From NCBI GenBank assembly GCA_949152475.1, contig OX424564.1:23434165-23498164 (forward strand): 64,000 nucleotides of DNA. The letters are read 5' to 3'. Origin of the DNA: Terebella lapidaria. Its lineage: Eukaryota; Annelida; Polychaeta; Terebellida; Terebellidae. Below, piece after piece: positions 1 to 64,000 of this stretch (position 1 is the first letter of the stretch; each line of letters starts with the position of its first letter). A program made the translations under genes and the position numbers. The notes under the pieces were generated by a model. The model was not told where the DNA came from and searched no databases. It worked only from the letters and a program-made list of their open reading frames with translations.

Positions 1-699
1 GGGAAGGGACAGAGAGACGCCGCCGGCTAAGAACTCTTTTTCAGTTGTGCCCTCGTGCACTATTTATTTTTGAAATGTGATCATACAGTGCTCCATGTCT
101 GAACTTCATATCTGTACGTCACGTAGGTGACCAGCCATACAATTGTAAGTTGATTTGATGTATATAAATCTTCAATTTATTTGCATCTGAGTTGCTTCTT
201 GCCTAAGTGAAGCCGGTGAGCTACTGAGTGATGATACACCAGCGTTGGGGAACGCCAGATTAGTGACGGCTCTCGAATCACAACGAGCGGGAGTTACAAA
301 AGTCTATACGATCAGAGAAACCAGGTTTTTTGGGCCACACCGAAAACAAGTCCTTACTAAACGTCACACATGACCTGACCCCTAGACAAAAGAACTAGGT
401 CAGTCACCGCCTTAAGGATTGATTGCATGTGATCGTCATGAACCTGGCAGTGACCAGCTGTCCATTCACTTATAATGTAAATATAAAGGTAACAAATTCA
501 TGAATTTACACACTTCCAATCAACGTGAAACTTTGCCTTTCTGATTGTTAGTCATCAAGGATTACTAACCGAGACTCTGTTTCTTACTAAGCAATGTTAA
601 ATTTGTTAAATTCATCGTTTTCATATGTCATTTTCCGACCTATTTCTCGGTCTACAAAATACACTCACAACAGGGCGAGCGAAAGGATTATGCTGTGCA
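1..699. other. No recognisable gene
   Basis: I see no coding region, RNA gene or clear mobile-element end here. The DNA is AT-rich with stops in all frames. It may be the continuation of the dispersed repeat that begins near 700. Confidence 0.4.
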
Positions 700-1000
700 G
701 CAAATAGCTAGTGAAGCCAGTAAAACTCACAGGTGATATGCACTCGGGTGCACCGAGGTGTTTGGGATTATGAATGTTCAGCTTATTGTATTCATCTCAC
801 AAAAAGTATAGCCCTAGATATTCTCATTATTTTGACGACAACAAGGAATAAACAGCCAGTGCTTGTCAAGCAGAACACTCGAATCTTCGTTTTGGTGAAA
901 CGTATAAAATAATTTATCTAATCATCAAATTGCACAGCTTTCGTGATATCATTTATGAAACCATGTCTCGGTTCATCATCCATGAGTATATGTGTGTGTG
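700..1000 (+). repeat. Diverged dispersed repeat, relative of 57300-57600
   Basis: Several blocks match 57300-57600 in the same order and orientation: a GCACTCGGGTGCACC / GCGCTCGGGTGCACC block, CTTATTGTATTCATCTC / CCTATTGTATTCCTCTC, and AACCATGTCTCGGTTCATCA in both. Between the blocks the copies have diverged, so this is an old repeat family. No coding potential is evident in either copy. The family is not recognised. Confidence 0.55.
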
Positions 1001-1954
1001 CTTGCCAAGTTTTAGGTCAGGGGATTGTATTGTTTTGGCGATTTTGTTACCTTTACTTTCACATTATAAGTCAATGGAAAAGTGCCTCAGTGCAGTCACC
1101 GGTAAGTTATGTGCAATCACACCTTAAGATATGTTGCAGGGTGTTCTGAGAGCCCCTACGTCATGCTTATGACATTGCAGCTATATTCGAATCACGCACG
1201 ATATTCAGTCACGAAATCGAGTTAAATCAAACCAAATTAATAGAACGGGTTGCGATTTACCGCATTTAAATAAGTGAAGAATCAACCTAGATATTCACCA
1301 CAAAAATCTTGACTTCAAGCTTATTGACAATAGGTAGATTTAATGTAGTTGCGGGATCACCACAAGTTGTATTTTTGGTTTCTTTTGTTTAAATGTGTTT
1401 ACTGTTATACCTACTACGTCAATAAATTTACAATGATGCTGATGACAAACTGAATTTTGATCATCATATCTCGGAAAAGTGGCAAAACGCTGCCCGTCAG
1501 GCGAGGGCATGATATCGGCTAAGTCGCGTGTTGAATGACCAGACAAAATGTTGTTATATAACTCCTTCTTAAATTTTTCACGTATTCTAACAATATAAGA
1601 CATTTTTGTAACAACTCAATGTCATGAATGTAAAAAAAATCAGGAAAAGGCCTCAAGATCTATGATATTGAATTTCTCATATGAAATATGTTATCAAGTT
1701 GTGAACAAGTCATATTATGTGTGAACAGAAATGGGATATAACTGAGCTGTGTAAAAAAATAAATAAAGTGGCTTACTCCCCACTATTTTGAATAACATGA
1801 TACACGTCATGTTGAGATCAGAAAATGATAATATGTCTGCCGAAGTTCAATAATGTTAAACACTGGGAAATATAATCAGCTTTAGGGAGATAAATCTATA
1901 CATCTCATGCAAGGAGCACGTGTACTGTATGGTGCCTTTATGATATGAGTGCCT

Positions 1955-2105
1955 TATGATATGGGCAGATCGCCGTTATGAAACTGGCTTGAAAGCATCA
2001 ATTATTGGTTGCATTTAAACTAACGTTAAAATTGGGCCGATCGCCATTAGGAAATAGGACGGAAAGCATCAATTATTGGTTGCATTCAAATCAACGGTAA
2101 ATTGG
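1955..2105. repeat. 74-bp tandem pair
   Basis: Two adjacent imperfect units share AAAGCATCAATTATTGGTTG and a GATCGCCRTTA block. The flanking DNA from 1001 to 2181 shows no gene. Confidence 0.6.
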
Positions 2106-2181
2106 GCAACTTCGTACACATGTGCGTTTCACCTTTCAAAAAAGGGGCTTAGCGGTTGATAGGGTATGACAATATAATCAT

Positions 2182-3536
2182 AGGCATGTATTCTGATAGC
2201 TCGCCCACACTCATCCTCCACTCATACTCAAGCGATGTGGACTCAAGTGGGGCTCAAGGAGCACTGGAGTGTGAGTTTAAGGTCAACCTTGCTTTTCTGA
2301 GATATTGCTCACACTCAGTTGGATTTAGCACTTTTGGTATTCACAGAGCTCACCCAAGTGTTGCTCACAGGAGGGAACCTATAGTGCAGCAGATATGTTG
2401 AATAATTGTGGGTTTGGTGGTAAAAACGCCAAAATTGATACAATTCAAACCGAGATGTATATTGATTTAACTATAATACAAAACCAGATTGACCGCTTCC
2501 AGAAATATTACGAAAAATCTAAGATGGCCACCGTCGCTCGTGACCAAATATTGAAATGGTCGTTAGAATTCTCCCAATGTTTAACATATCGAGAGAAAAG
2601 ATTCCATTTCCAGGTTTTCTCACCTGAGGAAGCCAACTAGACACACAAATTTCATATACAGTGATATAGAAGGTGTCAATTTCCCAAATGACCCACCAAA
2701 TTGTTAATTGTAACGGAATATATTCCATGTTATCTCCCAAAAATAACATTATATGCAACGATATTAACCTACATGAATACAAGATGGCCGAAAAAATATA
2801 GTGTCTACCCATTTCCCAGTTCCGAGATAAATATATGAATTGATTTCAGAATTTGTAATAATTTTTCAAGAATGCTGATGCATTAGGAATTACATTAGGA
2901 ATCATTAATCATGAACACTGTAATACTGTAAAAAAAACTGTGTAAAATACATGTACATCATTGTATATAGTGTCTATATATAGTGTCTACCCATTTCCCA
3001 GTTCCGAAATGAATATATGAATTGATTTCAGAATTTGTAATAATTTTTCAAGAATGCTGATGCATTAGAAATTACATTAGGAATCATTAATCATGAACAC
3101 TGTAATACTGTAAAAAAAACTGTGTAAAATACATGTACATCATTGTATATTTTCAAATATAATTATGTAGTTCTATAGCTGGAGATATCAGCATCAATAG
3201 CCCCTGACAGGTGTCCTTTGTTATCTTGTACCGTATCCGCAACTGCTCGTCGCTGACCTTATCGAAGTCAAAATAAACTCTCTTCTCAAGTGACTACCAT
3301 TTACATTCCAAAATATGCATATTTGCAAGTCTCTGATCGCCTATCGAACTACCAAAGTGAGGAAGGATCAATTCTCCTCAAGCTTTACTCAAAATCGTGC
3401 ACTCAATTGAGTATGAGTGACGTCTTTGAATGCTTGGAGGGTGAGGTCGACCTTATACTCACTGAGGCCGAACTTACACGCAATGAGGATGAGGTGAGAC
3501 TCAATGAGTGAGAGTGAGCTTTCTGAATACAGGCCT
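2182..3536. mobile_element. Nonautonomous DNA element with CTCA-rich inverted ends
   Basis: The left end reads AGGCATGTATTCTGATAGCTC and the reverse complement of the right end reads AGGCCTGTATTCAGAAAGCTC, so the ends form an inverted repeat. Inside both ends lie many ACTCA/TGAGT motifs on opposite strands, as expected of subterminal transposase-binding repeats. The ~1.36-kb interior has no convincing ORF, so the copy is nonautonomous. I could not find a clean target-site duplication, and the superfamily is undetermined. Confidence 0.55.
2797..3150. repeat. 183-bp tandem duplication inside the inverted-repeat element
   Basis: The block beginning ATAGTGTCTACCCATTTCCC at 2797 recurs at 2980 and runs almost identically through a GAATCATTAATCATGAACAC segment. 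The copies differ at only a few bases, so the duplication is younger than the surrounding element. Confidence 0.85.
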
Positions 3537-4419
3537 TAGTCCTTCAAAAAATCTTCGTCACTGTAGAGCATGACAGTACCAGTTTCCGTAAAATGATGCT
3601 GAACAAGACCCTTGTCAATTTAACCCGTTTTCAGATCGCAATTGCCGACCTAGCATATATATACAAACAGCAAAACCTTTCTCTACTCCAAATCCCGGGA
3701 AACACCATCGGGAGTTTTGCTTTTCCCAAAACCAGACTTCCACCCGCGCAAAGTAAACCAGCACGTGGATCAGTGCTGCTGCACGTTGTCTCCCCAGGCA
3801 ACCATACATCTGGCGAAATGACGTCAACTAAAAAAAGTCCTCAATGTGTGAGAATTCCCCAAGTCTATTCCTGGCGTTAACACTATAGTCCCAATCACAT
3901 AACTCCCTTCAGTCACGTGTACAAATGCGCCATCCTGAAATTGTTTCACCTTCGTTTCCATCAAGTTTGTTCTGAGCAGAATAATTAGCATACAAACATG
4001 GATACAATGGGTGTATTACGGAAGCAATTGACACGACATTTGTTCGTGAGACATCTCAAAAGTAAACATATATCACACTCAAATCACAACCAAGGCCGCA
4101 ACCACGGGGTAGAACTCGCTACCTAACTTTGGTGGTGACCCCACTTCCTATTTTTTTTTTTCACTAGTGTCGCTTCGGGGCTCATGCAAAAACTCGCCCC
4201 AAATTTCAAGAAGTTTTGGACCAAGGTACAGGACTTATCTCTAATGCGATATTCTTGTTCTGAATGATTTTTTCGTCAGAATTAATTCAAACCTTTATCG
4301 GATCGTACCGTCAGTATTGCCATGCAAATATCCGACACGAAGTGTTTTTTTTAATTGTCTATTCCACGAACAGGCGAATCTTCGATGAGTCAATCTCGCA
4401 TACAATTCCGTAAACCTAG
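3537..4419. other. Intergenic, nothing recognised
   Basis: Short open frames occur but show no family motif, splice context or codon pattern that would support a gene. Confidence 0.4.
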
Positions 4420-4756
4420 CCCCCCCCGGAACTCTCTGTGTGACTGTTTTTAAAAGCTGGTGTCTATGTTGTCACACGAGAGTCCCACTTCATGAACATC
4501 CACCCCAATATCGCCCAACACTTTGACTCGATGTAGGTCTCACAGGATTCAAGAAGGCACTACTAGTGCAACGAAATTATATAATATATAATCCATTCTT
4601 AAATGTAGGAACCTTACTTTGGTGCATATGTCTATTCTATCACAGAAATCAACAATAAACCGCCACACTGAAAACTTCTCAAAATCGCAAATTTCTACCA
4701 GTCCAGGATGCCGCTTGCTCATTGGTCAAAAAACTTATTCAGTGCGTTGATTTCTA
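4420..4756 (+). repeat. Left terminal inverted repeat, outer part
   Basis: This is the reverse complement of about 19620-19940, with homopolymer length differences in the outer C/G tract. It is separated from the inner part of the same arm (5496-5700) by the inserted LINE fragment. Confidence 0.75.
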
Positions 4757-5495
4757 TGGAGCTCTAGATAGATAGATACTTTATTATCCACATGTGGAAA
4801 TTTGTTTTACAAGTGGAAGGCTCAAACACACCAGATACATGTATATACGAGAGTTATACATACACCAAAAATACACAAATATGAATAACAAATTGAACTA
4901 ACGTTTACATGTGGAATTATAAACCCGAATTGATGCAGGAATGAAGGAATTTAAACATCTACTGGTCCTGCATTTCAAAGAAAATAGTCGAGAACCAGAG
5001 CGTTGCTCATTATAGTAACAATTCAATGGGTGAGATACGTCCGACCTGATCAATTGAACTTTTTTATGGCAGAATTTGTTAAACAGATCTACCAGTGACA
5101 TACATTGACTGTTTGTCAACTTAGATGAGCGTTTTATGATTTGTGACAACTTGTGAAGATCATGTTGTCTGGCATTTCCAAAATACACCAAGATACAGAA
5201 GGTTATAAGACTCTCGATCACCGACTTGTAAAATAATTGTGTTATTGAAGGACCAACGTGGAATTCGTTCAACTTGCGAAGAAAATACATTCTTTGGTTG
5301 GTTTTGCTGAAGACACGTTTACAATGTGCTGACCATGTGAGCTTGTCATCAATCACCGTGCCGAGATATTTATACTCCTTTACAATGTCCACATCTGCAC
5401 TATCAATATTCACAGGTCTAACAATCTCGGATGGCTCTAAACGAGCCACCAGCAAGTGATACCGCGTGTACCATGATTTCGATTACCGAAAACCG
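4757..5495 (-). mobile_element. 5'-truncated Rex1/Babar-type LINE
   Basis: A minus-strand frame at 5455-4898 encodes about 185 aa of the C-terminal part of a non-LTR retrotransposon protein. It has EYKYLGTVIDDKLTW, a TNQRMYFLRKLNEF block and the Cys-poor tail typical of this region downstream of the reverse transcriptase. The 3' end (minus strand) runs through TGGATAATAAAGT into ATCTATCTATCT, the kind of short tandem-repeat tail known for Rex1/Babar and related LINEs. The endonuclease and polymerase core are missing, so this is a dead 5'-truncated copy. It interrupts the left arm of the surrounding inverted-repeat element, because the right arm runs uninterrupted through the equivalent point. 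Exact ends are uncertain by 10-20 bp. Confidence 0.8.
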
Positions 5496-5700
5496 CATGA
5501 TAATAAGATTTAAATATCGTCTTTGCATTCAGACATGAAAATAAAATTATACTCTACACAATACTGTCTTTTTATTATATATTAGTGTTCGTTTTACCAC
5601 CCAGTAATGTTGGCACAAAATCCGGATTCTGGTGAGGTTCCATATGTTTTGTCACCTCCATTTTGGCTGTTAGGCAAGAAAAAACACGTACATGCTTCTG
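5496..5700 (+). repeat. Left terminal inverted repeat, inner part
   Basis: This matches the reverse complement of about 19418-19610, including AGTATAATTTTATTTTCATG and the CCGGATTTTGTGCC block. The helicase reading frame begins about 10 bp inside it. Confidence 0.75.
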
Positions 5701-5712
5701 AATATGGATTAA

Positions 5713-8700
5713 CTAAAAGCATTAGATGCGGTGGTCGAAGACCTGAAGCTGCCCTTCACTTTGAAGGCTGAGCAGAAACAGGCCGTTATAAACATGTGTG
5801 AGAGGAAACACACATCTTGTGTGTTGCCCACTGGTTTTGGGAAGAGTGAAATTTTTGTTTTGCCGCCAATTGTGCACAAAAAAGTGAGTTCAAATAAAAA
5901 CATGTCAGATAGGTTCAAATATGATCTAGTTATGACCAATCAGACTTGATCAGACTCTCCAATGCGTGTAAGCCTACCTGCCATGCATGTCCCCTTGTGC
6001 TGGGTGCCGCATGCCTAAATTTGTTCGAGAGCTGTGATATCATTGGCCAACAGCACCACGGGCCGTGGCATCAGGACTGGTTCTACATGGGCGACATGTG
6101 CCATAGTTAAAGTGTCAATCCCACTGAGATCCCAGTAGACACCAGCACGGCAGCATGGGCCTGCCGTACTCTACCGTGTTGTATAGCATGTTGACACCCG
6201 CGTGTGCCATGGCCTCTGCCGCGGCCTGCCTGGATGAAGATTTTAATTTTAACATGCAGATCCCAGTTGCTGTCGTGATGCTGCTGTGCTGCTGAGTGCT
6301 GATGCCAGTGTCGTGTCAGCATCGTATTCGTGCCATATTTACGCCAGTAGCCTATCAAGTGAATATTTAGTCACAGTGATCAATTAAGGTAGCTATGTAT
6401 GGCACATTCCACCATTTCCTTGTAGATGCCGGTGATCAATTTCTTTAACCGGGATGAAATTCGCATCGGCGGTCGTCACCCCACAGTGGTTATTTGCCAG
6501 TCACACTGAGCTCCCGGTAGACCCTGGTAGACACCAGCACAACAGCCAGTGCCTGCGGGCTCTGCCGGGTTGGATACCGTCTTGATGCCCGGTGGTGCAA
6601 GAGTTGAGGTCTGCTGGGAATTCGCCTCTCCCGGGCCTTACTGTGTTGTTACTGTTTGCTGCCACGTGGCTGTGTTGACATCTGGGCATCCTGGCGTTTG
6701 TCAGGGTATACTCTCTGAGTGCTAAATCAGTATGGTACATCCCGGTAATTCCCAGCAGAGACGAGGTAGACCCTGTCAGCACCACGATTGACCATGACGA
6801 ATCCCAGTTGCCATGCCATGCTGACGCTGGGGTGTACCAGCCCCTACAGTGTTGATCCCATATTTACGCTGTGTTTCTGCCGGGGTCTGTCATGTTGGCA
6901 CAATGTTCGTGCCCTGTCTACGCCAGGGGGAGGGGGGGGGGGGGCATATCATGTAAACGTACTAATTTTTGCGGTGGATTTATTTTGCGGATTTCGCGGT
7001 AATATCAAAACCGCAAAATTAAATCCACCGCAAAAATTTGTCCATAGGGAGAACAAAGTGAAACGAAGATAAAACCGCAAAATTAAATCCACCGCAAAAC
7101 GTCTGAGGTACTGTCAGAAGCGCAAAATTAAATACCCGCAAAATTAAGCACGTTTACAGTATCATGTAAAGCCCCAGTCCCATATGAGGTTGATGCACTG
7201 CGGCCATACAGGGTGAAACACAGCAGCTTGGACTCCAAGATCGGGGTGCTCCATCATAGACTGGCATGGGGTATTCACACAAATCCTCCTGTTTAACCCC
7301 AGGGTGTATACTGAAGCTGACAATATCACAGTGCATCTCGGAAGATCAAGGTGGAGCCCAGGTGGAAGCCGGCACTGACACGCTGTCAGCACGGTGAATG
7401 CCGATGTATTCTGGAGGTCACAGTCTTACACCGGTCAATGCCGTGTTGACACCGTGTCCCATTGTGTCGGCCACTATGTTTCACTGCCATGAACTGTATG
7501 CTGCCGTCCACCGTGTGTCAACGTGTTGGGGCCAGTCGGTCTCCAGTGAAAATGCGACCTACCATGTATCACAAAGAATATCTCTGGGCCCGGTTCACCA
7601 AGGCGCCAACTGAAACTCATCAGTGCCGCTACGTTTCATCACATCGGCAACACCACGTTCACACGGTGCATCCCGGAAAAAAACTTCAGAACCGGGATTG
7701 GCTGAGGTTCACCTGCGGGTACACCATTTCCATCCCAGAGCATCAACGTCACATGCCGACTCATTCCAACATCAACATGGCGTTAGCACAGGGGCCGTTG
7801 AACCTCGGTGTTCCTGTGGGATGCACCTTGCTCCACCGGCACCTATATGGAACTTTACCTTAGTTATTCTGAACAAGGTAGCTACATCTAGGCAGTGTAT
7901 GGTAGATGCCGGTGATCGATTTGTCCTCTGCCGGGATCTACCAGAATGAAAATCGCATCGACGGTCGTCTCGACGAAAGACGGTTGCCTCCTTACATGAT
8001 ACGACTGGCATAAACACAGAATGAACACAGTGCCGACAGGACAGATCCCGGGACAAACATAACATGAACACGACACCTCGACAGGGTAGAGGCCAGTAGA
8101 GCCTGGCATTAACACAGCAGTAACCAGGATCTGCCATGGTCAATTTGTGGCGCGGCCGGGATCTACCTTGCCTCTGCCAGAATTTACCTGGATGAACCGT
8201 GTTGCAGACAACACACCTAGGTGAACACGGCAGCCACATGGCAGCAACACGGTAACAACATGAAAACAACATGGTAGGGCCTAGCAGAGAGCCCCTGTCA
8301 TGTCGTCTTGACAATTTTTATTTGTTAAACATGTTTACAAATAAATATCTTCATCCCAGCAGCGAAGGGCAGAGCCCGTTACACCATGGCACACCCAGTC
8401 AGCAACACGGTATCCAACGAGGCAGAGCCTGGCAGGCCCTAGTTGCCATGCTAGCGTCTACAGGGGACTACCGGGATCTCAATGGGACTGACACTTTACT
8501 ACTGGACTTAAAGCAGCTGCCTTCGATACCAGTCAATATTTGAAAACTATATTTCGTATTAAACATGCTAAACTAACTCAATGAAACATACTCACATCAA
8601 ATGTAATGAAAATAACCAGTCCTCGGGGAAATTTTGCTCATTTGAACAGGCGATTCTCGCGTAAATACATGAACTATCCTTCACACGCAGATGTAAACAA

Positions 8701-11091
8701 AGCAAATACTATAGTAAGTGCAAGATAGACTGACAATTCCACGAACATCATGGTATATCACTGATTATTTTCACAGAATTACACTATATATGCACATACG
8801 AACTGGAAAATGTACGCGATTTGGACTTTTAAGCGCGATTTGAGCATTTGTTTACATTCGGGTTTGATGGATACACTTCGTTGTTTATTTACAAAACCGG
8901 TACAAAATGGGCACTAAAACGGATGAAAAGACAACTTGGACGGACTATAATCGTCAAAATCATTGAGCACACCTTTTCTCATATTGCATTAAATGTGTTT
9001 AACAAAAAATTGGTTTTGAAAAAAATATTGCATACATTCGAAGGCAGCAGCTTTAATACTGCAATCGTCAAGACGACCGTTGATGCATATTTTATCCCGG
9101 TAGAGCTCGTGGTAGAGGCCAAATGAATCACTGTCGTCTACTGGGCACTGCCGGGATGTACCGTGTAACAACTGTGTTGAGTGTGACTAAGGCTTAAGTT
9201 AAACACGTATATTAGTGCAGGTTAGGCTTGGAACATGGTAATGGTTTTCGTTATTTATGAAAATCGTTCAAGTATTATGCAAATACAATTTTCAGTTACA
9301 TCCCGAGAAAAGGTTTATATCCTTGGTGATATCACCACTGCGCTCTCTTTCAAATGATCAAGTAACCAGATGGAGGAAGCGAGGAATATCATGTGCCACC
9401 CTCCTCCCAAGCAAAGAGATGAATGCTATGACCAAGCAGGGTAATGAAGGACGGCTATATTATCAATTGTTTTGTAGGCAAATCTGTAAGTAATTTTCTA
9501 TTTCTAGTAATAGGTGCGGTATTTGAATAAGGCTTATAAATATGGTAAATTTTTTTAATCTGGTGTTCCTTTAGGAATCTTGGACGGCGATTTCACCGTG
9601 TTGTTCGCGTCACCGGAATCCGTCCTTCTGCCTTCATTGTCAAAAATGCTTCGTGAGAGGAAGTCTGAAATATGTCTATTGGCTCTTGACGAAGTACACT
9701 GCATGACGGATGGGTAAGACAACTTATACTCATATGTAGCGTTGGGTGGTTCACTGTTTTATTCGTATACATATTATAAGTTTGTGCATGTAAAAGTAAT
9801 TCGACAAATGGTGATACAACTGGTTTAGTATGAAAGGTATATAGACATATTAGTGTAAATATAAATTGCAATGAATACATACTGAGGGCACACCAAATTG
9901 AAAAGTTGTTCATTGGATTTAGCGCATCCAAAATAATGTTCTGCAAGTATTACACAAAATGTGTGCGCTCTATCATTCTGGGTTCATAGTGCAAACTTGA
10001 TACATTGTATATATCCAATGTGGGGCTTGTGACATATGCATTTCATTTTCGTGAAAAGGGGCGATTCCTTTCGACCTCAGTACCAAAAGGTCGGTGGACT
10101 GAGGGCCGTCTTGCCCAGGGTGCCAATAGCTGCATTGACAGCAACCATCACACGTGACATGCAGCAGTCTGTGTTTGAGCTGCTCAAACTGACGGAAGAC
10201 CAGTTCCTTCACATATCAGTAGTACCGGACAGGTATATAAATACAAGTATCAATAAAGAACCATTGTAGAAAATGTATATACCACATGAATTTGTATAGT
10301 TATTCAATTCAATAATGACAAGATACAAATATTTTCAACATGTACTTGAACCGTCTTTGTCAATTATCAGACCCACAATATATGTGGAGGTAGACAACAG
10401 TCAGAAGCAGGACGTCTATGGGCTCCTTGATTGGTACCTGCAGAAGTTACTAGAGGAAGGTTTGTCAGCACCCAAGGCTGTTGTGTTTGGTCGGTAAGTA
10501 ACCAGATTACAAAAGCAGCAGAAATTTAAACATAATGATGGCTGCCAGTATGATCTGTTTATTTGAAGTTTCTAAATCATCTAGATCTTTTTGCAGATCT
10601 ATCGACATAGTCATGGAACTCTTTGGTCACGTGGCCAAGAGACTAGGCAGGAGTTCATATGTTGATGGTAAGGCCCTGGTAGAAGTGTTCCATGGGCACG
10701 TAGATCCTGTCCTAGAAGAACTTCCAAAATCAGGAAGTTCACAAGGGTATCCCCGATGTGTCATCACGACACTGGCATTTGGAATGGGGATTGATATACC
10801 CAATGTTGATTATGTTTTGCACTGGGGCCCCCAAACAACATATTGCTCTACTGGCGGGAAGTGGGACGCTGCGCAAGAAATGGCAGGATGGGGAGTGCAA
10901 TCATGTATTTGCCTCCATATTCTGTCAACAAATCCTATGTGCAAACAGATATGCCGCAAGTGATCAAGATGAAACACGGGTGCATTCGGAAGAATGTACT
11001 GAAGTTTCTGCAGGTCAAGGGTATCAGTGACGAGGATATTGATAAATGTTGCGGAGGTCACAGATGCTGTTCAAATTGCAAAAAATCGTGA
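5713..11091 (+). CDS. RecQ-like superfamily 2 DNA helicase, six exons, decaying
   Basis: Six exons with GT/AG borders: 5713-5883, 9296-9485, 9575-9713, 10059-10232, 10371-10493, 10597-11091, about 430 codons. Helicase motifs appear in order: I (LPTGFGKS), Ib (ISPLRSLSNDQV), II (LDEVHC), III (ALTATIT), V (TTLAFGMGIDIPNVDYV), VI (YWREVGRCARNGR), then a RecQ-type zinc cluster (CIRKNVLKFL ... CCGGHRCCSNC). The family unwinds DNA 3'-5' with ATP. There is no RQC or HRDC domain, so this is a compact type. Damage: an in-frame stop at 5710 with no good ATG before motif I, a TGA at the simplest exon 2/3 junction, and a one-base shift in the GGGGCCCCC run between motifs V and VI. The gene converges on the DUF6589 gene and starts at the left inverted repeat, so it probably served the element's mobility. 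A host RecQ pseudogene is less likely given these borders. Confidence 0.8.
5950..8530. repeat. GC-rich degenerate repeat field in helicase intron 1
   Basis: This 2.5-kb stretch is built of many imperfect copies of short phrases such as GCCGGGATCTACC, GTGTTGACACC and TAGATGCCGGTGATC on both strands. It is richer in G+C than its surroundings. Longer echoes exist: 6410-6480 resembles 7885-7975 directly, and the latter resembles 9063-9140 inverted. Open frames of 60-180 codons are by-products of the composition; none shows a domain. Confidence 0.5.
6952..7158. mobile_element. MITE with TGTAAACGTRCT ends
   Basis: The left end TGTAAACGTACTAAT and the reverse complement of the right end TGTAAACGTGCTTAAT form an inverted repeat that continues through blocks of AAAATTAAATCCACCGC / GCGGTGGATTT. 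The element is AT-rich against its GC-rich host intron. A TATCATG direct repeat overlaps both ends and may be part of the target duplication. No coding capacity. Confidence 0.7.
8531..9295. other. Rest of helicase intron 1
   Basis: AT-rich intronic DNA without a recognised gene. A segment near 9063-9140 is an inverted relative of 7885-7975. Confidence 0.4.
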
Positions 11092-11305
11092 AAAAATTTG
11101 TAATAAACACTAATCAAGATCTTCATCCATATTGATATGATGAATGTCTACATCCTGTCAGGAATAATTTTGCATAATTATATCACAATTGTCATCACAC
11201 TGCACTGAATCTATAGGGTTTTTTTTAAACTAGATACATCACATACATCTTTCACACGATTTTCACTCATACACCCACAAACACACCTATTTACACACGA
11301 ACAGA

Positions 11306-14300
11306 TCATTGATTTTCTCTCGTTGCTTCAATATGCTGTTCCCTCAACAGCATCCACCTTTCCATACCAGTGGATAACTTTTTGAGCGTCTGTCCCAGTT
11401 GGTAGGGGCTTTTCATGGAGGCATTGCGATGAAACCCTTCAAACGCAGAGTGTGCTCTTGGTGGACAGTAAGTGAACAAGGCCTCTTCTGTATTGGATCG
11501 AACAAGAGCCTCAACATCCTCCGATGAAACGTTGCATCGAGCTGCTATATGCTGTGACTCTGCTTGGGGTTCACCGTCCTACAAAGTAGACGCTTTAGAT
11601 CTGTTCTAAGGGTCCCAGCCATACGGCTGCAATGGGCTATCTGTTCTGGGGTGTACATGCCGTTTGACCTTTTGATCATCGCTGAAACCAGAGTAATCAC
11701 CAAATAAATCGTTATGGCATAAATAATTGAAGCATTGATTGACCAATTTCAAGTCATGAAAATTTAACTAGTACCTTTAAATGCTTTGTTCATGAATTCA
11801 TTTGTGAAATCTAGGCCAATGATACCCCCAGGGCGTCCGCTCATGTTGGCCACCCGGTTCCAGACAAACGCCTCCGTTTGATGGCCATTCAGGACTCCCC
11901 CAGCATCTGTAAATTTGCACATGCAGAAAACTACCCGAATGAAAAAGTATATATTTATTGGATAATGATGATTCTATATATATATAGATATTGCATAGAA
12001 ATATAAATAAAATTTACAAACTCGCAAGCAGTCTGTGTGCTATGCGGAGATACTTTGGGTGGCCGAAACGCCAGAAGTTGAGCACGTCCAGCCTCCAGTG
12101 TTGCATGATGACTGGGCCATCCCCAATGCGTACAGCATCACGGCGAACAATATGGTTGAGGCCCTGCCACAGGAGCTGCAGGCTATACTGCTGTACTCCA
12201 TCATCTGCTCCCTCCATCATCTCGCATCGCTCGCTGCAGTACCATACTCCTATACATTAATAATGTGTTTAAGATGAATCTCCAGAAATTGGAATTTAAT
12301 GTACTGTGTCAGTATAATTTTTACTGTAAATTTATTATTTCATGCAGAAAGATGGTCGCTCTACTATCCAGAATATGTAGAATGGAATATCATTTCAGAA
12401 TTACCAGACGTGTCTTCTTTTGGAGAAAGACATGCACGGTGGAACCACCTTTGCCTAGGCATTCTTCCTTGCGGTGGCACTGGATCATCCGTCCTCCTCT
12501 CCGCTCCCCACACACACAGTAGATGTGGGTCTCGTTATCCCTACACTGGGCACAAAACCAGTCACCACTTGGTGCCTCTGACAGTGGTGGGTCGACGCAA
12601 GAGATGTGGTACCATCCATTGGAACAAGTACGAGCGGAGCACTGCACCATTTCGTCTTCCTTGTCTGCAAATTTAAAGGGCCACTGAATGGGATTCGGCT
12701 TTTGGGGGATTTCCAATATTTTTCTCCCGACGCTTCTATTTATAGAACAAAACGTCAGATGACGTTTTTGGCCTGGGATCTCTGCCGACCGACCTGGGCT
12801 GATCTGAGCATTGGCTCGGTACAGATCATGGCTCAAAAACGTAATCTGACCTTTTGTTCTATAAATAGAAGCGTCGGGAGAAAAATATTGGAAATCCCCC
12901 AAAAGCCGAATCCCATACAGTGGCCCTTTAATATGTGATACAAAATATATAGGAGTTTCTGTCACCTCGTTTACATACTAGTATAGCGTAGGAGAATGCC
13001 ATTAACTCTGAATAGTGATATTTCAGTTCTGTACTCACAGCCTTAATATGATATATTATTATAAATAAAGGTGTTGAATGGGCTTTCCAGATTTATGATC
13101 AAGTGCTATCCATGTTTATTCATAACTATGAAATTTTACACTCATAAAATTTACTGAAATTTATTGATGGTATTGGAATCTACACTATTCCATTACACTA
13201 AATGCTACACTGCATTTGAATGTTACGTACCTGTTCTACAGCTGCAGAACGCAAGTGTGTCTGAAGCATTATAGATTGATACCTACATTCATACCACTGA
13301 GTCGGTGTCACTGCTGGCGGACGTTAAATCTGTCCCCGAGGATACCATCAACTCAGTAGCCTTCTGGCTATTGATTAGGTACTTATGTACTTGTCATATA
13401 TCTGTTCCATGGGGTTTGTTTCGGATTTCTAAAAAAATTTCATAGGTTGTTGGGCAGTTGTATACTAATTCCATCAGGTGTACAGTAGAAACAACTACAT
13501 TTAACACACTGTCTGCCCCTAATGACGCCAGTGTGTCTTTGGATAAACTATTTGGTCGGGCTTTGTTTCTATTGCAAAATGTTGTATTTTACGTTTGTTA
13601 TTGGCATCACCAAAATCTACTGTATTTGTGGTCATAGATTGATACCTACATTCATACCACTGAGTCGGTGTCACTGCTGGCGGACGTTAAATCTGTCCCC
13701 GAGGATACCATCAACTCAGTAGCCTTCTGGCTATTGATTAGGTACTTATGTACTTGTCATATATCTGTTCCATGGGGTTTGTTTCGGATTTCTTAAAAAA
13801 ATTTCATAGGTTGTTGGGCAGTTGTATACTAATTCCATCAGGTGTACAGTAGAAACAACTACATTTAACACACTGTCTGCCCCTAATGACACCAGTGTGT
13901 CTTTGGATAAACTATTTGGTCGGGCTTTGTTTCTATTGCAAAATGTTGTATTTTACGTTTGTTATTGGCATCACCAAAATCTACTGTATTTGTGGTTATA
14001 GATTGATACCTACATCCTGTCTGTCAATGGCATCAGCACTCTCATAGGCATGCTTTGCTGTGGCAAGCTCCTCAAAAGGAGTCTCTTGCAAAACCCTATC
14101 CACGATCCGTTGGCAGACATTCATGAGCCAGCGTTCCTGTGCTTTGTGGGAAGATGGTAAGTCAGGGGGTGTGTGCTCCAGACTGTCTAGTCCGTTGGCA
14201 GACATTCATGAGCCAGCGTTCCTGTGCTTTGTGGGAAGATGGTAAGTCAGGGGGTGTGTGCTCCAGACTGTCTAGTTTGAGCACTCCCATGTACAGTAGA

Positions 14301-17300
14301 AGGGTCATCCCCTTTGTGGTCAACTAAAGGAACAATGTAGATATACAAATTAAGGGATAAAAACTGGTTTGCCATGACGTTTGTCACTTTTGTGACGATT
14401 CAGTTGTGTCTTACTTGATTTCCATATGTTTTTGAGCTGGAATATCGCTTATTTTGATTTCGAAGTGAATGAAGCTGCAAAGTTTTTAACCTGGGAAAGG
14501 CCCACAGTTTCGGTCCGGAAAGAAAAGGATCCATGAAATAGCTATGACAACGCACGTGCAGAAGCGCATATTACGTAAACAAAACAACGACGTCATGGCA
14601 ACCAGCAGCCGGAGACCGGCTTTGGCTGCTCAAACATTGCCATATCGTGCATTTGGATGTTCATGCCATGTTATAATGAATATTAGTGTGCCCAAAGGAA
14701 ACATGCTTATTTGATTGTGATGGGAATATGATATATCCTGCACTTGTGAAATGTTACATCCATATTGATGGAACGTTTGAAAAGTACGGTGTTACTACAC
14801 ATAGCAAACCTCCAAGAGATCCCACACGTGTTGCAAATGTGTCATGACGGGAAGAGTCGCGTTCGTTCTGTTGAAGAAAAGTCGTATTTGGGCCAATGTT
14901 CCAACATCTGCCTGGCTACCAGGGTCACACAGAGACTTCATGGTGTCCTGCAAACGATATATGTCTCAGTATTATCCATATACATGTATGTTATGAAATT
15001 GCACTGGAACATAGATAAATACAATGTAGATTCTGATGCTCAAACCAGGAATTACATCCATTCCTATGAATTTACAAGCATACAACACCAGATCCCAGAT
15101 AAACATACAACAACACCAGATGACTGGTTAAATCACAGGGCAAATCAATTTATAAATTATTCCTGTATCCATCTGCAAAATATTGTATATTGTGTATTCA
15201 CCTCTAAGAGTAGGCCTTCTTTTCGAAACTCCTGAGCACTTTCGGTGTAGCAGCCTAGATCATGGGATGATGCTCTGAACGTTGTGCGTGCCTTCTTCGC
15301 TTTGATTATTCCCTCGATTGTGAGCGCATCGCCATTGCAGGCAGTCTGCAGTGGAGCATCATTGACGATGGGGACATACTGTCGCAGGTGATCCAGGACC
15401 TGCAGCACACCTCCAGTATCCGATGGGTTTACATCCAAAACTCCAAGGTTACACACTACCGACTTCTTGGTCATCTCTTCCCAATATTTGTGTCTGGCCA
15501 GTCGGGGCTTGAGGTGTTTCAGGGCTGGCACAAATTCCACCATTATGTTCCAAACGGTAAGACAAAGACGTTGTCTGTGCTCCTGAAGATCCTGGGGGCT
15601 TGGGAGGAATGCTTCAGCTGGCAGCTCGGTCGGACGTACAGGAAGTGCTGGAGTCACATCTTTAGGTATAACCCTATCTTTGCAGGCTAACATCAGAGTG
15701 AAGATGTGGAATGATTTCTTGCGCTAAAGTGTGCGATGTTTCTGTGAAGCCTTGAACTGCACGTTTTCGAACGTTAGCGAAAACCCTGCTATCGTTGAGG
15801 CATCTACGCTTTCTTCCACAAAAAGACGACGTGCGGGATTCTTCGAAACTTCCAGTTGAAATAGAGACGTATAAAATATAACTTTAAATAAATTGGAAAA
15901 CGGGCACCATATAGGTGAAAGTCATTTTACAGTGAAACATAGGGTACATTCGGAGCTTTAATGCCAAAAATAGTATACAATTTTTTCTTTCTCTGCTTTC
16001 CAATCTGTGACCTTTCTGTCATGATACTTTGTGACGACATCGATGACACAACGTGCAGCATTTGCTCCACAGCTTATGGACAGATAGTTCATGGCGTAGA
16101 ACACTGCTTGGCTGACGCCCTAACATTGAAGGTGCAAACCTATGGACGACTGTGTGAATGGAGAAGCATTCCGGTGATTACGCCGATTCGTGCATTGTAC
16201 TTAGCGTCGGTATCTCTTTCATTTTGGATCCTGCAAGTAAAATATTAGTGCACTTCAGTTACAGATAGAGTGTCTCTTGCGATAATATCAAAACATGACA
16301 TGAAAATGATATTGATAAAAGCATAGGATTGTTGTATGATATTTTTATGCCCAAGGTCCAAATTATTTCTGTAACAAATAAGGAAAGTACATCCCATCCA
16401 TTCGTCTGTGGCCCTAAACGCGTTCTCATTAGGTAATGAACAGGGAGCAATTGCTAGCAAATCAAGGAGAAAATCACAGACTGGACGCAATAATACAAAA
16501 TACAGGGGTTTTACTATCTTTTGAACTTGCATCAAGCTGAATATACCCTTAAGCCCGTTGTGAAAGTGGGCACCCGAGATTGTCTGGTGAACATCCGTGC
16601 GCCCACGATTCTTGGATGAAATGGAGTACATCTGAAATATTTGGACGTGACCACGAAAAGGTTACTGAGACTTGGCCTGTATAAACCAACTGTTCACAGC
16701 GACCAGTATTGACAGTCGGTGGCATAGGTTTCACATCTTTATTGCTCACGAAGACATGAAAATCTGTGACACGCACTGTGTCCACAGAAGCATGTGACAA
16801 TCATGCTCATGTCACTTTTCTCCAGCCATTTACTACACAGAATTCACAGCCTCGCTCTTCAAATCCACATATATTGTGCAGCTCAAATACCAGGAAAAAT
16901 CTACAAAACACACAAAAGTAAGTAATGCCCAAGGGAAATATGGCAGATGTCGGGCATGCTATACAGGACTCTGGGCCGGCCATGATGCTTGTTACCACAT
17001 TCCAAGTGCCGGACACATTATACGTGACTGAGTATGCCTCTAGGCTAACTTCCATGTGTACCTGATACTTGCGGCATAAACGGTGCCCGATATTTGCAAG
17101 CGAGAGCGAGGGTGTGACGTCATGGCCAATGATACAGTATAGTGGAGTGAGAAAAGAACATTGCGTCTCCAAGGAGATGCACGAGCTTTGAATGTGAAGC
17201 AGCCAAAACAGGTAGATATATGGAGCACGATAGCGGCCTAAATTCCTATCGCAATCTTTGGACAAAAACAACACATAAACACCTTCTTACAATGTTAGTG

Positions 17301-19305
17301 GCCAACATGATCCGCCCTGGCCCAAAAGCTCCCGAAACACGACTGAAGCGGAACCAAAAGGAAGCAAGGTGAGCGGTGTCCAGAAATTGCGACGCAACAA
17401 GGCAAGAGCTTGAGGGTCTGTTTTGGGAGAATGGGGCACGAAGACAGGGCTACCAGACTACATTGTAACACTCCTAGAGTTGTGAATAAACTCTAATGAT
17501 AAGCAAGCTAAAATTTTGGACGAGATGTTGCAGAAAGGATGATGACCTGGGAAGGTCATCCGCCGAAAGAGAGGGCATGCCGGATGTTTGGAATCTAATT
17601 AATCTTTGAATTTAGGCATTTTCATCGAAAAGTATTAATAGCTCTAAAAAGGATGCTGGATGCCCTCGCCAACTGGCGTCATGGACCTGCGAGGATCCGG
17701 GCAGGGCGGTGCCGCAGGGAGTGATGACAGCACCGCCACCATGTCCAGACGGTGACGAGGCTAGTATCCAGCCTTCATCCATTTTCTCGTCATCCTTCTT
17801 CAGAGTAGACAATGACCTCCACTCCCTGAGGGGAGGCGTTAGAGCAAATTCTCCATGGGGAGGAGGCGGCAACCCTGGCGGAGGTCGCTGGCGCTTGGTG
17901 GGTGACCCCTGTGATGTTGGCCCTGGTGGGGCTACTGTGGCGAACATCTTGACCCAATCCTGGATGCACTCCTTGCCGCTGGTCCGCTCGCCCCATTTTC
18001 TGTCCAAAATAGGATACAGCGCCAGCTCCAGAGCTGCATTTAAGCATCATGTTTTGACTTCTCCAAGGGCGGACGACATAGGGTCATCCATGCCCTCTCG
18101 CAGGCGAGTCTGAGCAGCCTCAGCATCGCGTAGGCGACACCGAAGTTTTCCTAAGCCCGGAGTATCTGCACTTCCGCTTCCATCTCAGCAGAGAAGGAAC
18201 TTTGCTGCAACTTGGCAGCCTTAGCATTGGCCATTCCTTTGCGGAAAGCCTGCTGCTTGAGGTCAGTCGCCAGAATCTGGTAGCTAATATGGCTACGCCG
18301 GGTACCTTCTATCAGTCCCTTGTTGTGTGCTAGGGTGAACGTGACATGGGAGGCCTCTGCTCGGTGCCTTCTAGAGTAGCTTTTCCATCTCTGCTAGGTA
18401 CTCCATGGCGCGAATGAGCCTGACTTGCCAGGGTTGATCCCAGGGGCACTCATACCGTGCAGGTCACTAATGACCCGAGGTACCGGCAGATTGGCCAGCG
18501 CTGGATCAGACGGCACACGCTCCTGACAATGTCATTGATGATCTACCACCTGGCCTACGCACTCGCGAAAAGTGTCATAGGCCCAAGCAGTGTCGAAGCA
18601 GTACTGTCTGAGAATCTTCTCGATCTTTTCGGATGGAGGACTGGCAGAATACAACCGTCCTGCAAATACTGTACACGATCATTACAACAGAAGCAAGTAT
18701 TACCGTTTGCTTCCTTTTCGTCCTTTCAACACTTGAGAAGACAGCTTCTTCTTTGATGACATCACAGCCTCCACAACTCTGCCAAATAATGGCATCTTCT
18801 CTTCCACCTCGGTCATAACATTTGCCCAGTTGAAGGCAACCAGGTTTTCCTCTTTGACATCGTTAGTCAGGGTAGTTATTCGCTTGCTGGCATTTTTGCC
18901 AGTGACCCTTGCAAATTCTGTCTTGAGTTCCGAGAACGTCACCGCATTAAACGCATCCCTGGCAGATTCGCTGGAGGCAATCAAGAGCCTGAAGCAAGCC
19001 ACGTACTTGCTATTCTGTAGGCAAGTACAGGCCCTTTCCCGGAAACCTATCTCAGATGTGCTAGGCTGACATGTTAGAGTATCCGTGGGGACTGGAGCTG
19101 TGGGTGGAGTGTTTTTGTAATCGGCAGTTTTATTTTTAAAACCAGGTAACGGGGATTCTGCTTGGCGCTTCAAATTGTCCCTATGTGATACAAAGTTATC
19201 TGCACTGTCTGAAGCTACCCTTGACTCTGGCGTGCCAAACGACTTCCTCGTATTGGTTTTTTTGTTCAGGTATGTTTTGTGTTTTGAAATGCACACACAA
19301 GACAA
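11306..19305 (-). CDS. DUF6589-type protein with PHD zinc fingers, candidate transposase, decaying
   Basis: Exons recognised on the minus strand: 19305-18704 (N-terminal block with FNWANVMTEVEEKMPLFGRV), 15686-15202 (PAEAFLPSPQDL ... CNGDALTIEGI), 14947-14810 (GTLAQIRLFFNRTNA), 14323-14014 (HKAQERWLMNVCQRIVDRVL), 12664-12365 (two PHD fingers: CSARTCSNGWYHISC ... WFCAQC, then YCVCGERRGGRMIQC), 12233-12022 (GDGPVIMQHWRLDVLNF), 11906-11775 (GRPGGIIGLDFTNEFMNKAF) and 11681-11306. The order fits the uncharacterised DUF6589 family; exons between 15.7 and 18.7 kb were not found. Damage: a one-base shift in the second PHD finger before WFHRAC, an 85-bp tandem duplication in the 14.0-14.3-kb exon, and a frame change in the last exon. 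PHD fingers usually bind histone tails. The invariant acids (GD, GDG, LD..NE) suggest an RNase H-like nuclease, which is inference only. Confidence 0.72.
12677..12927. mobile_element. TTAA-flanked foldback MITE
   Basis: A 251-bp element lies between TTAA copies at 12673-12676 and 12928-12931. Its ends (AGGGCCACTGAATGGGATTC and the inverted AGGGCCACTGTATGGGATTC) open arms of about 110 bp that are nearly perfect inverted repeats, leaving a short spacer. TTAA targeting is typical of piggyBac and Kolobok elements. It sits in the intron just upstream of the PHD exon, only nine bases from the 3' splice site. Confidence 0.88.
13270..14014 (-). repeat. ~364-bp satellite, two units plus a partial third
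   Basis: Two almost identical units start at about 13270 and 13634, and a short third start runs to the exon edge at 14014. The same unit occurs inverted at 45720-46685 and 55976-56700. Landmarks are CTAATTCCATCAGGTGTACA, TGGGCAGTTGTATAC and CCCCGAGGATACCATCAACT. The array abuts the 14.0-kb exon of the DUF6589 gene. Confidence 0.92.
14107..14276. repeat. 85-bp tandem duplication inside an exon
   Basis: The block beginning CCGTTGGCAGACATTCATGA at 14107 is repeated at 14192 and continues identically to CAGACTGTCTAGT. It duplicates coding sequence of the DUF6589-type exon by a length that is not a multiple of three, so it breaks that frame. Confidence 0.9.
15690..17600. other. Interior of the large element without recognised exons
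   Basis: The middle exons of the DUF6589-type gene should lie here, but I could not match any frame to the family with confidence. Minus-strand frames at 17274-16807 and 16800-16549 are open but contain no familiar motif. Confidence 0.35.
17612..18640 (-). pseudogene. Broken coding-like stretch of unknown identity
   Basis: The minus strand between about 18640 and 17612 reads as protein-like sequence in pieces: an alanine/glutamine-rich helical part (DLKQQAFRKGMANAKAAKLQ) and a proline-rich part (KRQRPPPGLPPPPHGEF), interrupted by several stops. The stretch is richer in G+C than its neighbours. I do not recognise the family. It could be a captured host fragment or a further gene of the surrounding element; it lies in the gap between two DUF6589-type exons on the same strand. 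Confidence 0.35.
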
Positions 19306-19417
19306 GCAGTGTATGGTGACGACAGTTTACTTAGTTTGACCCTGTTATACCCTTTCGATGTTTTGGTAAACTGTGTGTTGCATGATGCACGCACTCGATC
19401 CATTTTCAATCAAAATC

Positions 19418-19940
19418 CACGTGTTTTGCCTTGCCTGGCAATCAAACTGGAGGTGACTAAAAATATGGAACCCTGCACCTGAATCCGGATTTTGTGCCAA
19501 CATTACTGAATGGTAAAACAAACTCTTTTATATAATAAAAAGACTGTTGTGTAGAGTATAATTTTATTTTCATGTCTAAATGCAAAAACGGTATTTAAAT
19601 TTTATTATCATGTAGTTTTCGCACTGAATATGTTTTTGGACCAATGAGCAAGCGGCATCCTGGGCTGACAATTTTTCGGATGTTTGAGAAGTTTTCAGTG
19701 TGGCGGTTTATTGTTGATTTCTGTGATGGAATAGACATATGCACCAAAGTAAGGTTCCTACATTTAAAAATGGATTATATTTTATATAATTTCGTTGCAC
19801 TTGTAGTGTCTACTTGAATTCTGTGAGACCTACATCGAGTCAAAGTGTTGGGCGATATTGGGGTGGATGTTCATGAAGTGGCAACTGTCAATGTCAGCTT
19901 GTTAAAACGTCCACACAGAGTTCCGGGGGGGGGGGGGGGG
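19418..19940 (-). repeat. Right terminal inverted repeat
   Basis: An uninterrupted arm matching the split left arm. It ends in a run of about 18 G. The DUF6589-type reading frame begins about 110 bp inside it. Confidence 0.78.
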
Positions 19941-20919
19941 CTACTAGTGGGGCAGGAAATGCTCACTCTCTCCGGAACACCTGATTTCACCTCCTAATGG
20001 CCATTTTGTGGGTTCATGAGTTTCCCTGTCATTTTTGTTTTCTCACACTTCGTATGCCTGATATGACTTTCTGTCCCCGGACTATGATATTGGATAACGG
20101 ACCCAGTTTTGTTTGCTCGGAATACTTAATACTGTGTATTGATTCCACGTCTATCCAAATTGTCACAAAATATAAATTAAAATCAATATTGAATCATGAC
20201 ACAAATTAGTGGGTTTGATGCGACCCGCTTTCTCTTTCTGGACAGAGACCTATGTGTACAAGCACACTTGTTAAATACCAGACAGTCAGATATTCTGTTC
20301 TTTTTTAGCAGCACCACAGGGGCGTATCTAGAAATCTCAGAACGAAGCGAGGCACAGCGCAGCGAATCCCAAGCGGCGGGGGTCTGTGGCCCACTCAAGG
20401 GCCCCAGAAGCCAAACGCTTTTTGGCGTTTGCTGGTGCATTCTAGCCCTATTTTGGGTACACGTTACCCTTAACAACTCAACAGTTATGACTACAAGTAC
20501 AACCAGTTTTACAATTTAATATTTAGACACTAGTATGCATTCAGATGTGATTTGACATAAACCATAAAATATGCATGTGAAAATTCAATTCATTTTCGTA
20601 GATGAATTATCAAAGGGCGAGTATAAATTTTATGTGAATTTCTTTCAACATAAGTCAGAGAACACAATAAGTTGTTCCTTATGTATACAGATACTGACAT
20701 GCATATTTATTTTCAATTACTTGGCAATAATGGTGGCACTCCTTTTTAGTAATACATAACATACACGTGTATGGTCCACTATAAACATGTTAAAACGTGC
20801 TTTTGTATTTTCCGCCAATTGAGTATCCGAAATACATGAAACTCCGCAAGTTCGGCGGGCTTTTTATATGGCAGGAGCGGCCGGCAACTATTATAAATCT
20901 CCGCAAGAAAGTTTTGATT

Positions 20920-21225
20920 AAGGAATAATGTATAGATTTGGAGTAATTGTCGCACAATAATCTTCGAGGGCAAGGTGATAAGGTCCCGAGACGCCGAGGG
21001 CTATATCACCTGTCCCGAGATGTCAATGTGGCGGTTTTTTGGCAGAAAATTATGACAAATCTATACATTATTTAAGGAATAATGTATAGATTTGGAGTAA
21101 TTGTCGCATAATAAACTTCGAGGGCAAGGTGATAAGATCCCGAGACGCCGAAGGCGTCGAGGGCTATATCACCTGTCCCGAGAAGTTTATTTTGCAGACA
21201 ATTACGACAAATCTATACATTATTT
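20920..21225. mobile_element. Pair of adjacent foldback MITEs
   Basis: Two head-to-tail units (about 20920-21073 and 21074-21225). Each opens with GGAATAATGTATAGATTTG and closes with the inverted ACAAATCTATACATTATT. Both contain GAGGGCAAGGTGATAAG and GGGCTATATCACCTGTCCCG. Each unit can form a long hairpin. Confidence 0.8.
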
Positions 21226-21228
21226 CTA

Positions 21229-21619
21229 TTCTAACATGGTAAATGATTGTTAGGAAAAAACGTTACCATGGCTACACATGTTTGTTGCGGTCATGACGTT
21301 TTTGTACAACGTTGCTCTTGGAAACGTAAATCTGATATAGGCCCTAGGGCCGTATATCAACTGATATAACACCTTTTGAAATGACTGAAATGCTAAGAGC
21401 CCTCTGACGTCACCATGTTAGAATTCTATTCTAACACGGTAAATGATTGTTAGGAAATAAACGTTACCATGGCTACACACGTTTGTTGTGGTCATGAGGT
21501 TTTTGTAGGCCGTTGCTCCTGGAAACGAAATCTGATATAGGCCCTAGGGCCGTATATCAACTGATATAACACCTTTTGAATGACTGAAATGCTAAGAGCC
21601 GTCTGACGTCATGTTAGAA
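21229..21619. mobile_element. Tandem pair of ~195-bp inverted-end elements
   Basis: Units at 21229-21423 and 21429-21619 both run from TTCTAACAYGG to CATGTTAGAA, so the ends are short inverted repeats. The units are about 90% alike, sharing AGGCCCTAGGGCCGTATATC and GCTAAGAGCC. Such dimers usually arise by insertion of one copy beside another or by unequal exchange. Confidence 0.78.
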
Positions 21620-21827
21620 TGAAATTCCGTAACTTTTGTAATATTGATAATGCAAATTTTTATAGGACGTATGTTACTAGTATATGCTTTATTATTGGTG
21701 CAGGGAGGGACAGGGGCACAGTCTTTCTAAAGAGGGGGCATAGACATCATTGTGTCTGAAAGCGGGGGGGGGGGGGGGGGGGGGACGTGTCCATTGTGCC
21801 CCCACCCCTCACCTAGATACGCCTATG

Positions 21828-22230
21828 CACCATGCCGCTTAATATATACCTTGTTTCCCGAGACATGCATAGCAACTTAACCACATCTGGTTTCGCTAAT
21901 TAAAAATTTGGTATACGTGTAAAAATTTTGAAAGTTATTTCACATCACATCTACAAACAGATGTTTTATCTCAAGGCCATTGGTACAATATGGCATAGTC
22001 TGTACTACCTTTTTTTCCATATCAGATAATGCGTTCTGTCAGTGTCCAGGTTTGTTAATGAACGTCTACAGGTGCTACACGATGCAGCAGGAAAGGTTCA
22101 TTTAACAGTTAGGTACAAGTGCATTGTACTTTGATAAAAATTACATAAAAATACTTATGTTCAATGTATTGTGGTTTCTGATTATTTGCTATGAGTGAAG
22201 GTTAGGTGACCTGAACACTTAGGTATGAGA
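21828..22230. other. Intergenic, nothing recognised
   Basis: AT-rich DNA with no open frame or repeat structure that I can support. Confidence 0.4.
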
Positions 22231-22239
22231 ACATATGGA

Positions 22240-22610
22240 GTTGAGAATAAGTAATGCTATTTGGGACATTTTTGCCGAATCGTCGAAGATTAAAAATGGC
22301 GGCCACACACAGACCGGCGATTTAAGGGCAACCAACTCATACACATCACAGAAGTTATCTTTTGAAACAAAAATTTGGAATCTGTCTGAACAGTTTTTGA
22401 CAAAATGGCCGTCAAAGTCCTAGAGTGGCCGTTTCTCGTCGAAAAATGGCCGCCATTCTGGAAAAAGCGAAAATAAAACAGAAAAAACACGTCCTTATTG
22501 AACAGGTATATTTGCACAAAGCTTAAGAGATTAATGTTACAGTCCGTCTGGACGGCTAGACGGACGGACGACTGGACGGACGAATGTGATATTATCGCCT
22601 CATTGTGTGT
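22240..22610 (+). repeat. Diverged relative of the right part of the 23.1-24.6-kb element
   Basis: Shares in order with 24270-24600: a stretch on CATCACAGAAGT, GAACAGTTTTTGACAAAATGGCC / GAACAGATTTTGAGAAAATGGCC, TCGTCGAAAA(A)TGGCCGCCATT, and a terminal GGACGGACGAC-type tract. This marks a second, older copy of the same repeat family. Confidence 0.65.
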
Positions 22611-23084
22611 TTTCAAGAACTTTTCAAGGACTCCAGGAACCCGGGTTCTTGTCCGTTGAGCCTTGTCCGTTGTTCATATCACATATTGTGGTAAATAACG
22701 CACAATGTGTGGGTTTCTGACATGAGAATTGCTATCTTGAGAAGACTTTCTGATGTATTTCAGTCAATTCAGAAGGCTGATACTTGTCACACTCAGAATG
22801 TTCACGAAGGATGCAATAAGAGTCAAGTTCTGTCGTGGGGTGAGCGTGGTATTCCATCATTGAACAACTTGGCTCGATCTCACATAAATACCGACAAGTA
22901 ATGCGAGAGAGGAAGTGACGTTTCTGCATGGGTTGGCCTAAGGTTACAGAGCAATGTTCCTGAGAAACAGAGTATTGTTCAGGTGCGGTATCAAACGGAG
23001 GTCGGATAAGTTTCTGAGCTGAAAACAAAATATATAAAAAAAATATACAAATAGCCAAAAAAAATTAGGCCAAAGGCCAAAGAT

Positions 23085-24645
23085 AGGTTACCGGACAATG
23101 TTTAATATTTCAGATGTTAGCCAGGTCACTGGTCAAATTCAAGGTCAAGAGAATATTCAGCATATATAATATTAAGCATATATCATGTCCACAGTTTTTT
23201 TTTTTGCTAAGCTGTAAATTCAATAATCAGAGAGATATTAGCAATTTTGTACTGTGGTCTTGAAAATGAAGGCTAAGGTCAAATTCAAGATCATCAAAAT
23301 ATTCAGTGTATATCATTTTCTATACGTCCACAATTGATTCCCAAGCCATGCAGTCAATAGAGGAGCAAGATATGAGCCATTTTGTCCTGTGAGAATGAGG
23401 TCAGAGGTCAAATTCAAGGTCATGAGAATATTCAACATATATCATTTCCTATAGGTCCACAATTGATTCCTAAACTGTAAAATCGATAATGAGCGAGATA
23501 TTAGCCATTTTGTGCTGTGACCTTGAAAAGCAGGTCAAAGGTCAAATTCAAGGTCATGACAATAATCTGCGTATATCATTTCCTATATGTTCATAACTGA
23601 TTCCTAAGCTGTAAAGTCGATAACAAGCGAGATATTAGCCATTTTGTCCTATGACCTCGAAAATGGGGTCGAAGGTCAAATTCAAGGTCATCAAAATATT
23701 CAGAATATATCATTTCCTATATGTCCACAATTGATTTTCTAAGCTGTAAAGTCTATAATAAGTGAGAAATTAGCCATTTTGTCTGTGACCTTGAAAATGA
23801 GGTCAAAGGTCAAAAACACGAGAATATTCAACATATATCATTCCCTATATGTTCACAATTGATTCCTAAGCTGTAAAGTCGATAATAGGCGAGATATTAG
23901 CCATTTTGTCCTGTGACTTGTGAAAATGAGTGAAATGAGTTCAAATCCTGTGAAATGAGCTCAAATGTCAAATTCAAGGTCATGACAATAATCTGCATAT
24001 ATCATTTCCTATATGTTCATAATTTATTCATAGGCAGTAAAGTCGATAACAAACGAGATATAAGCCATTTTGAGCTCCGACCTTGAAAATGAGGGCAGAG
24101 GTCAAATCAAGGTCATGAGAATATTCAGCATATATCATTTCCTATATGTCCACAATTGATTCCTAGTCTCTAATCTCAATATTAAGTGAGATATTAGGCA
24201 TAATGTGTCCCATTATAAAGCATAGGAGAATTTAACATGGGAAAGTCCCATTCGGGCGGAGTTTGGACCAAAATGGCCCACTTCGAGCGATTCAAGAGCA
24301 ACGAAATTTATAGACATCACAGAAGTACATATGAGGAGTGTTATGTATCAAAAAGAAAAAAAAGTTACTGAACAGATTTTGAGAAAATGGCCGCCAAAGT
24401 CCAAAATCAGGCATTTTTCGTCGAAAACGGCCGCCATTTTGAAAAAAATGCGAAAATCAAAAAACTAAAAAATAGCTCCTTCTTGAATTATTTTTAAGTA
24501 TTTCTGTGCAAAATTTCCCAAGAATTCGCCCGTAAACAAAAAAGATAAAAATGTGGACGACGACGACGATGACAACGACGGACGACGACGGATGACAGAC
24601 GCAACGCCATGCCAATAGGTTATCGGACCTTAGGTCCGGTAACCT
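23085..24645. mobile_element. TA-flanked nonautonomous element with internal tandem array
   Basis: The left end GGTTACCGGAC and the right end GTCCGGTAACC are inverted repeats, each bordered by TA, as after Tc1/mariner-type insertion. The right end repeats the motif once more in degenerate form (GGTTATCGGACC). The interior is a tandem array of about 130-bp units followed by a GGACGACGACG tract. No ORF. Confidence 0.7.
23100..24215. repeat. ~130-bp tandem array, about eight units
   Basis: Recurring phrases are AGGTCAAATTCAAGGTCATG, CATATATCATTTCCTATATG and GCGAGATATTAGCCATTTTG. Units differ by small indels, one by an extra GTGAAATGAG block. Confidence 0.85.
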
Positions 24646-24820
24646 AATAATACAGAAAAGTATACATATCGCAAAACATTGACTAACACAAGGCCACATA
24701 TTGTGGGCCTATATTGACAAAATGCCAAACATTCCAAAGAAGGAAAGAACTTCACCTGCACGGGTGTAATTTTGAAGTTCCATTCCAAGTTTCGGTTCTG
24801 AATGGGAGAGAGAAAAACAA

Positions 24821-27800
24821 TCAGGTATTATCGCTGTCACGTTGCCCCAGTGGTAGACAACTTACAATACATAAGTCCTTCAAACACCGACCTCTCAAGT
24901 CAACCTGGATCCAGGTATGCGTCAAAAATTCTTTAACTTCCAAAACTTCATAAGCGGAGAATTTCAGTCCATCGATCTGCTGCCAAATTGGGTCTGTTTG
25001 CATTTCGTAGAATCTGAAAAGGTTCGCCTGTGTTAACAACAGAACAGCATTGAAGTGTAACCTAACCCTCCTCCTAACCACACACTTGGTTCACGACCCG
25101 TTTTGTTGAATGTCACAGTAAGGTGTCTTGCCATGTCATATATCATGGCAAGTTGTCATGTTGTAAAAATATCTAAAATTTTAACGACAAGATATCATAC
25201 TGCGAAGTTTTATGACAAGACGTTTTATTGTGAAAAAAATATATAACGATAAGTTGTCTTACTATAGTAAATATGAAGACAAGACGTCTTAACATGGAAA
25301 AAATAACGATATGCATGGTGACATACAGTTATACAGTTTCAACACATCAAAACGTCTTCTGGTGAGTTTCATTAACAGACATGTTAATATTATACTTTTT
25401 CAAGGTAAGATGTATTGTTGTGAAAATTTTCATGGTGGCATGTCTTGTCAAGATGATTTTCTTACTTTTCGTAACATGACAGCTTGCCATGATATTTATC
25501 ATGACAAGGCAACTTACTGTGACACTCAACATGGCATGTCGTGATGTGGTTAAGTGGATGATCGATTGGAACGTACATAAAATGTTTATAAAACAATACT
25601 ACATATTTAATGATACATCAGTTTTGTGTGAAATAAAAACGTTTATTGTAAAGCAGCTTTTTGTTGTTGTTGTTGTTGTTGACATAACATCAAACGTGGT
25701 TAATGGAAGGTGCCACAAACTACATGTAACATACACGTCGAATTTATCTGTCCAGCTGGTGGCATCGTTCATTGCAAACAGTCTGTCCCGTTTGTGTTCG
25801 ATTAGGGTGCACTTCCCTACATCCAACGGTGGTCTATGTATGAAGATTTCCTTCTGATGAAACCTGGAGTACAAAATCTTGACCTGTCAGAATATTCACA
25901 GTTTCAATGCGGTGGGAATTATGGAAACTATTTTCAAGGTCTGGAAACTATTTACTGGTTGCTCTATGAAAAACAAATATAAGTACAGGTACATTCATAT
26001 TATCACATATACATGTAGATACAAATTCACACATCAAAGAAAAAAATACCTTTTTATCAAGTTGTCGTCCTCGGCACCCCAGCCAAAGAACAAGTTGGTA
26101 AAGCCATTAACTGACTCAAAGACATCGGGCCGAAATAGTACACCAGATCCGAACGAATTGGGATAATTCCTGGCAAGCGTGCAATTATCTTATGCATTTG
26201 AGAATGAAATATGCGAGAATTATCTCTAAAGTATTTCACAGAAATAGAAACATAGAAGATTTACATAGAAATTTAACAATTGTGTTAATGATGAATAAGT
26301 ACGTCTCTAACTTGGCAGGGCGTATATACCTGTTATATTGTGTGATACTAGCTCGAAATGAGAAATGACATGTATGATGACATTAGGCCTGTTAACGGTT
26401 AGTACAACCTTTTGATGATACCAATAGCAAACTTGACATCAAAAACTTGGAAGTCGACTACTTACGTCACTGAGTGGGTAAATATAGCTTCTAGCATTTT
26501 ACGCTGGATGTAGACTGTACATCAACACTGCCCAGCACCGTTGTTCCGGAGTGATACCCTACTGATGAAACTTACGTGTAATTGAACCTATCACTATAGG
26601 CAGCCCAGTGTATCGGCTGGTCCCCACACATCACCATGTTGTCATCTCTCTCTATGAAAGTATCAACATCGTGAAACAAGACACAGTCGGCCTCGAACAT
26701 CTTCTTGACTTCCAGATAGCAAGCGTTCATGATGGCGGCTTTGTTGAACATATAGGGCAGATTCTGTGGACGAGTATCGAAGATGGATCGCTGATTTTGA
26801 TTTGATTTTGTTTTTAATAAATCATACATGGAATGCCAAGTAAAATATGATTTCTTGAGAAATCTCCATTGTGGTCCTAAAAATAACAATATTTACACTA
26901 TGTGACGAAATAGCGTGTCTCCCGGCGGCTATTACGCCGACACAATCATATAGTACGATGTATGACATGCGTTAACACAAGACAAAAGTCCGACGTTTCT
27001 TTCCAATAATCCGGGGTTTATTGGGATGATTAAAGTTCGATGAAACGATCATGGTATTCACACGTAATCCCAGTAATATAGTCCGAAGTATTCTATAGTC
27101 CGATATAGTTCCGATTTCTTGTAAATTCACAATATCCTTCTTTCTATTTCTTGTACCTCTCTATTACATTTCTTCGTTTTCTTCTTGCTTTTTAAAGTTC
27201 TAATCCAAAAGTCACAATCATACGAGTCCGGGAACGCGCGGGGCCATGTGCTGAGTATCTGTAATTTTCCCGCGTGTATACGGAGGTGATGTCATGATAG
27301 GTTGAATATGATGCAATGTCTGGGTAGGGGTGGTTAAGTGTCTGGAAATGTGGTGATTGGAGGTAATGAGGGGTGTGTCATCGTGAGTAGAGGTGTTTAC
27401 ATGTGGTGCGGTTGCTAGGACGGTGTGTGCTGGTGACGTAAGGTAAGTATGGAGTCATGTGATGAATTTGTGTCGTGTATGTCGAGTGAGAGAACATGTA
27501 AGGGATGGGTTTTGGCTCGTTACAGTCCTAAATATTCTACAACTATATGATTCGGTCAGTTAATATTCGACCAATCACTGGATGCTGTCTTTCTTTTCCT
27601 TTTTTTTAAAAAGAAATTATATTAACAAAGATAACGTAACAAATAAGGAAACCTGTTCGACGACGAAGATGCGGTATTCTAGCTGCTGCTTCTGTAAGAT
27701 AGGATGCATGTGTGCCAGAAAGGCTCTAAGGTGAGTTTCACGGTCTCTGGATGGTACGATGACCGCCACTCGTCTCCTGGCCACACAGTCAGACGGCGAC

Positions 27801-30453
27801 CATTGACCTCCAACTTGGACCCCAGGTAGCTGACCCTCCAGCTCTCGCCATGACGTCTTTGTCAGGCGATCTTTGTCCACTTTGATATTGCCGTCTGTGT
27901 GAATCAAATTGGATGTGACGTTCATTTTTTTTCCAATAGAATATATTTTAGAATTGTTTAAAGAATGTATAAACTAACGACAAAATGGTTCAGGACTTCA
28001 GGACAAAAGCATAAGTTCGTAATTAAAGCGGTATTTGCACTTAGTTACTAATATTTGTTCGAATTGAAAAACCAGCTCAGTCGACAAAATTATATCAAAA
28101 CAATTAGGTATGACCCCCAAAATTGCATACACAGGGCTATTCATGTGCCATTTTACCCGAAATAGAAGGCTGGAAGTGGTGTTTACATCAAGATTGACAG
28201 GCGCGCAAGTTCATGTTTATGTTTACATTGGAATCAGGTCTTTGAGAGAGGAATCCCTGACATGCCACACATTCAAACACGGTGGCCATCCGTTCCGCAT
28301 TGTTGCTGGTAAGAAATCGATTTTAGTATGGTTTGGGTCCGTGTCATTATAAACACACTGGATGCGCCTACGTTCCAACATGGTCCTGGTAAAGTGCGAT
28401 AATGCAAACATAGAATATTGGTGTACATCACCAGTTTCTCAGAATATTGATTTTTTCATGAAATTGCTGAAAATGCGCGGAATTGGTTATTTTAACTAGC
28501 AACAACGCGAAACGAATGGGCACCGTATATGAGACATCAACGCTAAACCAGCTCATGAATATGCAAATATCACGCATGGCCGCATGCTAGGCCATCGAGT
28601 CACGTCTATGATCGAGTGAACCGAAGAAGTGACCGAGGAAATCCCTCGATATTTTAGCTTACAAGACCCGTGTGTGCTGTTCTATTGTCACTATTTTGCA
28701 ACTGACATGTCTATCGATTGATGGGACTCAAAATATGCATAGGCCCAAAAGATATTCTGGCAAGTGGAAGGAAGTGTAAGAGCCCCTTTAAGTTTTCATG
28801 CTGATAATCGAGCTTTGTTGCACATTATATCGGTGACATACGGTGGCTTCCTTTGGTCATATTTTTTTTTTACATTTTGTTTTACTGCGTCATTGCGTTG
28901 CTTGTGACATCTATTAAAGGAGTTTTTTTTACGTTCGGTTATTGACAACATTCTTACTCCTTGAACGATCGAGAGACTCATTGCAGCATTGTTTATTTAG
29001 AATATTGATATCGATGCACCACATATCAAATAACATATACCATATTTTCTCTCGACGAGCAAGGATTCATTTCATCAATTTCCCTGCCATCAATTTTCTC
29101 GTTCTTTTTACATAAGGTTATTTATATATGTTGACAATTGTGCCATTTTTGTTTCCAAATTCAACATTCAAAGTGTCCCTCTCAGACCTATCAGTACCAT
29201 TTTATACTATATCATCTCAGCAGAATTGAGGCAGGCTACTTTTCAATAATGTTTGAAAACTACCAAGTTTTCGTCACCATAAAAATGTTTTCGTCACAGG
29301 TAAAAGATTTTTGTTGTGTTTTGGTCACGGCTGATTAGGTTTTCGTTCTGGGTTGAAATGTGATTTCGTTGTGGTTAAAATGTTTCCATGACGCTTGATT
29401 TATGTCACTATTGAAAGGGATTTCGTTGTAGCTAGAGGACTTTCGTCATGATTAAAAAAAAAATTGTCACCCAAAAAATATTTAGAGCTGAGCTCTTGGA
29501 AAACATATTATCTCACCGTATCAATTAACCATTATAAATAAGCCATCGTAGTGACACCTATCCACAGCATCGGCAAATTATCAAGCCACCGAAACATTTT
29601 CGCTGCAGCTAAAACTATTTTCGCCCCAGCTAAATTACTTTCGCTGCAGCTAAAACTATTTTAGCTCCAGCTAAAACATTGTCGCTGCAGCTAAAGCCAT
29701 TTTCGCCCTAGCCAAACTATTTTCGATCCAGCTAAAATGAAAAATAGTTTTAGCTGAATCGAAAATAGTTTTAGCTGCAGCGAAAATATTTTTGCCGCTT
29801 GATATTTTGGAATTAATTATATATATATAATTATGTATATATATGGCACAAATAAGCCGCCGTAGTGAACGTGTGAGGATATGCAAAACTAATCCCGGCG
29901 CAAGACTTGGAGCCGCGAATGTCGCAACGCAATTGTGTCCCTTACCTAGATGTGACGGTACACATGGACATAAATTCTTGTTTTGTATGTCTGATACACA
30001 CGTCTCTGTTCGACAGATTTCGTTCATCCAGCAGTTGTACTCCTGTATTGTCGGGGTTTTGCTGTTGTAACTGTATTCTGCTAGGTGTCTATTCAATTCT
30101 TCCAAAATGTATATCTGCCGTCGTTTCGGTCTGCGTTTGGCGCGACTCAACTTGCGCCAGTATCCTCTCCATATCTTTGTGTGATCTTCTCCAATGACAA
30201 CACAACCATCAGGTTCAACCGTCTGGTTCTGCATACAGCTATGAATGGACTCATGTGATCTAACGTTAGCCACTGAGTTATCATCACTGCGGTTGATTTT
30301 GGTAGAAATATTTTTCAATGATTCACTTTGAGTTTTCACATTTGAAGCATTGTGTGTATTAGACCACTCGATTATCCGAAAACTTAAGGACAAAATGAAA
30401 CAGGTCAGTGCCATCCATTTCAAATTTGTAACAAAAAGTTTCCAGACCGACAT
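24821..30453 (-). CDS. Beta-1,4-galactosyltransferase family protein (GT7), six exons, 463 aa
   Basis: Exons (minus strand): 30453-29946, 27894-27653, 26763-26576, 26169-26050, 25863-25737, 25027-24821. All borders are GT/AG and phases (1,0,2,2,0) match, giving 463 aa. The start is the first ATG, before a short basic tail and one membrane segment (about 11-29), so a type II Golgi anchor. A stem with N-glycosylation sites follows. The catalytic part has LCPCVPSHLDG, VGGQWSPSDC, VAVIVPSRDRETHLRAFL, FHDVD (metal-binding DVD at 282-284) and GFTNLFFGWGAEDDN (343-348). The family transfers Gal or GalNAc from the UDP-sugar to GlcNAc-type acceptors. Odd points: the position that is Tyr289 in bovine B4GALT1 and sets donor choice is Ser318 (NSFGSG), and the metal-ligand Met is Leu373 (CTLIEH). 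The exon 5 donor (GTGTAT) is weak. This is the only intact host gene in the window. Confidence 0.9.
25092..25543. mobile_element. Foldback element in galactosyltransferase intron 5
   Basis: The left end CACGACCCGTTTTGTTGAAT and the inverted right end CACGACATGCCATGTTGAGT open arms that continue through TGTCACAGTAAG, CTTGYCATG and ATATCATGGCAAG. The loop holds further degenerate copies of GACAAGACGTCTTA. No ORF. Confidence 0.72.
26901..27524. mobile_element. Possible solo LTR-like fossil in intron 2
   Basis: The stretch opens with TGTGACG and closes with CGTTACA, the same end pattern as the LTR elements at 31.9-41.7 kb, and it interrupts the intron between exons 2 and 3. A matching target duplication was not seen, so this is a weak call. 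Confidence 0.3.
28027..28787. mobile_element. TTAA-flanked element in galactosyltransferase intron 1
   Basis: TTAA lies at 28023-28026 and 28788-28791. The ends AGCGGTATTTGCACTT and (inverted) AGGGGCTCTTACACTT are an imperfect inverted repeat. The length and target suggest an old piggyBac- or Kolobok-type nonautonomous copy. Confidence 0.45.
29250..29460. repeat. Degenerate TTTCGT tandem repeats
   Basis: Phrases such as TTTTCGTCAC, TTTCGTTGTGGT and TTTCGTTGTAGCT recur every 25-30 bp in galactosyltransferase intron 1. Confidence 0.5.
29585..29800. repeat. ~22-bp TTCGCTGCAGCTAAAACTAT repeats ending in a hairpin
   Basis: About seven units of the type TTTTCGCTGCAGCTAAAACTA run in one direction. 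Near 29745 the direction flips, so the two halves can pair as a hairpin. It lies about 150 bp downstream of galactosyltransferase exon 1. Confidence 0.75.
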
Positions 30454-31700
30454 GATAGTGATGTGATAACTTCCATATGCTGTTTCTGCTCTGTATATTC
30501 CACTAAAAACGCGGAGAACAACATCACGTAAAAACGCAAATAGATGTTCACTCAGATATGTATACCTTTAACCGAAATGCGAAGAAAACTGGCTCTGTTT
30601 CGCTCCCTCCAAACACAGGCCCACAATTGACCTTACGACGGTATTGTTGACCCCTTTTCTGTGAAGCGTATAGCGTATATGACGGTCATGATCGAATGAA
30701 CCGTCGCAAGTGTGGCTATGAAGCGTACACCTCCGACAAATATTGCCGGGCAATAGTTATCCCGTCCGAATGTCCGTAATGTAAATGTTCAGCTGACCGC
30801 ATCGGTGAATGAAGACATGCAGACGGACGAACGGACCACATCTGCCTGGCTGGCTTTCTAGAGGATAATGTTCAACTGACCGCATCAGTGATCGCGGGCT
30901 GGCTGGCTGGCTGGCTGACCGCATCAGTGATCGCGGGCTGGCTGGCTGACCACATCATTGATCGCGGGCTGGCTGGCTGGCTGACCGCTTCAGTTATCGC
31001 GGAGTGGAAGGTGGGGTTGGTGCTTGTTGACCGTATTGTGTGATTTTATGGGCAATTGGGACTAGATACACTGACCGCATTGTGGATAAGGGGAGTGACC
31101 ACATTATAGGAGTACCCTCAACATGTAAATGCCTATGCTGGCATTCGGAACCAATGCATCTGATCACAATGCATGGGTTGACCACACTTATGGAGTGACT
31201 GAAGGCTGGAGTTCTACTGTAAACCAGAGGCCCTTCATTTTTTCCAACTCTCTTAGGGGTGCCCAGGATTTTCACCGAAGCGCCCAGGATTTTCACCGGT
31301 GAATATCCAACATTTTCCCATCTTTGTATATGCTGCCGTTTTAAACATGTTAACGTGTAAAATCAAACGTAAACGCTACTGTAAAATTGCAGAGAATTGT
31401 TACGCACGATCGAGTAGCATATTTCATTTACGTTATATATGACGGTTTTCACGCTTAGGAAATTTTGTTGCGAATTTTAAAGATGGCCTGTATTTTTAAA
31501 AATATTGTTCACAGTTTTTATATCTTGTTATTCTGTGATTAGGAAGCGATCAGATATATACTAGAAACAGTTTGTTTGTACTAGTAACTGGTAGAAAATT
31601 ATTCATTATTTTGCTCATAAATCGTCAAAAAGTAACGGAGAAAATTCCCGATATTTTTACATGCATCATATAGCAAACGGAATGACAAAGTGACTCAGTC
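30454..31700. promoter_or_regulatory. Upstream region of the galactosyltransferase gene
   Basis: The promoter must lie here because translation starts at 30453 on the minus strand, but I see no convincing TATA box or initiator. At 30850-31000 there is a simple-repeat cluster of GGCTGGCT and CTGACCGCATCAGTGATCGC units, and at 31255-31300 a short GCCCAGGATTTTCACCG pair. Confidence 0.4.
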
Positions 31701-31882
31701 GGAATGTTGTGGGGAGTGTGTAGGTCGAGAAATGGATATGATCTGCACTAAATAAACCGAAGTAGATGTTTCGCAGACAAGAGTAACATCTGTTCTATCA
31801 ATTAAAAAGTGCACTTTAAATTATCTCTTGTCTGTCCAAGACGGACAACATGATCCCCCCAAACAGTTATATAACATTATAT

Positions 31883-32960
31883 TGTAACGGATTTGGGGGT
31901 GTTCCCAAATGTTCCCCAGGTATTCCGTCCAGGAAACAGATGGTTCACGATTTGAAGAGTATTCCCGAAGTGTACAGGTGCTATTTCGTTGTAAAAAGTT
32001 ATATACGGTTACATATTATTAGTATTAGAGAGGTTGTCCGGCTCAGAACTTAGTATATTTTTAAACGTTTGAGACGGAACCGCCGGACACCCTCTCGGTT
32101 GAGCCGGAGCCTCCGGAGTACAAAAACGTCAAACTACGTAGTTTCCAAAAGGTCACGTGATCGGTCTCAGTTTCGGTTCGAAAGGTGACGTGGCAGCCAC
32201 TGATTGGTTCTAGCATGTTTCCTTAAATTCCGGAAAAATCAGTGTGTTGTCTGTCTGTGACGTCACAATGAGCTGGTCACGTGATACCCGGGTCCGTGTC
32301 TATATAAGCCCTCGGTTCCGAGAGGTTCAGTGAAGTTGGTGTTCTGACGTGGACTAATGCAGACCCACCTTCCAGAGCAGTGTACTCCGGAAACGGCTTT
32401 GGTCATGCAGACTATTTCAATTCATTCTTCCGGCTGTAAACTTGGAAAATAAAGCTGAAAACCTCATCCGAGTCATTTTTCCGTGTTCCTGAAGTGAAAT
32501 GAAAAGTGACAAAGTAATGATAACACAGAGTACTAGCAGAGAGTGTAGAACAGAGAGGACTCACTCTGCGAATTTCTATTGTCTACCATTTTGTCTCATT
32601 GAGCACTGTCATCCTGGCGGCTGGAGGCGATGTTGTCGTGTGTCCTCCTCAGGGACGATTGTGAATTACGTCATTTCGTTTTGCTAACTAATTCTTTCAT
32701 TCATAAATTCATGTCATAGTAATAGTAGTAAACACATCCATCCGCCAGGAGTGTCACCAGTTCAAAATACAAAATGGCGCCAGTGGAGTGAAACCTCTCT
32801 GTTTTACACTCTCTGGTACTAGTAATACGGAGTAAGGAGAAACGAAAAGCAAGACAAGTAAAGATAAAGCTGATAACGTCTGAGGGTGATCCAGAACCCA
32901 GATCATCAGAGAAGGAGAAGACGGGCGGAGAGGGGGGCGACAGAGCGGTTGCGTGGCACC
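31883..32960 (+). mobile_element. LTR-like fossil with TGTAACGG start, older copy
   Basis: Starts TGTAACGGATTTGGGGG and runs parallel to 33317-34100: a GGTCACGTGA-type block, a TATA box (CTATATAAGCCC, near 32300), GAACTTGGAAAATAAA-type 3' signals and a GGGTGATCCAGAACCCAGATC block. It diverges from the copy at 33317 and has no clear right end. The relationship to gypsy-type LTRs is inferred from the TG start, TATA box and polyadenylation signal. It carries a MITE and is the older of the two copies. Confidence 0.6.
32537..32815. mobile_element. MITE with CAGAGAGTGT ends and GTACTAG target duplication
   Basis: The inverted ends CAGAGAGTGTAGAACAGAGA and CAGAGAGTGTAAAACAGAGA border 279 bp, flanked by GTACTAG on both sides. 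CAG-type ends with a 7-8-bp duplication fit a hAT-derived MITE. It interrupts the LTR-like fossil: the related copy at 33317 runs through this point without it. Confidence 0.88.
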
Positions 32961-33316
32961 ATAGTGGAGTACTTGATGCAAACACCAGTTTTCAACAGTT
33001 AACAAATTGCAAATGTTACGTGTTTTGTTACAAATGTTAAGTATTGTAACGATAGCAGCGTATGTTTTATCTTTGATTACGCTACTAATTTTGGCAAACA
33101 AGTTTTTCTTTTCGGCTCCCAGATGGCCACCGACCAAGCTGGTGATGACGACAACCAAAGGAATATTGTAACGGTTAACCGAGCGAGCGTCTGTCTTCTC
33201 CTTCAAATCTTGCATTAGAGCCGCAGCGAGATGATGACTCATACACACAACACCATGTACATGCTTTATTTACACCAGACATAAAATATATAAAGTTTCC
33301 AAATGACACAAAATAT

Positions 33317-34698
33317 TGTAACGGTTTTGGGGCGTACCCAAAGGTTTCCCCTAGGTAATTCTGTTAGTGTTTTGTGATATTATGGTTAAATAACCGTTTA
33401 TTAGGGTGTATATGTGTTTAAAGGTTCATACGGTTCCGTATTGTTAATGTTTTAAAGGTTTTCCGTCTCGGAACTTAGTAATTTATGATGTTGGTAAAGC
33501 CGGAGACGGATCCGGAGACGGAGACGGAACCGGAGACGGAGCCGGAACAATGGAGTACAAAAACGTAATGACGTTATTTCCGGAAGGTCATGTGATCAGC
33601 CTCGTTTTCGGTTTAAAAGGTGACGTGTCAGCCACTGATTGGTTCTAGAGTGTTTTTAGAAATCCGGAAAATATCAGTGTTTTGGCGGACTATGACGTCA
33701 CAATAGGTTGGTCACGTGACATGGGTCTCAGGTCTATAAAAGCCCCCGCTTCACAGCGGACGGCGGAGTTGGTGTCCTGACGTCGACCTGTGCAGACCCC
33801 TTCTCCCATAGCAGAGTACTCCCTTGTTCCGGATAGAGTCATCCAGATGATAGCAGTTAAGTCTTCCGACTGTGAACTTGGAAAATAAACATGAAAACTT
33901 CAACCGAGTTGTTTTTCCGTGTTCGTTAGGGAACTGGAAGTTATAATAAAGTTAGTTTCCCGGAAAAGACAGTTATACGGAGTAAAGGGAGATAAGACTA
34001 CAGTCGGTTAAGACCAAGTTGTAATGACGTCTTAGGGTGATCTAAGAACCCAGATCACCGAGGAAGGAGACGGAGACGGAGGTGGAATTCAACGGAGCAA
34101 CTACGGAGGCGGTATCGGACGGAGCAGTTGCAGAGACGGGAACGACGAAGCAGTTGCAGAGGCGGTACCGGACGACGGAGTTGCAGAGGCAGTACCTGAC
34201 GGAGCGGTTGCGGTAACCGGAAGTGGGAACACTTCCGAGATACTCCATTTCAGGTGCAGTCGCAGGTTGCGGTGAGGCGGAGCCAACCGGAGCAGATTGC
34301 AGTGCGGCGGAACCTGGCAGAGCGGTTGCAGTATTCGGAAACGGCAACGTTCCCGGATTCTTTATTCCAGGCGCAGTCGCAGTTTGCAGTAAGACGGAAA
34401 ACGACGGAGCTGTTGCAGTAAAGCGGTTTCCCGACGGAGCAGTTGCAGTACCCGGAGACGGAAACGCCTCCGGATCCTTACTTTACAGGTGCAGTTGCAG
34501 ATTAGCAGTCGGACAACGGTTAAGAGGTCCATTCCAGACCACGCTACCAACCTTAGAGACTTCTAGCCGGAGTTCAACCGTACAGCAGTAGCAGTTTCCC
34601 GGAGTTTTACCGTTTCAGCTCCGGTTAAACAACAACTCACCCACCTCCCTAGAAAACCGGTTCATCAAGACGTCACAGAAGGGTGCAAACCCGTTACA
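33317..34698 (+). mobile_element. Nested TGTAACGG...CCGTTACA LTR-like element
   Basis: 1,382 bp with palindromic outer ends (TGTAACGG / CCGTTACA) and a 4-bp ATAT duplication. The empty site survives in the sister LTRs near 38990 and 40760 (ACACAAAATATGTATATAAT), which proves the insertion. It contains a TATA box (CTATAAAAGCCC, near 33735), an AATAAA near 33883 and, from 34060, degenerate GGAGACGGA / GGAGCAGTTGCAG repeats. A solo LTR is the simplest reading. It is a fossil with no long coding frame. Confidence 0.8.
34060..34560. repeat. Degenerate CGGAGCAGTTGCAG tandem repeats
   Basis: Units built on GACGGAGCAGTTGCAG and GGAGACGGAAACG recur with variable spacing in the 3' half of the nested LTR-like element. 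Confidence 0.7.
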
Positions 34699-35875
34699 AT
34701 ATGTATATAATCCAATATAACTATTTACCAGGCCTAACTCGACCTAAAACTGCCTAAATGTGGCCCAGAAAATATATGTGTGTCCAAAATATGTGTTCCG
34801 CCTAACATTCTGTGTCCAATATCCTATATGTCATCCGCCTAACTTGGCCTAAAATATTTGTGTCCAAAATATTATCCGCCTATGCTGGCCTAAAGTAACC
34901 CGAATGTTTTTGGCTCCCATGTATATAACTGTAGCTCCAAGATGTATCTCCAGGCAATATGTAGCTCCAATTCAGTAAGTGTTGCTCCAGATCATATGTG
35001 TAGCTCCTATAGCCCTGCTGGTCGATCTCCTCTGCCAGGTGTTGCTCCTTGCCCCGCTGGGCTGCAGACTGAAAATTTCCCCTGGGAGCGCTGCTTAAAT
35101 AGACTGGCTCCAGAACCAGGTCACGGTAACCCAGATCGGGTTCAGGGGTCAATTATGCAATATTCTGGCTCAGATTGAGGCCAGAATTCCCAAAATGCCA
35201 GGCGTTAATAGCCTCTCCACTTCCGGTTTAGCCATGCTAGAATTGCTCACTGTAAAATCTAAATAACTAAAGAAATATGCCCTAACATCCCCTAAATTAT
35301 GTTTCCCCAATGAATTCCCACACCCTGCCCCGTAAATAAATGTATAGGTTGAGATAATTATGCCTCCCAGGCATTAAAATCACTCTCGAAGCGGCCGGCC
35401 AAAATGTAAACAAATCGACCGTCGCGCCCCCTGGCGAATGCAATAAAACCGCATGGGATACGGCCGGCAGCCGGCAAAACATAAACAAACTAAATCACGG
35501 GAAAAATTGTATAAACTGCATCAACTATGCTCAAATTAATGAGCCATCGTAATAAACTTGTGTTGATTTCTATCAACAACCAACCCCAAGTGTGGATATG
35601 ACTGCCCTCCCACGAAAATTGGTCAAATCTCAGGCAAAGTGCCTACCCCCAGAGACCTATTTGTCACACTACTCCCCGCCTGTAATTAAAAGTGTCCCCA
35701 CATAATTACAAGCAAAATGATATATGACATATAAACAAAACATGGAAATACACAAAACAATACATTCATACACAATAACATGCACATACAACACAAAATA
35801 TTCACACAAAACCGTCCAGAATGTCCAACAACAGGTGTCCACGACGACACCACTGAATCCTCGACGACGCGGAGC

Positions 35876-37183
35876 TCAACAGATATTCCCACGAAGAGAT
35901 GGCCCTCCGGGTTCGCAGCCATCCGTCCTCGCGATGCGCCGCCACTTGTCCCAGCCTGCTAGTCTAGCCACACGTCCTTCGGGTTCACCTGCAGCATCGA
36001 CCCCATCACACCAGGGTCGTTTACCCATCAGAGACCCCCCTGTCTGGTCGAACGTCGGCTTCAATGGTTGCAGTCGACTCCCCAGCCAACTCATCACCTG
36101 ACACATGACCCATAGCCGCCACAAGCTGAACAGTCCGACATCCTGCTCCATCGAAGGCTGGGGCTCTTGAGCCCTGTCTGGTGCCCGAGTCACCTCTTGG
36201 CAGCCATGGACGTCTGTGCTAGCCCCTCCATCAGACCAGTGATTGTGAGTCACTGCTCGTCCAGCTGCAGGCTCTTGCTCATCACCGGTTGGTCTCAGTT
36301 GGCTTTCACTGTCATCAGGTCTGGCTCCTTTACCTTTCAAGCACTCCGGAGTTACTGCATGATCAGCGGGTGGCACTGTTCGGCCGTCAGCATCATCCAT
36401 GCCTTCTCCAAGGCAGTGTTGCGAAGACTTTGCCTGTCCATCAGCATTCTCCAAAATGCTTCTGCTTCCGTGCTGGAGCCGTCTCCGCGTAGTCACGATA
36501 AGCCCATCGCCTGTTTCTGCCAGTTTGCAGCCTTTTGTGCACACCAAGTCTGCTCGGCCTTGGCTCACAAATGTCACTCCCTCTGACCGTCGAGTTGCAG
36601 TGTGGCTCCTGTCAATCCTAGGGTCAGTGACATCACACTCCAGAACAATGCACGACTCCTCTCCAGCACATTCAGTGCTAATATCACCGCCGACTGCATT
36701 GCCCCAACAAGCAGCCTCCAGATCCAGCTCATCAACCGGCGCTGTCTCCAACAGCCCGTCGGAAACCTTGCTGGCATCTGCCGAGGCGCCCATGTCAGCA
36801 TCAGTCACTGGAGTCTCCATTGTCGCTCCCTCTGTGCCCGTCCAGGCACACTCTAGGTCTCCACTGGTTCCACCCTCAGCCTTCCCAGAGCCACAAGCAC
36901 CACACATGGAAGCCACCGCTGTCCCAAACAGCTCCTTCCCAGCACCTATCCTGGGGTCCCTACTGACTGCCATGCCCTGACACGCAACTCCCAGACCCAG
37001 CCCCTCGACCGGCACTGTCTCCAACAGCCCTAGGTCGGTATCCCTGCTGGCATCTGCAGAAGTGCCCATGTTGGCATCAGTCATCCTGGACTTAACTGCT
37101 TCTCCTGCGTGGTCGTTGTTGCTCCTGGGAAGCTGGATTGACTCCCCAGTCTCTTGAGACCTCTCATTGATCTGGCCTGTCAC
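35876..37183 (-). CDS. Second open frame of the LTR fossil, unknown function
   Basis: A 435-codon frame directly follows gag, overlapping it by a few bases in another frame. It contains two copies of an acidic repeat (MTDANMGTSADAS and VTDADMGASADAS, each followed by a GLLETxPV motif). No protease DTG, reverse transcriptase or integrase motif is visible. It may be a gag extension or a replaced pol region. It belongs to the fossil LTR element, not the host. Confidence 0.5.
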   Translation of the reverse strand: MTGQINERSQETGESIQLPRSNNDHAGEAVKSRMTDANMGTSADASRDTDLGLLETVPVEGLGLGVACQGMAVSRDPRIGAGKELFGTAVASMCGACGSGKAEGGTSGDLECAWTGTEGATMETPVTDADMGASADASKVSDGLLETAPVDELDLEAACWGNAVGGDISTECAGEESCIVLECDVTDPRIDRSHTATRRSEGVTFVSQGRADLVCTKGCKLAETGDGLIVTTRRRLQHGSRSILENADGQAKSSQHCLGEGMDDADGRTVPPADHAVTPECLKGKGARPDDSESQLRPTGDEQEPAAGRAVTHNHWSDGGASTDVHGCQEVTRAPDRAQEPQPSMEQDVGLFSLWRLWVMCQVMSWLGSRLQPLKPTFDQTGGSLMGKRPWCDGVDAAGEPEGRVARLAGWDKWRRIARTDGCEPGGPSLRGNIC

Positions 37184-38739
37184 TGCTGATTGGGCTGCCC
37201 CATGGCCACTGGAGCGAGCCCTTGCCCATTTGGGTGGTCAGCAGATTTTGCCACCTGAATCCTGCCACCAACACGCGCTGTCGGGCAGTCACGCACCAAA
37301 TGGCCCTCCAGACCACAGCCATAGCAAGTTTTCCTGGCACCAAATTGTCTGTCCAGGTGGTGGTCATCTGATGACCATCCCTCAGACTGCCGTTGTCGCA
37401 GAGCTTCCAGGATTTCCTGCAAGACACCCATCATGCCCTGCTCCCCTTGAGTCTTGGCCTCCTCTTTGTGGCTCCTCTGTTCACCCCTCGACAGCCTCCG
37501 AGCACGTTCGCCATGTTGCTTATCAGAGGTCTCCTGTACTGTACGAGCATTCCTCCTTGACTGAAGGCCATCCCGGCACCAGGTCTCCATGTAGCTGACC
37601 ACCTCATAGACAGCCTCATCTATGTCCTTGGGGTCTTTTACATATTCGACCTGCCAGCTCGCTCTCTCATCCTGGAGCCCATCCAAGAACCTCCTCAATA
37701 GGTCCTCCTGGCGTGTCTGGCGATCTCTGGAAGGGTGGGCCTTGTCATACAGGTATTTGAGTTTGGCAGCATACTCCTCTACAGGTTCAGATGGCTTCTG
37801 AAAGCGGTTACTAAACCTAGCAGCAAATAACTTTGCTGTTTCAACCACCCTGAACCTGAGAGCCAGTTCACTCACGAGGGACTCATAGTCCATACGTGTT
37901 TCCCTGGACAGCTGCCCAAACACAAACTCCCCTGCCACACCTTCCAATTTCGACAACAGCTCCACATGTCGCTCCTCCTCGTTCCAGCCCAGCTCCTCAG
38001 TCACGTCCTGGAACCTATTGAACCAGACGGTCCATCGTTCCTTCCCGGTAAAACTGGTGAAACGAGGCCTTCTGGCAAACTGATGGACGGACCCACCACT
38101 CCTGTGTTGTTGGGGGTGTGTATTGCTGTCGCTCCTACCAGGCTGATCACCAGAACAGACTCCACTTGGGGGCCACTCTCTCTGGCACCTTCCCATAGCA
38201 ACAGGACCTCGGCCTACATTTCCCTCAACAATCTCCGCATTCACAGACCCTTGGTGGGACATATGCTTGACAGCCCGCTGCCTTGCATAGGGGTCACCAC
38301 CAAGATCCCTGCCACAATCTGCCAGATATGGCCTCTGCCTGGGAGCCATCTTTGGGCGCTTCCGCCGTGGTACTGCAGGCCTACCACCAGTTACACCACG
38401 CATGCCACACACCTCACTCTCCAGCACATCACCATAGAATGTTGCTCCTGCAGCATAGCCCGTCTGTCCATAGGTGCCACTGCCACTCACTGGTGGTACT
38501 GAATCCCCCATCTCTGGCAACAGGGGAGGCTGTTCAGGCACAGTCCCAGTGCCATGACCCCGTACATAGGAGGCAGGGCTAGCTGCATGGTCGCTCCACC
38601 ATCCATGTGGCTCCACTGTGTGTGCTGGTACCTTAGTCGCTCCGTCTCTCCATCTCCTGGAGCTGGTATGTGGAACACTGGCGACAAACAAGTTGTCCAA
38701 CACATATTGTGGCTCCCATGTACCATGGCGAGCCATCAC
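37180..38739 (-). CDS. Gag-like protein of the gypsy-type LTR fossil
   Basis: A 519-codon frame on the minus strand just downstream of the 5' LTR and primer-binding-type block. It has a gypsy-type capsid region (FTGKERWTVWFNRFQDVTEE ... EELLSKL-type helices ... FSNRFQKPSEPVEEYAAKL) and one CCHC zinc knuckle (CYGCGLEGHLVRDC) near the C-terminus, the usual order for Ty3/gypsy Gag. Its 5' part is repeated at 39755-40508 by the tandem duplication. Confidence 0.75.
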   Translation of the reverse strand: MMARHGTWEPQYVLDNLFVASVPHTSSRRWRDGATKVPAHTVEPHGWWSDHAASPASYVRGHGTGTVPEQPPLLPEMGDSVPPVSGSGTYGQTGYAAGATFYGDVLESEVCGMRGVTGGRPAVPRRKRPKMAPRQRPYLADCGRDLGGDPYARQRAVKHMSHQGSVNAEIVEGNVGRGPVAMGRCQREWPPSGVCSGDQPGRSDSNTHPQQHRSGGSVHQFARRPRFTSFTGKERWTVWFNRFQDVTEELGWNEEERHVELLSKLEGVAGEFVFGQLSRETRMDYESLVSELALRFRVVETAKLFAARFSNRFQKPSEPVEEYAAKLKYLYDKAHPSRDRQTRQEDLLRRFLDGLQDERASWQVEYVKDPKDIDEAVYEVVSYMETWCRDGLQSRRNARTVQETSDKQHGERARRLSRGEQRSHKEEAKTQGEQGMMGVLQEILEALRQRQSEGWSSDDHHLDRQFGARKTCYGCGLEGHLVRDCPTARVGGRIQVAKSADHPNGQGLAPVAMGQPNQQ

Positions 38740-39756
38740 CTATGCCTGATGCAAGACAGGAAACCCATAACGTGGAATCGCATCACAGGATGCTATTACC
38801 AATGAGGCAAAAGCATCCCACTTCTGACACCAGAATTGTAACGGTTAACCGAGCGAGCGTCTGTCTTCTCCTTCAAATCTTGCATCAGAGCCGCAGCGAG
38901 ATGATGACTCATACACACAACACCATGTACAGTCTTACATGCTTTATTTACACCATACATAAAATATATAAAGTTTCCAAATGACACAAAATATGTATAT
39001 AATCCAATATAACTATTTACCAGGCCTAACTCGACCTAAAACTGCCTAAATGTGGCCCAGAAAATATATGTGTGTCCAAAATATGTGTTCCGCCTAACAT
39101 TCTGTGTCCAATATCCTATATGTCATCCGCCTAACTTGGCCTAAAATATTTGTGTCCAAAATATTATCCGCCTATGCTGGCCTAAAATAACCCGAATGTT
39201 TGTGACTCCCATGTATATAACTGTAGCTCCAAGATGTATCTCCAGGCAATATGTAGCTCCAATTCAGTAAGTGTTGCTCCAGATCATATGTGTAGCTCCT
39301 ATAGCCCTGCTGGTCGATCTCCTCTGCCAGGTGTTGCTCCTTGCCCCGCTGGGCTGCAGACTGAAAATTTCCCCTGGGAGCGCTGCTTAAATAGACTGGC
39401 TCCAGAACCAGGTCACGGTAACCCAGATCGGGTTCAGGGGTCAATTATGCAATATTCTGGCTCAGATTGAGGCCAGAATTCCCAGAATGCCAGGCGTTAA
39501 TAGCCTCTCCACTTCCGGTTTAGCCATGCTAGAATTGCTCACTGTAAAATCTAAATAACTAAAGAAATATGCCCTAACATCCCCTAAATTATGTTTCCCC
39601 AATGAATTCCCACACCCTGCCCCGTAAATAAATGTATAGGTTGAGATAATTATGCCTCCCAGGCATTAAAATCACTCTCGAAGCGGCCGGCCAAAATGTA
39701 AACAAATCGACCGTCGCGCCCCCTGGCGAATGCAATAAAACCGCTATGCAAGGCAG
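37988..39756 (-). repeat. 1,769-bp tandem duplication of gag 5' part plus LTR, first unit
   Basis: This unit and the one starting at 39757 are almost identical at a constant offset of 1,769 bp. The junction near 39745 joins the LTR interior to gag sequence through a few extra bases. Confidence 0.9.
38837..39744 (-). repeat. Partial LTR at the duplication junction
   Basis: Matches the 5' LTR from its gag-side end as far as the AATAAAACCGC block, then stops where the duplication joins gag. Confidence 0.88.
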
Positions 39757-40605
39757 CCCAGCTCCTCAGTCACGTCCTGGAACCTATTGAACCAGACGGT
39801 CCATCGTTCCTTCCCGGTAAAACTGGTGAAACGAGGCCTTCTGGCAAACTGATGGACGGACCCACCACTCCTGTGTTGTTGGGGGTGTGTATTGCTGTCG
39901 CTCCTACCAGGCCGATCACCAGAACAGACTCCACTTGGGGGCCACTCTCTCTGGCACCTTCCCATAGCAACAGGACCTCGGCCTACATTTCCCTCAACAA
40001 TCTCCGCATTCACAGACCCTTGGTGGGACATATGCTTGACAGCCCGCTGCCTTGCATAGGGGTCACCACCAAGATCCCTGCCACAATCTGCCAGATATGG
40101 CCTCTGCCTGGGAGCCATCTTTGGGCGCTTCCGCCGTGGTACTGCAGGCCTACCACCAGTTACACCACGCATGCCACACACCTCACTCTCCAGCACATCA
40201 CCATAGAATGTTGCTCCTGCAGCATAGCCCGTCTGTCCATAGGTGCCACTGCCACTCACTGGTGGTACTGAATCCCCCATCTCTGGCAACAGGGGAGGCT
40301 GTTCAGGCACAGTCCCAGTGCCATGACCCCGTACATAGGAGGCAGGGCTAGCTGCATGGTCGCTCCACCATCCATGTGGCTCCACTGTGTGTGCTGGTAC
40401 CTTAGTCGCTCCGTCTCTCCATCTCCTGGAGCTGGTATGTGGAACACTGGCGACAAACAAGTTGTCCAACACATATTGTGGCTCCCATGTACCATGGCGA
40501 GCCATCACCTATGCCTGATGCAAGACAGGAAACCCATAACGTGGAATCGCATCACAGGATGCTATTACCAATGAGGCAAAAGCATCCCACTTCTGACACC
40601 AGAAT

Positions 40606-41729
40606 TATAACGGTTAACCGAGCGAGCGTCTGTCTTCTCCTTCAAATCTTGCATCAGAGCCGCAGCGAGATGATGACTCATACACACAACACCATGTACA
40701 GTCTTACATGCTTTATTTACACCAGACATAAAATATATAAAGTTTCCAAATGACACAAAATATGTATATAATCCAATATAACTATTTACCAGGCCTAACT
40801 CGACCTAAAACTGCCTAAATGTGGCCCAGAAAATATATGTGTGTCCAAAATATGTGTTCCGCCTAACATTCTGTGTCCAATATCCTATATGTCATCCGCC
40901 TAACTTGGCCTAAAATATTTGTGTCCAAAATATTATCCGCCTATGCTGGCCTAAAATAACCCGAATGTTTGTGACTCCCATGTATATAACTGTAGCTCCA
41001 AGATGTATCTCCAGGCAATATGTAGCTCCAATTCAGTAAGTGTTGCTCCAGATCATATGTGTAGCTCCTATAGCCCTGCTGGTCGATCTCCTCTGCCAGG
41101 TGTTGCTCCTTGCCCCGCTGGGCTGCAGACTGAAAATTTCCCCTGGGAGCGCTGCTTAAATAGACTGGCTCCAGAACCAGGTCACGGTAACCCAGATCGG
41201 GTTCAGGGGTCAATTATGCAATATTCTGGCTCAGATTGAGGCCAGAATTCCCAGAATGCCAGGCGTTAATAGCCTCTCCACTTCCGGTTTAGCCATGCTA
41301 GAATTGCTTACTGTAAAATCTAAATAACTAAAGAAATATGCCCTAACATCCCCTAAATTATGTTTCCCCAATGAATTCCCACACCCTGCCCCGTAAATAA
41401 ATGTATAGGTTGAGATAATTATGCCTCCCAGGCATTAAAATCACTCTCGAAGCGGCCGGCCAAAATGTAAACAAATCGACGGTCGCGCCCCCTGGCGAAT
41501 GCAATAAAACCGCATGGGATACGACCGGCAGCCGGCAAAACATAAACAAACTAAATCACGGGAAAAATTGTATAAACTGCATCAACTATGCTCAAATTAA
41601 TGAGCCATCGTAATAAACTTGTGTTGATTTCTATCAACAACCAACCCCAAGTGTGGATATGACTGCCCTCCCACGAAAATTGGTCAAATCTCAGGCAAAG
41701 TGCCTACCCCCAGAGACCTAATTGTCACA
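40606..41729 (-). repeat. 5' LTR, 1,124 bp
   Basis: The only LTR copy here that is both uninterrupted and full length. It is bordered by ATAT on the outer side and by the primer-binding-type block on the inner side. Confidence 0.85.
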
Positions 41730-41733
41730 ATAT

Positions 41734-42195
41734 GGACGAAAATACCAAAATGGTGATTCAGCAGAAAAGATTTAGGTTGAGGGCAAAGTTCACCAGAGTA
41801 AGACAAGTTTCTCTGGGGCCGCGGGTCCAAAAATAACGTCTGTTATCCTCTACAATGCACATTTCTCGAGATATGCTCAATGATTATTCAGCAAAAATGT
41901 TAGTAATGTGATGCGTCAATCCCAAAATCAACAGGGTTCTTCCCTAGTATGGACCTTTATGCAAACTTTCATATCCATTACCTAAAGAATTTCTTGAATG
42001 ATGACTTTGGAACAAAGTCGAATGGAGAAAATTTTATCCAAATCCATTCAGGCAGCATGACTTATTGATCGCAAACCCAAAACGATTGAAGGTAAAAAAA
42101 GTAACACAGACGAACAAAGGATGGGAAAAGGAATACAGGCAAAACCATAAAGATATATCTCGGGTTGAAATGTCCCACTAACGATCAATCATGTT
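41734..42195. other. Intergenic or 3' flank, nothing recognised
   Basis: No open frame or repeat structure. It may hold the 3' untranslated region of the minus-strand exon that follows. Confidence 0.35.
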
Positions 42196-42496
42196 TTAAT
42201 ACTCAACAAATCTCACTGCGAACAAATCTTTTGAAGAGACTTTGTCAGCTCCTACTTTCATTGTCTTTCCTGGGCTGTGAAGGAGCATATCGCTGGGCAC
42301 AGTAATCGTGCCAGATCCAACATTATATATCACTTTGGAAGGAGTGCACTGCACATCATCATCATCGTCAAAGTCAAAATGTAAAGACCTGTACTTGGTA
42401 AACCCATTCATCGTTGTGGCTTTTGATACAGTACTGAATTGTATTCTCGGCATCTTCATATTTGGCTTCGCAGTGGTAACAGCGATAATGGACATC
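42196..42496 (-). CDS. Probable terminal exon of an unknown host gene
   Basis: The minus strand shows a good 3' splice site (TTTTTACAG at 42497-42505) followed by about 100 open codons to a TAA. The peptide has an acidic run (FDFDDDDD) and a C-terminal KDLFAVRFVEY. ATTAAA overlaps the stop codon and could serve as a polyadenylation signal. No upstream exon was found before the window becomes repeat-rich, and I do not recognise the family. It could be a chance open stretch, but its length and splice context favour a real last exon. Confidence 0.4.
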
Positions 42497-42911
42497 CTGT
42501 AAAAATACATAACATTAATCAATTACACAAATGTGAGTTAATCCATTAAATTATAACATATTTACACGTGTTTTCATACACATGGACCGGAAAGAATCAT
42601 GGGCCCTGTTTAAAACGCCGGGAAAAATCCTGGACAGCCAGGTGTAAATCATGGGCTTTTGATAAAATTGGAAAACAGGCATTGCACAATGTATCTACAT
42701 CAGGATAAATTGTTCAGTGTTCACAGGTAAATGTTTATTTCAATGCATCGATCGAATAGACATAATGAATGAGTGATACATATTTACCATGCCTATAAAC
42801 CAGCGTGTTGTGTACCACCGGAAAGAATCACGGGCATCCCGGGGAAAATCAAGGGCAATTTCCGGTAAAAATCTCCTCACCCATGGACAAGCTCCGCCCC
42901 AGTGTTAAGGC

Positions 42912-43084
42912 GTTCAGTTCAGTTATGTTTTAGGTGCCAGATACCATAGACAGTCTCTGTTTTAACCCCCGATCGGGCTGCACTGGCGTGTGAGGTTTTC
43001 AGGCACAAGTGGCGCTGAGCGGACTTGAACCCACGACCTGTAGATCATGGACCGAGCGCTCCGCCACTGCACCATCCCGCCCCC
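42912..43084 (-). mobile_element. tRNA-derived SINE
   Basis: The minus strand starts with a tRNA-like head: GGGATGGTGCAGTGGCGGAG (A box) and GGGTTCAAGTCC (B box, 43021-43032), the internal RNA polymerase III promoter. A body of about 100 bp follows, ending in a short tandem tail (AACTGAACTGAA). The head folds only partly as a tRNA and is fused to the tail, so this is a SINE and not a working tRNA gene. Confidence 0.85.
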
Positions 43085-43093
43085 GATTTTGTA

Positions 43094-43168
43094 GCAAACA
43101 AACATACACCTTTGTGCCACCTGAGTAATTTGAGTTTCATATTAAACAAAAGGTGTATGTTTGTTTGC
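43094..43168. repeat. Hairpin with 22-bp arms
   Basis: GCAAACAAACATACACCTTT is repeated inverted after about 30 bp. It adjoins the head of the SINE and may be a very short MITE remnant. Confidence 0.75.
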
Positions 43169-43169
43169 C

Positions 43170-45390
43170 ACCGACCGGAAATCACACCATGACATCACGT
43201 GACGTACGGGCCTTATTGTTTGTGTGGGGAATACCGTTAATACTCAGCGGTTGGAAACTCTGTACTCAGGAGTGAGATGTAGTTGCGATTTTGAGTGTAT
43301 ACCACATTTAGAAAATAACAAGAGCCACTGAATTCTTCCTACGGCTCATCCCGTTTCGTCCCACACAAGGTCGTGTGAACGTATTGAGAGGGACATTTGA
43401 GCACAAAAATTTCGTCACAATTTTTTCAAACTTCGTCATTTTATGCATGAAGTAGTACGGGGATGGTAGGTGAAAAGAAATATATTTGACTAGTTTTCGA
43501 GTTAGGATAGCATTTTAAACATGTGCTTTATATCAATTTTAGAATGGGAGTGAATGGGAAAATGTAGATTTTGATAATTATTAATGCAATAGGAAAAAAT
43601 CCAGTCGTCAGATTTCACTCACTTCTTTATATGATTTACATCTTTGAAAAATACACATGCAGAGAAAATAATGAAATATAGGTCCCGAATTAATTTCTGA
43701 GATATTGACAAATTATTTATGGAAAATGAACCAATTAGCCCCATTTTGGCGGGAAATTTCTTGTGACCGCCAGGAATACGTCTTTACGTTTTTTCGCAAT
43801 CATGGTGAGTAATCGATGTCCCGGAGGAGGACGATATTGGAAACAGTGAATGTTCGCATTGATAGGACACTGAAGTCTCGTTCCACATGTGTCCAAAAAT
43901 TACGTATTCATGACGTAATTTTGTACTTCCGGGGACAAGGCTTGGCACGTGGTCACTTTTGCTGATTTAGATTGAAATATATTCAAAATTCTTTCTTGAA
44001 TGTAATGAAAGTACTCCGAATTATTTACTTACAAAATTTACACAAAATCAGGTGTATTTTTCAAACTGAAAATGCGCCATGTTCAAGTCGTGTTTGAGAG
44101 TGCATTTCTGAGGCATAAATCACACAAATATTTATGTGGTGTTAAACTTGAAATAGGACAAAATATGTCTCTCCACTTATGCAGTTCCTCGGAACACAAA
44201 AAGAAAGTATAAGTTCGGTCAATTTAAAGCTGCAAGTATGTCATAAATAGATAAACGACCATGTACAAAAAATTATGATAACGACCACGATCTTCCCCGA
44301 CGGATAAACCGAACGTAAAACCACAGAACCACGCGTTGTTTGTTTTGGTTTGCATGTGAGCGGGTCTATGCACTGGCGCGAGTCAGGCCGCCCACGACAG
44401 AGGCCAGAGACAGTTGGCTGTAACGGCGAAGTGGTATAAAGCCATTCCTGCAGTATGTGTCGATGATCATTTGACATGTTCCCCAAAGCACAGATATCAG
44501 AGAACACACAAACTGCAAAGTATAATTGCATAATATCCATACGTGCACACAATTACTCATATAATTAGGGCTACATATTTCCCTCCTAGCCGTAATGCAG
44601 ATATTATCTATTGGTGTGACGAATTTGTATGGTTTCCAATTATAATTCACGTGCATAGACATCTCCCGGTAATGTAGCCACATCCACAGAAAAGTTATCA
44701 TACATATTTGTACACAATATACAAACAGGCTGTGTGACCTGGTAAAATTTGTACTCATATGTTGTTGAGCAGTGCTCAGTCATTGTATGCTATATTACTA
44801 ACCTAGAGTACATGCCAATAAGTGCATACATGTAACATAGCATATACATGTACTATTGGACAGACTATCAAGGGTGACGCTACCAATGTTATATGATTAC
44901 AAAATATTCGGTCAGAGATGTAACCCATCTTTTTACACCCTACATTCAGCCAATATGTTATAAACGCTGAAATATAGGTATACACATAATGAAATGCATT
45001 ACATACGGACATCGAGGACGATGTGTATGCCTCCTTGGTCTATTGATTATGCCATACTCTAGGCCAGTTGCCTCCTCCTTTTATACGGCCAAAAATCCCC
45101 CTGGTCGGCCTAGACCAAAGGCACCTACTTACGTCACCAGTCAGCACGAAAGGTTCAAGGGATGTCTCAAAAGCTCGAAGGGATTGTACGGTATCTCTTT
45201 ATATAGCATACTCACAGCTTTAAAAGCCTTGGATTATTTTCTGCCGTAAAGATCGCGGCCCAAATGCCTAGAAACATGGATTATTCAAACTCTTCAAACA
45301 GCAGGAAATATTTGAGGAATAATACATTCATCGATCTGATATTGGTTGTAATGTGTCAATAATGGTAATATAAAATTCCGATGAATTTCC
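43170..45390. other. Intergenic, nothing recognised
   Basis: Open frames of 70-130 codons at 44241-44758 show no motif or splice context. No repeats were noticed. Confidence 0.35.
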
Positions 45391-45395
45391 ATTGA

Positions 45396-45719
45396 TTTAC
45401 GTTGATATTAGTTGGAACCGAACAATTACAACATTCACAATTTTTCAGAAATATTGCCGGGGAAGTTGTGTGTCGCCAAAATGACGAAATAACGCAAAAT
45501 AACGTGACGTTTTAAATCTCACTTCTGTGCCCTATTTCACGATAATAACAAAAAAATATCTACTTCTAAACGAATTTCCATGTAATTTTATTCAATAAAG
45601 TGGCTGAATTTTTGCATGAATTTCTGTTGATTTTCGTTGATATTAGTTGGAACCGAACAATTACAACATTCACATTTTTTCAGAAAAATTGGACAAATTC
45701 AATGTAAGAATCTATTGCC
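45396..45719. repeat. 233-bp tandem repeat flanking the satellite
   Basis: CGTTGATATTAGTTGGAACC occurs at about 45402 and 45635, with ATTACAACATTCACA after each. The segment between (CTCACTTCTGTGCCC ... GGCTGAATTTTTGCA) returns at 56700-56800 on the far side of the satellite, so these sequences belong to the same repeat locus. Confidence 0.75.
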
Positions 45720-46685
45720 ACCAATACCATGAATACAGCCAAATTTTGATGATTCCAATAACAAACGTATTATACAACATTTTGCAATAGAACCAAAGCC
45801 CAACCAAATACTTTATCAAAAGACACAATGGCGTCATCAGGGGCAGACAGTATGGTTATTGTAGTTGTTTCTACTGTACACCTGATGGAATTAGTATACA
45901 ACTGCCCAACAACCTATGAAAATAATTTAGAAATCTGCAACAAACCCCATGGAATAGATATATGACAAGTACATAAGTACCTAATCACAAACCAAAAGGC
46001 TACTGAATTGATGGTATCCTCGGGGACTTATTTAACGTCCACCAGCAGTGACACCGGCTCAGTGGTATGAATGTAAGTATCAATCTATTACCACAAATAC
46101 AGCCAAATTTTGATGATTCCAATAACAAACGTAAAATACATTTTGCAATAGAACCAAAGCCCAACCAAATACTTCATCAAAAGACACACTGGCGTCATCA
46201 GGGGCAGACAGTGTGGTGAATGTAGTTGTTTCCACTGTACACCTGATGGAATTAGTATACAACTGCCCAACAACCTATGAAAATAAATTAGAAATCTGAA
46301 ACAAACCCCATGGAATAGATATATGACAAGTACATAAGTACCTAATCACAAACCAAAAGGCTACTGAATTGATGGTATCCTCGGGGACTGATTTAACGTC
46401 CACCAGCAGTGACACCTGCTCAGTGGTATGAATGTAAGTATCAATCTATTACCACCAATACAGCCAAATTTTGATGCTTCCAATAACAAACATATAATAC
46501 AACATTTTGCAATAGAACCATAGCCCAACCAAATACTTTATCAAAAGACACACTGGCGTCATCAGGGGCAGACAGTGTGATTAATGTAGTTGTTTCTACT
46601 GTACACGTGATGGAATTAGTATACAACTGCCCAACAACCCATGAAAATAATTTAGAAATCTGCAACAAACCCCATGGAATAGATA
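45720..46685 (+). repeat. ~365-bp satellite, left part, about 2.6 units
   Basis: Units start at about 45720, 46081 and 46442 with CACCAATACAGCCAAATTTTG-type sequence. The third is cut at CATGGAATAGATA (46685) by the 9.3-kb LINE insertion and resumes at 55976 with TATGACAAGTACATAAG. The uninterrupted sequence is seen at 45953 and 46314. Confidence 0.92.
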
Positions 46686-46699
46686 TGGAATAGATTATA

Positions 46700-48530
46700 C
46701 CATAGATTGTATACCAGTGTGCTCAATCAACTGACGGTATTCTCTTAGTACAACGTCAATACCTTTGTATACTCGTGTGCTTAATCAACTGTCGGTATTC
46801 TCTTAGTAGAACGTCAATACCATTGTATATACTGTTGGAAACCATTGTCCTGAATCAACTGTCAATATTCCATTCACTAATACACGTATCTGAATGTTAA
46901 TATTGTTGTATACTAGTATGCTTACCTGTCGGTATTCCTTCAAATAATACTCTTATTAGAATGTCATTATTATTATATACTAGAATGCTAACTCAACTGG
47001 CAGTACTCTACTAACTGTTATTTTTATTAGAATGTCAGTATCATTGTATGCTAGTATGCTTACTCTACTGTCAGTATTCAATTCACTAATACTCATATTA
47101 GAATGTCAGTATCATTGTATGCTACTCTGTTTATTCTCTTAGTGTGCCAAGTCAAATGACGATATTCTCTTAGAAAAAACTGACGGTATTATCTTGGCAT
47201 AACGTCAATACCATTGTATACTAGGGTGCTAAGTCAACTGTCGGTATTATTTTAGTAGAACGTCAATACCATTGTATACTCGTATGCTCAATCAACTGAC
47301 GGTATTCTCTTAGTACAACGTATATTCGTGTGCTAAGTCAACTGACGGTATTCTCTCAGTACAACGTCAATACCATTGTATACTCGAGTGATAAGTCAAC
47401 TGACGGTATCCTCTTAATAGAACGTCAATACCATTGTATACCAGTGTGCTTAATCAACTGTAGGTATTCTGTTAGTAGAACGTCAATGCCATTGTATACT
47501 CGTGTGCCAAGTCAACTGACGGTATTCTCTTAGAAAGAAAAGTCAACTGACAGTATTATCTTAGTATAACGTCAATACCATTGTATACTAGGGTGCTAAG
47601 TCAACTGTCAGTATTACCTTAGTAGAACGTCAATACCATTGTATACTCGTGTGCCTAATCAACTGTAGGTATTCTGTTAGTAGAACGTCAATACCGTTGT
47701 ATACTCATGTGCTAAGTCAACTGACGGTATTCTCTTAGTATAACGTCAATACCATTGTATACTAGGGTGCTAAGTCAACTGACGGTATTATCTTAGTAGA
47801 ACGTCAATACCATTGAATACTAGGGTGCTAAGTCAACTGTCGGTATTATCTTAGTAGAACGTCAATACCATTGTATACTTGTGTGCTTAATCAACTGTAG
47901 GTATTCTGTTAGTAGAACGTCAATACCATTGTATACTCATGTGCTAAGTCAACTGACGGTATTCTCTTAGTAGAACGTCAATACCATTGTATACTAGGAT
48001 GCTGAGTATACTCATGTGCTAAGTCAACTAACGGTATTCTCTTAGTAGAAGTCAATACCATTGTATACTAGTGTGCTAAGTCAACTGACGGTATTCTCTT
48101 AGTAGAACGTCAATACCAACGTATACTCGTGTGCTAAGTCAACTGACGGTATTCTCTTAGTACAACGTCAATACCAATGTATACTAGGGTGCTAAGTCAA
48201 CTGACCGTATTCTCAGTATAACGCCAATACCATTGTATACCAGTGTGCTCAATCAACTGACGGTATTCTCTTAGTACAACGTCAATACCTTTGTATACTC
48301 GTGTGCTTAATCAACTGTCGGTATTCTCTTAGTAGAACGTCAATACCATTGTATACTAGGGTGCTAAGTCAACTGACGGTATTCTCTTAGTAGAACGTCA
48401 ATACCATTGTATACTAGGGTGCTAAGTCAACTGACGGTATTCTCTTAGTATAACGCCAATACCATTGTATACTAGGGTGCTAAGTCAACTGACGGTATTC
48501 TGTTAGTAGAACAAGAGATACATAATATAC
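46700..48530 (+). repeat. 58-bp minisatellite, first block
   Basis: Consensus landmarks of the unit are GTATACTAGGGTGCTAAGTC, AACTGACGGTATTCTCTTAG and TAGAACGTCAATACCATT. About 25-30 units are present. A distinct ~300-bp spacer (TTGGAAACCATTGTC ... CTACTCTGTTTATTC) sits at 46838-47135 and again from 48637, making a higher-order period of about 1.8 kb. Confidence 0.93.
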
Positions 48531-48783
48531 ATTGTTACATTCGATGTCTATTAGATAAAAAAAACCCAGAAAAGCCAACCTTAATTGCTCATCCGAGAAT
48601 CAAAATTAACTTCCAAATTTGGTATGGAATGTCAATACTGTTGGAAACCATTGTCCGGAATCAACTGTCAATATTCCATTCACTAATACACGTATCTGAA
48701 TGTTAATATCGTTGTATACTAGTATGCTTACCTGTCGGTATTCCTTCAAATAATACTCTTATTAAAATGTCATTATTATTGTA

Positions 48784-50532
48784 TCCCCCGAGCAAAGTTC
48801 GGCGGATACTATGGATTTGTCTTCGTCGCGCCGCCGCCGCGTCCGCGTCTGCGCCCGCGTCCGCGTCCGCAGACACTTTCTTGTGAACGCGCTACAGGTT
48901 GCAAATCTTAACCGATTCTGATAATTTTTTATACAGACACATCTTATGGTAAGATCCCGACACCAATCGATTTTGGTTGCCATAGCAACCAAATTGGCCG
49001 ATTGGCGACACATTTTGTGCTCAAATTAGCCTGTTTAACACACATGGCTTGTGAACGCTCTACGAGTGGGAGTTTTCAATAAATGATGATGAAATCGCAC
49101 AGACTCGGAGAGAAAGACCCTCACACGAAACCTATCGTTTTTCAGAATGATCGAATAAATATTAATTAGTTAACGGACTAACTTATTACGACCGTTAAAA
49201 TACCGACTTGAGCATCTGTGATCAATCCAATACCCTGTACTATGAAAACAAATTGCACTGGATTCTTGTTCAGAATAGAGGACTGATGTTTTTAGTGAAA
49301 ACAGATCGATATTATCGAATAAGTTAACCTTAATTTTACTAGTTAAGTCTATTATTGACCACAATTAAAATAGTTAAGATGAGAAACATTTATTATTAAG
49401 CTCAACAAGGTGAAGGTTTTGTCCAGTACAGATTTCATGAGTGTAACCGAATAAGTTAACCTTATTATTACTAGTTAAGTCTATCATTGACCACAATAAA
49501 ATTAGTTAAGACAAGAAATATTTATTATTGGGCTTAACAATGTCAAGGTTCTGTCCAGTAGAGATTTTATGGCTGTAACCAAATAAGTTAACATTATTTT
49601 TGCTAGTTAAATCTATCATTGACCTTAATAATAATAGTTAAGACGAGAAACATTCATTATTGAGCTCAACAAGGTAAAGGTTTTGTCCAGTAGAGATATC
49701 TGGGTGTAACTGGATAAGTTAACTGGATAAGTTAACATTATTTTTACTAAAACATTGATCTGGCTCGAATTTCATCATCTTGAAATGCAGTTTTGGTCAA
49801 CTTTTACTCTGAATTTCAACTTGAAACCACGTTTGATACATATTATGAGTCAAAATATAACTTATAGTAAAAAGTTCAATCTGGCTCCAATTTCGTCATC
49901 TTGAAAATGCAGTTTTGGTAAGCTTTTACTTTGAATTTCAGCTTGAAACCAAGTCTGGCACATATTATGAGTTAAAATATAACTTATGGCGAAAAGTTCG
50001 ATCTGTCCCCAATTTTGTCATCTTGAAATGCAGTTTTGGTCAACTTTTACTTTGAATTTCAACTTGGAAACAAGTTTTGTCACATATTATGAGTTGATAT
50101 ATAACTTATGGTGAAAAGTTCGATCTGGCTCCAATTTCGTGATCTTGAAATGCAGTTTTGGTCAATTTTTACTTTGAATTTCAACTTGGAACCAAGTATG
50201 TCAAAAATCCTGAGTTGAAATATAACTTTAGGTGAAAAGTTTGATCTGGCTGTGATTTCGTTTTTGTTATCTAACATGTCGAAATGGACATTCATATGCA
50301 GTGGTTTCAATGGTGATTTTGAATTCGCCCTTCAATAACCTTGAAAGATTAATTTAGCAATTTTGGTGGAAAAAAAAAACAGTTGTGGCCTAAGATTTTA
50401 CATTTCTCTGGTAATCTTCTCTATCCCTTGTTCTAGTTTTTCACACTTATTAGTAATATATTTGGGGCATGAGGAATGATAGTGCTACGGGGGATACACC
50501 CAAGCGGTCGTAGGCGACCGGAAGCGTCTAGT
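48784..50532. mobile_element. 1.75-kb repeat-bearing insertion in the minisatellite
   Basis: The minisatellite spacer is interrupted between TTATTATTGTA and TATATACTAGAATGC. The empty site is present at 46970 and 59430. The insert opens with a short hairpin (TCCCCCGAGCAAAGTTCGGC / GGATAC), closes with GGTCGTAGGCGACCGGAAGC, and contains two arrays: ~127-bp units at 49320-49745 and ~121-bp units at 49755-50270. No ORF. A nonautonomous element of unknown class. Confidence 0.78.
49320..50270. repeat. Two successive tandem arrays (127-bp and 121-bp units)
   Basis: The first array has about 3.5 units sharing AATAAGTTAACCTTA and CTAGTTAAGTCTAT. The second has about 4.5 units sharing CATCTTGAAATGCAGTTTTG and ACTTTGAATTTCAACTTG. 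Confidence 0.85.
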
Positions 50533-51600
50533 TATATACTAGAATGCTAACTCAACTGGCAGTACTCTAATAACTATTATTTTTATTAGAATGTCAGTAT
50601 CATTGTATGCTAGTATGCTTACTCTACTGTCAGTATTCAATTCACTAATACTCATATTAGAATGTCAGTATCATTGTATGCTACTCTGTTTATTCTCTTA
50701 GTGTGCCAAGTCAACTGACGATATTCTCTTAGAAAAAAAAGTCAACTGACGGTATTATCTTGGCATAATGTCAATACCATTGTATACTAGGGTGCTAAGT
50801 CAACTGTCGGTATTATCTTAGTAGAACGTCAATACCCTTGTATACTCGTATGCTTAATCAACTGACGGTATTCTCTTAGTACAACGTATACTCGTGTGCT
50901 AAGTCATCTGACGGTATTCTCTTAATAGAACGTCAATACCATTGTATACCAGTGTGCTTAATCAACTGTAGGTATTCTGTTAGTAGAACGTCAATACCAT
51001 TGTATACTCGTGTGCCAAGTCAACTGACGGTATTCTCTTAGAAAAAAAAGTCAACTGACGGTATTACCTTAGTAGAACGTCAATACTATTGTATACTAGG
51101 GTGCTAAGTCAACTGTCAGTATTATCTTAGTAGAACGTCAATACCATTGTATACTCGTGTGCTTAATCAACTGTCGGTATTCTCTTAGTACAACGTCAAT
51201 ACCATTGTATACTCATGTGCTAAGTCAACTGACGCTATCCTCTTAGTAGAACGTCAATACCATTGTATACTAGGGTGCTAAGTCAACTGTCGGTATTATC
51301 TTAGTAGAACGTCAATACCATTATATACTCGTGTGCTTAATCAACTGACGGTATTCTCTTAGTACAACGTCAATACCATTGTATACACGTGTGCTTAATC
51401 AACTGTAGGTATTCTCTTAGTATAAAGTCAGTACCATGGTATACTAGTGCGCTAAATCAACTGTCGGTATTCTCTTAGTAGAACGTCAATACCATTGTAT
51501 ACTCATGTGCTGAGTCAACTGACGGTATTCTCTTAGTACAACGTCAATACCATTGTACACTCATGTGCTAAGTCAACTGACGGTATTCTGTATATTATTA
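50533..51600 (+). repeat. 58-bp minisatellite, second block
   Basis: Continuation of the spacer and 58-bp units after the 1.75-kb insert. It grades into an AT-rich leader of weakly similar phrases (TACTAGTATGCTTAC-like) before the ORF. Confidence 0.93.
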
Positions 51601-52527
51601 TGCTTCCTCAACTGCCAATATGTTGATAGCTAGCACTCTTAGTAGAATGTCAAAATCATTGCATATCAACATGCTTATTCGATGTAAGTATCCTGTTAGA
51701 CAATATGCCTAGCTGAATTTCAATATCATCATATATTAATTTACATATCCAATATATAAAACACTAGCAAACACGTTGCTTAGAATATTAGTATTTTATA
51801 TTTCAATACTCTTATCAAAATGAACTCTCGATAGTATACACATCATTACTCTTAGTAGAATGCCAAAATCAAAGTTTACTAAAAATGAGTATTTCACCAA
51901 TTAACACGCATAGCAGTAACTCTTAATCATCATTTACTAGTGTCCTTTTCCAATGTTAGTAATCGAGTAACTTACAGTATTAATATTTAAAATGTTAATA
52001 TATGCTAGTATACTTACTCAATGTTAGTAATCGCATAACTTCCAGTGTTAATATTTTATATATTAGTATATTAGTCAATAATCTTACTTGAATGTTAATA
52101 TGATATATTATCATGCTTACCAAACATGCTTTATACCAATCCTATCCAATAATATTCTACCCAATAATAATCTTATTAAAAGTTTCAATATCATCGTATA
52201 CTAGATTGTTTATGTCAGCTTCGTGAGCTGTATTATTTAGGATTAGGTTCTTCGATATTTCATCTTTATTCTAATACGGACTTAGATCATTTCACTATCC
52301 AGCATATCTGAGAGGGGGAGGGGGGGAGTTCTCATCAGATAATATAGGAGAAATTGATAACAATGAAGTTGTATGTATTATATGTTCCAACATGTTAAGT
52401 AGTTTATTTGTATTCTTGTGTTGTGTTCCTAATCCTAATCGTATTATGCTGTTCAATATTATATGTTACAGGTTGCTGACGGGATCCAGGGGAGCTTCAA
52501 CACGAGTATCAATACTTAATCGTAATA

Positions 52528-55500
52528 ATGGCGAATAGGTTTGGCCTTGACCAGATTGAGTTAATGAGTAACTTTGACCTAACTGACCTATTGAAAGACA
52601 CCAACAACAATGATATTGAATATACTTACTCAAACCCAAACTGTAAATATTATGATATAGATACGATCAAGGATATACAACCATTCGCTAGTCAATCGAC
52701 AAACTTCTTTCATCTGAATTGTAGGGGACTATCCTCCAACTGGCTAGGTTTCAAAGATTTGATTTGTGCTACACATAATGAGAAACTTTATTTCGATTTC
52801 ATAGGTATAAGTGAAGTATATGCCAGTAAACACGATGCTCGACTCTCACTTGACGGATATCAAGATTTGATCACCATGACCAGGAATGATTCTTTTAGAG
52901 GTGGTGTGGGACTTTTTATAAAAAATGATATATCATATAAAATTCGAACAGATCTATCAGTATTCATAGATGGTATATTCGAGAGTTTATTCATTGAGGC
53001 AAAAATTAGAAACAAGTCTACAATTATTGGTGTTATTTATAGACCCAATACTCTGCCCAAAGCTGATTTAGATATTTTTAGTTCTACGATATTCGATATA
53101 CTTGAAATAATAAACAAAGAAAAAAATCAATCAATAATAATGGGAGACATGAACATAAACCTACTTGCTTTCAACACACATTCGAAAACAGGGGAATATT
53201 TGGACAATATTTTTGCAAGTGGTTTCCTACCGGTAATTTCTAAACCCACTAGAATCTCTGAAAAATCTGCAACGCTTATAGACCACATTTATTCTAACAA
53301 CACCACTAATAAAAGCATGTCTGGAATTCTCATTAATGACGTTGCCGATCACTTTGGTATATTTCATTCTATTAAACATTCGAACAAAACTCAAGAGTCT
53401 AAATCAGAGCCTATTTTCACCAGAAAGATAACAGAAGAAAACATTAATGAATTCAATGCCCTACTTCGAGAAACCGACTTCCAACATATACAATCGATTA
53501 CTTGTCCTAATACTGCATATAATATGTTCATGGATAAATATAAAACTTTATTCGACATAGCATTTCCACTAGGCAGAGTGAAACGCAACAAAAAATACGT
53601 TAAACGTGAACCATGGGTTTCTACGGGTCTTCTTACATCCTCAAGGCACAGATCCAAACTTTTGACTAAAAAAATAAGGAACCCTACTGAACATAATATC
53701 AACACATTCACAGAATATAACAAAAGCTACAATAAATTGCGGCGACAATGCAAGATTAATTATTACCAAGCAGCTTTTGAAGAAAATAAACACAATTTGA
53801 AAAAGTCCTGGTTGATTTTAAACCAAGCAGTTGGAAAACTGAATAACACTAAACCATTCCCCTCCGATTTTGAAATCAACGGAATACCTGTGAATGACAA
53901 ATGCATAATTAGTAATAGTTTTAATAAATACTTCTCTACAATTGGATCAGAAACAAGTAAATCTATACCGAATGTCTCCAAAAATTTTCAAGATTATATG
54001 CCTGACCCTATCGTAAATAGTATCTTCATTGAACCCGTTACGCCTGAAATTGTTAAAGAATCAGCAATGAAATTAAAGCCCAAAAACAGCTCTTGTAATG
54101 ATGAAGTATCCACCAAACTTCTCATTACCTCTATACAAAATGTACTCTCTCCGTTAACACATATTATCAATAAATCACTAGAAACTGGCATTGTGCCAAC
54201 TGAGATGAAGACCGCAAAAGTAATCCCTATCTATAAATCATCGGATCCCAGTTTATTGAAAAACTACCGCCCCATCAGCCTACTCCCAGCTTTTTCCAAA
54301 TTACTTGAGAAGATAATGTATGACAAAGTTGTTAAGTTCCTTAATGCACATTCACTCTTCTACAAACATCAATATGGATTTCGCTCAAAGCATTCAACCA
54401 TACATCCCATAATCCATCTACTAAACCATTGTTTTGAATCAGCTAATAACTCGCCTTCTCAATTAACATTAGCTGTTTTATGTGATCTTTCTAAAGCATT
54501 TGACGTAATTAACCATCATATTCTGCTAAAAAAACTCAATACATATGGGATCAGGGGACTTGCATATAAGTGGTTTGAAAATTATTTGACTGACAGACAA
54601 CAATATGTTGAATTCGATGGAAATAAATCTGAAATGTACGGTATTAAATGTGGTGTTCCACAAGGTTCCATTCTCGGGCCTCTTTTATATTTAATCTATG
54701 TAAACGACATTAACAAAGCAACCGATGCAAGTATATTATCTTTTGCTGACGACACAACACTACTAACAAAATCGGGCGACATAAATAAATTGTACAATGA
54801 TGCAAATAAACATGCCAATAACTTATTCACCTGGTTCTGCGCCAACAAATTGTCTTTGAATGCACAGAAAACAAAATATATGGTAATCAGACCCAAAAAT
54901 AAGCATGTGAACTTTGAACATAAGTCAATATCAATAAACGGTACAGAACTATGCAGGATTGGTGAAGGATGCGAAGAAAAAACAACTAAATTTCTAGGTC
55001 TGTGCCTTGACGAACACTTAAACTGGAAATATCATCTAGATAGTGTAAACGTCAAATTGTCCCGCGCTATTTTTGCAATGAAACAGGCCAGTAAGTTCTT
55101 ATCTAAAGATTCACTAAAGACTCTATATTTCGCTTTCTTCCATCCTCATTTATCTTATGGCATCACTGCCTGGGGAAACGCTAAAAAATCAGTTCTATGT
55201 CGAGCTAACACTCTTCAAAAACGTGCCATACGCTTAATTAATTCTGCCCCCTACAATAGTCACACTGATCCACTATTCAAACAATCTGAAATATTGAAAG
55301 TTAGAGACCTATATGAGTATAATGCTAGCCTCTTCATGTTTGATTTTTTTCACAGTCGCTTGCCCATATCATTCGACGGGTTATTTAAATTCAACCACCA
55401 AATTCAAAACAATCACATAACAAGGCAATCGCAAATGTTTTTCACACCAAAATGCAAAAATACATTCTCTTCGCAATTACCACCGTTCAAGTTGCCCAAT

Positions 55501-55644
55501 ATATGGAATATAACACATTCTCACATCGATCCACACCGCTTATCCAGAAATCAATTTAAACATTCCTCTAAATGTTCATACCTCGATCAGTATAGATCGC
55601 ATGTCTCATGCTCAAGTCAATATTGTCAAAGTTGCAACACATAA
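52528..55644 (+). CDS. LINE ORF2: endonuclease and reverse transcriptase, 1,038 aa
   Basis: One open frame with APE-type endonuclease then reverse transcriptase. Endonuclease (about 58-280): NCRGL (64-68), SEVY with Glu96, YRPN (171-174), GDMNINL (206-212), DHFG (274-277). Reverse transcriptase (about 560-830): YRPISLLP (580-587), DLSKAFD with Asp653, PQGSILGP (711-718), FADD (739-742). The C-terminal tail is rich in cysteine (SCSSQYCQSC). The layout and 3' tail fit the CR1/Jockey group (Daphne- or Crack-like). The product nicks target DNA and copies the element's RNA into it. The ATG at 52528 opens the frame. All catalytic residues looked for are present and the frame is intact, so the protein could be active. 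No separate ORF1 is visible upstream. Confidence 0.9.
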   Translation: MANRFGLDQIELMSNFDLTDLLKDTNNNDIEYTYSNPNCKYYDIDTIKDIQPFASQSTNFFHLNCRGLSSNWLGFKDLICATHNEKLYFDFIGISEVYASKHDARLSLDGYQDLITMTRNDSFRGGVGLFIKNDISYKIRTDLSVFIDGIFESLFIEAKIRNKSTIIGVIYRPNTLPKADLDIFSSTIFDILEIINKEKNQSIIMGDMNINLLAFNTHSKTGEYLDNIFASGFLPVISKPTRISEKSATLIDHIYSNNTTNKSMSGILINDVADHFGIFHSIKHSNKTQESKSEPIFTRKITEENINEFNALLRETDFQHIQSITCPNTAYNMFMDKYKTLFDIAFPLGRVKRNKKYVKREPWVSTGLLTSSRHRSKLLTKKIRNPTEHNINTFTEYNKSYNKLRRQCKINYYQAAFEENKHNLKKSWLILNQAVGKLNNTKPFPSDFEINGIPVNDKCIISNSFNKYFSTIGSETSKSIPNVSKNFQDYMPDPIVNSIFIEPVTPEIVKESAMKLKPKNSSCNDEVSTKLLITSIQNVLSPLTHIINKSLETGIVPTEMKTAKVIPIYKSSDPSLLKNYRPISLLPAFSKLLEKIMYDKVVKFLNAHSLFYKHQYGFRSKHSTIHPIIHLLNHCFESANNSPSQLTLAVLCDLSKAFDVINHHILLKKLNTYGIRGLAYKWFENYLTDRQQYVEFDGNKSEMYGIKCGVPQGSILGPLLYLIYVNDINKATDASILSFADDTTLLTKSGDINKLYNDANKHANNLFTWFCANKLSLNAQKTKYMVIRPKNKHVNFEHKSISINGTELCRIGEGCEEKTTKFLGLCLDEHLNWKYHLDSVNVKLSRAIFAMKQASKFLSKDSLKTLYFAFFHPHLSYGITAWGNAKKSVLCRANTLQKRAIRLINSAPYNSHTDPLFKQSEILKVRDLYEYNASLFMFDFFHSRLPISFDGLFKFNHQIQNNHITRQSQMFFTPKCKNTFSSQLPPFKLPNIWNITHSHIDPHRLSRNQFKHSSKCSYLDQYRSHVSCSSQYCQSCNT

Positions 55645-55975
55645 TTAAATTTTCTTGTTTTCGATGTCTTACTTCTTGTTCCTATTCATTTTCGGGAATA
55701 TTTATTTCACCACACCACTTGCATCGTATTCATTGTCGACTCAGTCTCGGTCTGCCCCAAGCTCGCCATTTTCAATTGATATAATTGATCTAACTTTGTC
55801 ATCGTTGATGCTCGTGTTGTTTCTCACCTGTGTCCTGTCAGCAACCCTAGGGCCCGTAGTAAGACAATCTTCGGTTTATACGGGTCCTCGTGTCTTCATT
55901 TAGTGTACGTAATTAACATGTGATAATTTTGTATATATATGTATCATGAGTTCACGAAATAAACTACTACTACTA
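55645..55975 (+). other. LINE 3' untranslated region and tail
   Basis: Contains AATAAA at 55958-55963 followed by CTACTACTACTA, after which satellite sequence resumes. Such short-repeat tails are typical of CR1-group LINEs, which lack poly(A). Confidence 0.8.
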
Positions 55976-56700
55976 TATGACAAGTACATAAGTACCTAAT
56001 CACAAGCCAAAAGGCTACTGAATTGATGGTATCCTCGGGGACTGATTTAACGTCCACCAGCAGTGACACCTGCTCAGTGGTATGAATCTAAGTATCAATC
56101 TATTACCACCAATACAGCCAAATTTTGATGCTTCCAATAACAAACATATAATGCAACATTTTGCAATAGAACCATAGCCCAATCAAATACTTTATCAAAA
56201 GACACACTGGCGTCATCAGGGGCAGACAGTGTGATTAATGTAGTTGTTTCTACTGAACACGTGATGGAATTAGTATACAACTGCCCAACAACCTATGAAA
56301 ATAATTCAGAAATCTGAAACAAACCCCATGGAATAGATATATGACAAGTACATAAGTACCTAATCACAAGCCAAAAGGCTACTGATTTGATGGTATCCTC
56401 GGGGACTGATTTAACGTCCACCAGCAGTGACACCGGCTCAGTGGTATGAATGTAAGTATCAATCTATTACCACCAATACAGCCAAATTTTGATGATTCCA
56501 ATAACAATCGTATAATACAACATTTTGCAATAGAACAAAAGCCCAACCAAATACTTTATCAAAAGACACACTGGCGTCATCAGGGGCAGACAGTGTGTTT
56601 AATGTAGTTGTTTCTACTGTACACCTGATGGAATTAGTATACAACTGCCCAACAACCTATGAAAATAATTTAGAAATCTGAAACAAACACCATGGAATAT
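55976..56700 (+). repeat. ~365-bp satellite, right part, about 2 units
   Basis: Resumes the unit broken at 46685 and ends at AACACCATGGAATAT, where the CTCACTTCTGTGCCC flank begins. Confidence 0.92.
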
Positions 56701-57299
56701 TCTCACTTCTGTGCCCTGTTTCACGATAATAACAAAATAATATCTACTTCTAAACGAATTCCCATGTAATTTTATTCAACAACGTGGCTGAATTTTTGCA
56801 GCCATATAAGATCTTCATCTACAAGATAGCGCAGTCTGAAGTCGATCATTGACTTGAACTTCCAACAAAAGTGTGTTTTCGACTTGTTTGTTCCAGGATC
56901 GCCACAGTTTCATTGATATTGTGCATTGGATCAGACAATATATTTTTAAATTGTACAACAGTCGCGACTTTAACTAACTGCTGTGAATCACAAATAATTC
57001 ACCATAATAGAATTTTCGCAATATTCGACAATATGCACTGTCTATGACGGTCAGGTACTTGCAGTTCGTCCTTAATAACAATTGTCAAATCATCAATTTA
57101 TAATTCGAGATCTCGACAATATAATTCGAGATCACGACTTTGTAGTTCGAGATCACGACTTTGTAATTCGAGATCACGACTTTGTAATTCGAGATCACGA
57201 ATTAGACACCTTTAATATTTTACATACAACCTGGCCTTAATACGCTCTTGTTCAAAAGACAAGGTACATTCAAAACATGTCCAACGGCAGGATTATTTT
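56701..57299. other. Satellite flank and intergenic DNA
   Basis: 56700-56800 duplicates 45519-45617. At 57102-57202 lies a 21-bp tandem repeat (TTCGAGATCACGACTTTGTAA), five units. No gene seen. Confidence 0.6.
57102..57202. repeat. 21-bp tandem repeat, five units
   Basis: Unit TTCGAGATCACGACTTTGTA, with the first unit diverged. Confidence 0.9.
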
Positions 57300-57600
57300 T
57301 TACTGCGGAAAACTAGTAATGCTAGTAAAGCTCACTGGTGAGTTGCGCTCGGGTGCACCAAATCAGCCTATTGTATTCCTCTCGCAAAAATTCAAGTCGT
57401 ATATGCATCTATTATTGGATGGTCACACAACAAATCGTACATACCAACAACAGCTTGTTTGTAACGCTGAAGATGTGACACGTTGTTTCCTGACGCGTGT
57501 AAAGTGATATCTATAATCATCAATTTGTACAATCGCTGTGATACTTTTTATGGAACCATGTCTCGGTTCATCATCCATGGCTATACATATCTCTGTTGAT
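57300..57600 (+). repeat. Second copy of the dispersed repeat seen at 700-1000
   Basis: See the shared blocks at 700-1000. The remaining DNA to 58157 shows no gene. Confidence 0.55.
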
Positions 57601-58157
57601 GAAGTTTCAAGAAGAAGAGTTGGGTAGTCTTGCTGATTTTGTGGTATGCGCGTTCGGTCGTTTAAGGTGCGGTACGAGCACATTAGTGAGCTATAGTATA
57701 TTTGAGTTGGTGCTAGGGGCCTCTCTAGCCAATGAGGGGGGTTAAATCACCATGGTGAAAGTCAAATACCGCACCTTACTCGGTTGTGTTTGAACGTCTG
57801 CTATGACATATTACATGTTCATACCGTTGCTCTGATATTTTGAGCCCGGAAGCCCGGAACTCTTATTGTGCTGTACGATTCGTTCTGCTAATCCGCGAAG
57901 CAAAACCGCGAATTCGTGAAGGCTAATCCACGGAATATGTGGTATTTAAATTACGACTATATCATTATTTGCGGAGTAGGCTATACACACTACCGCAGGG
58001 TATCAATTGATATCGACCTACGTCTTTTGTTTTCGTGGTCACGTGATGTTTACAATGGCCATTTATTGCTCACTTTTCTGACAGAATTTGGAGGAACAGT
58101 AAGGAAAATGCAATTCATTGTTACTTACACATACATCACACTATAATGCATGTACCG

Positions 58158-60005
58158 ATGTATGCTACTCTGTTTATTCTCTTAGTGTGCCAAGTCAACT
58201 GACGATATTCTCTTAGAAAAAAAAGTCAACTGACGGTATTATCTTGGCATAACGTCAATACCATTGTATACTAGGGTGCTAAGTCAACTGTCGGTATTAT
58301 CTTAGTAGAACGTCAATATCCTTGTATACTCGTATGCTTAATCAACTGACGGTATTCTCTTAGCACAACGTATACTCGTGTGCTAAGTCATCTGACGGTA
58401 TTCTCTTAATAGAACGTCCATACCATTGTATACCAGTGTGCTTAATCAACTGTAGGTATTCTGTTAGTAGAACGTCAATACCATTGTATACTCGTGTGCC
58501 AAGTCAACTGACGGTATTCTCTTAGAAAAAAAAGTCAACTGACGGTATTATCTTAGTAGAACGTCAATACCATTGTATACTAGGGTGCTAAGTAAACTGT
58601 CAGTATTATCTTAGTAGAACGTCAATACCATTGTATACTCGTGTGCTTAATCAACTGTCGGTATTCTCTTAGTACAACGTCAATACCATTGTATACTTAT
58701 GTGCTAAGTCAACTGACGGTATTTTCTTAGTATAACGTCAATACCATTGTATACTAGGGTGCTAAGTCAACTGACGGTATTATCTTAGTAGAACGTCAAT
58801 GCCATTGTATACTAGGGTGCTAAGTCAACTGTCGGTATTATCTTAGTAGAATGTCAATACCATTGTATACTCGTGTGCTTAATCAACTGTAGGTATTCTG
58901 TTAGTAGAACGTCAATACCATTGTATACTCATGTGCTAAGTCAACTGACGGTATTCTCTTAGTAGAACGCCAATACCATTGTATACTAGGATGCTGAGTA
59001 TACTCATGTGCTAAGTCAACTAACGGTATTCTCTTAGTAGAAGTCAATACCATTGTATACTAGTGTCTTAAGTCAACTGACGGTATTCTCTTAGTATAAC
59101 GCCAATACCGTTGTATACTAGGGTGCTAAGTCAACTGACGGTATTCTGTTAGTAGAACAAGAGATACATATTATACATTGTTACATTCAATGTCTATTAG
59201 ATAAAAAAAAAACCCAGACAAGCCAACCTTAATTGCTCATCCGAGAATCAACATAATGTTCCAAATTGGGTATGGAATGTCAATACTATTGGAAACCATT
59301 GTCCTGAATCAACTGTCAATATTCCATTCACTAATACACGTATCTGAATGTTAATATCGTTGTATACTAGTATGCTTACCTGTCGGTATTCCTTCAAATA
59401 ATACTCTTATTAGAATGTCATTATTATTATATACTAGAATGCTAACTCAACCGGCAGTACTCTACTACCTATTATTTTTATTAGAATGTCAGTATCATTG
59501 TATGCTAGTATGCTTACTCTACTGTCAGTATTCAATTCACTAATACTCATATTGAAATGTCAGTATTATTGTATGCTACTCTGTTTATTCTCTTAGTGTG
59601 CCAAGTCAACTGACGATATTCTCTTTAAAAAAAATCCAACTGACGGTATTATCTTAGTTGAACGTCAATACCATTGTATACTAGGGTGCTAAGTCAACTG
59701 TCGGTATTATCTTAGTAGAACGTCAATACCATTATATACTCGTGTGCTTAATCAACTGACGGTATTCTCTTAGTACAACGTCAATACCATTGTATACACG
59801 TGTGCTTAATCAACTGTAGGTATTCTCTTAGTATAAAGTCAGTACCATGGTATACTAGTGCGCTAAATCAACTGTCGGTATTCTCTTAGTAGAACGTCAA
59901 TACCATTGTATACTCATGTGCTGAGTCAACTGACGGTATTCTCTTAGTACAACGTCAATACCATTGTACACTCATGTGCTAAGTCAACTGACGGTATTCT
60001 GTATA
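58158..60005 (+). repeat. 58-bp minisatellite of LINE copy 2
   Basis: About 25 units with one ~300-bp spacer at 59285-59590. The spacer there is uninterrupted and serves as the empty site for the 1.75-kb insertion in copy 1. Confidence 0.93.
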
Positions 60006-60937
60006 TTATTATGCTTCCTCAACTGCCAATATGTTGATAGCTAGCACTCTTAGTAGAATGTCAAAATCATTGCATATCAACATGCTTATTCGATGTAAGT
60101 ATCCTGTTAGACAATATGCCTAGCTGAATTTCAATATCATCATATATTAATTTACATATCCAATATATAAAACACTAGCAAACACGTTGCTTAGAATATT
60201 AGTATTTTATATTTCAATACTCTTATCAAAATGAACTCTCGATAGTATACACATCATTACTCTTAGTAGAATGCCAAAATCAAAGTTTACTAAAAATGAG
60301 TATTTCACCAATTAACACGCATAGCAGTAACTCTTAATCATCATTTACTAGTGTCCTTTTCCAATGTTAGTAATCGAGTAACTTACAGTATTAATATTTA
60401 AAATGTTAATATATGCTAGTATACTTACTCAATGTTAGTAATCGCATAACTTCCAGTGTTAATATTTTATATATTAGTATATTAGTCAATAATCTTACTT
60501 GAATGTTAATATGATATATTATCATGCTTACCAAACATGCTTTATACCAATCCTATCCAATAATATTCTACCCAATAATAATCTTATTAAAAGTCTCAAT
60601 ATCATCGTATACTAGATTGTTTATGTCAGCTTCGTGAGCTGTATTATTTAGGATTAGGTTCTTCGATATTTCATCTTTATTCTAATACGGACTTAGATCA
60701 TTTCACTATCCAGCATATCTGAGAGGGGGGGGGGGGAGTTCTCATCAGATAATATAGGAGAAATTGATAACAATGAAGTTGTATGTATTATATGTTCCAA
60801 CATGTTAAGTAGTTTATTTGTATTCTTGTGTTGTGTTCCTAATCCTAATCGTATTATGCTGTTCAATATTATATGTTACAGGTTGCTGACGGGATCCAGG
60901 GGAGCTTCAACACGAGTATCAATACTTAATCGTAATA

Positions 60938-63900
60938 ATGGCGAATAGGTTTGGCCTTGACCAGATTGAGTTAATGAGTAACTTTGACCTAACTGACCTA
61001 TTGAAAGACACCAACAACAATGATATTGAATATACTTACTCAAACCCAAACTGTAAATATTATGATATAGATACGATCAAGGATATACAACCATTCGCTA
61101 GTCAATCGACAAACTTCTTTCATCTGAATTGTAGGGGACTATCCTCCAACTGGCTAGGTTTCAAAGATTTGATTTGTGCTACACATAATGAGAAACTTTA
61201 TTTCGATTTCATAGGTATAAGTGAAGTATATGCCAGTAAACACGATGCTCGACTCTCACTTGACGGATATCAAGATTTGATCACCATGACCAGGAATGAT
61301 TCTTTTAGAGGTGGTGTGGGACTTTTTATAAAAAATGATATATCATATAAAATTCGAACAGATCTATCAGTATTCATAGATGGTATATTCGAGAGTTTAT
61401 TCATTGAGGCAAAAATTAGAAACAAGTCTACAATTATTGGTGTTATTTATAGACCCAATACTCTGCCCAAAGCTGATTTAGATATTTTTAGTTCTACGAT
61501 ATTCGATATACTTGAAATAATAAACAAAGAAAAAAATCAATCAATAATAATGGGAGACATGAACATAAACCTACTTGCTTTCAACACACATTCGAAAACA
61601 GGGGAATATTTGGACAATATTTTTGCAAGTGGTTTCCTACCGGTAATTTCTAAACCCACTAGAATCTCTGAAAAATCTGCAACGCTTATAGACCACATTT
61701 ATTCTAACAACACCACTAATAAAAGCATGTCTGGAATTCTCATTAATGACGTTGCCGATCACTTTGGTATATTTCATTCTATTAAACATTCGAACAAAAC
61801 TCAAGAGTCTAAATCAGAGCCTATTTTCACCAGAAAGATAACAGAAGAAAACATTAATGAATTCAATGCCCTACTTCGAGAAACCGACTTCCAACATATA
61901 CAATCGATTACTTGTCCTAATACTGCATATAATATGTTCATGGATAAATATAAAACTTTATTCGACATAGCATTTCCACTAGGCAGAGTGAAACGCAACA
62001 AAAAATACGTTAAACGTGAACCATGGGTTTCTACGGGTCTTCTTACATCCTCAAGGCACAGATCCAAACTTTTGACTAAAAAAATAAGGAACCCTACTGA
62101 ACATAATATCAACACATTCACAGAATATAACAAAAGCTACAATAAATTGCGGCGACAATGCAAGATTAATTATTACCAAGCAGCTTTTGAAGAAAATAAA
62201 CACAATTTGAAAAAGTCCTGGTTGATTTTAAACCAAGCAGTTGGAAAACTGAATAACACTAAACCATTCCCCTCCGATTTTGAAATCAACGGAATACCTG
62301 TGAATGACAAATGCATAATTAGTAATAGTTTTAATAAATACTTCTCTACAATTGGATCAGAAACAAGTAAATCTATACCGAATGTCTCCAAAAATTTTCA
62401 AGATTATATGCCTGACCCTATCGTAAATAGTATCTTCATTGAACCCGTTACGCCTGAAATTGTTAAAGAATCAGCAATGAAATTAAAGCCCAAAAACAGC
62501 TCTTGTAATGATGAAGTATCCACCAAACTTCTCATTACCTCTATACAAAATGTACTCTCTCCGTTAACACATATTATCAATAAATCACTAGAAACTGGCA
62601 TTGTGCCAACTGAGATGAAGACCGCAAAAGTAATCCCTATCTATAAATCATCGGATCCCAGTTTATTGAAAAACTACCGCCCCATCAGCCTACTCCCAGC
62701 TTTTTCCAAATTACTTGAGAACATAATGTATGACAAAGTTGTTAAGTTCCTTAATGCACATTCACTCTTCTACAAACATCAATATGGATTTCGCTCAAAG
62801 CATTCAACCATACATCCCATAATCCATCTACTAAACCATTGTTTTGAATCAGCTAATAACTCGCCTTCTCAATTAACATTAGCTGTTTTATGTGATCTTT
62901 CTAAAGCATTTGACGTAATTAACCATCATATTCTGCTAAAAAAACTCAATACATATGGGATCAGGGGACTTGCATATAAGTGGTTTGAAAATTATTTGAC
63001 TGACAGACAACAATATGTTGAATTCGATGGAAATAAATCTGAAATGTACGGTATTAAATGTGGTGTTCCACAAGGTTCCATTCTCGGGCCTCTTTTATAT
63101 TTAATCTATGTAAACGACATTAACAAAGCAACCGATGCAAGTATATTATCTTTTGCTGACGACACAACACTACTAACAAAATCGGGCGACATAAATAAAT
63201 TGTACAATGATGCAAATAAACATGCCAATAACTTATTCACCTGGTTCTGCGCCAACAAATTGTCTTTGAATGCACAGAAAACAAAATATATGGTAATCAG
63301 ACCCAAAAATAAGCATGTGAACTTTGAACATAAGTCAATATCAATAAACGGTACAGAACTATGCAGGATTGGTGAAGGATGCGAAGAAAAAACAACTAAA
63401 TTTCTAGGTCTGTGCCTTGACGAACACTTAAACTGGAAATATCATCTAGATAGTGTAAACGTCAAATTGTCCCGCGCTATTTTTGCAATGAAACAGGCCA
63501 GTAAGTTCTTATCTAAAGATTCACTAAAGACTCTATATTTCGCTTTCTTCCATCCTCATTTATCTTATGGCATCACTGCCTGGGGAAACGCTAAAAAATC
63601 AGTTCTATGTCGAGCTAACACTCTTCAAAAACGTGCCATACGCTTAGTTAATTCTGCCCCCTACAATAGTCACACTGATCCACTATTCAAACAATCTGAA
63701 ATATTGAAAGTTAGAGACCTATATGAGTATAATGCTAGCCTCTTCATGTTTGATTTTTTTCACAGTCGCTTGCCCATATCATTCGACGGGTTATTTAAAT
63801 TCAACCACCAAATTCAAAACAATCACATAACAAGGCAATCGCAAATGTTTTTCACACCAAAATGCAAAAATACATTCTCTTCGCAATTACCACCGTTCAA

Positions 63901-64000
63901 GTTGCCCAATATATGGAATATAACACATTCTCACATCGATCCACACCGCTTATCCAGAAATCAATTTAAACATTCCTCTAAATGCTCAAACCTCGATCAG
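60938..64000 (+). CDS. LINE ORF2 copy 2, partial at window edge
   Basis: Open for 1,021 codons from ATG to the window end, with endonuclease and reverse transcriptase as in copy 1. Differences noticed: Lys595 to Asn, one Ile to Val near residue 904, and changes in the last few codons. The catalytic motifs (PQGSILGP, FADD) are unchanged. The stop codon lies beyond the window. Confidence 0.9.
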   Translation, partial: MANRFGLDQIELMSNFDLTDLLKDTNNNDIEYTYSNPNCKYYDIDTIKDIQPFASQSTNFFHLNCRGLSSNWLGFKDLICATHNEKLYFDFIGISEVYASKHDARLSLDGYQDLITMTRNDSFRGGVGLFIKNDISYKIRTDLSVFIDGIFESLFIEAKIRNKSTIIGVIYRPNTLPKADLDIFSSTIFDILEIINKEKNQSIIMGDMNINLLAFNTHSKTGEYLDNIFASGFLPVISKPTRISEKSATLIDHIYSNNTTNKSMSGILINDVADHFGIFHSIKHSNKTQESKSEPIFTRKITEENINEFNALLRETDFQHIQSITCPNTAYNMFMDKYKTLFDIAFPLGRVKRNKKYVKREPWVSTGLLTSSRHRSKLLTKKIRNPTEHNINTFTEYNKSYNKLRRQCKINYYQAAFEENKHNLKKSWLILNQAVGKLNNTKPFPSDFEINGIPVNDKCIISNSFNKYFSTIGSETSKSIPNVSKNFQDYMPDPIVNSIFIEPVTPEIVKESAMKLKPKNSSCNDEVSTKLLITSIQNVLSPLTHIINKSLETGIVPTEMKTAKVIPIYKSSDPSLLKNYRPISLLPAFSKLLENIMYDKVVKFLNAHSLFYKHQYGFRSKHSTIHPIIHLLNHCFESANNSPSQLTLAVLCDLSKAFDVINHHILLKKLNTYGIRGLAYKWFENYLTDRQQYVEFDGNKSEMYGIKCGVPQGSILGPLLYLIYVNDINKATDASILSFADDTTLLTKSGDINKLYNDANKHANNLFTWFCANKLSLNAQKTKYMVIRPKNKHVNFEHKSISINGTELCRIGEGCEEKTTKFLGLCLDEHLNWKYHLDSVNVKLSRAIFAMKQASKFLSKDSLKTLYFAFFHPHLSYGITAWGNAKKSVLCRANTLQKRAIRLVNSAPYNSHTDPLFKQSEILKVRDLYEYNASLFMFDFFHSRLPISFDGLFKFNHQIQNNHITRQSQMFFTPKCKNTFSSQLPPFKLPNIWNITHSHIDPHRLSRNQFKHSSKCSNLDQ

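What the first reader, a model, noticed from the sequence alone, without database searches (positions are those of the whole stretch)
4420..19940. Large inverted-repeat element pairing a RecQ-like helicase with a DUF6589/PHD protein
Inverted repeats of about 0.5 kb enclose two converging split genes, each starting within about 110 bp of a repeat. Seen: the repeats, helicase motifs, PHD cysteines and DUF6589-like blocks. Known: RecQ proteins are SF2 helicases, and DUF6589 is an uncharacterised eukaryotic domain. Inferred: this is a DNA transposon type in which DUF6589 is the transposase, the helicase assists mobility and the PHD fingers steer chromatin targeting. This is the best candidate for an undescribed system in the window.
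Basis: partly seen in the sequence, partly recalled or inferred. Interest (0 to 1): 0.9.

Follow-up and report, generated by a model that had tools for sequence, protein, structure and literature searches.

The report
Decayed AcademH-like RecQ transposon
This is an old, broken DNA transposon whose two mirror-image ends each lead straight into a gene, one for a RecQ-type DNA-unwinding enzyme and one for a probable transposase with chromatin-reading fingers; the kind (a transposon with a helicase, called AcademH) appears to be known already, but the details could help give a function to an uncharacterised protein family.

Summary
Window 4420-19940 is one element with terminal inverted repeats (TIRs) of about 535-550 nt, 86-88% identical. 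They run from an outer C-run to the start codons of two convergent split genes, both ATGGAT. The plus-strand gene is a RecQ helicase with six frame-consistent exons. The minus-strand gene matches Pfam DUF6589 at profile positions 5-249 and 262-392, with two PHD fingers between; all 19 solved-structure hits of the second finger are ING-family proteins. The copy is dead: stop at helicase codon 3, frameshifts in both genes, an 85-bp duplication, nested inserts.

Most likely it is an AcademH-type DNA transposon, described by Kojima in 2020 as Academ transposons encoding a helicase in animals and fungi (seen second-hand). That paper is not held, I had no Academ profile, and no 9-10 bp target duplication was found, so membership is probable, not proven. 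Possibly new: DUF6589 as its transposase, PHD fingers nested inside it, and TIRs ending at both start codons. No host genome is held, so copy number and recurrence are untested.

The parts
4420..4746 (+). Left TIR, outer part, beginning with a C-run (4420-4427)
   Evidence: 87.8% to 19932-19620
4747..5486 (-). Nested insert in the left TIR; its 194-aa ORF (4901-5482) looks like the C-terminal end of a non-LTR retrotransposon ORF (my reading of the letters)
   Evidence: absent from the right arm; Pfam ALKBH8_N 3.9e-9 on the ORF, a model that I recall as matching the tails of such ORFs
5487..5709 (+). Left TIR, inner part, running up to and including ATGGAT, the helicase start
   Evidence: (86.3% to 19621-19419)
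5704..11091 (+). RecQ helicase gene, six exons: 5704-5883, 9296-9440, 9575-9713, 10059-10232, 10371-10493, 10597-11091; TAA at codon 3, one frameshift in exon 6 at about 10820-10835
   Evidence: splice sites, phases, stop; RecQ
5884..9295 (+). Helicase intron 1, 3.4 kb, with a G+C-rich stretch (about 6000-8500) that carries diverged inverted repeats; probably a nested insert
   Evidence: no Pfam match for the two ORFs tested there (7450-7860 and 7775-8317)
11306..19403 (-). DUF6589-PHD gene (probable transposase); coding pieces identified: 19403-, 19326-18703 (no Pfam match), 16230-16143, 15696-15202, 14947-about 14813, 14323-about 14016, 12664-12405, 12250-about 12020, 11906-11775, 11681-11306; not a complete gene model
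   Evidence: frames, splice sites; PF20231
12405..12664 (-). Exon with PHD finger 1 and most of PHD finger 2 (frame changes inside finger 2, which ends in the next exon, 12250-)
   Evidence: PF00628, two stretches; finger 2; finger 1; frames
12673..12931 (.). Fold-back insert, 116-nt arms, TTAA at both edges, 8 nt from the start of the PHD exon
13271..14015 (.). Two copies of a 364-bp repeat in what I read as an intron of the DUF6589 gene, abutting the end of the exon before it; relatives at 45.7 and 56.0 kb
14106..14276 (-). 85-bp exact tandem duplication inside a DUF6589 exon (shifts the frame)
19398..19940 (-). Right TIR, from the G-run 19925-19940 (C-run on the minus strand) to ATGGAT at 19403-19398, the start of the DUF6589 gene

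Best explanation
An old, inactivated copy of an AcademH-type DNA transposon. Long TIRs carry both the transposase-binding ends and the 5' leaders (probably promoters) of two convergent genes. The DUF6589 protein is the transposase; its two PHD fingers, placed inside that domain, probably bind histone tails (the second most likely methylated H3K4, as ING proteins do) and bias where the element inserts. The RecQ helicase probably unwinds DNA at the cut ends or the target during strand transfer and gap repair. Shown: TIRs, gene order, RecQ and DUF6589-PHD identity, TIRs reaching both start codons, decay. Inferred: DUF6589 being the catalytic transposase, promoter function of the TIRs, histone reading, the helicase's role, AcademH membership.
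For: TIRs (E 1.5e-111) aligned up to both start codons; RecQ by sequence, with the C-terminal cysteines aligning to WRN; six frame-consistent exons; DUF6589 over nearly the whole profile, interrupted by two PHD fingers; 19 of 19 PDB hits of finger 2 at E up to 0.01 are ING, YNG or png2 proteins, and the Y, M and W that I recall as part of the ING methyl-lysine cage are in the aligned sequence. A passage of PMC10045372 says that AcademH encodes a helicase and makes 9 or 10 bp duplications; Academ is listed among superfamilies with a DDD/E transposase (PMC9587614).
Against: No target duplication: for ends at 4408-4431 and 19925-19964, none of 5-12 bp exact or 8-12 bp with one mismatch; with the ends within a few bases of the C/G-run edges and two mismatches allowed for 8-11 bp, none either; only CTAG (needs three extra bases on the right) and 3-bp matches. 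Curated bivalve Academ elements average 5565 bp (PMC10294476), this element spans 15.5 kb with its inserts. No Academ profile or sequence was at hand, so DUF6589 = Academ transposase is my inference. AlphaFold gave no usable fold. Only one copy seen.
Confidence: 0.68

Rival explanations
1. A helicase-bearing DNA transposon of a separate superfamily built on DUF6589, unrelated to Academ.
For: No link between DUF6589 and Academ turned up in the held papers: 0 hold the word DUF6589 and the one paper holding PF20231 is about optics. No 9-10 bp duplication.
Against: A transposon plus helicase in animals and fungi is what AcademH is reported to be. Absence of the word says little, as the Kojima paper is not held.
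Confidence: 0.2
2. A Kolobok element with an accessory RecQ (KolobokH, or Kolobok-1_CCri, which has RecQ on the complementary strand).
For: KolobokH and Kolobok-1_CCri encode RecQ helicases; the latter on the opposite strand, as here (PMC9587614 passages).
Against: KolobokH is reported only from fungi, with RecQ downstream of the transposase domain; no TTAA at the element ends, which I recall as the Kolobok target duplication; the transposase candidate matches only DUF6589 and PHD in Pfam.
Confidence: 0.06
3. Two host genes that happen to lie between inverted copies of one dispersed repeat.
For: Only one copy was seen; the window is rich in repeats.
Against: The repeat copies end at the start codons of the two genes, with the same ATGGAT context; the arms match nothing else in the window at E up to 1e-6.
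Confidence: 0.06

Closest known systems
AcademH (Academ superfamily; Kojima 2020, Mob DNA 11:15; not held, known here from its reference and from passages in PMC10045372 and PMC10799480)
   Same: DNA transposon encoding a helicase, in animals and fungi; superfamily with a DDD/E transposase
   Different: 9 or 10 bp target duplications reported, none found here; whether published members have a DUF6589 match, PHD fingers or TIRs reaching the start codons I could not check
KolobokH / Kolobok-1_CCri (PMC9587614 passages)
   Same: RecQ helicase as accessory protein, in Kolobok-1_CCri on the complementary strand
   Different: Kolobok transposase; KolobokH fungal only; here DUF6589 and no TTAA at the ends
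Maize MuDR (recalled, no call)
   Same: Long TIRs that hold the promoters of two convergent genes, transposase and accessory protein
   Different: MULE transposase and an unrelated accessory protein; an analogy of layout, not kinship
RAG2 PHD finger (recalled, no call)
   Same: A PHD finger that reads H3K4me3 steers a transposase-derived recombinase
   Different: In RAG it is on the partner protein; here inside the transposase-like domain, with binding untested

Membership tests
AcademH | Helicase gene inside the element | tested here: met
   RecQ gene between the TIRs
AcademH | Transposase of the Academ superfamily | not testable with these tools
   Protein matches PF20231; no Academ sequence or profile at hand, Kojima 2020 not held
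AcademH | 9 or 10 bp target-site duplication | tested here: inconclusive
   None found at one mismatch (9.5% of 2000 random placements gave one by chance) or two mismatches (238 of 3000 random placements gave one). One decayed copy with ragged C-run ends; at 13% divergence I estimate by hand that about two in three 9-bp duplications would still show at one mismatch, so the result counts mildly against membership
AcademH | Terminal inverted repeats | tested here: met
RecQ helicase | SF2 core of RecQ type and zinc-binding tail | tested here: met
   WRN, RecQ, RECQ5, BLM, RECQ1, RECQ4 matched; cysteine tail aligned to WRN
Kolobok | TTAA target duplication (recalled) | tested here: not met
   flanks read CTAG on the left and CTACTAG on the right
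DDE transposase | RNase H-like core with three acidic residues | tested here: inconclusive
   single-exon AlphaFold model unusable, mean pLDDT 36.3

The most novel reading that the evidence does not exclude
DUF6589, a eukaryotic family of unknown function, is a DDE transposase family; in this lineage tandem PHD fingers with an ING-type H3K4me3 reader are inserted inside the catalytic domain and steer insertion to active promoters, a RecQ partner governs the cut or repair step, and both proteins are expressed from TIRs that act as twin promoters ending at their start codons.
Probability: 0.3. Interest if true: 0.62.

Novelty: new member of a known kind. Interest (0 to 1): 0.38.

Why it matters
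What a helicase does in a cut-and-paste transposon is open, to my knowledge. If DUF6589 is the transposase here, a Pfam family without function gains one, and the nested ING-type PHD finger gives a directly testable case of a transposase that reads chromatin.

Tried and rejected
Viral contigs: the DUF6589 C-terminal part gave 7 pattern matches, 0 confirmed; a helicase stretch gave 9 confirmed loci of 15, of which 0 of 9 records hold DUF6589; the 14 control genomes also gave none, so this is uninformative. AlphaFold on the largest DUF6589 exon gave mean pLDDT 36.3 and was not taken to a fold search. Of nine protein pieces scanned in Pfam, six had no match. A PDB search with the joined DUF6589-PHD protein gave 95 hits at E up to 1; the 60 shown align to the PHD region. 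Of ten papers I read passages only: PMC10045372, PMC10799480, PMC12210899, PMC8290104, PMC9587614, PMC11075540, PMC9970103, PMC10294476, PMC9004415, PMC8905726. Rfam and tRNA scans of the window were empty. 'Two host genes between dispersed repeats' was set aside because the repeat copies stop at the start codons.

Full report
Observation. The element is real and at the stated place. Arms 4420-4746 plus 5487-5689 match 19419-19932 in reverse at 86-88%. An alignment made with the 740-nt insert of the left arm left out is continuous from the C-run to ATGGAT in both arms; these ATGs are 5704 (+) and 19403 (-). At E up to 1e-6 the arms have no other match in the window.

Helicase. Six exons, 5704-11091, with GT-AG introns join in frame. 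The joined protein matches DEAD (8.2e-20) and Helicase_C (6e-8) in Pfam and WRN, bacterial RecQ, RECQ5, BLM, RECQ1 and RECQ4 in the PDB (58 distinct sequences at E up to 0.001, the weaker ones RNA helicases); the WRN alignment extends to the C-terminal cysteines. The gene is broken by TAA at codon 3 and a frameshift near 10820-10835.

Partner gene. On the minus strand, from 19403 to about 11306, exon pieces match DUF6589: one open piece alone 2.9e-7, joined pieces 1.5e-20 over profile 5-395, N-terminal half 1.1e-10 on 5-249, C-terminal half 1.3e-9 on 262-392. Between the halves lie two PHD fingers (PF00628, 1.2e-13, two stretches). The first starts at profile position 9 of 47 in the exon that I could read, so its first zinc ligands are not seen; it resembles CHD4, PHF21A, ING and other fingers (60 of 87 hits shown). 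The second gives 19 hits at E up to 0.01, all ING, YNG or png2. Six of nine pieces scanned have no Pfam match, among them the 208-aa piece 19326-18703. The gene has frame changes inside PHD finger 2 and near its 3' end, and an exact 85-bp tandem duplication in an exon. The two genes end about 215 bp apart, tail to tail.

Nested inserts. 4747-5486 is in the left TIR. A fold-back, 12673-12931 with TTAA at both edges, lies 8 nt from the start of the PHD exon. A 364-bp repeat pair abuts an exon end, with relatives at 45.7 and 56.0 kb at about 89-92%. A G+C-rich stretch lies in helicase intron 1. Together with the arm divergence these say that the copy is old.

Target duplication. None of 5-12 bp exact or 8-12 bp with one mismatch was found around the ends; by chance a 9-10 bp match at one mismatch appeared in 9.5% of 2000 random placements of the same size. 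With the ends within a few bases of the C/G-run edges and two mismatches allowed for 8-11 bp, none was found; 238 of 3000 random placements gave a 9-10 bp match at two mismatches. CTAG lies directly left of the element and, after three further bases, on the right; this could be chance.

What it works like. Two convergent genes that start at the inner ends of long TIRs resemble maize MuDR in layout (recalled). A transposon with an accessory helicase is the reported plan of AcademH; the same passage ties the longer duplications of AcademH, against AcademX, to helicase against nuclease (PMC10045372). I infer that DUF6589 is the transposase because it is the only other recognised protein of the element and because, as I recall, DUF6589 proteins occur in animals and fungi. 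I infer histone reading from the ING likeness of finger 2; that ING fingers bind H3K4me3, and by which residues, is recalled.

Membership. AcademH is the best filing: helicase and TIRs met, the duplication inconclusive and mildly against, the transposase superfamily not testable. Curated bivalve Academ elements average 5565 bp (PMC10294476), against 15.5 kb here with inserts; whether those include AcademH I did not learn, and I did not establish that the host is a mollusc. Kolobok with RecQ fits less well: no TTAA at the ends and no Kolobok match.

Novelty. A helicase-bearing DNA transposon is known, so this is not an undescribed system. I cannot say whether the PHD insertion, the TIRs reaching both start codons or the DUF6589 link are in print. 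In the held library DUF6589 gave 0 papers, PF20231 one optics paper, and Academ with PHD finger and DNA transposon 20 papers, 15 of them listed, none evidently about Academ elements by title, though that search also matched words such as 'academic'. The key paper is outside the library.

Noticed in passing
52480-55641 and 60890-64000: Two long open frames (1054 and at least 1037 aa) of a non-LTR retrotransposon, nearly identical by eye, about 8.4 kb apart, each preceded by arrays of a 58-bp tandem repeat; the first matches RVT_1 and Exo_endo_phos. They look like tandem copies or a recent segmental duplication.
   Followed up: partly
13271-14015, 45725-46686, 55974-56699: A 364-bp repeat in two or more tandem copies occurs at three places in the window, one beside an exon of the DUF6589 gene, about 90% alike.
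   Followed up: partly
12673-12931: Fold-back element with TTAA at both edges and ends AGGGCCACTG, right next to a splice acceptor; probably a small non-autonomous element of a TTAA-targeting family.
   Followed up: partly
37183-38739 and 39747-40508, minus strand: Retrotransposon gag protein (Retrotrans_gag, zinc knuckle, weak PNMA) in a G+C-rich stretch; by eye a nearly identical N-terminal copy begins 1 kb further on.
   Followed up: partly
47178-48512, 50739-51589, 58223-60000: Long arrays of a 58-bp repeat with higher-order periods such as 104, 147 and 174 bp.
   Followed up: no
6000-8500: G+C-rich stretch in helicase intron 1 with diverged inverted repeats (6484-6598 against 8389-8504), possibly a nested element of its own.
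   Followed up: no
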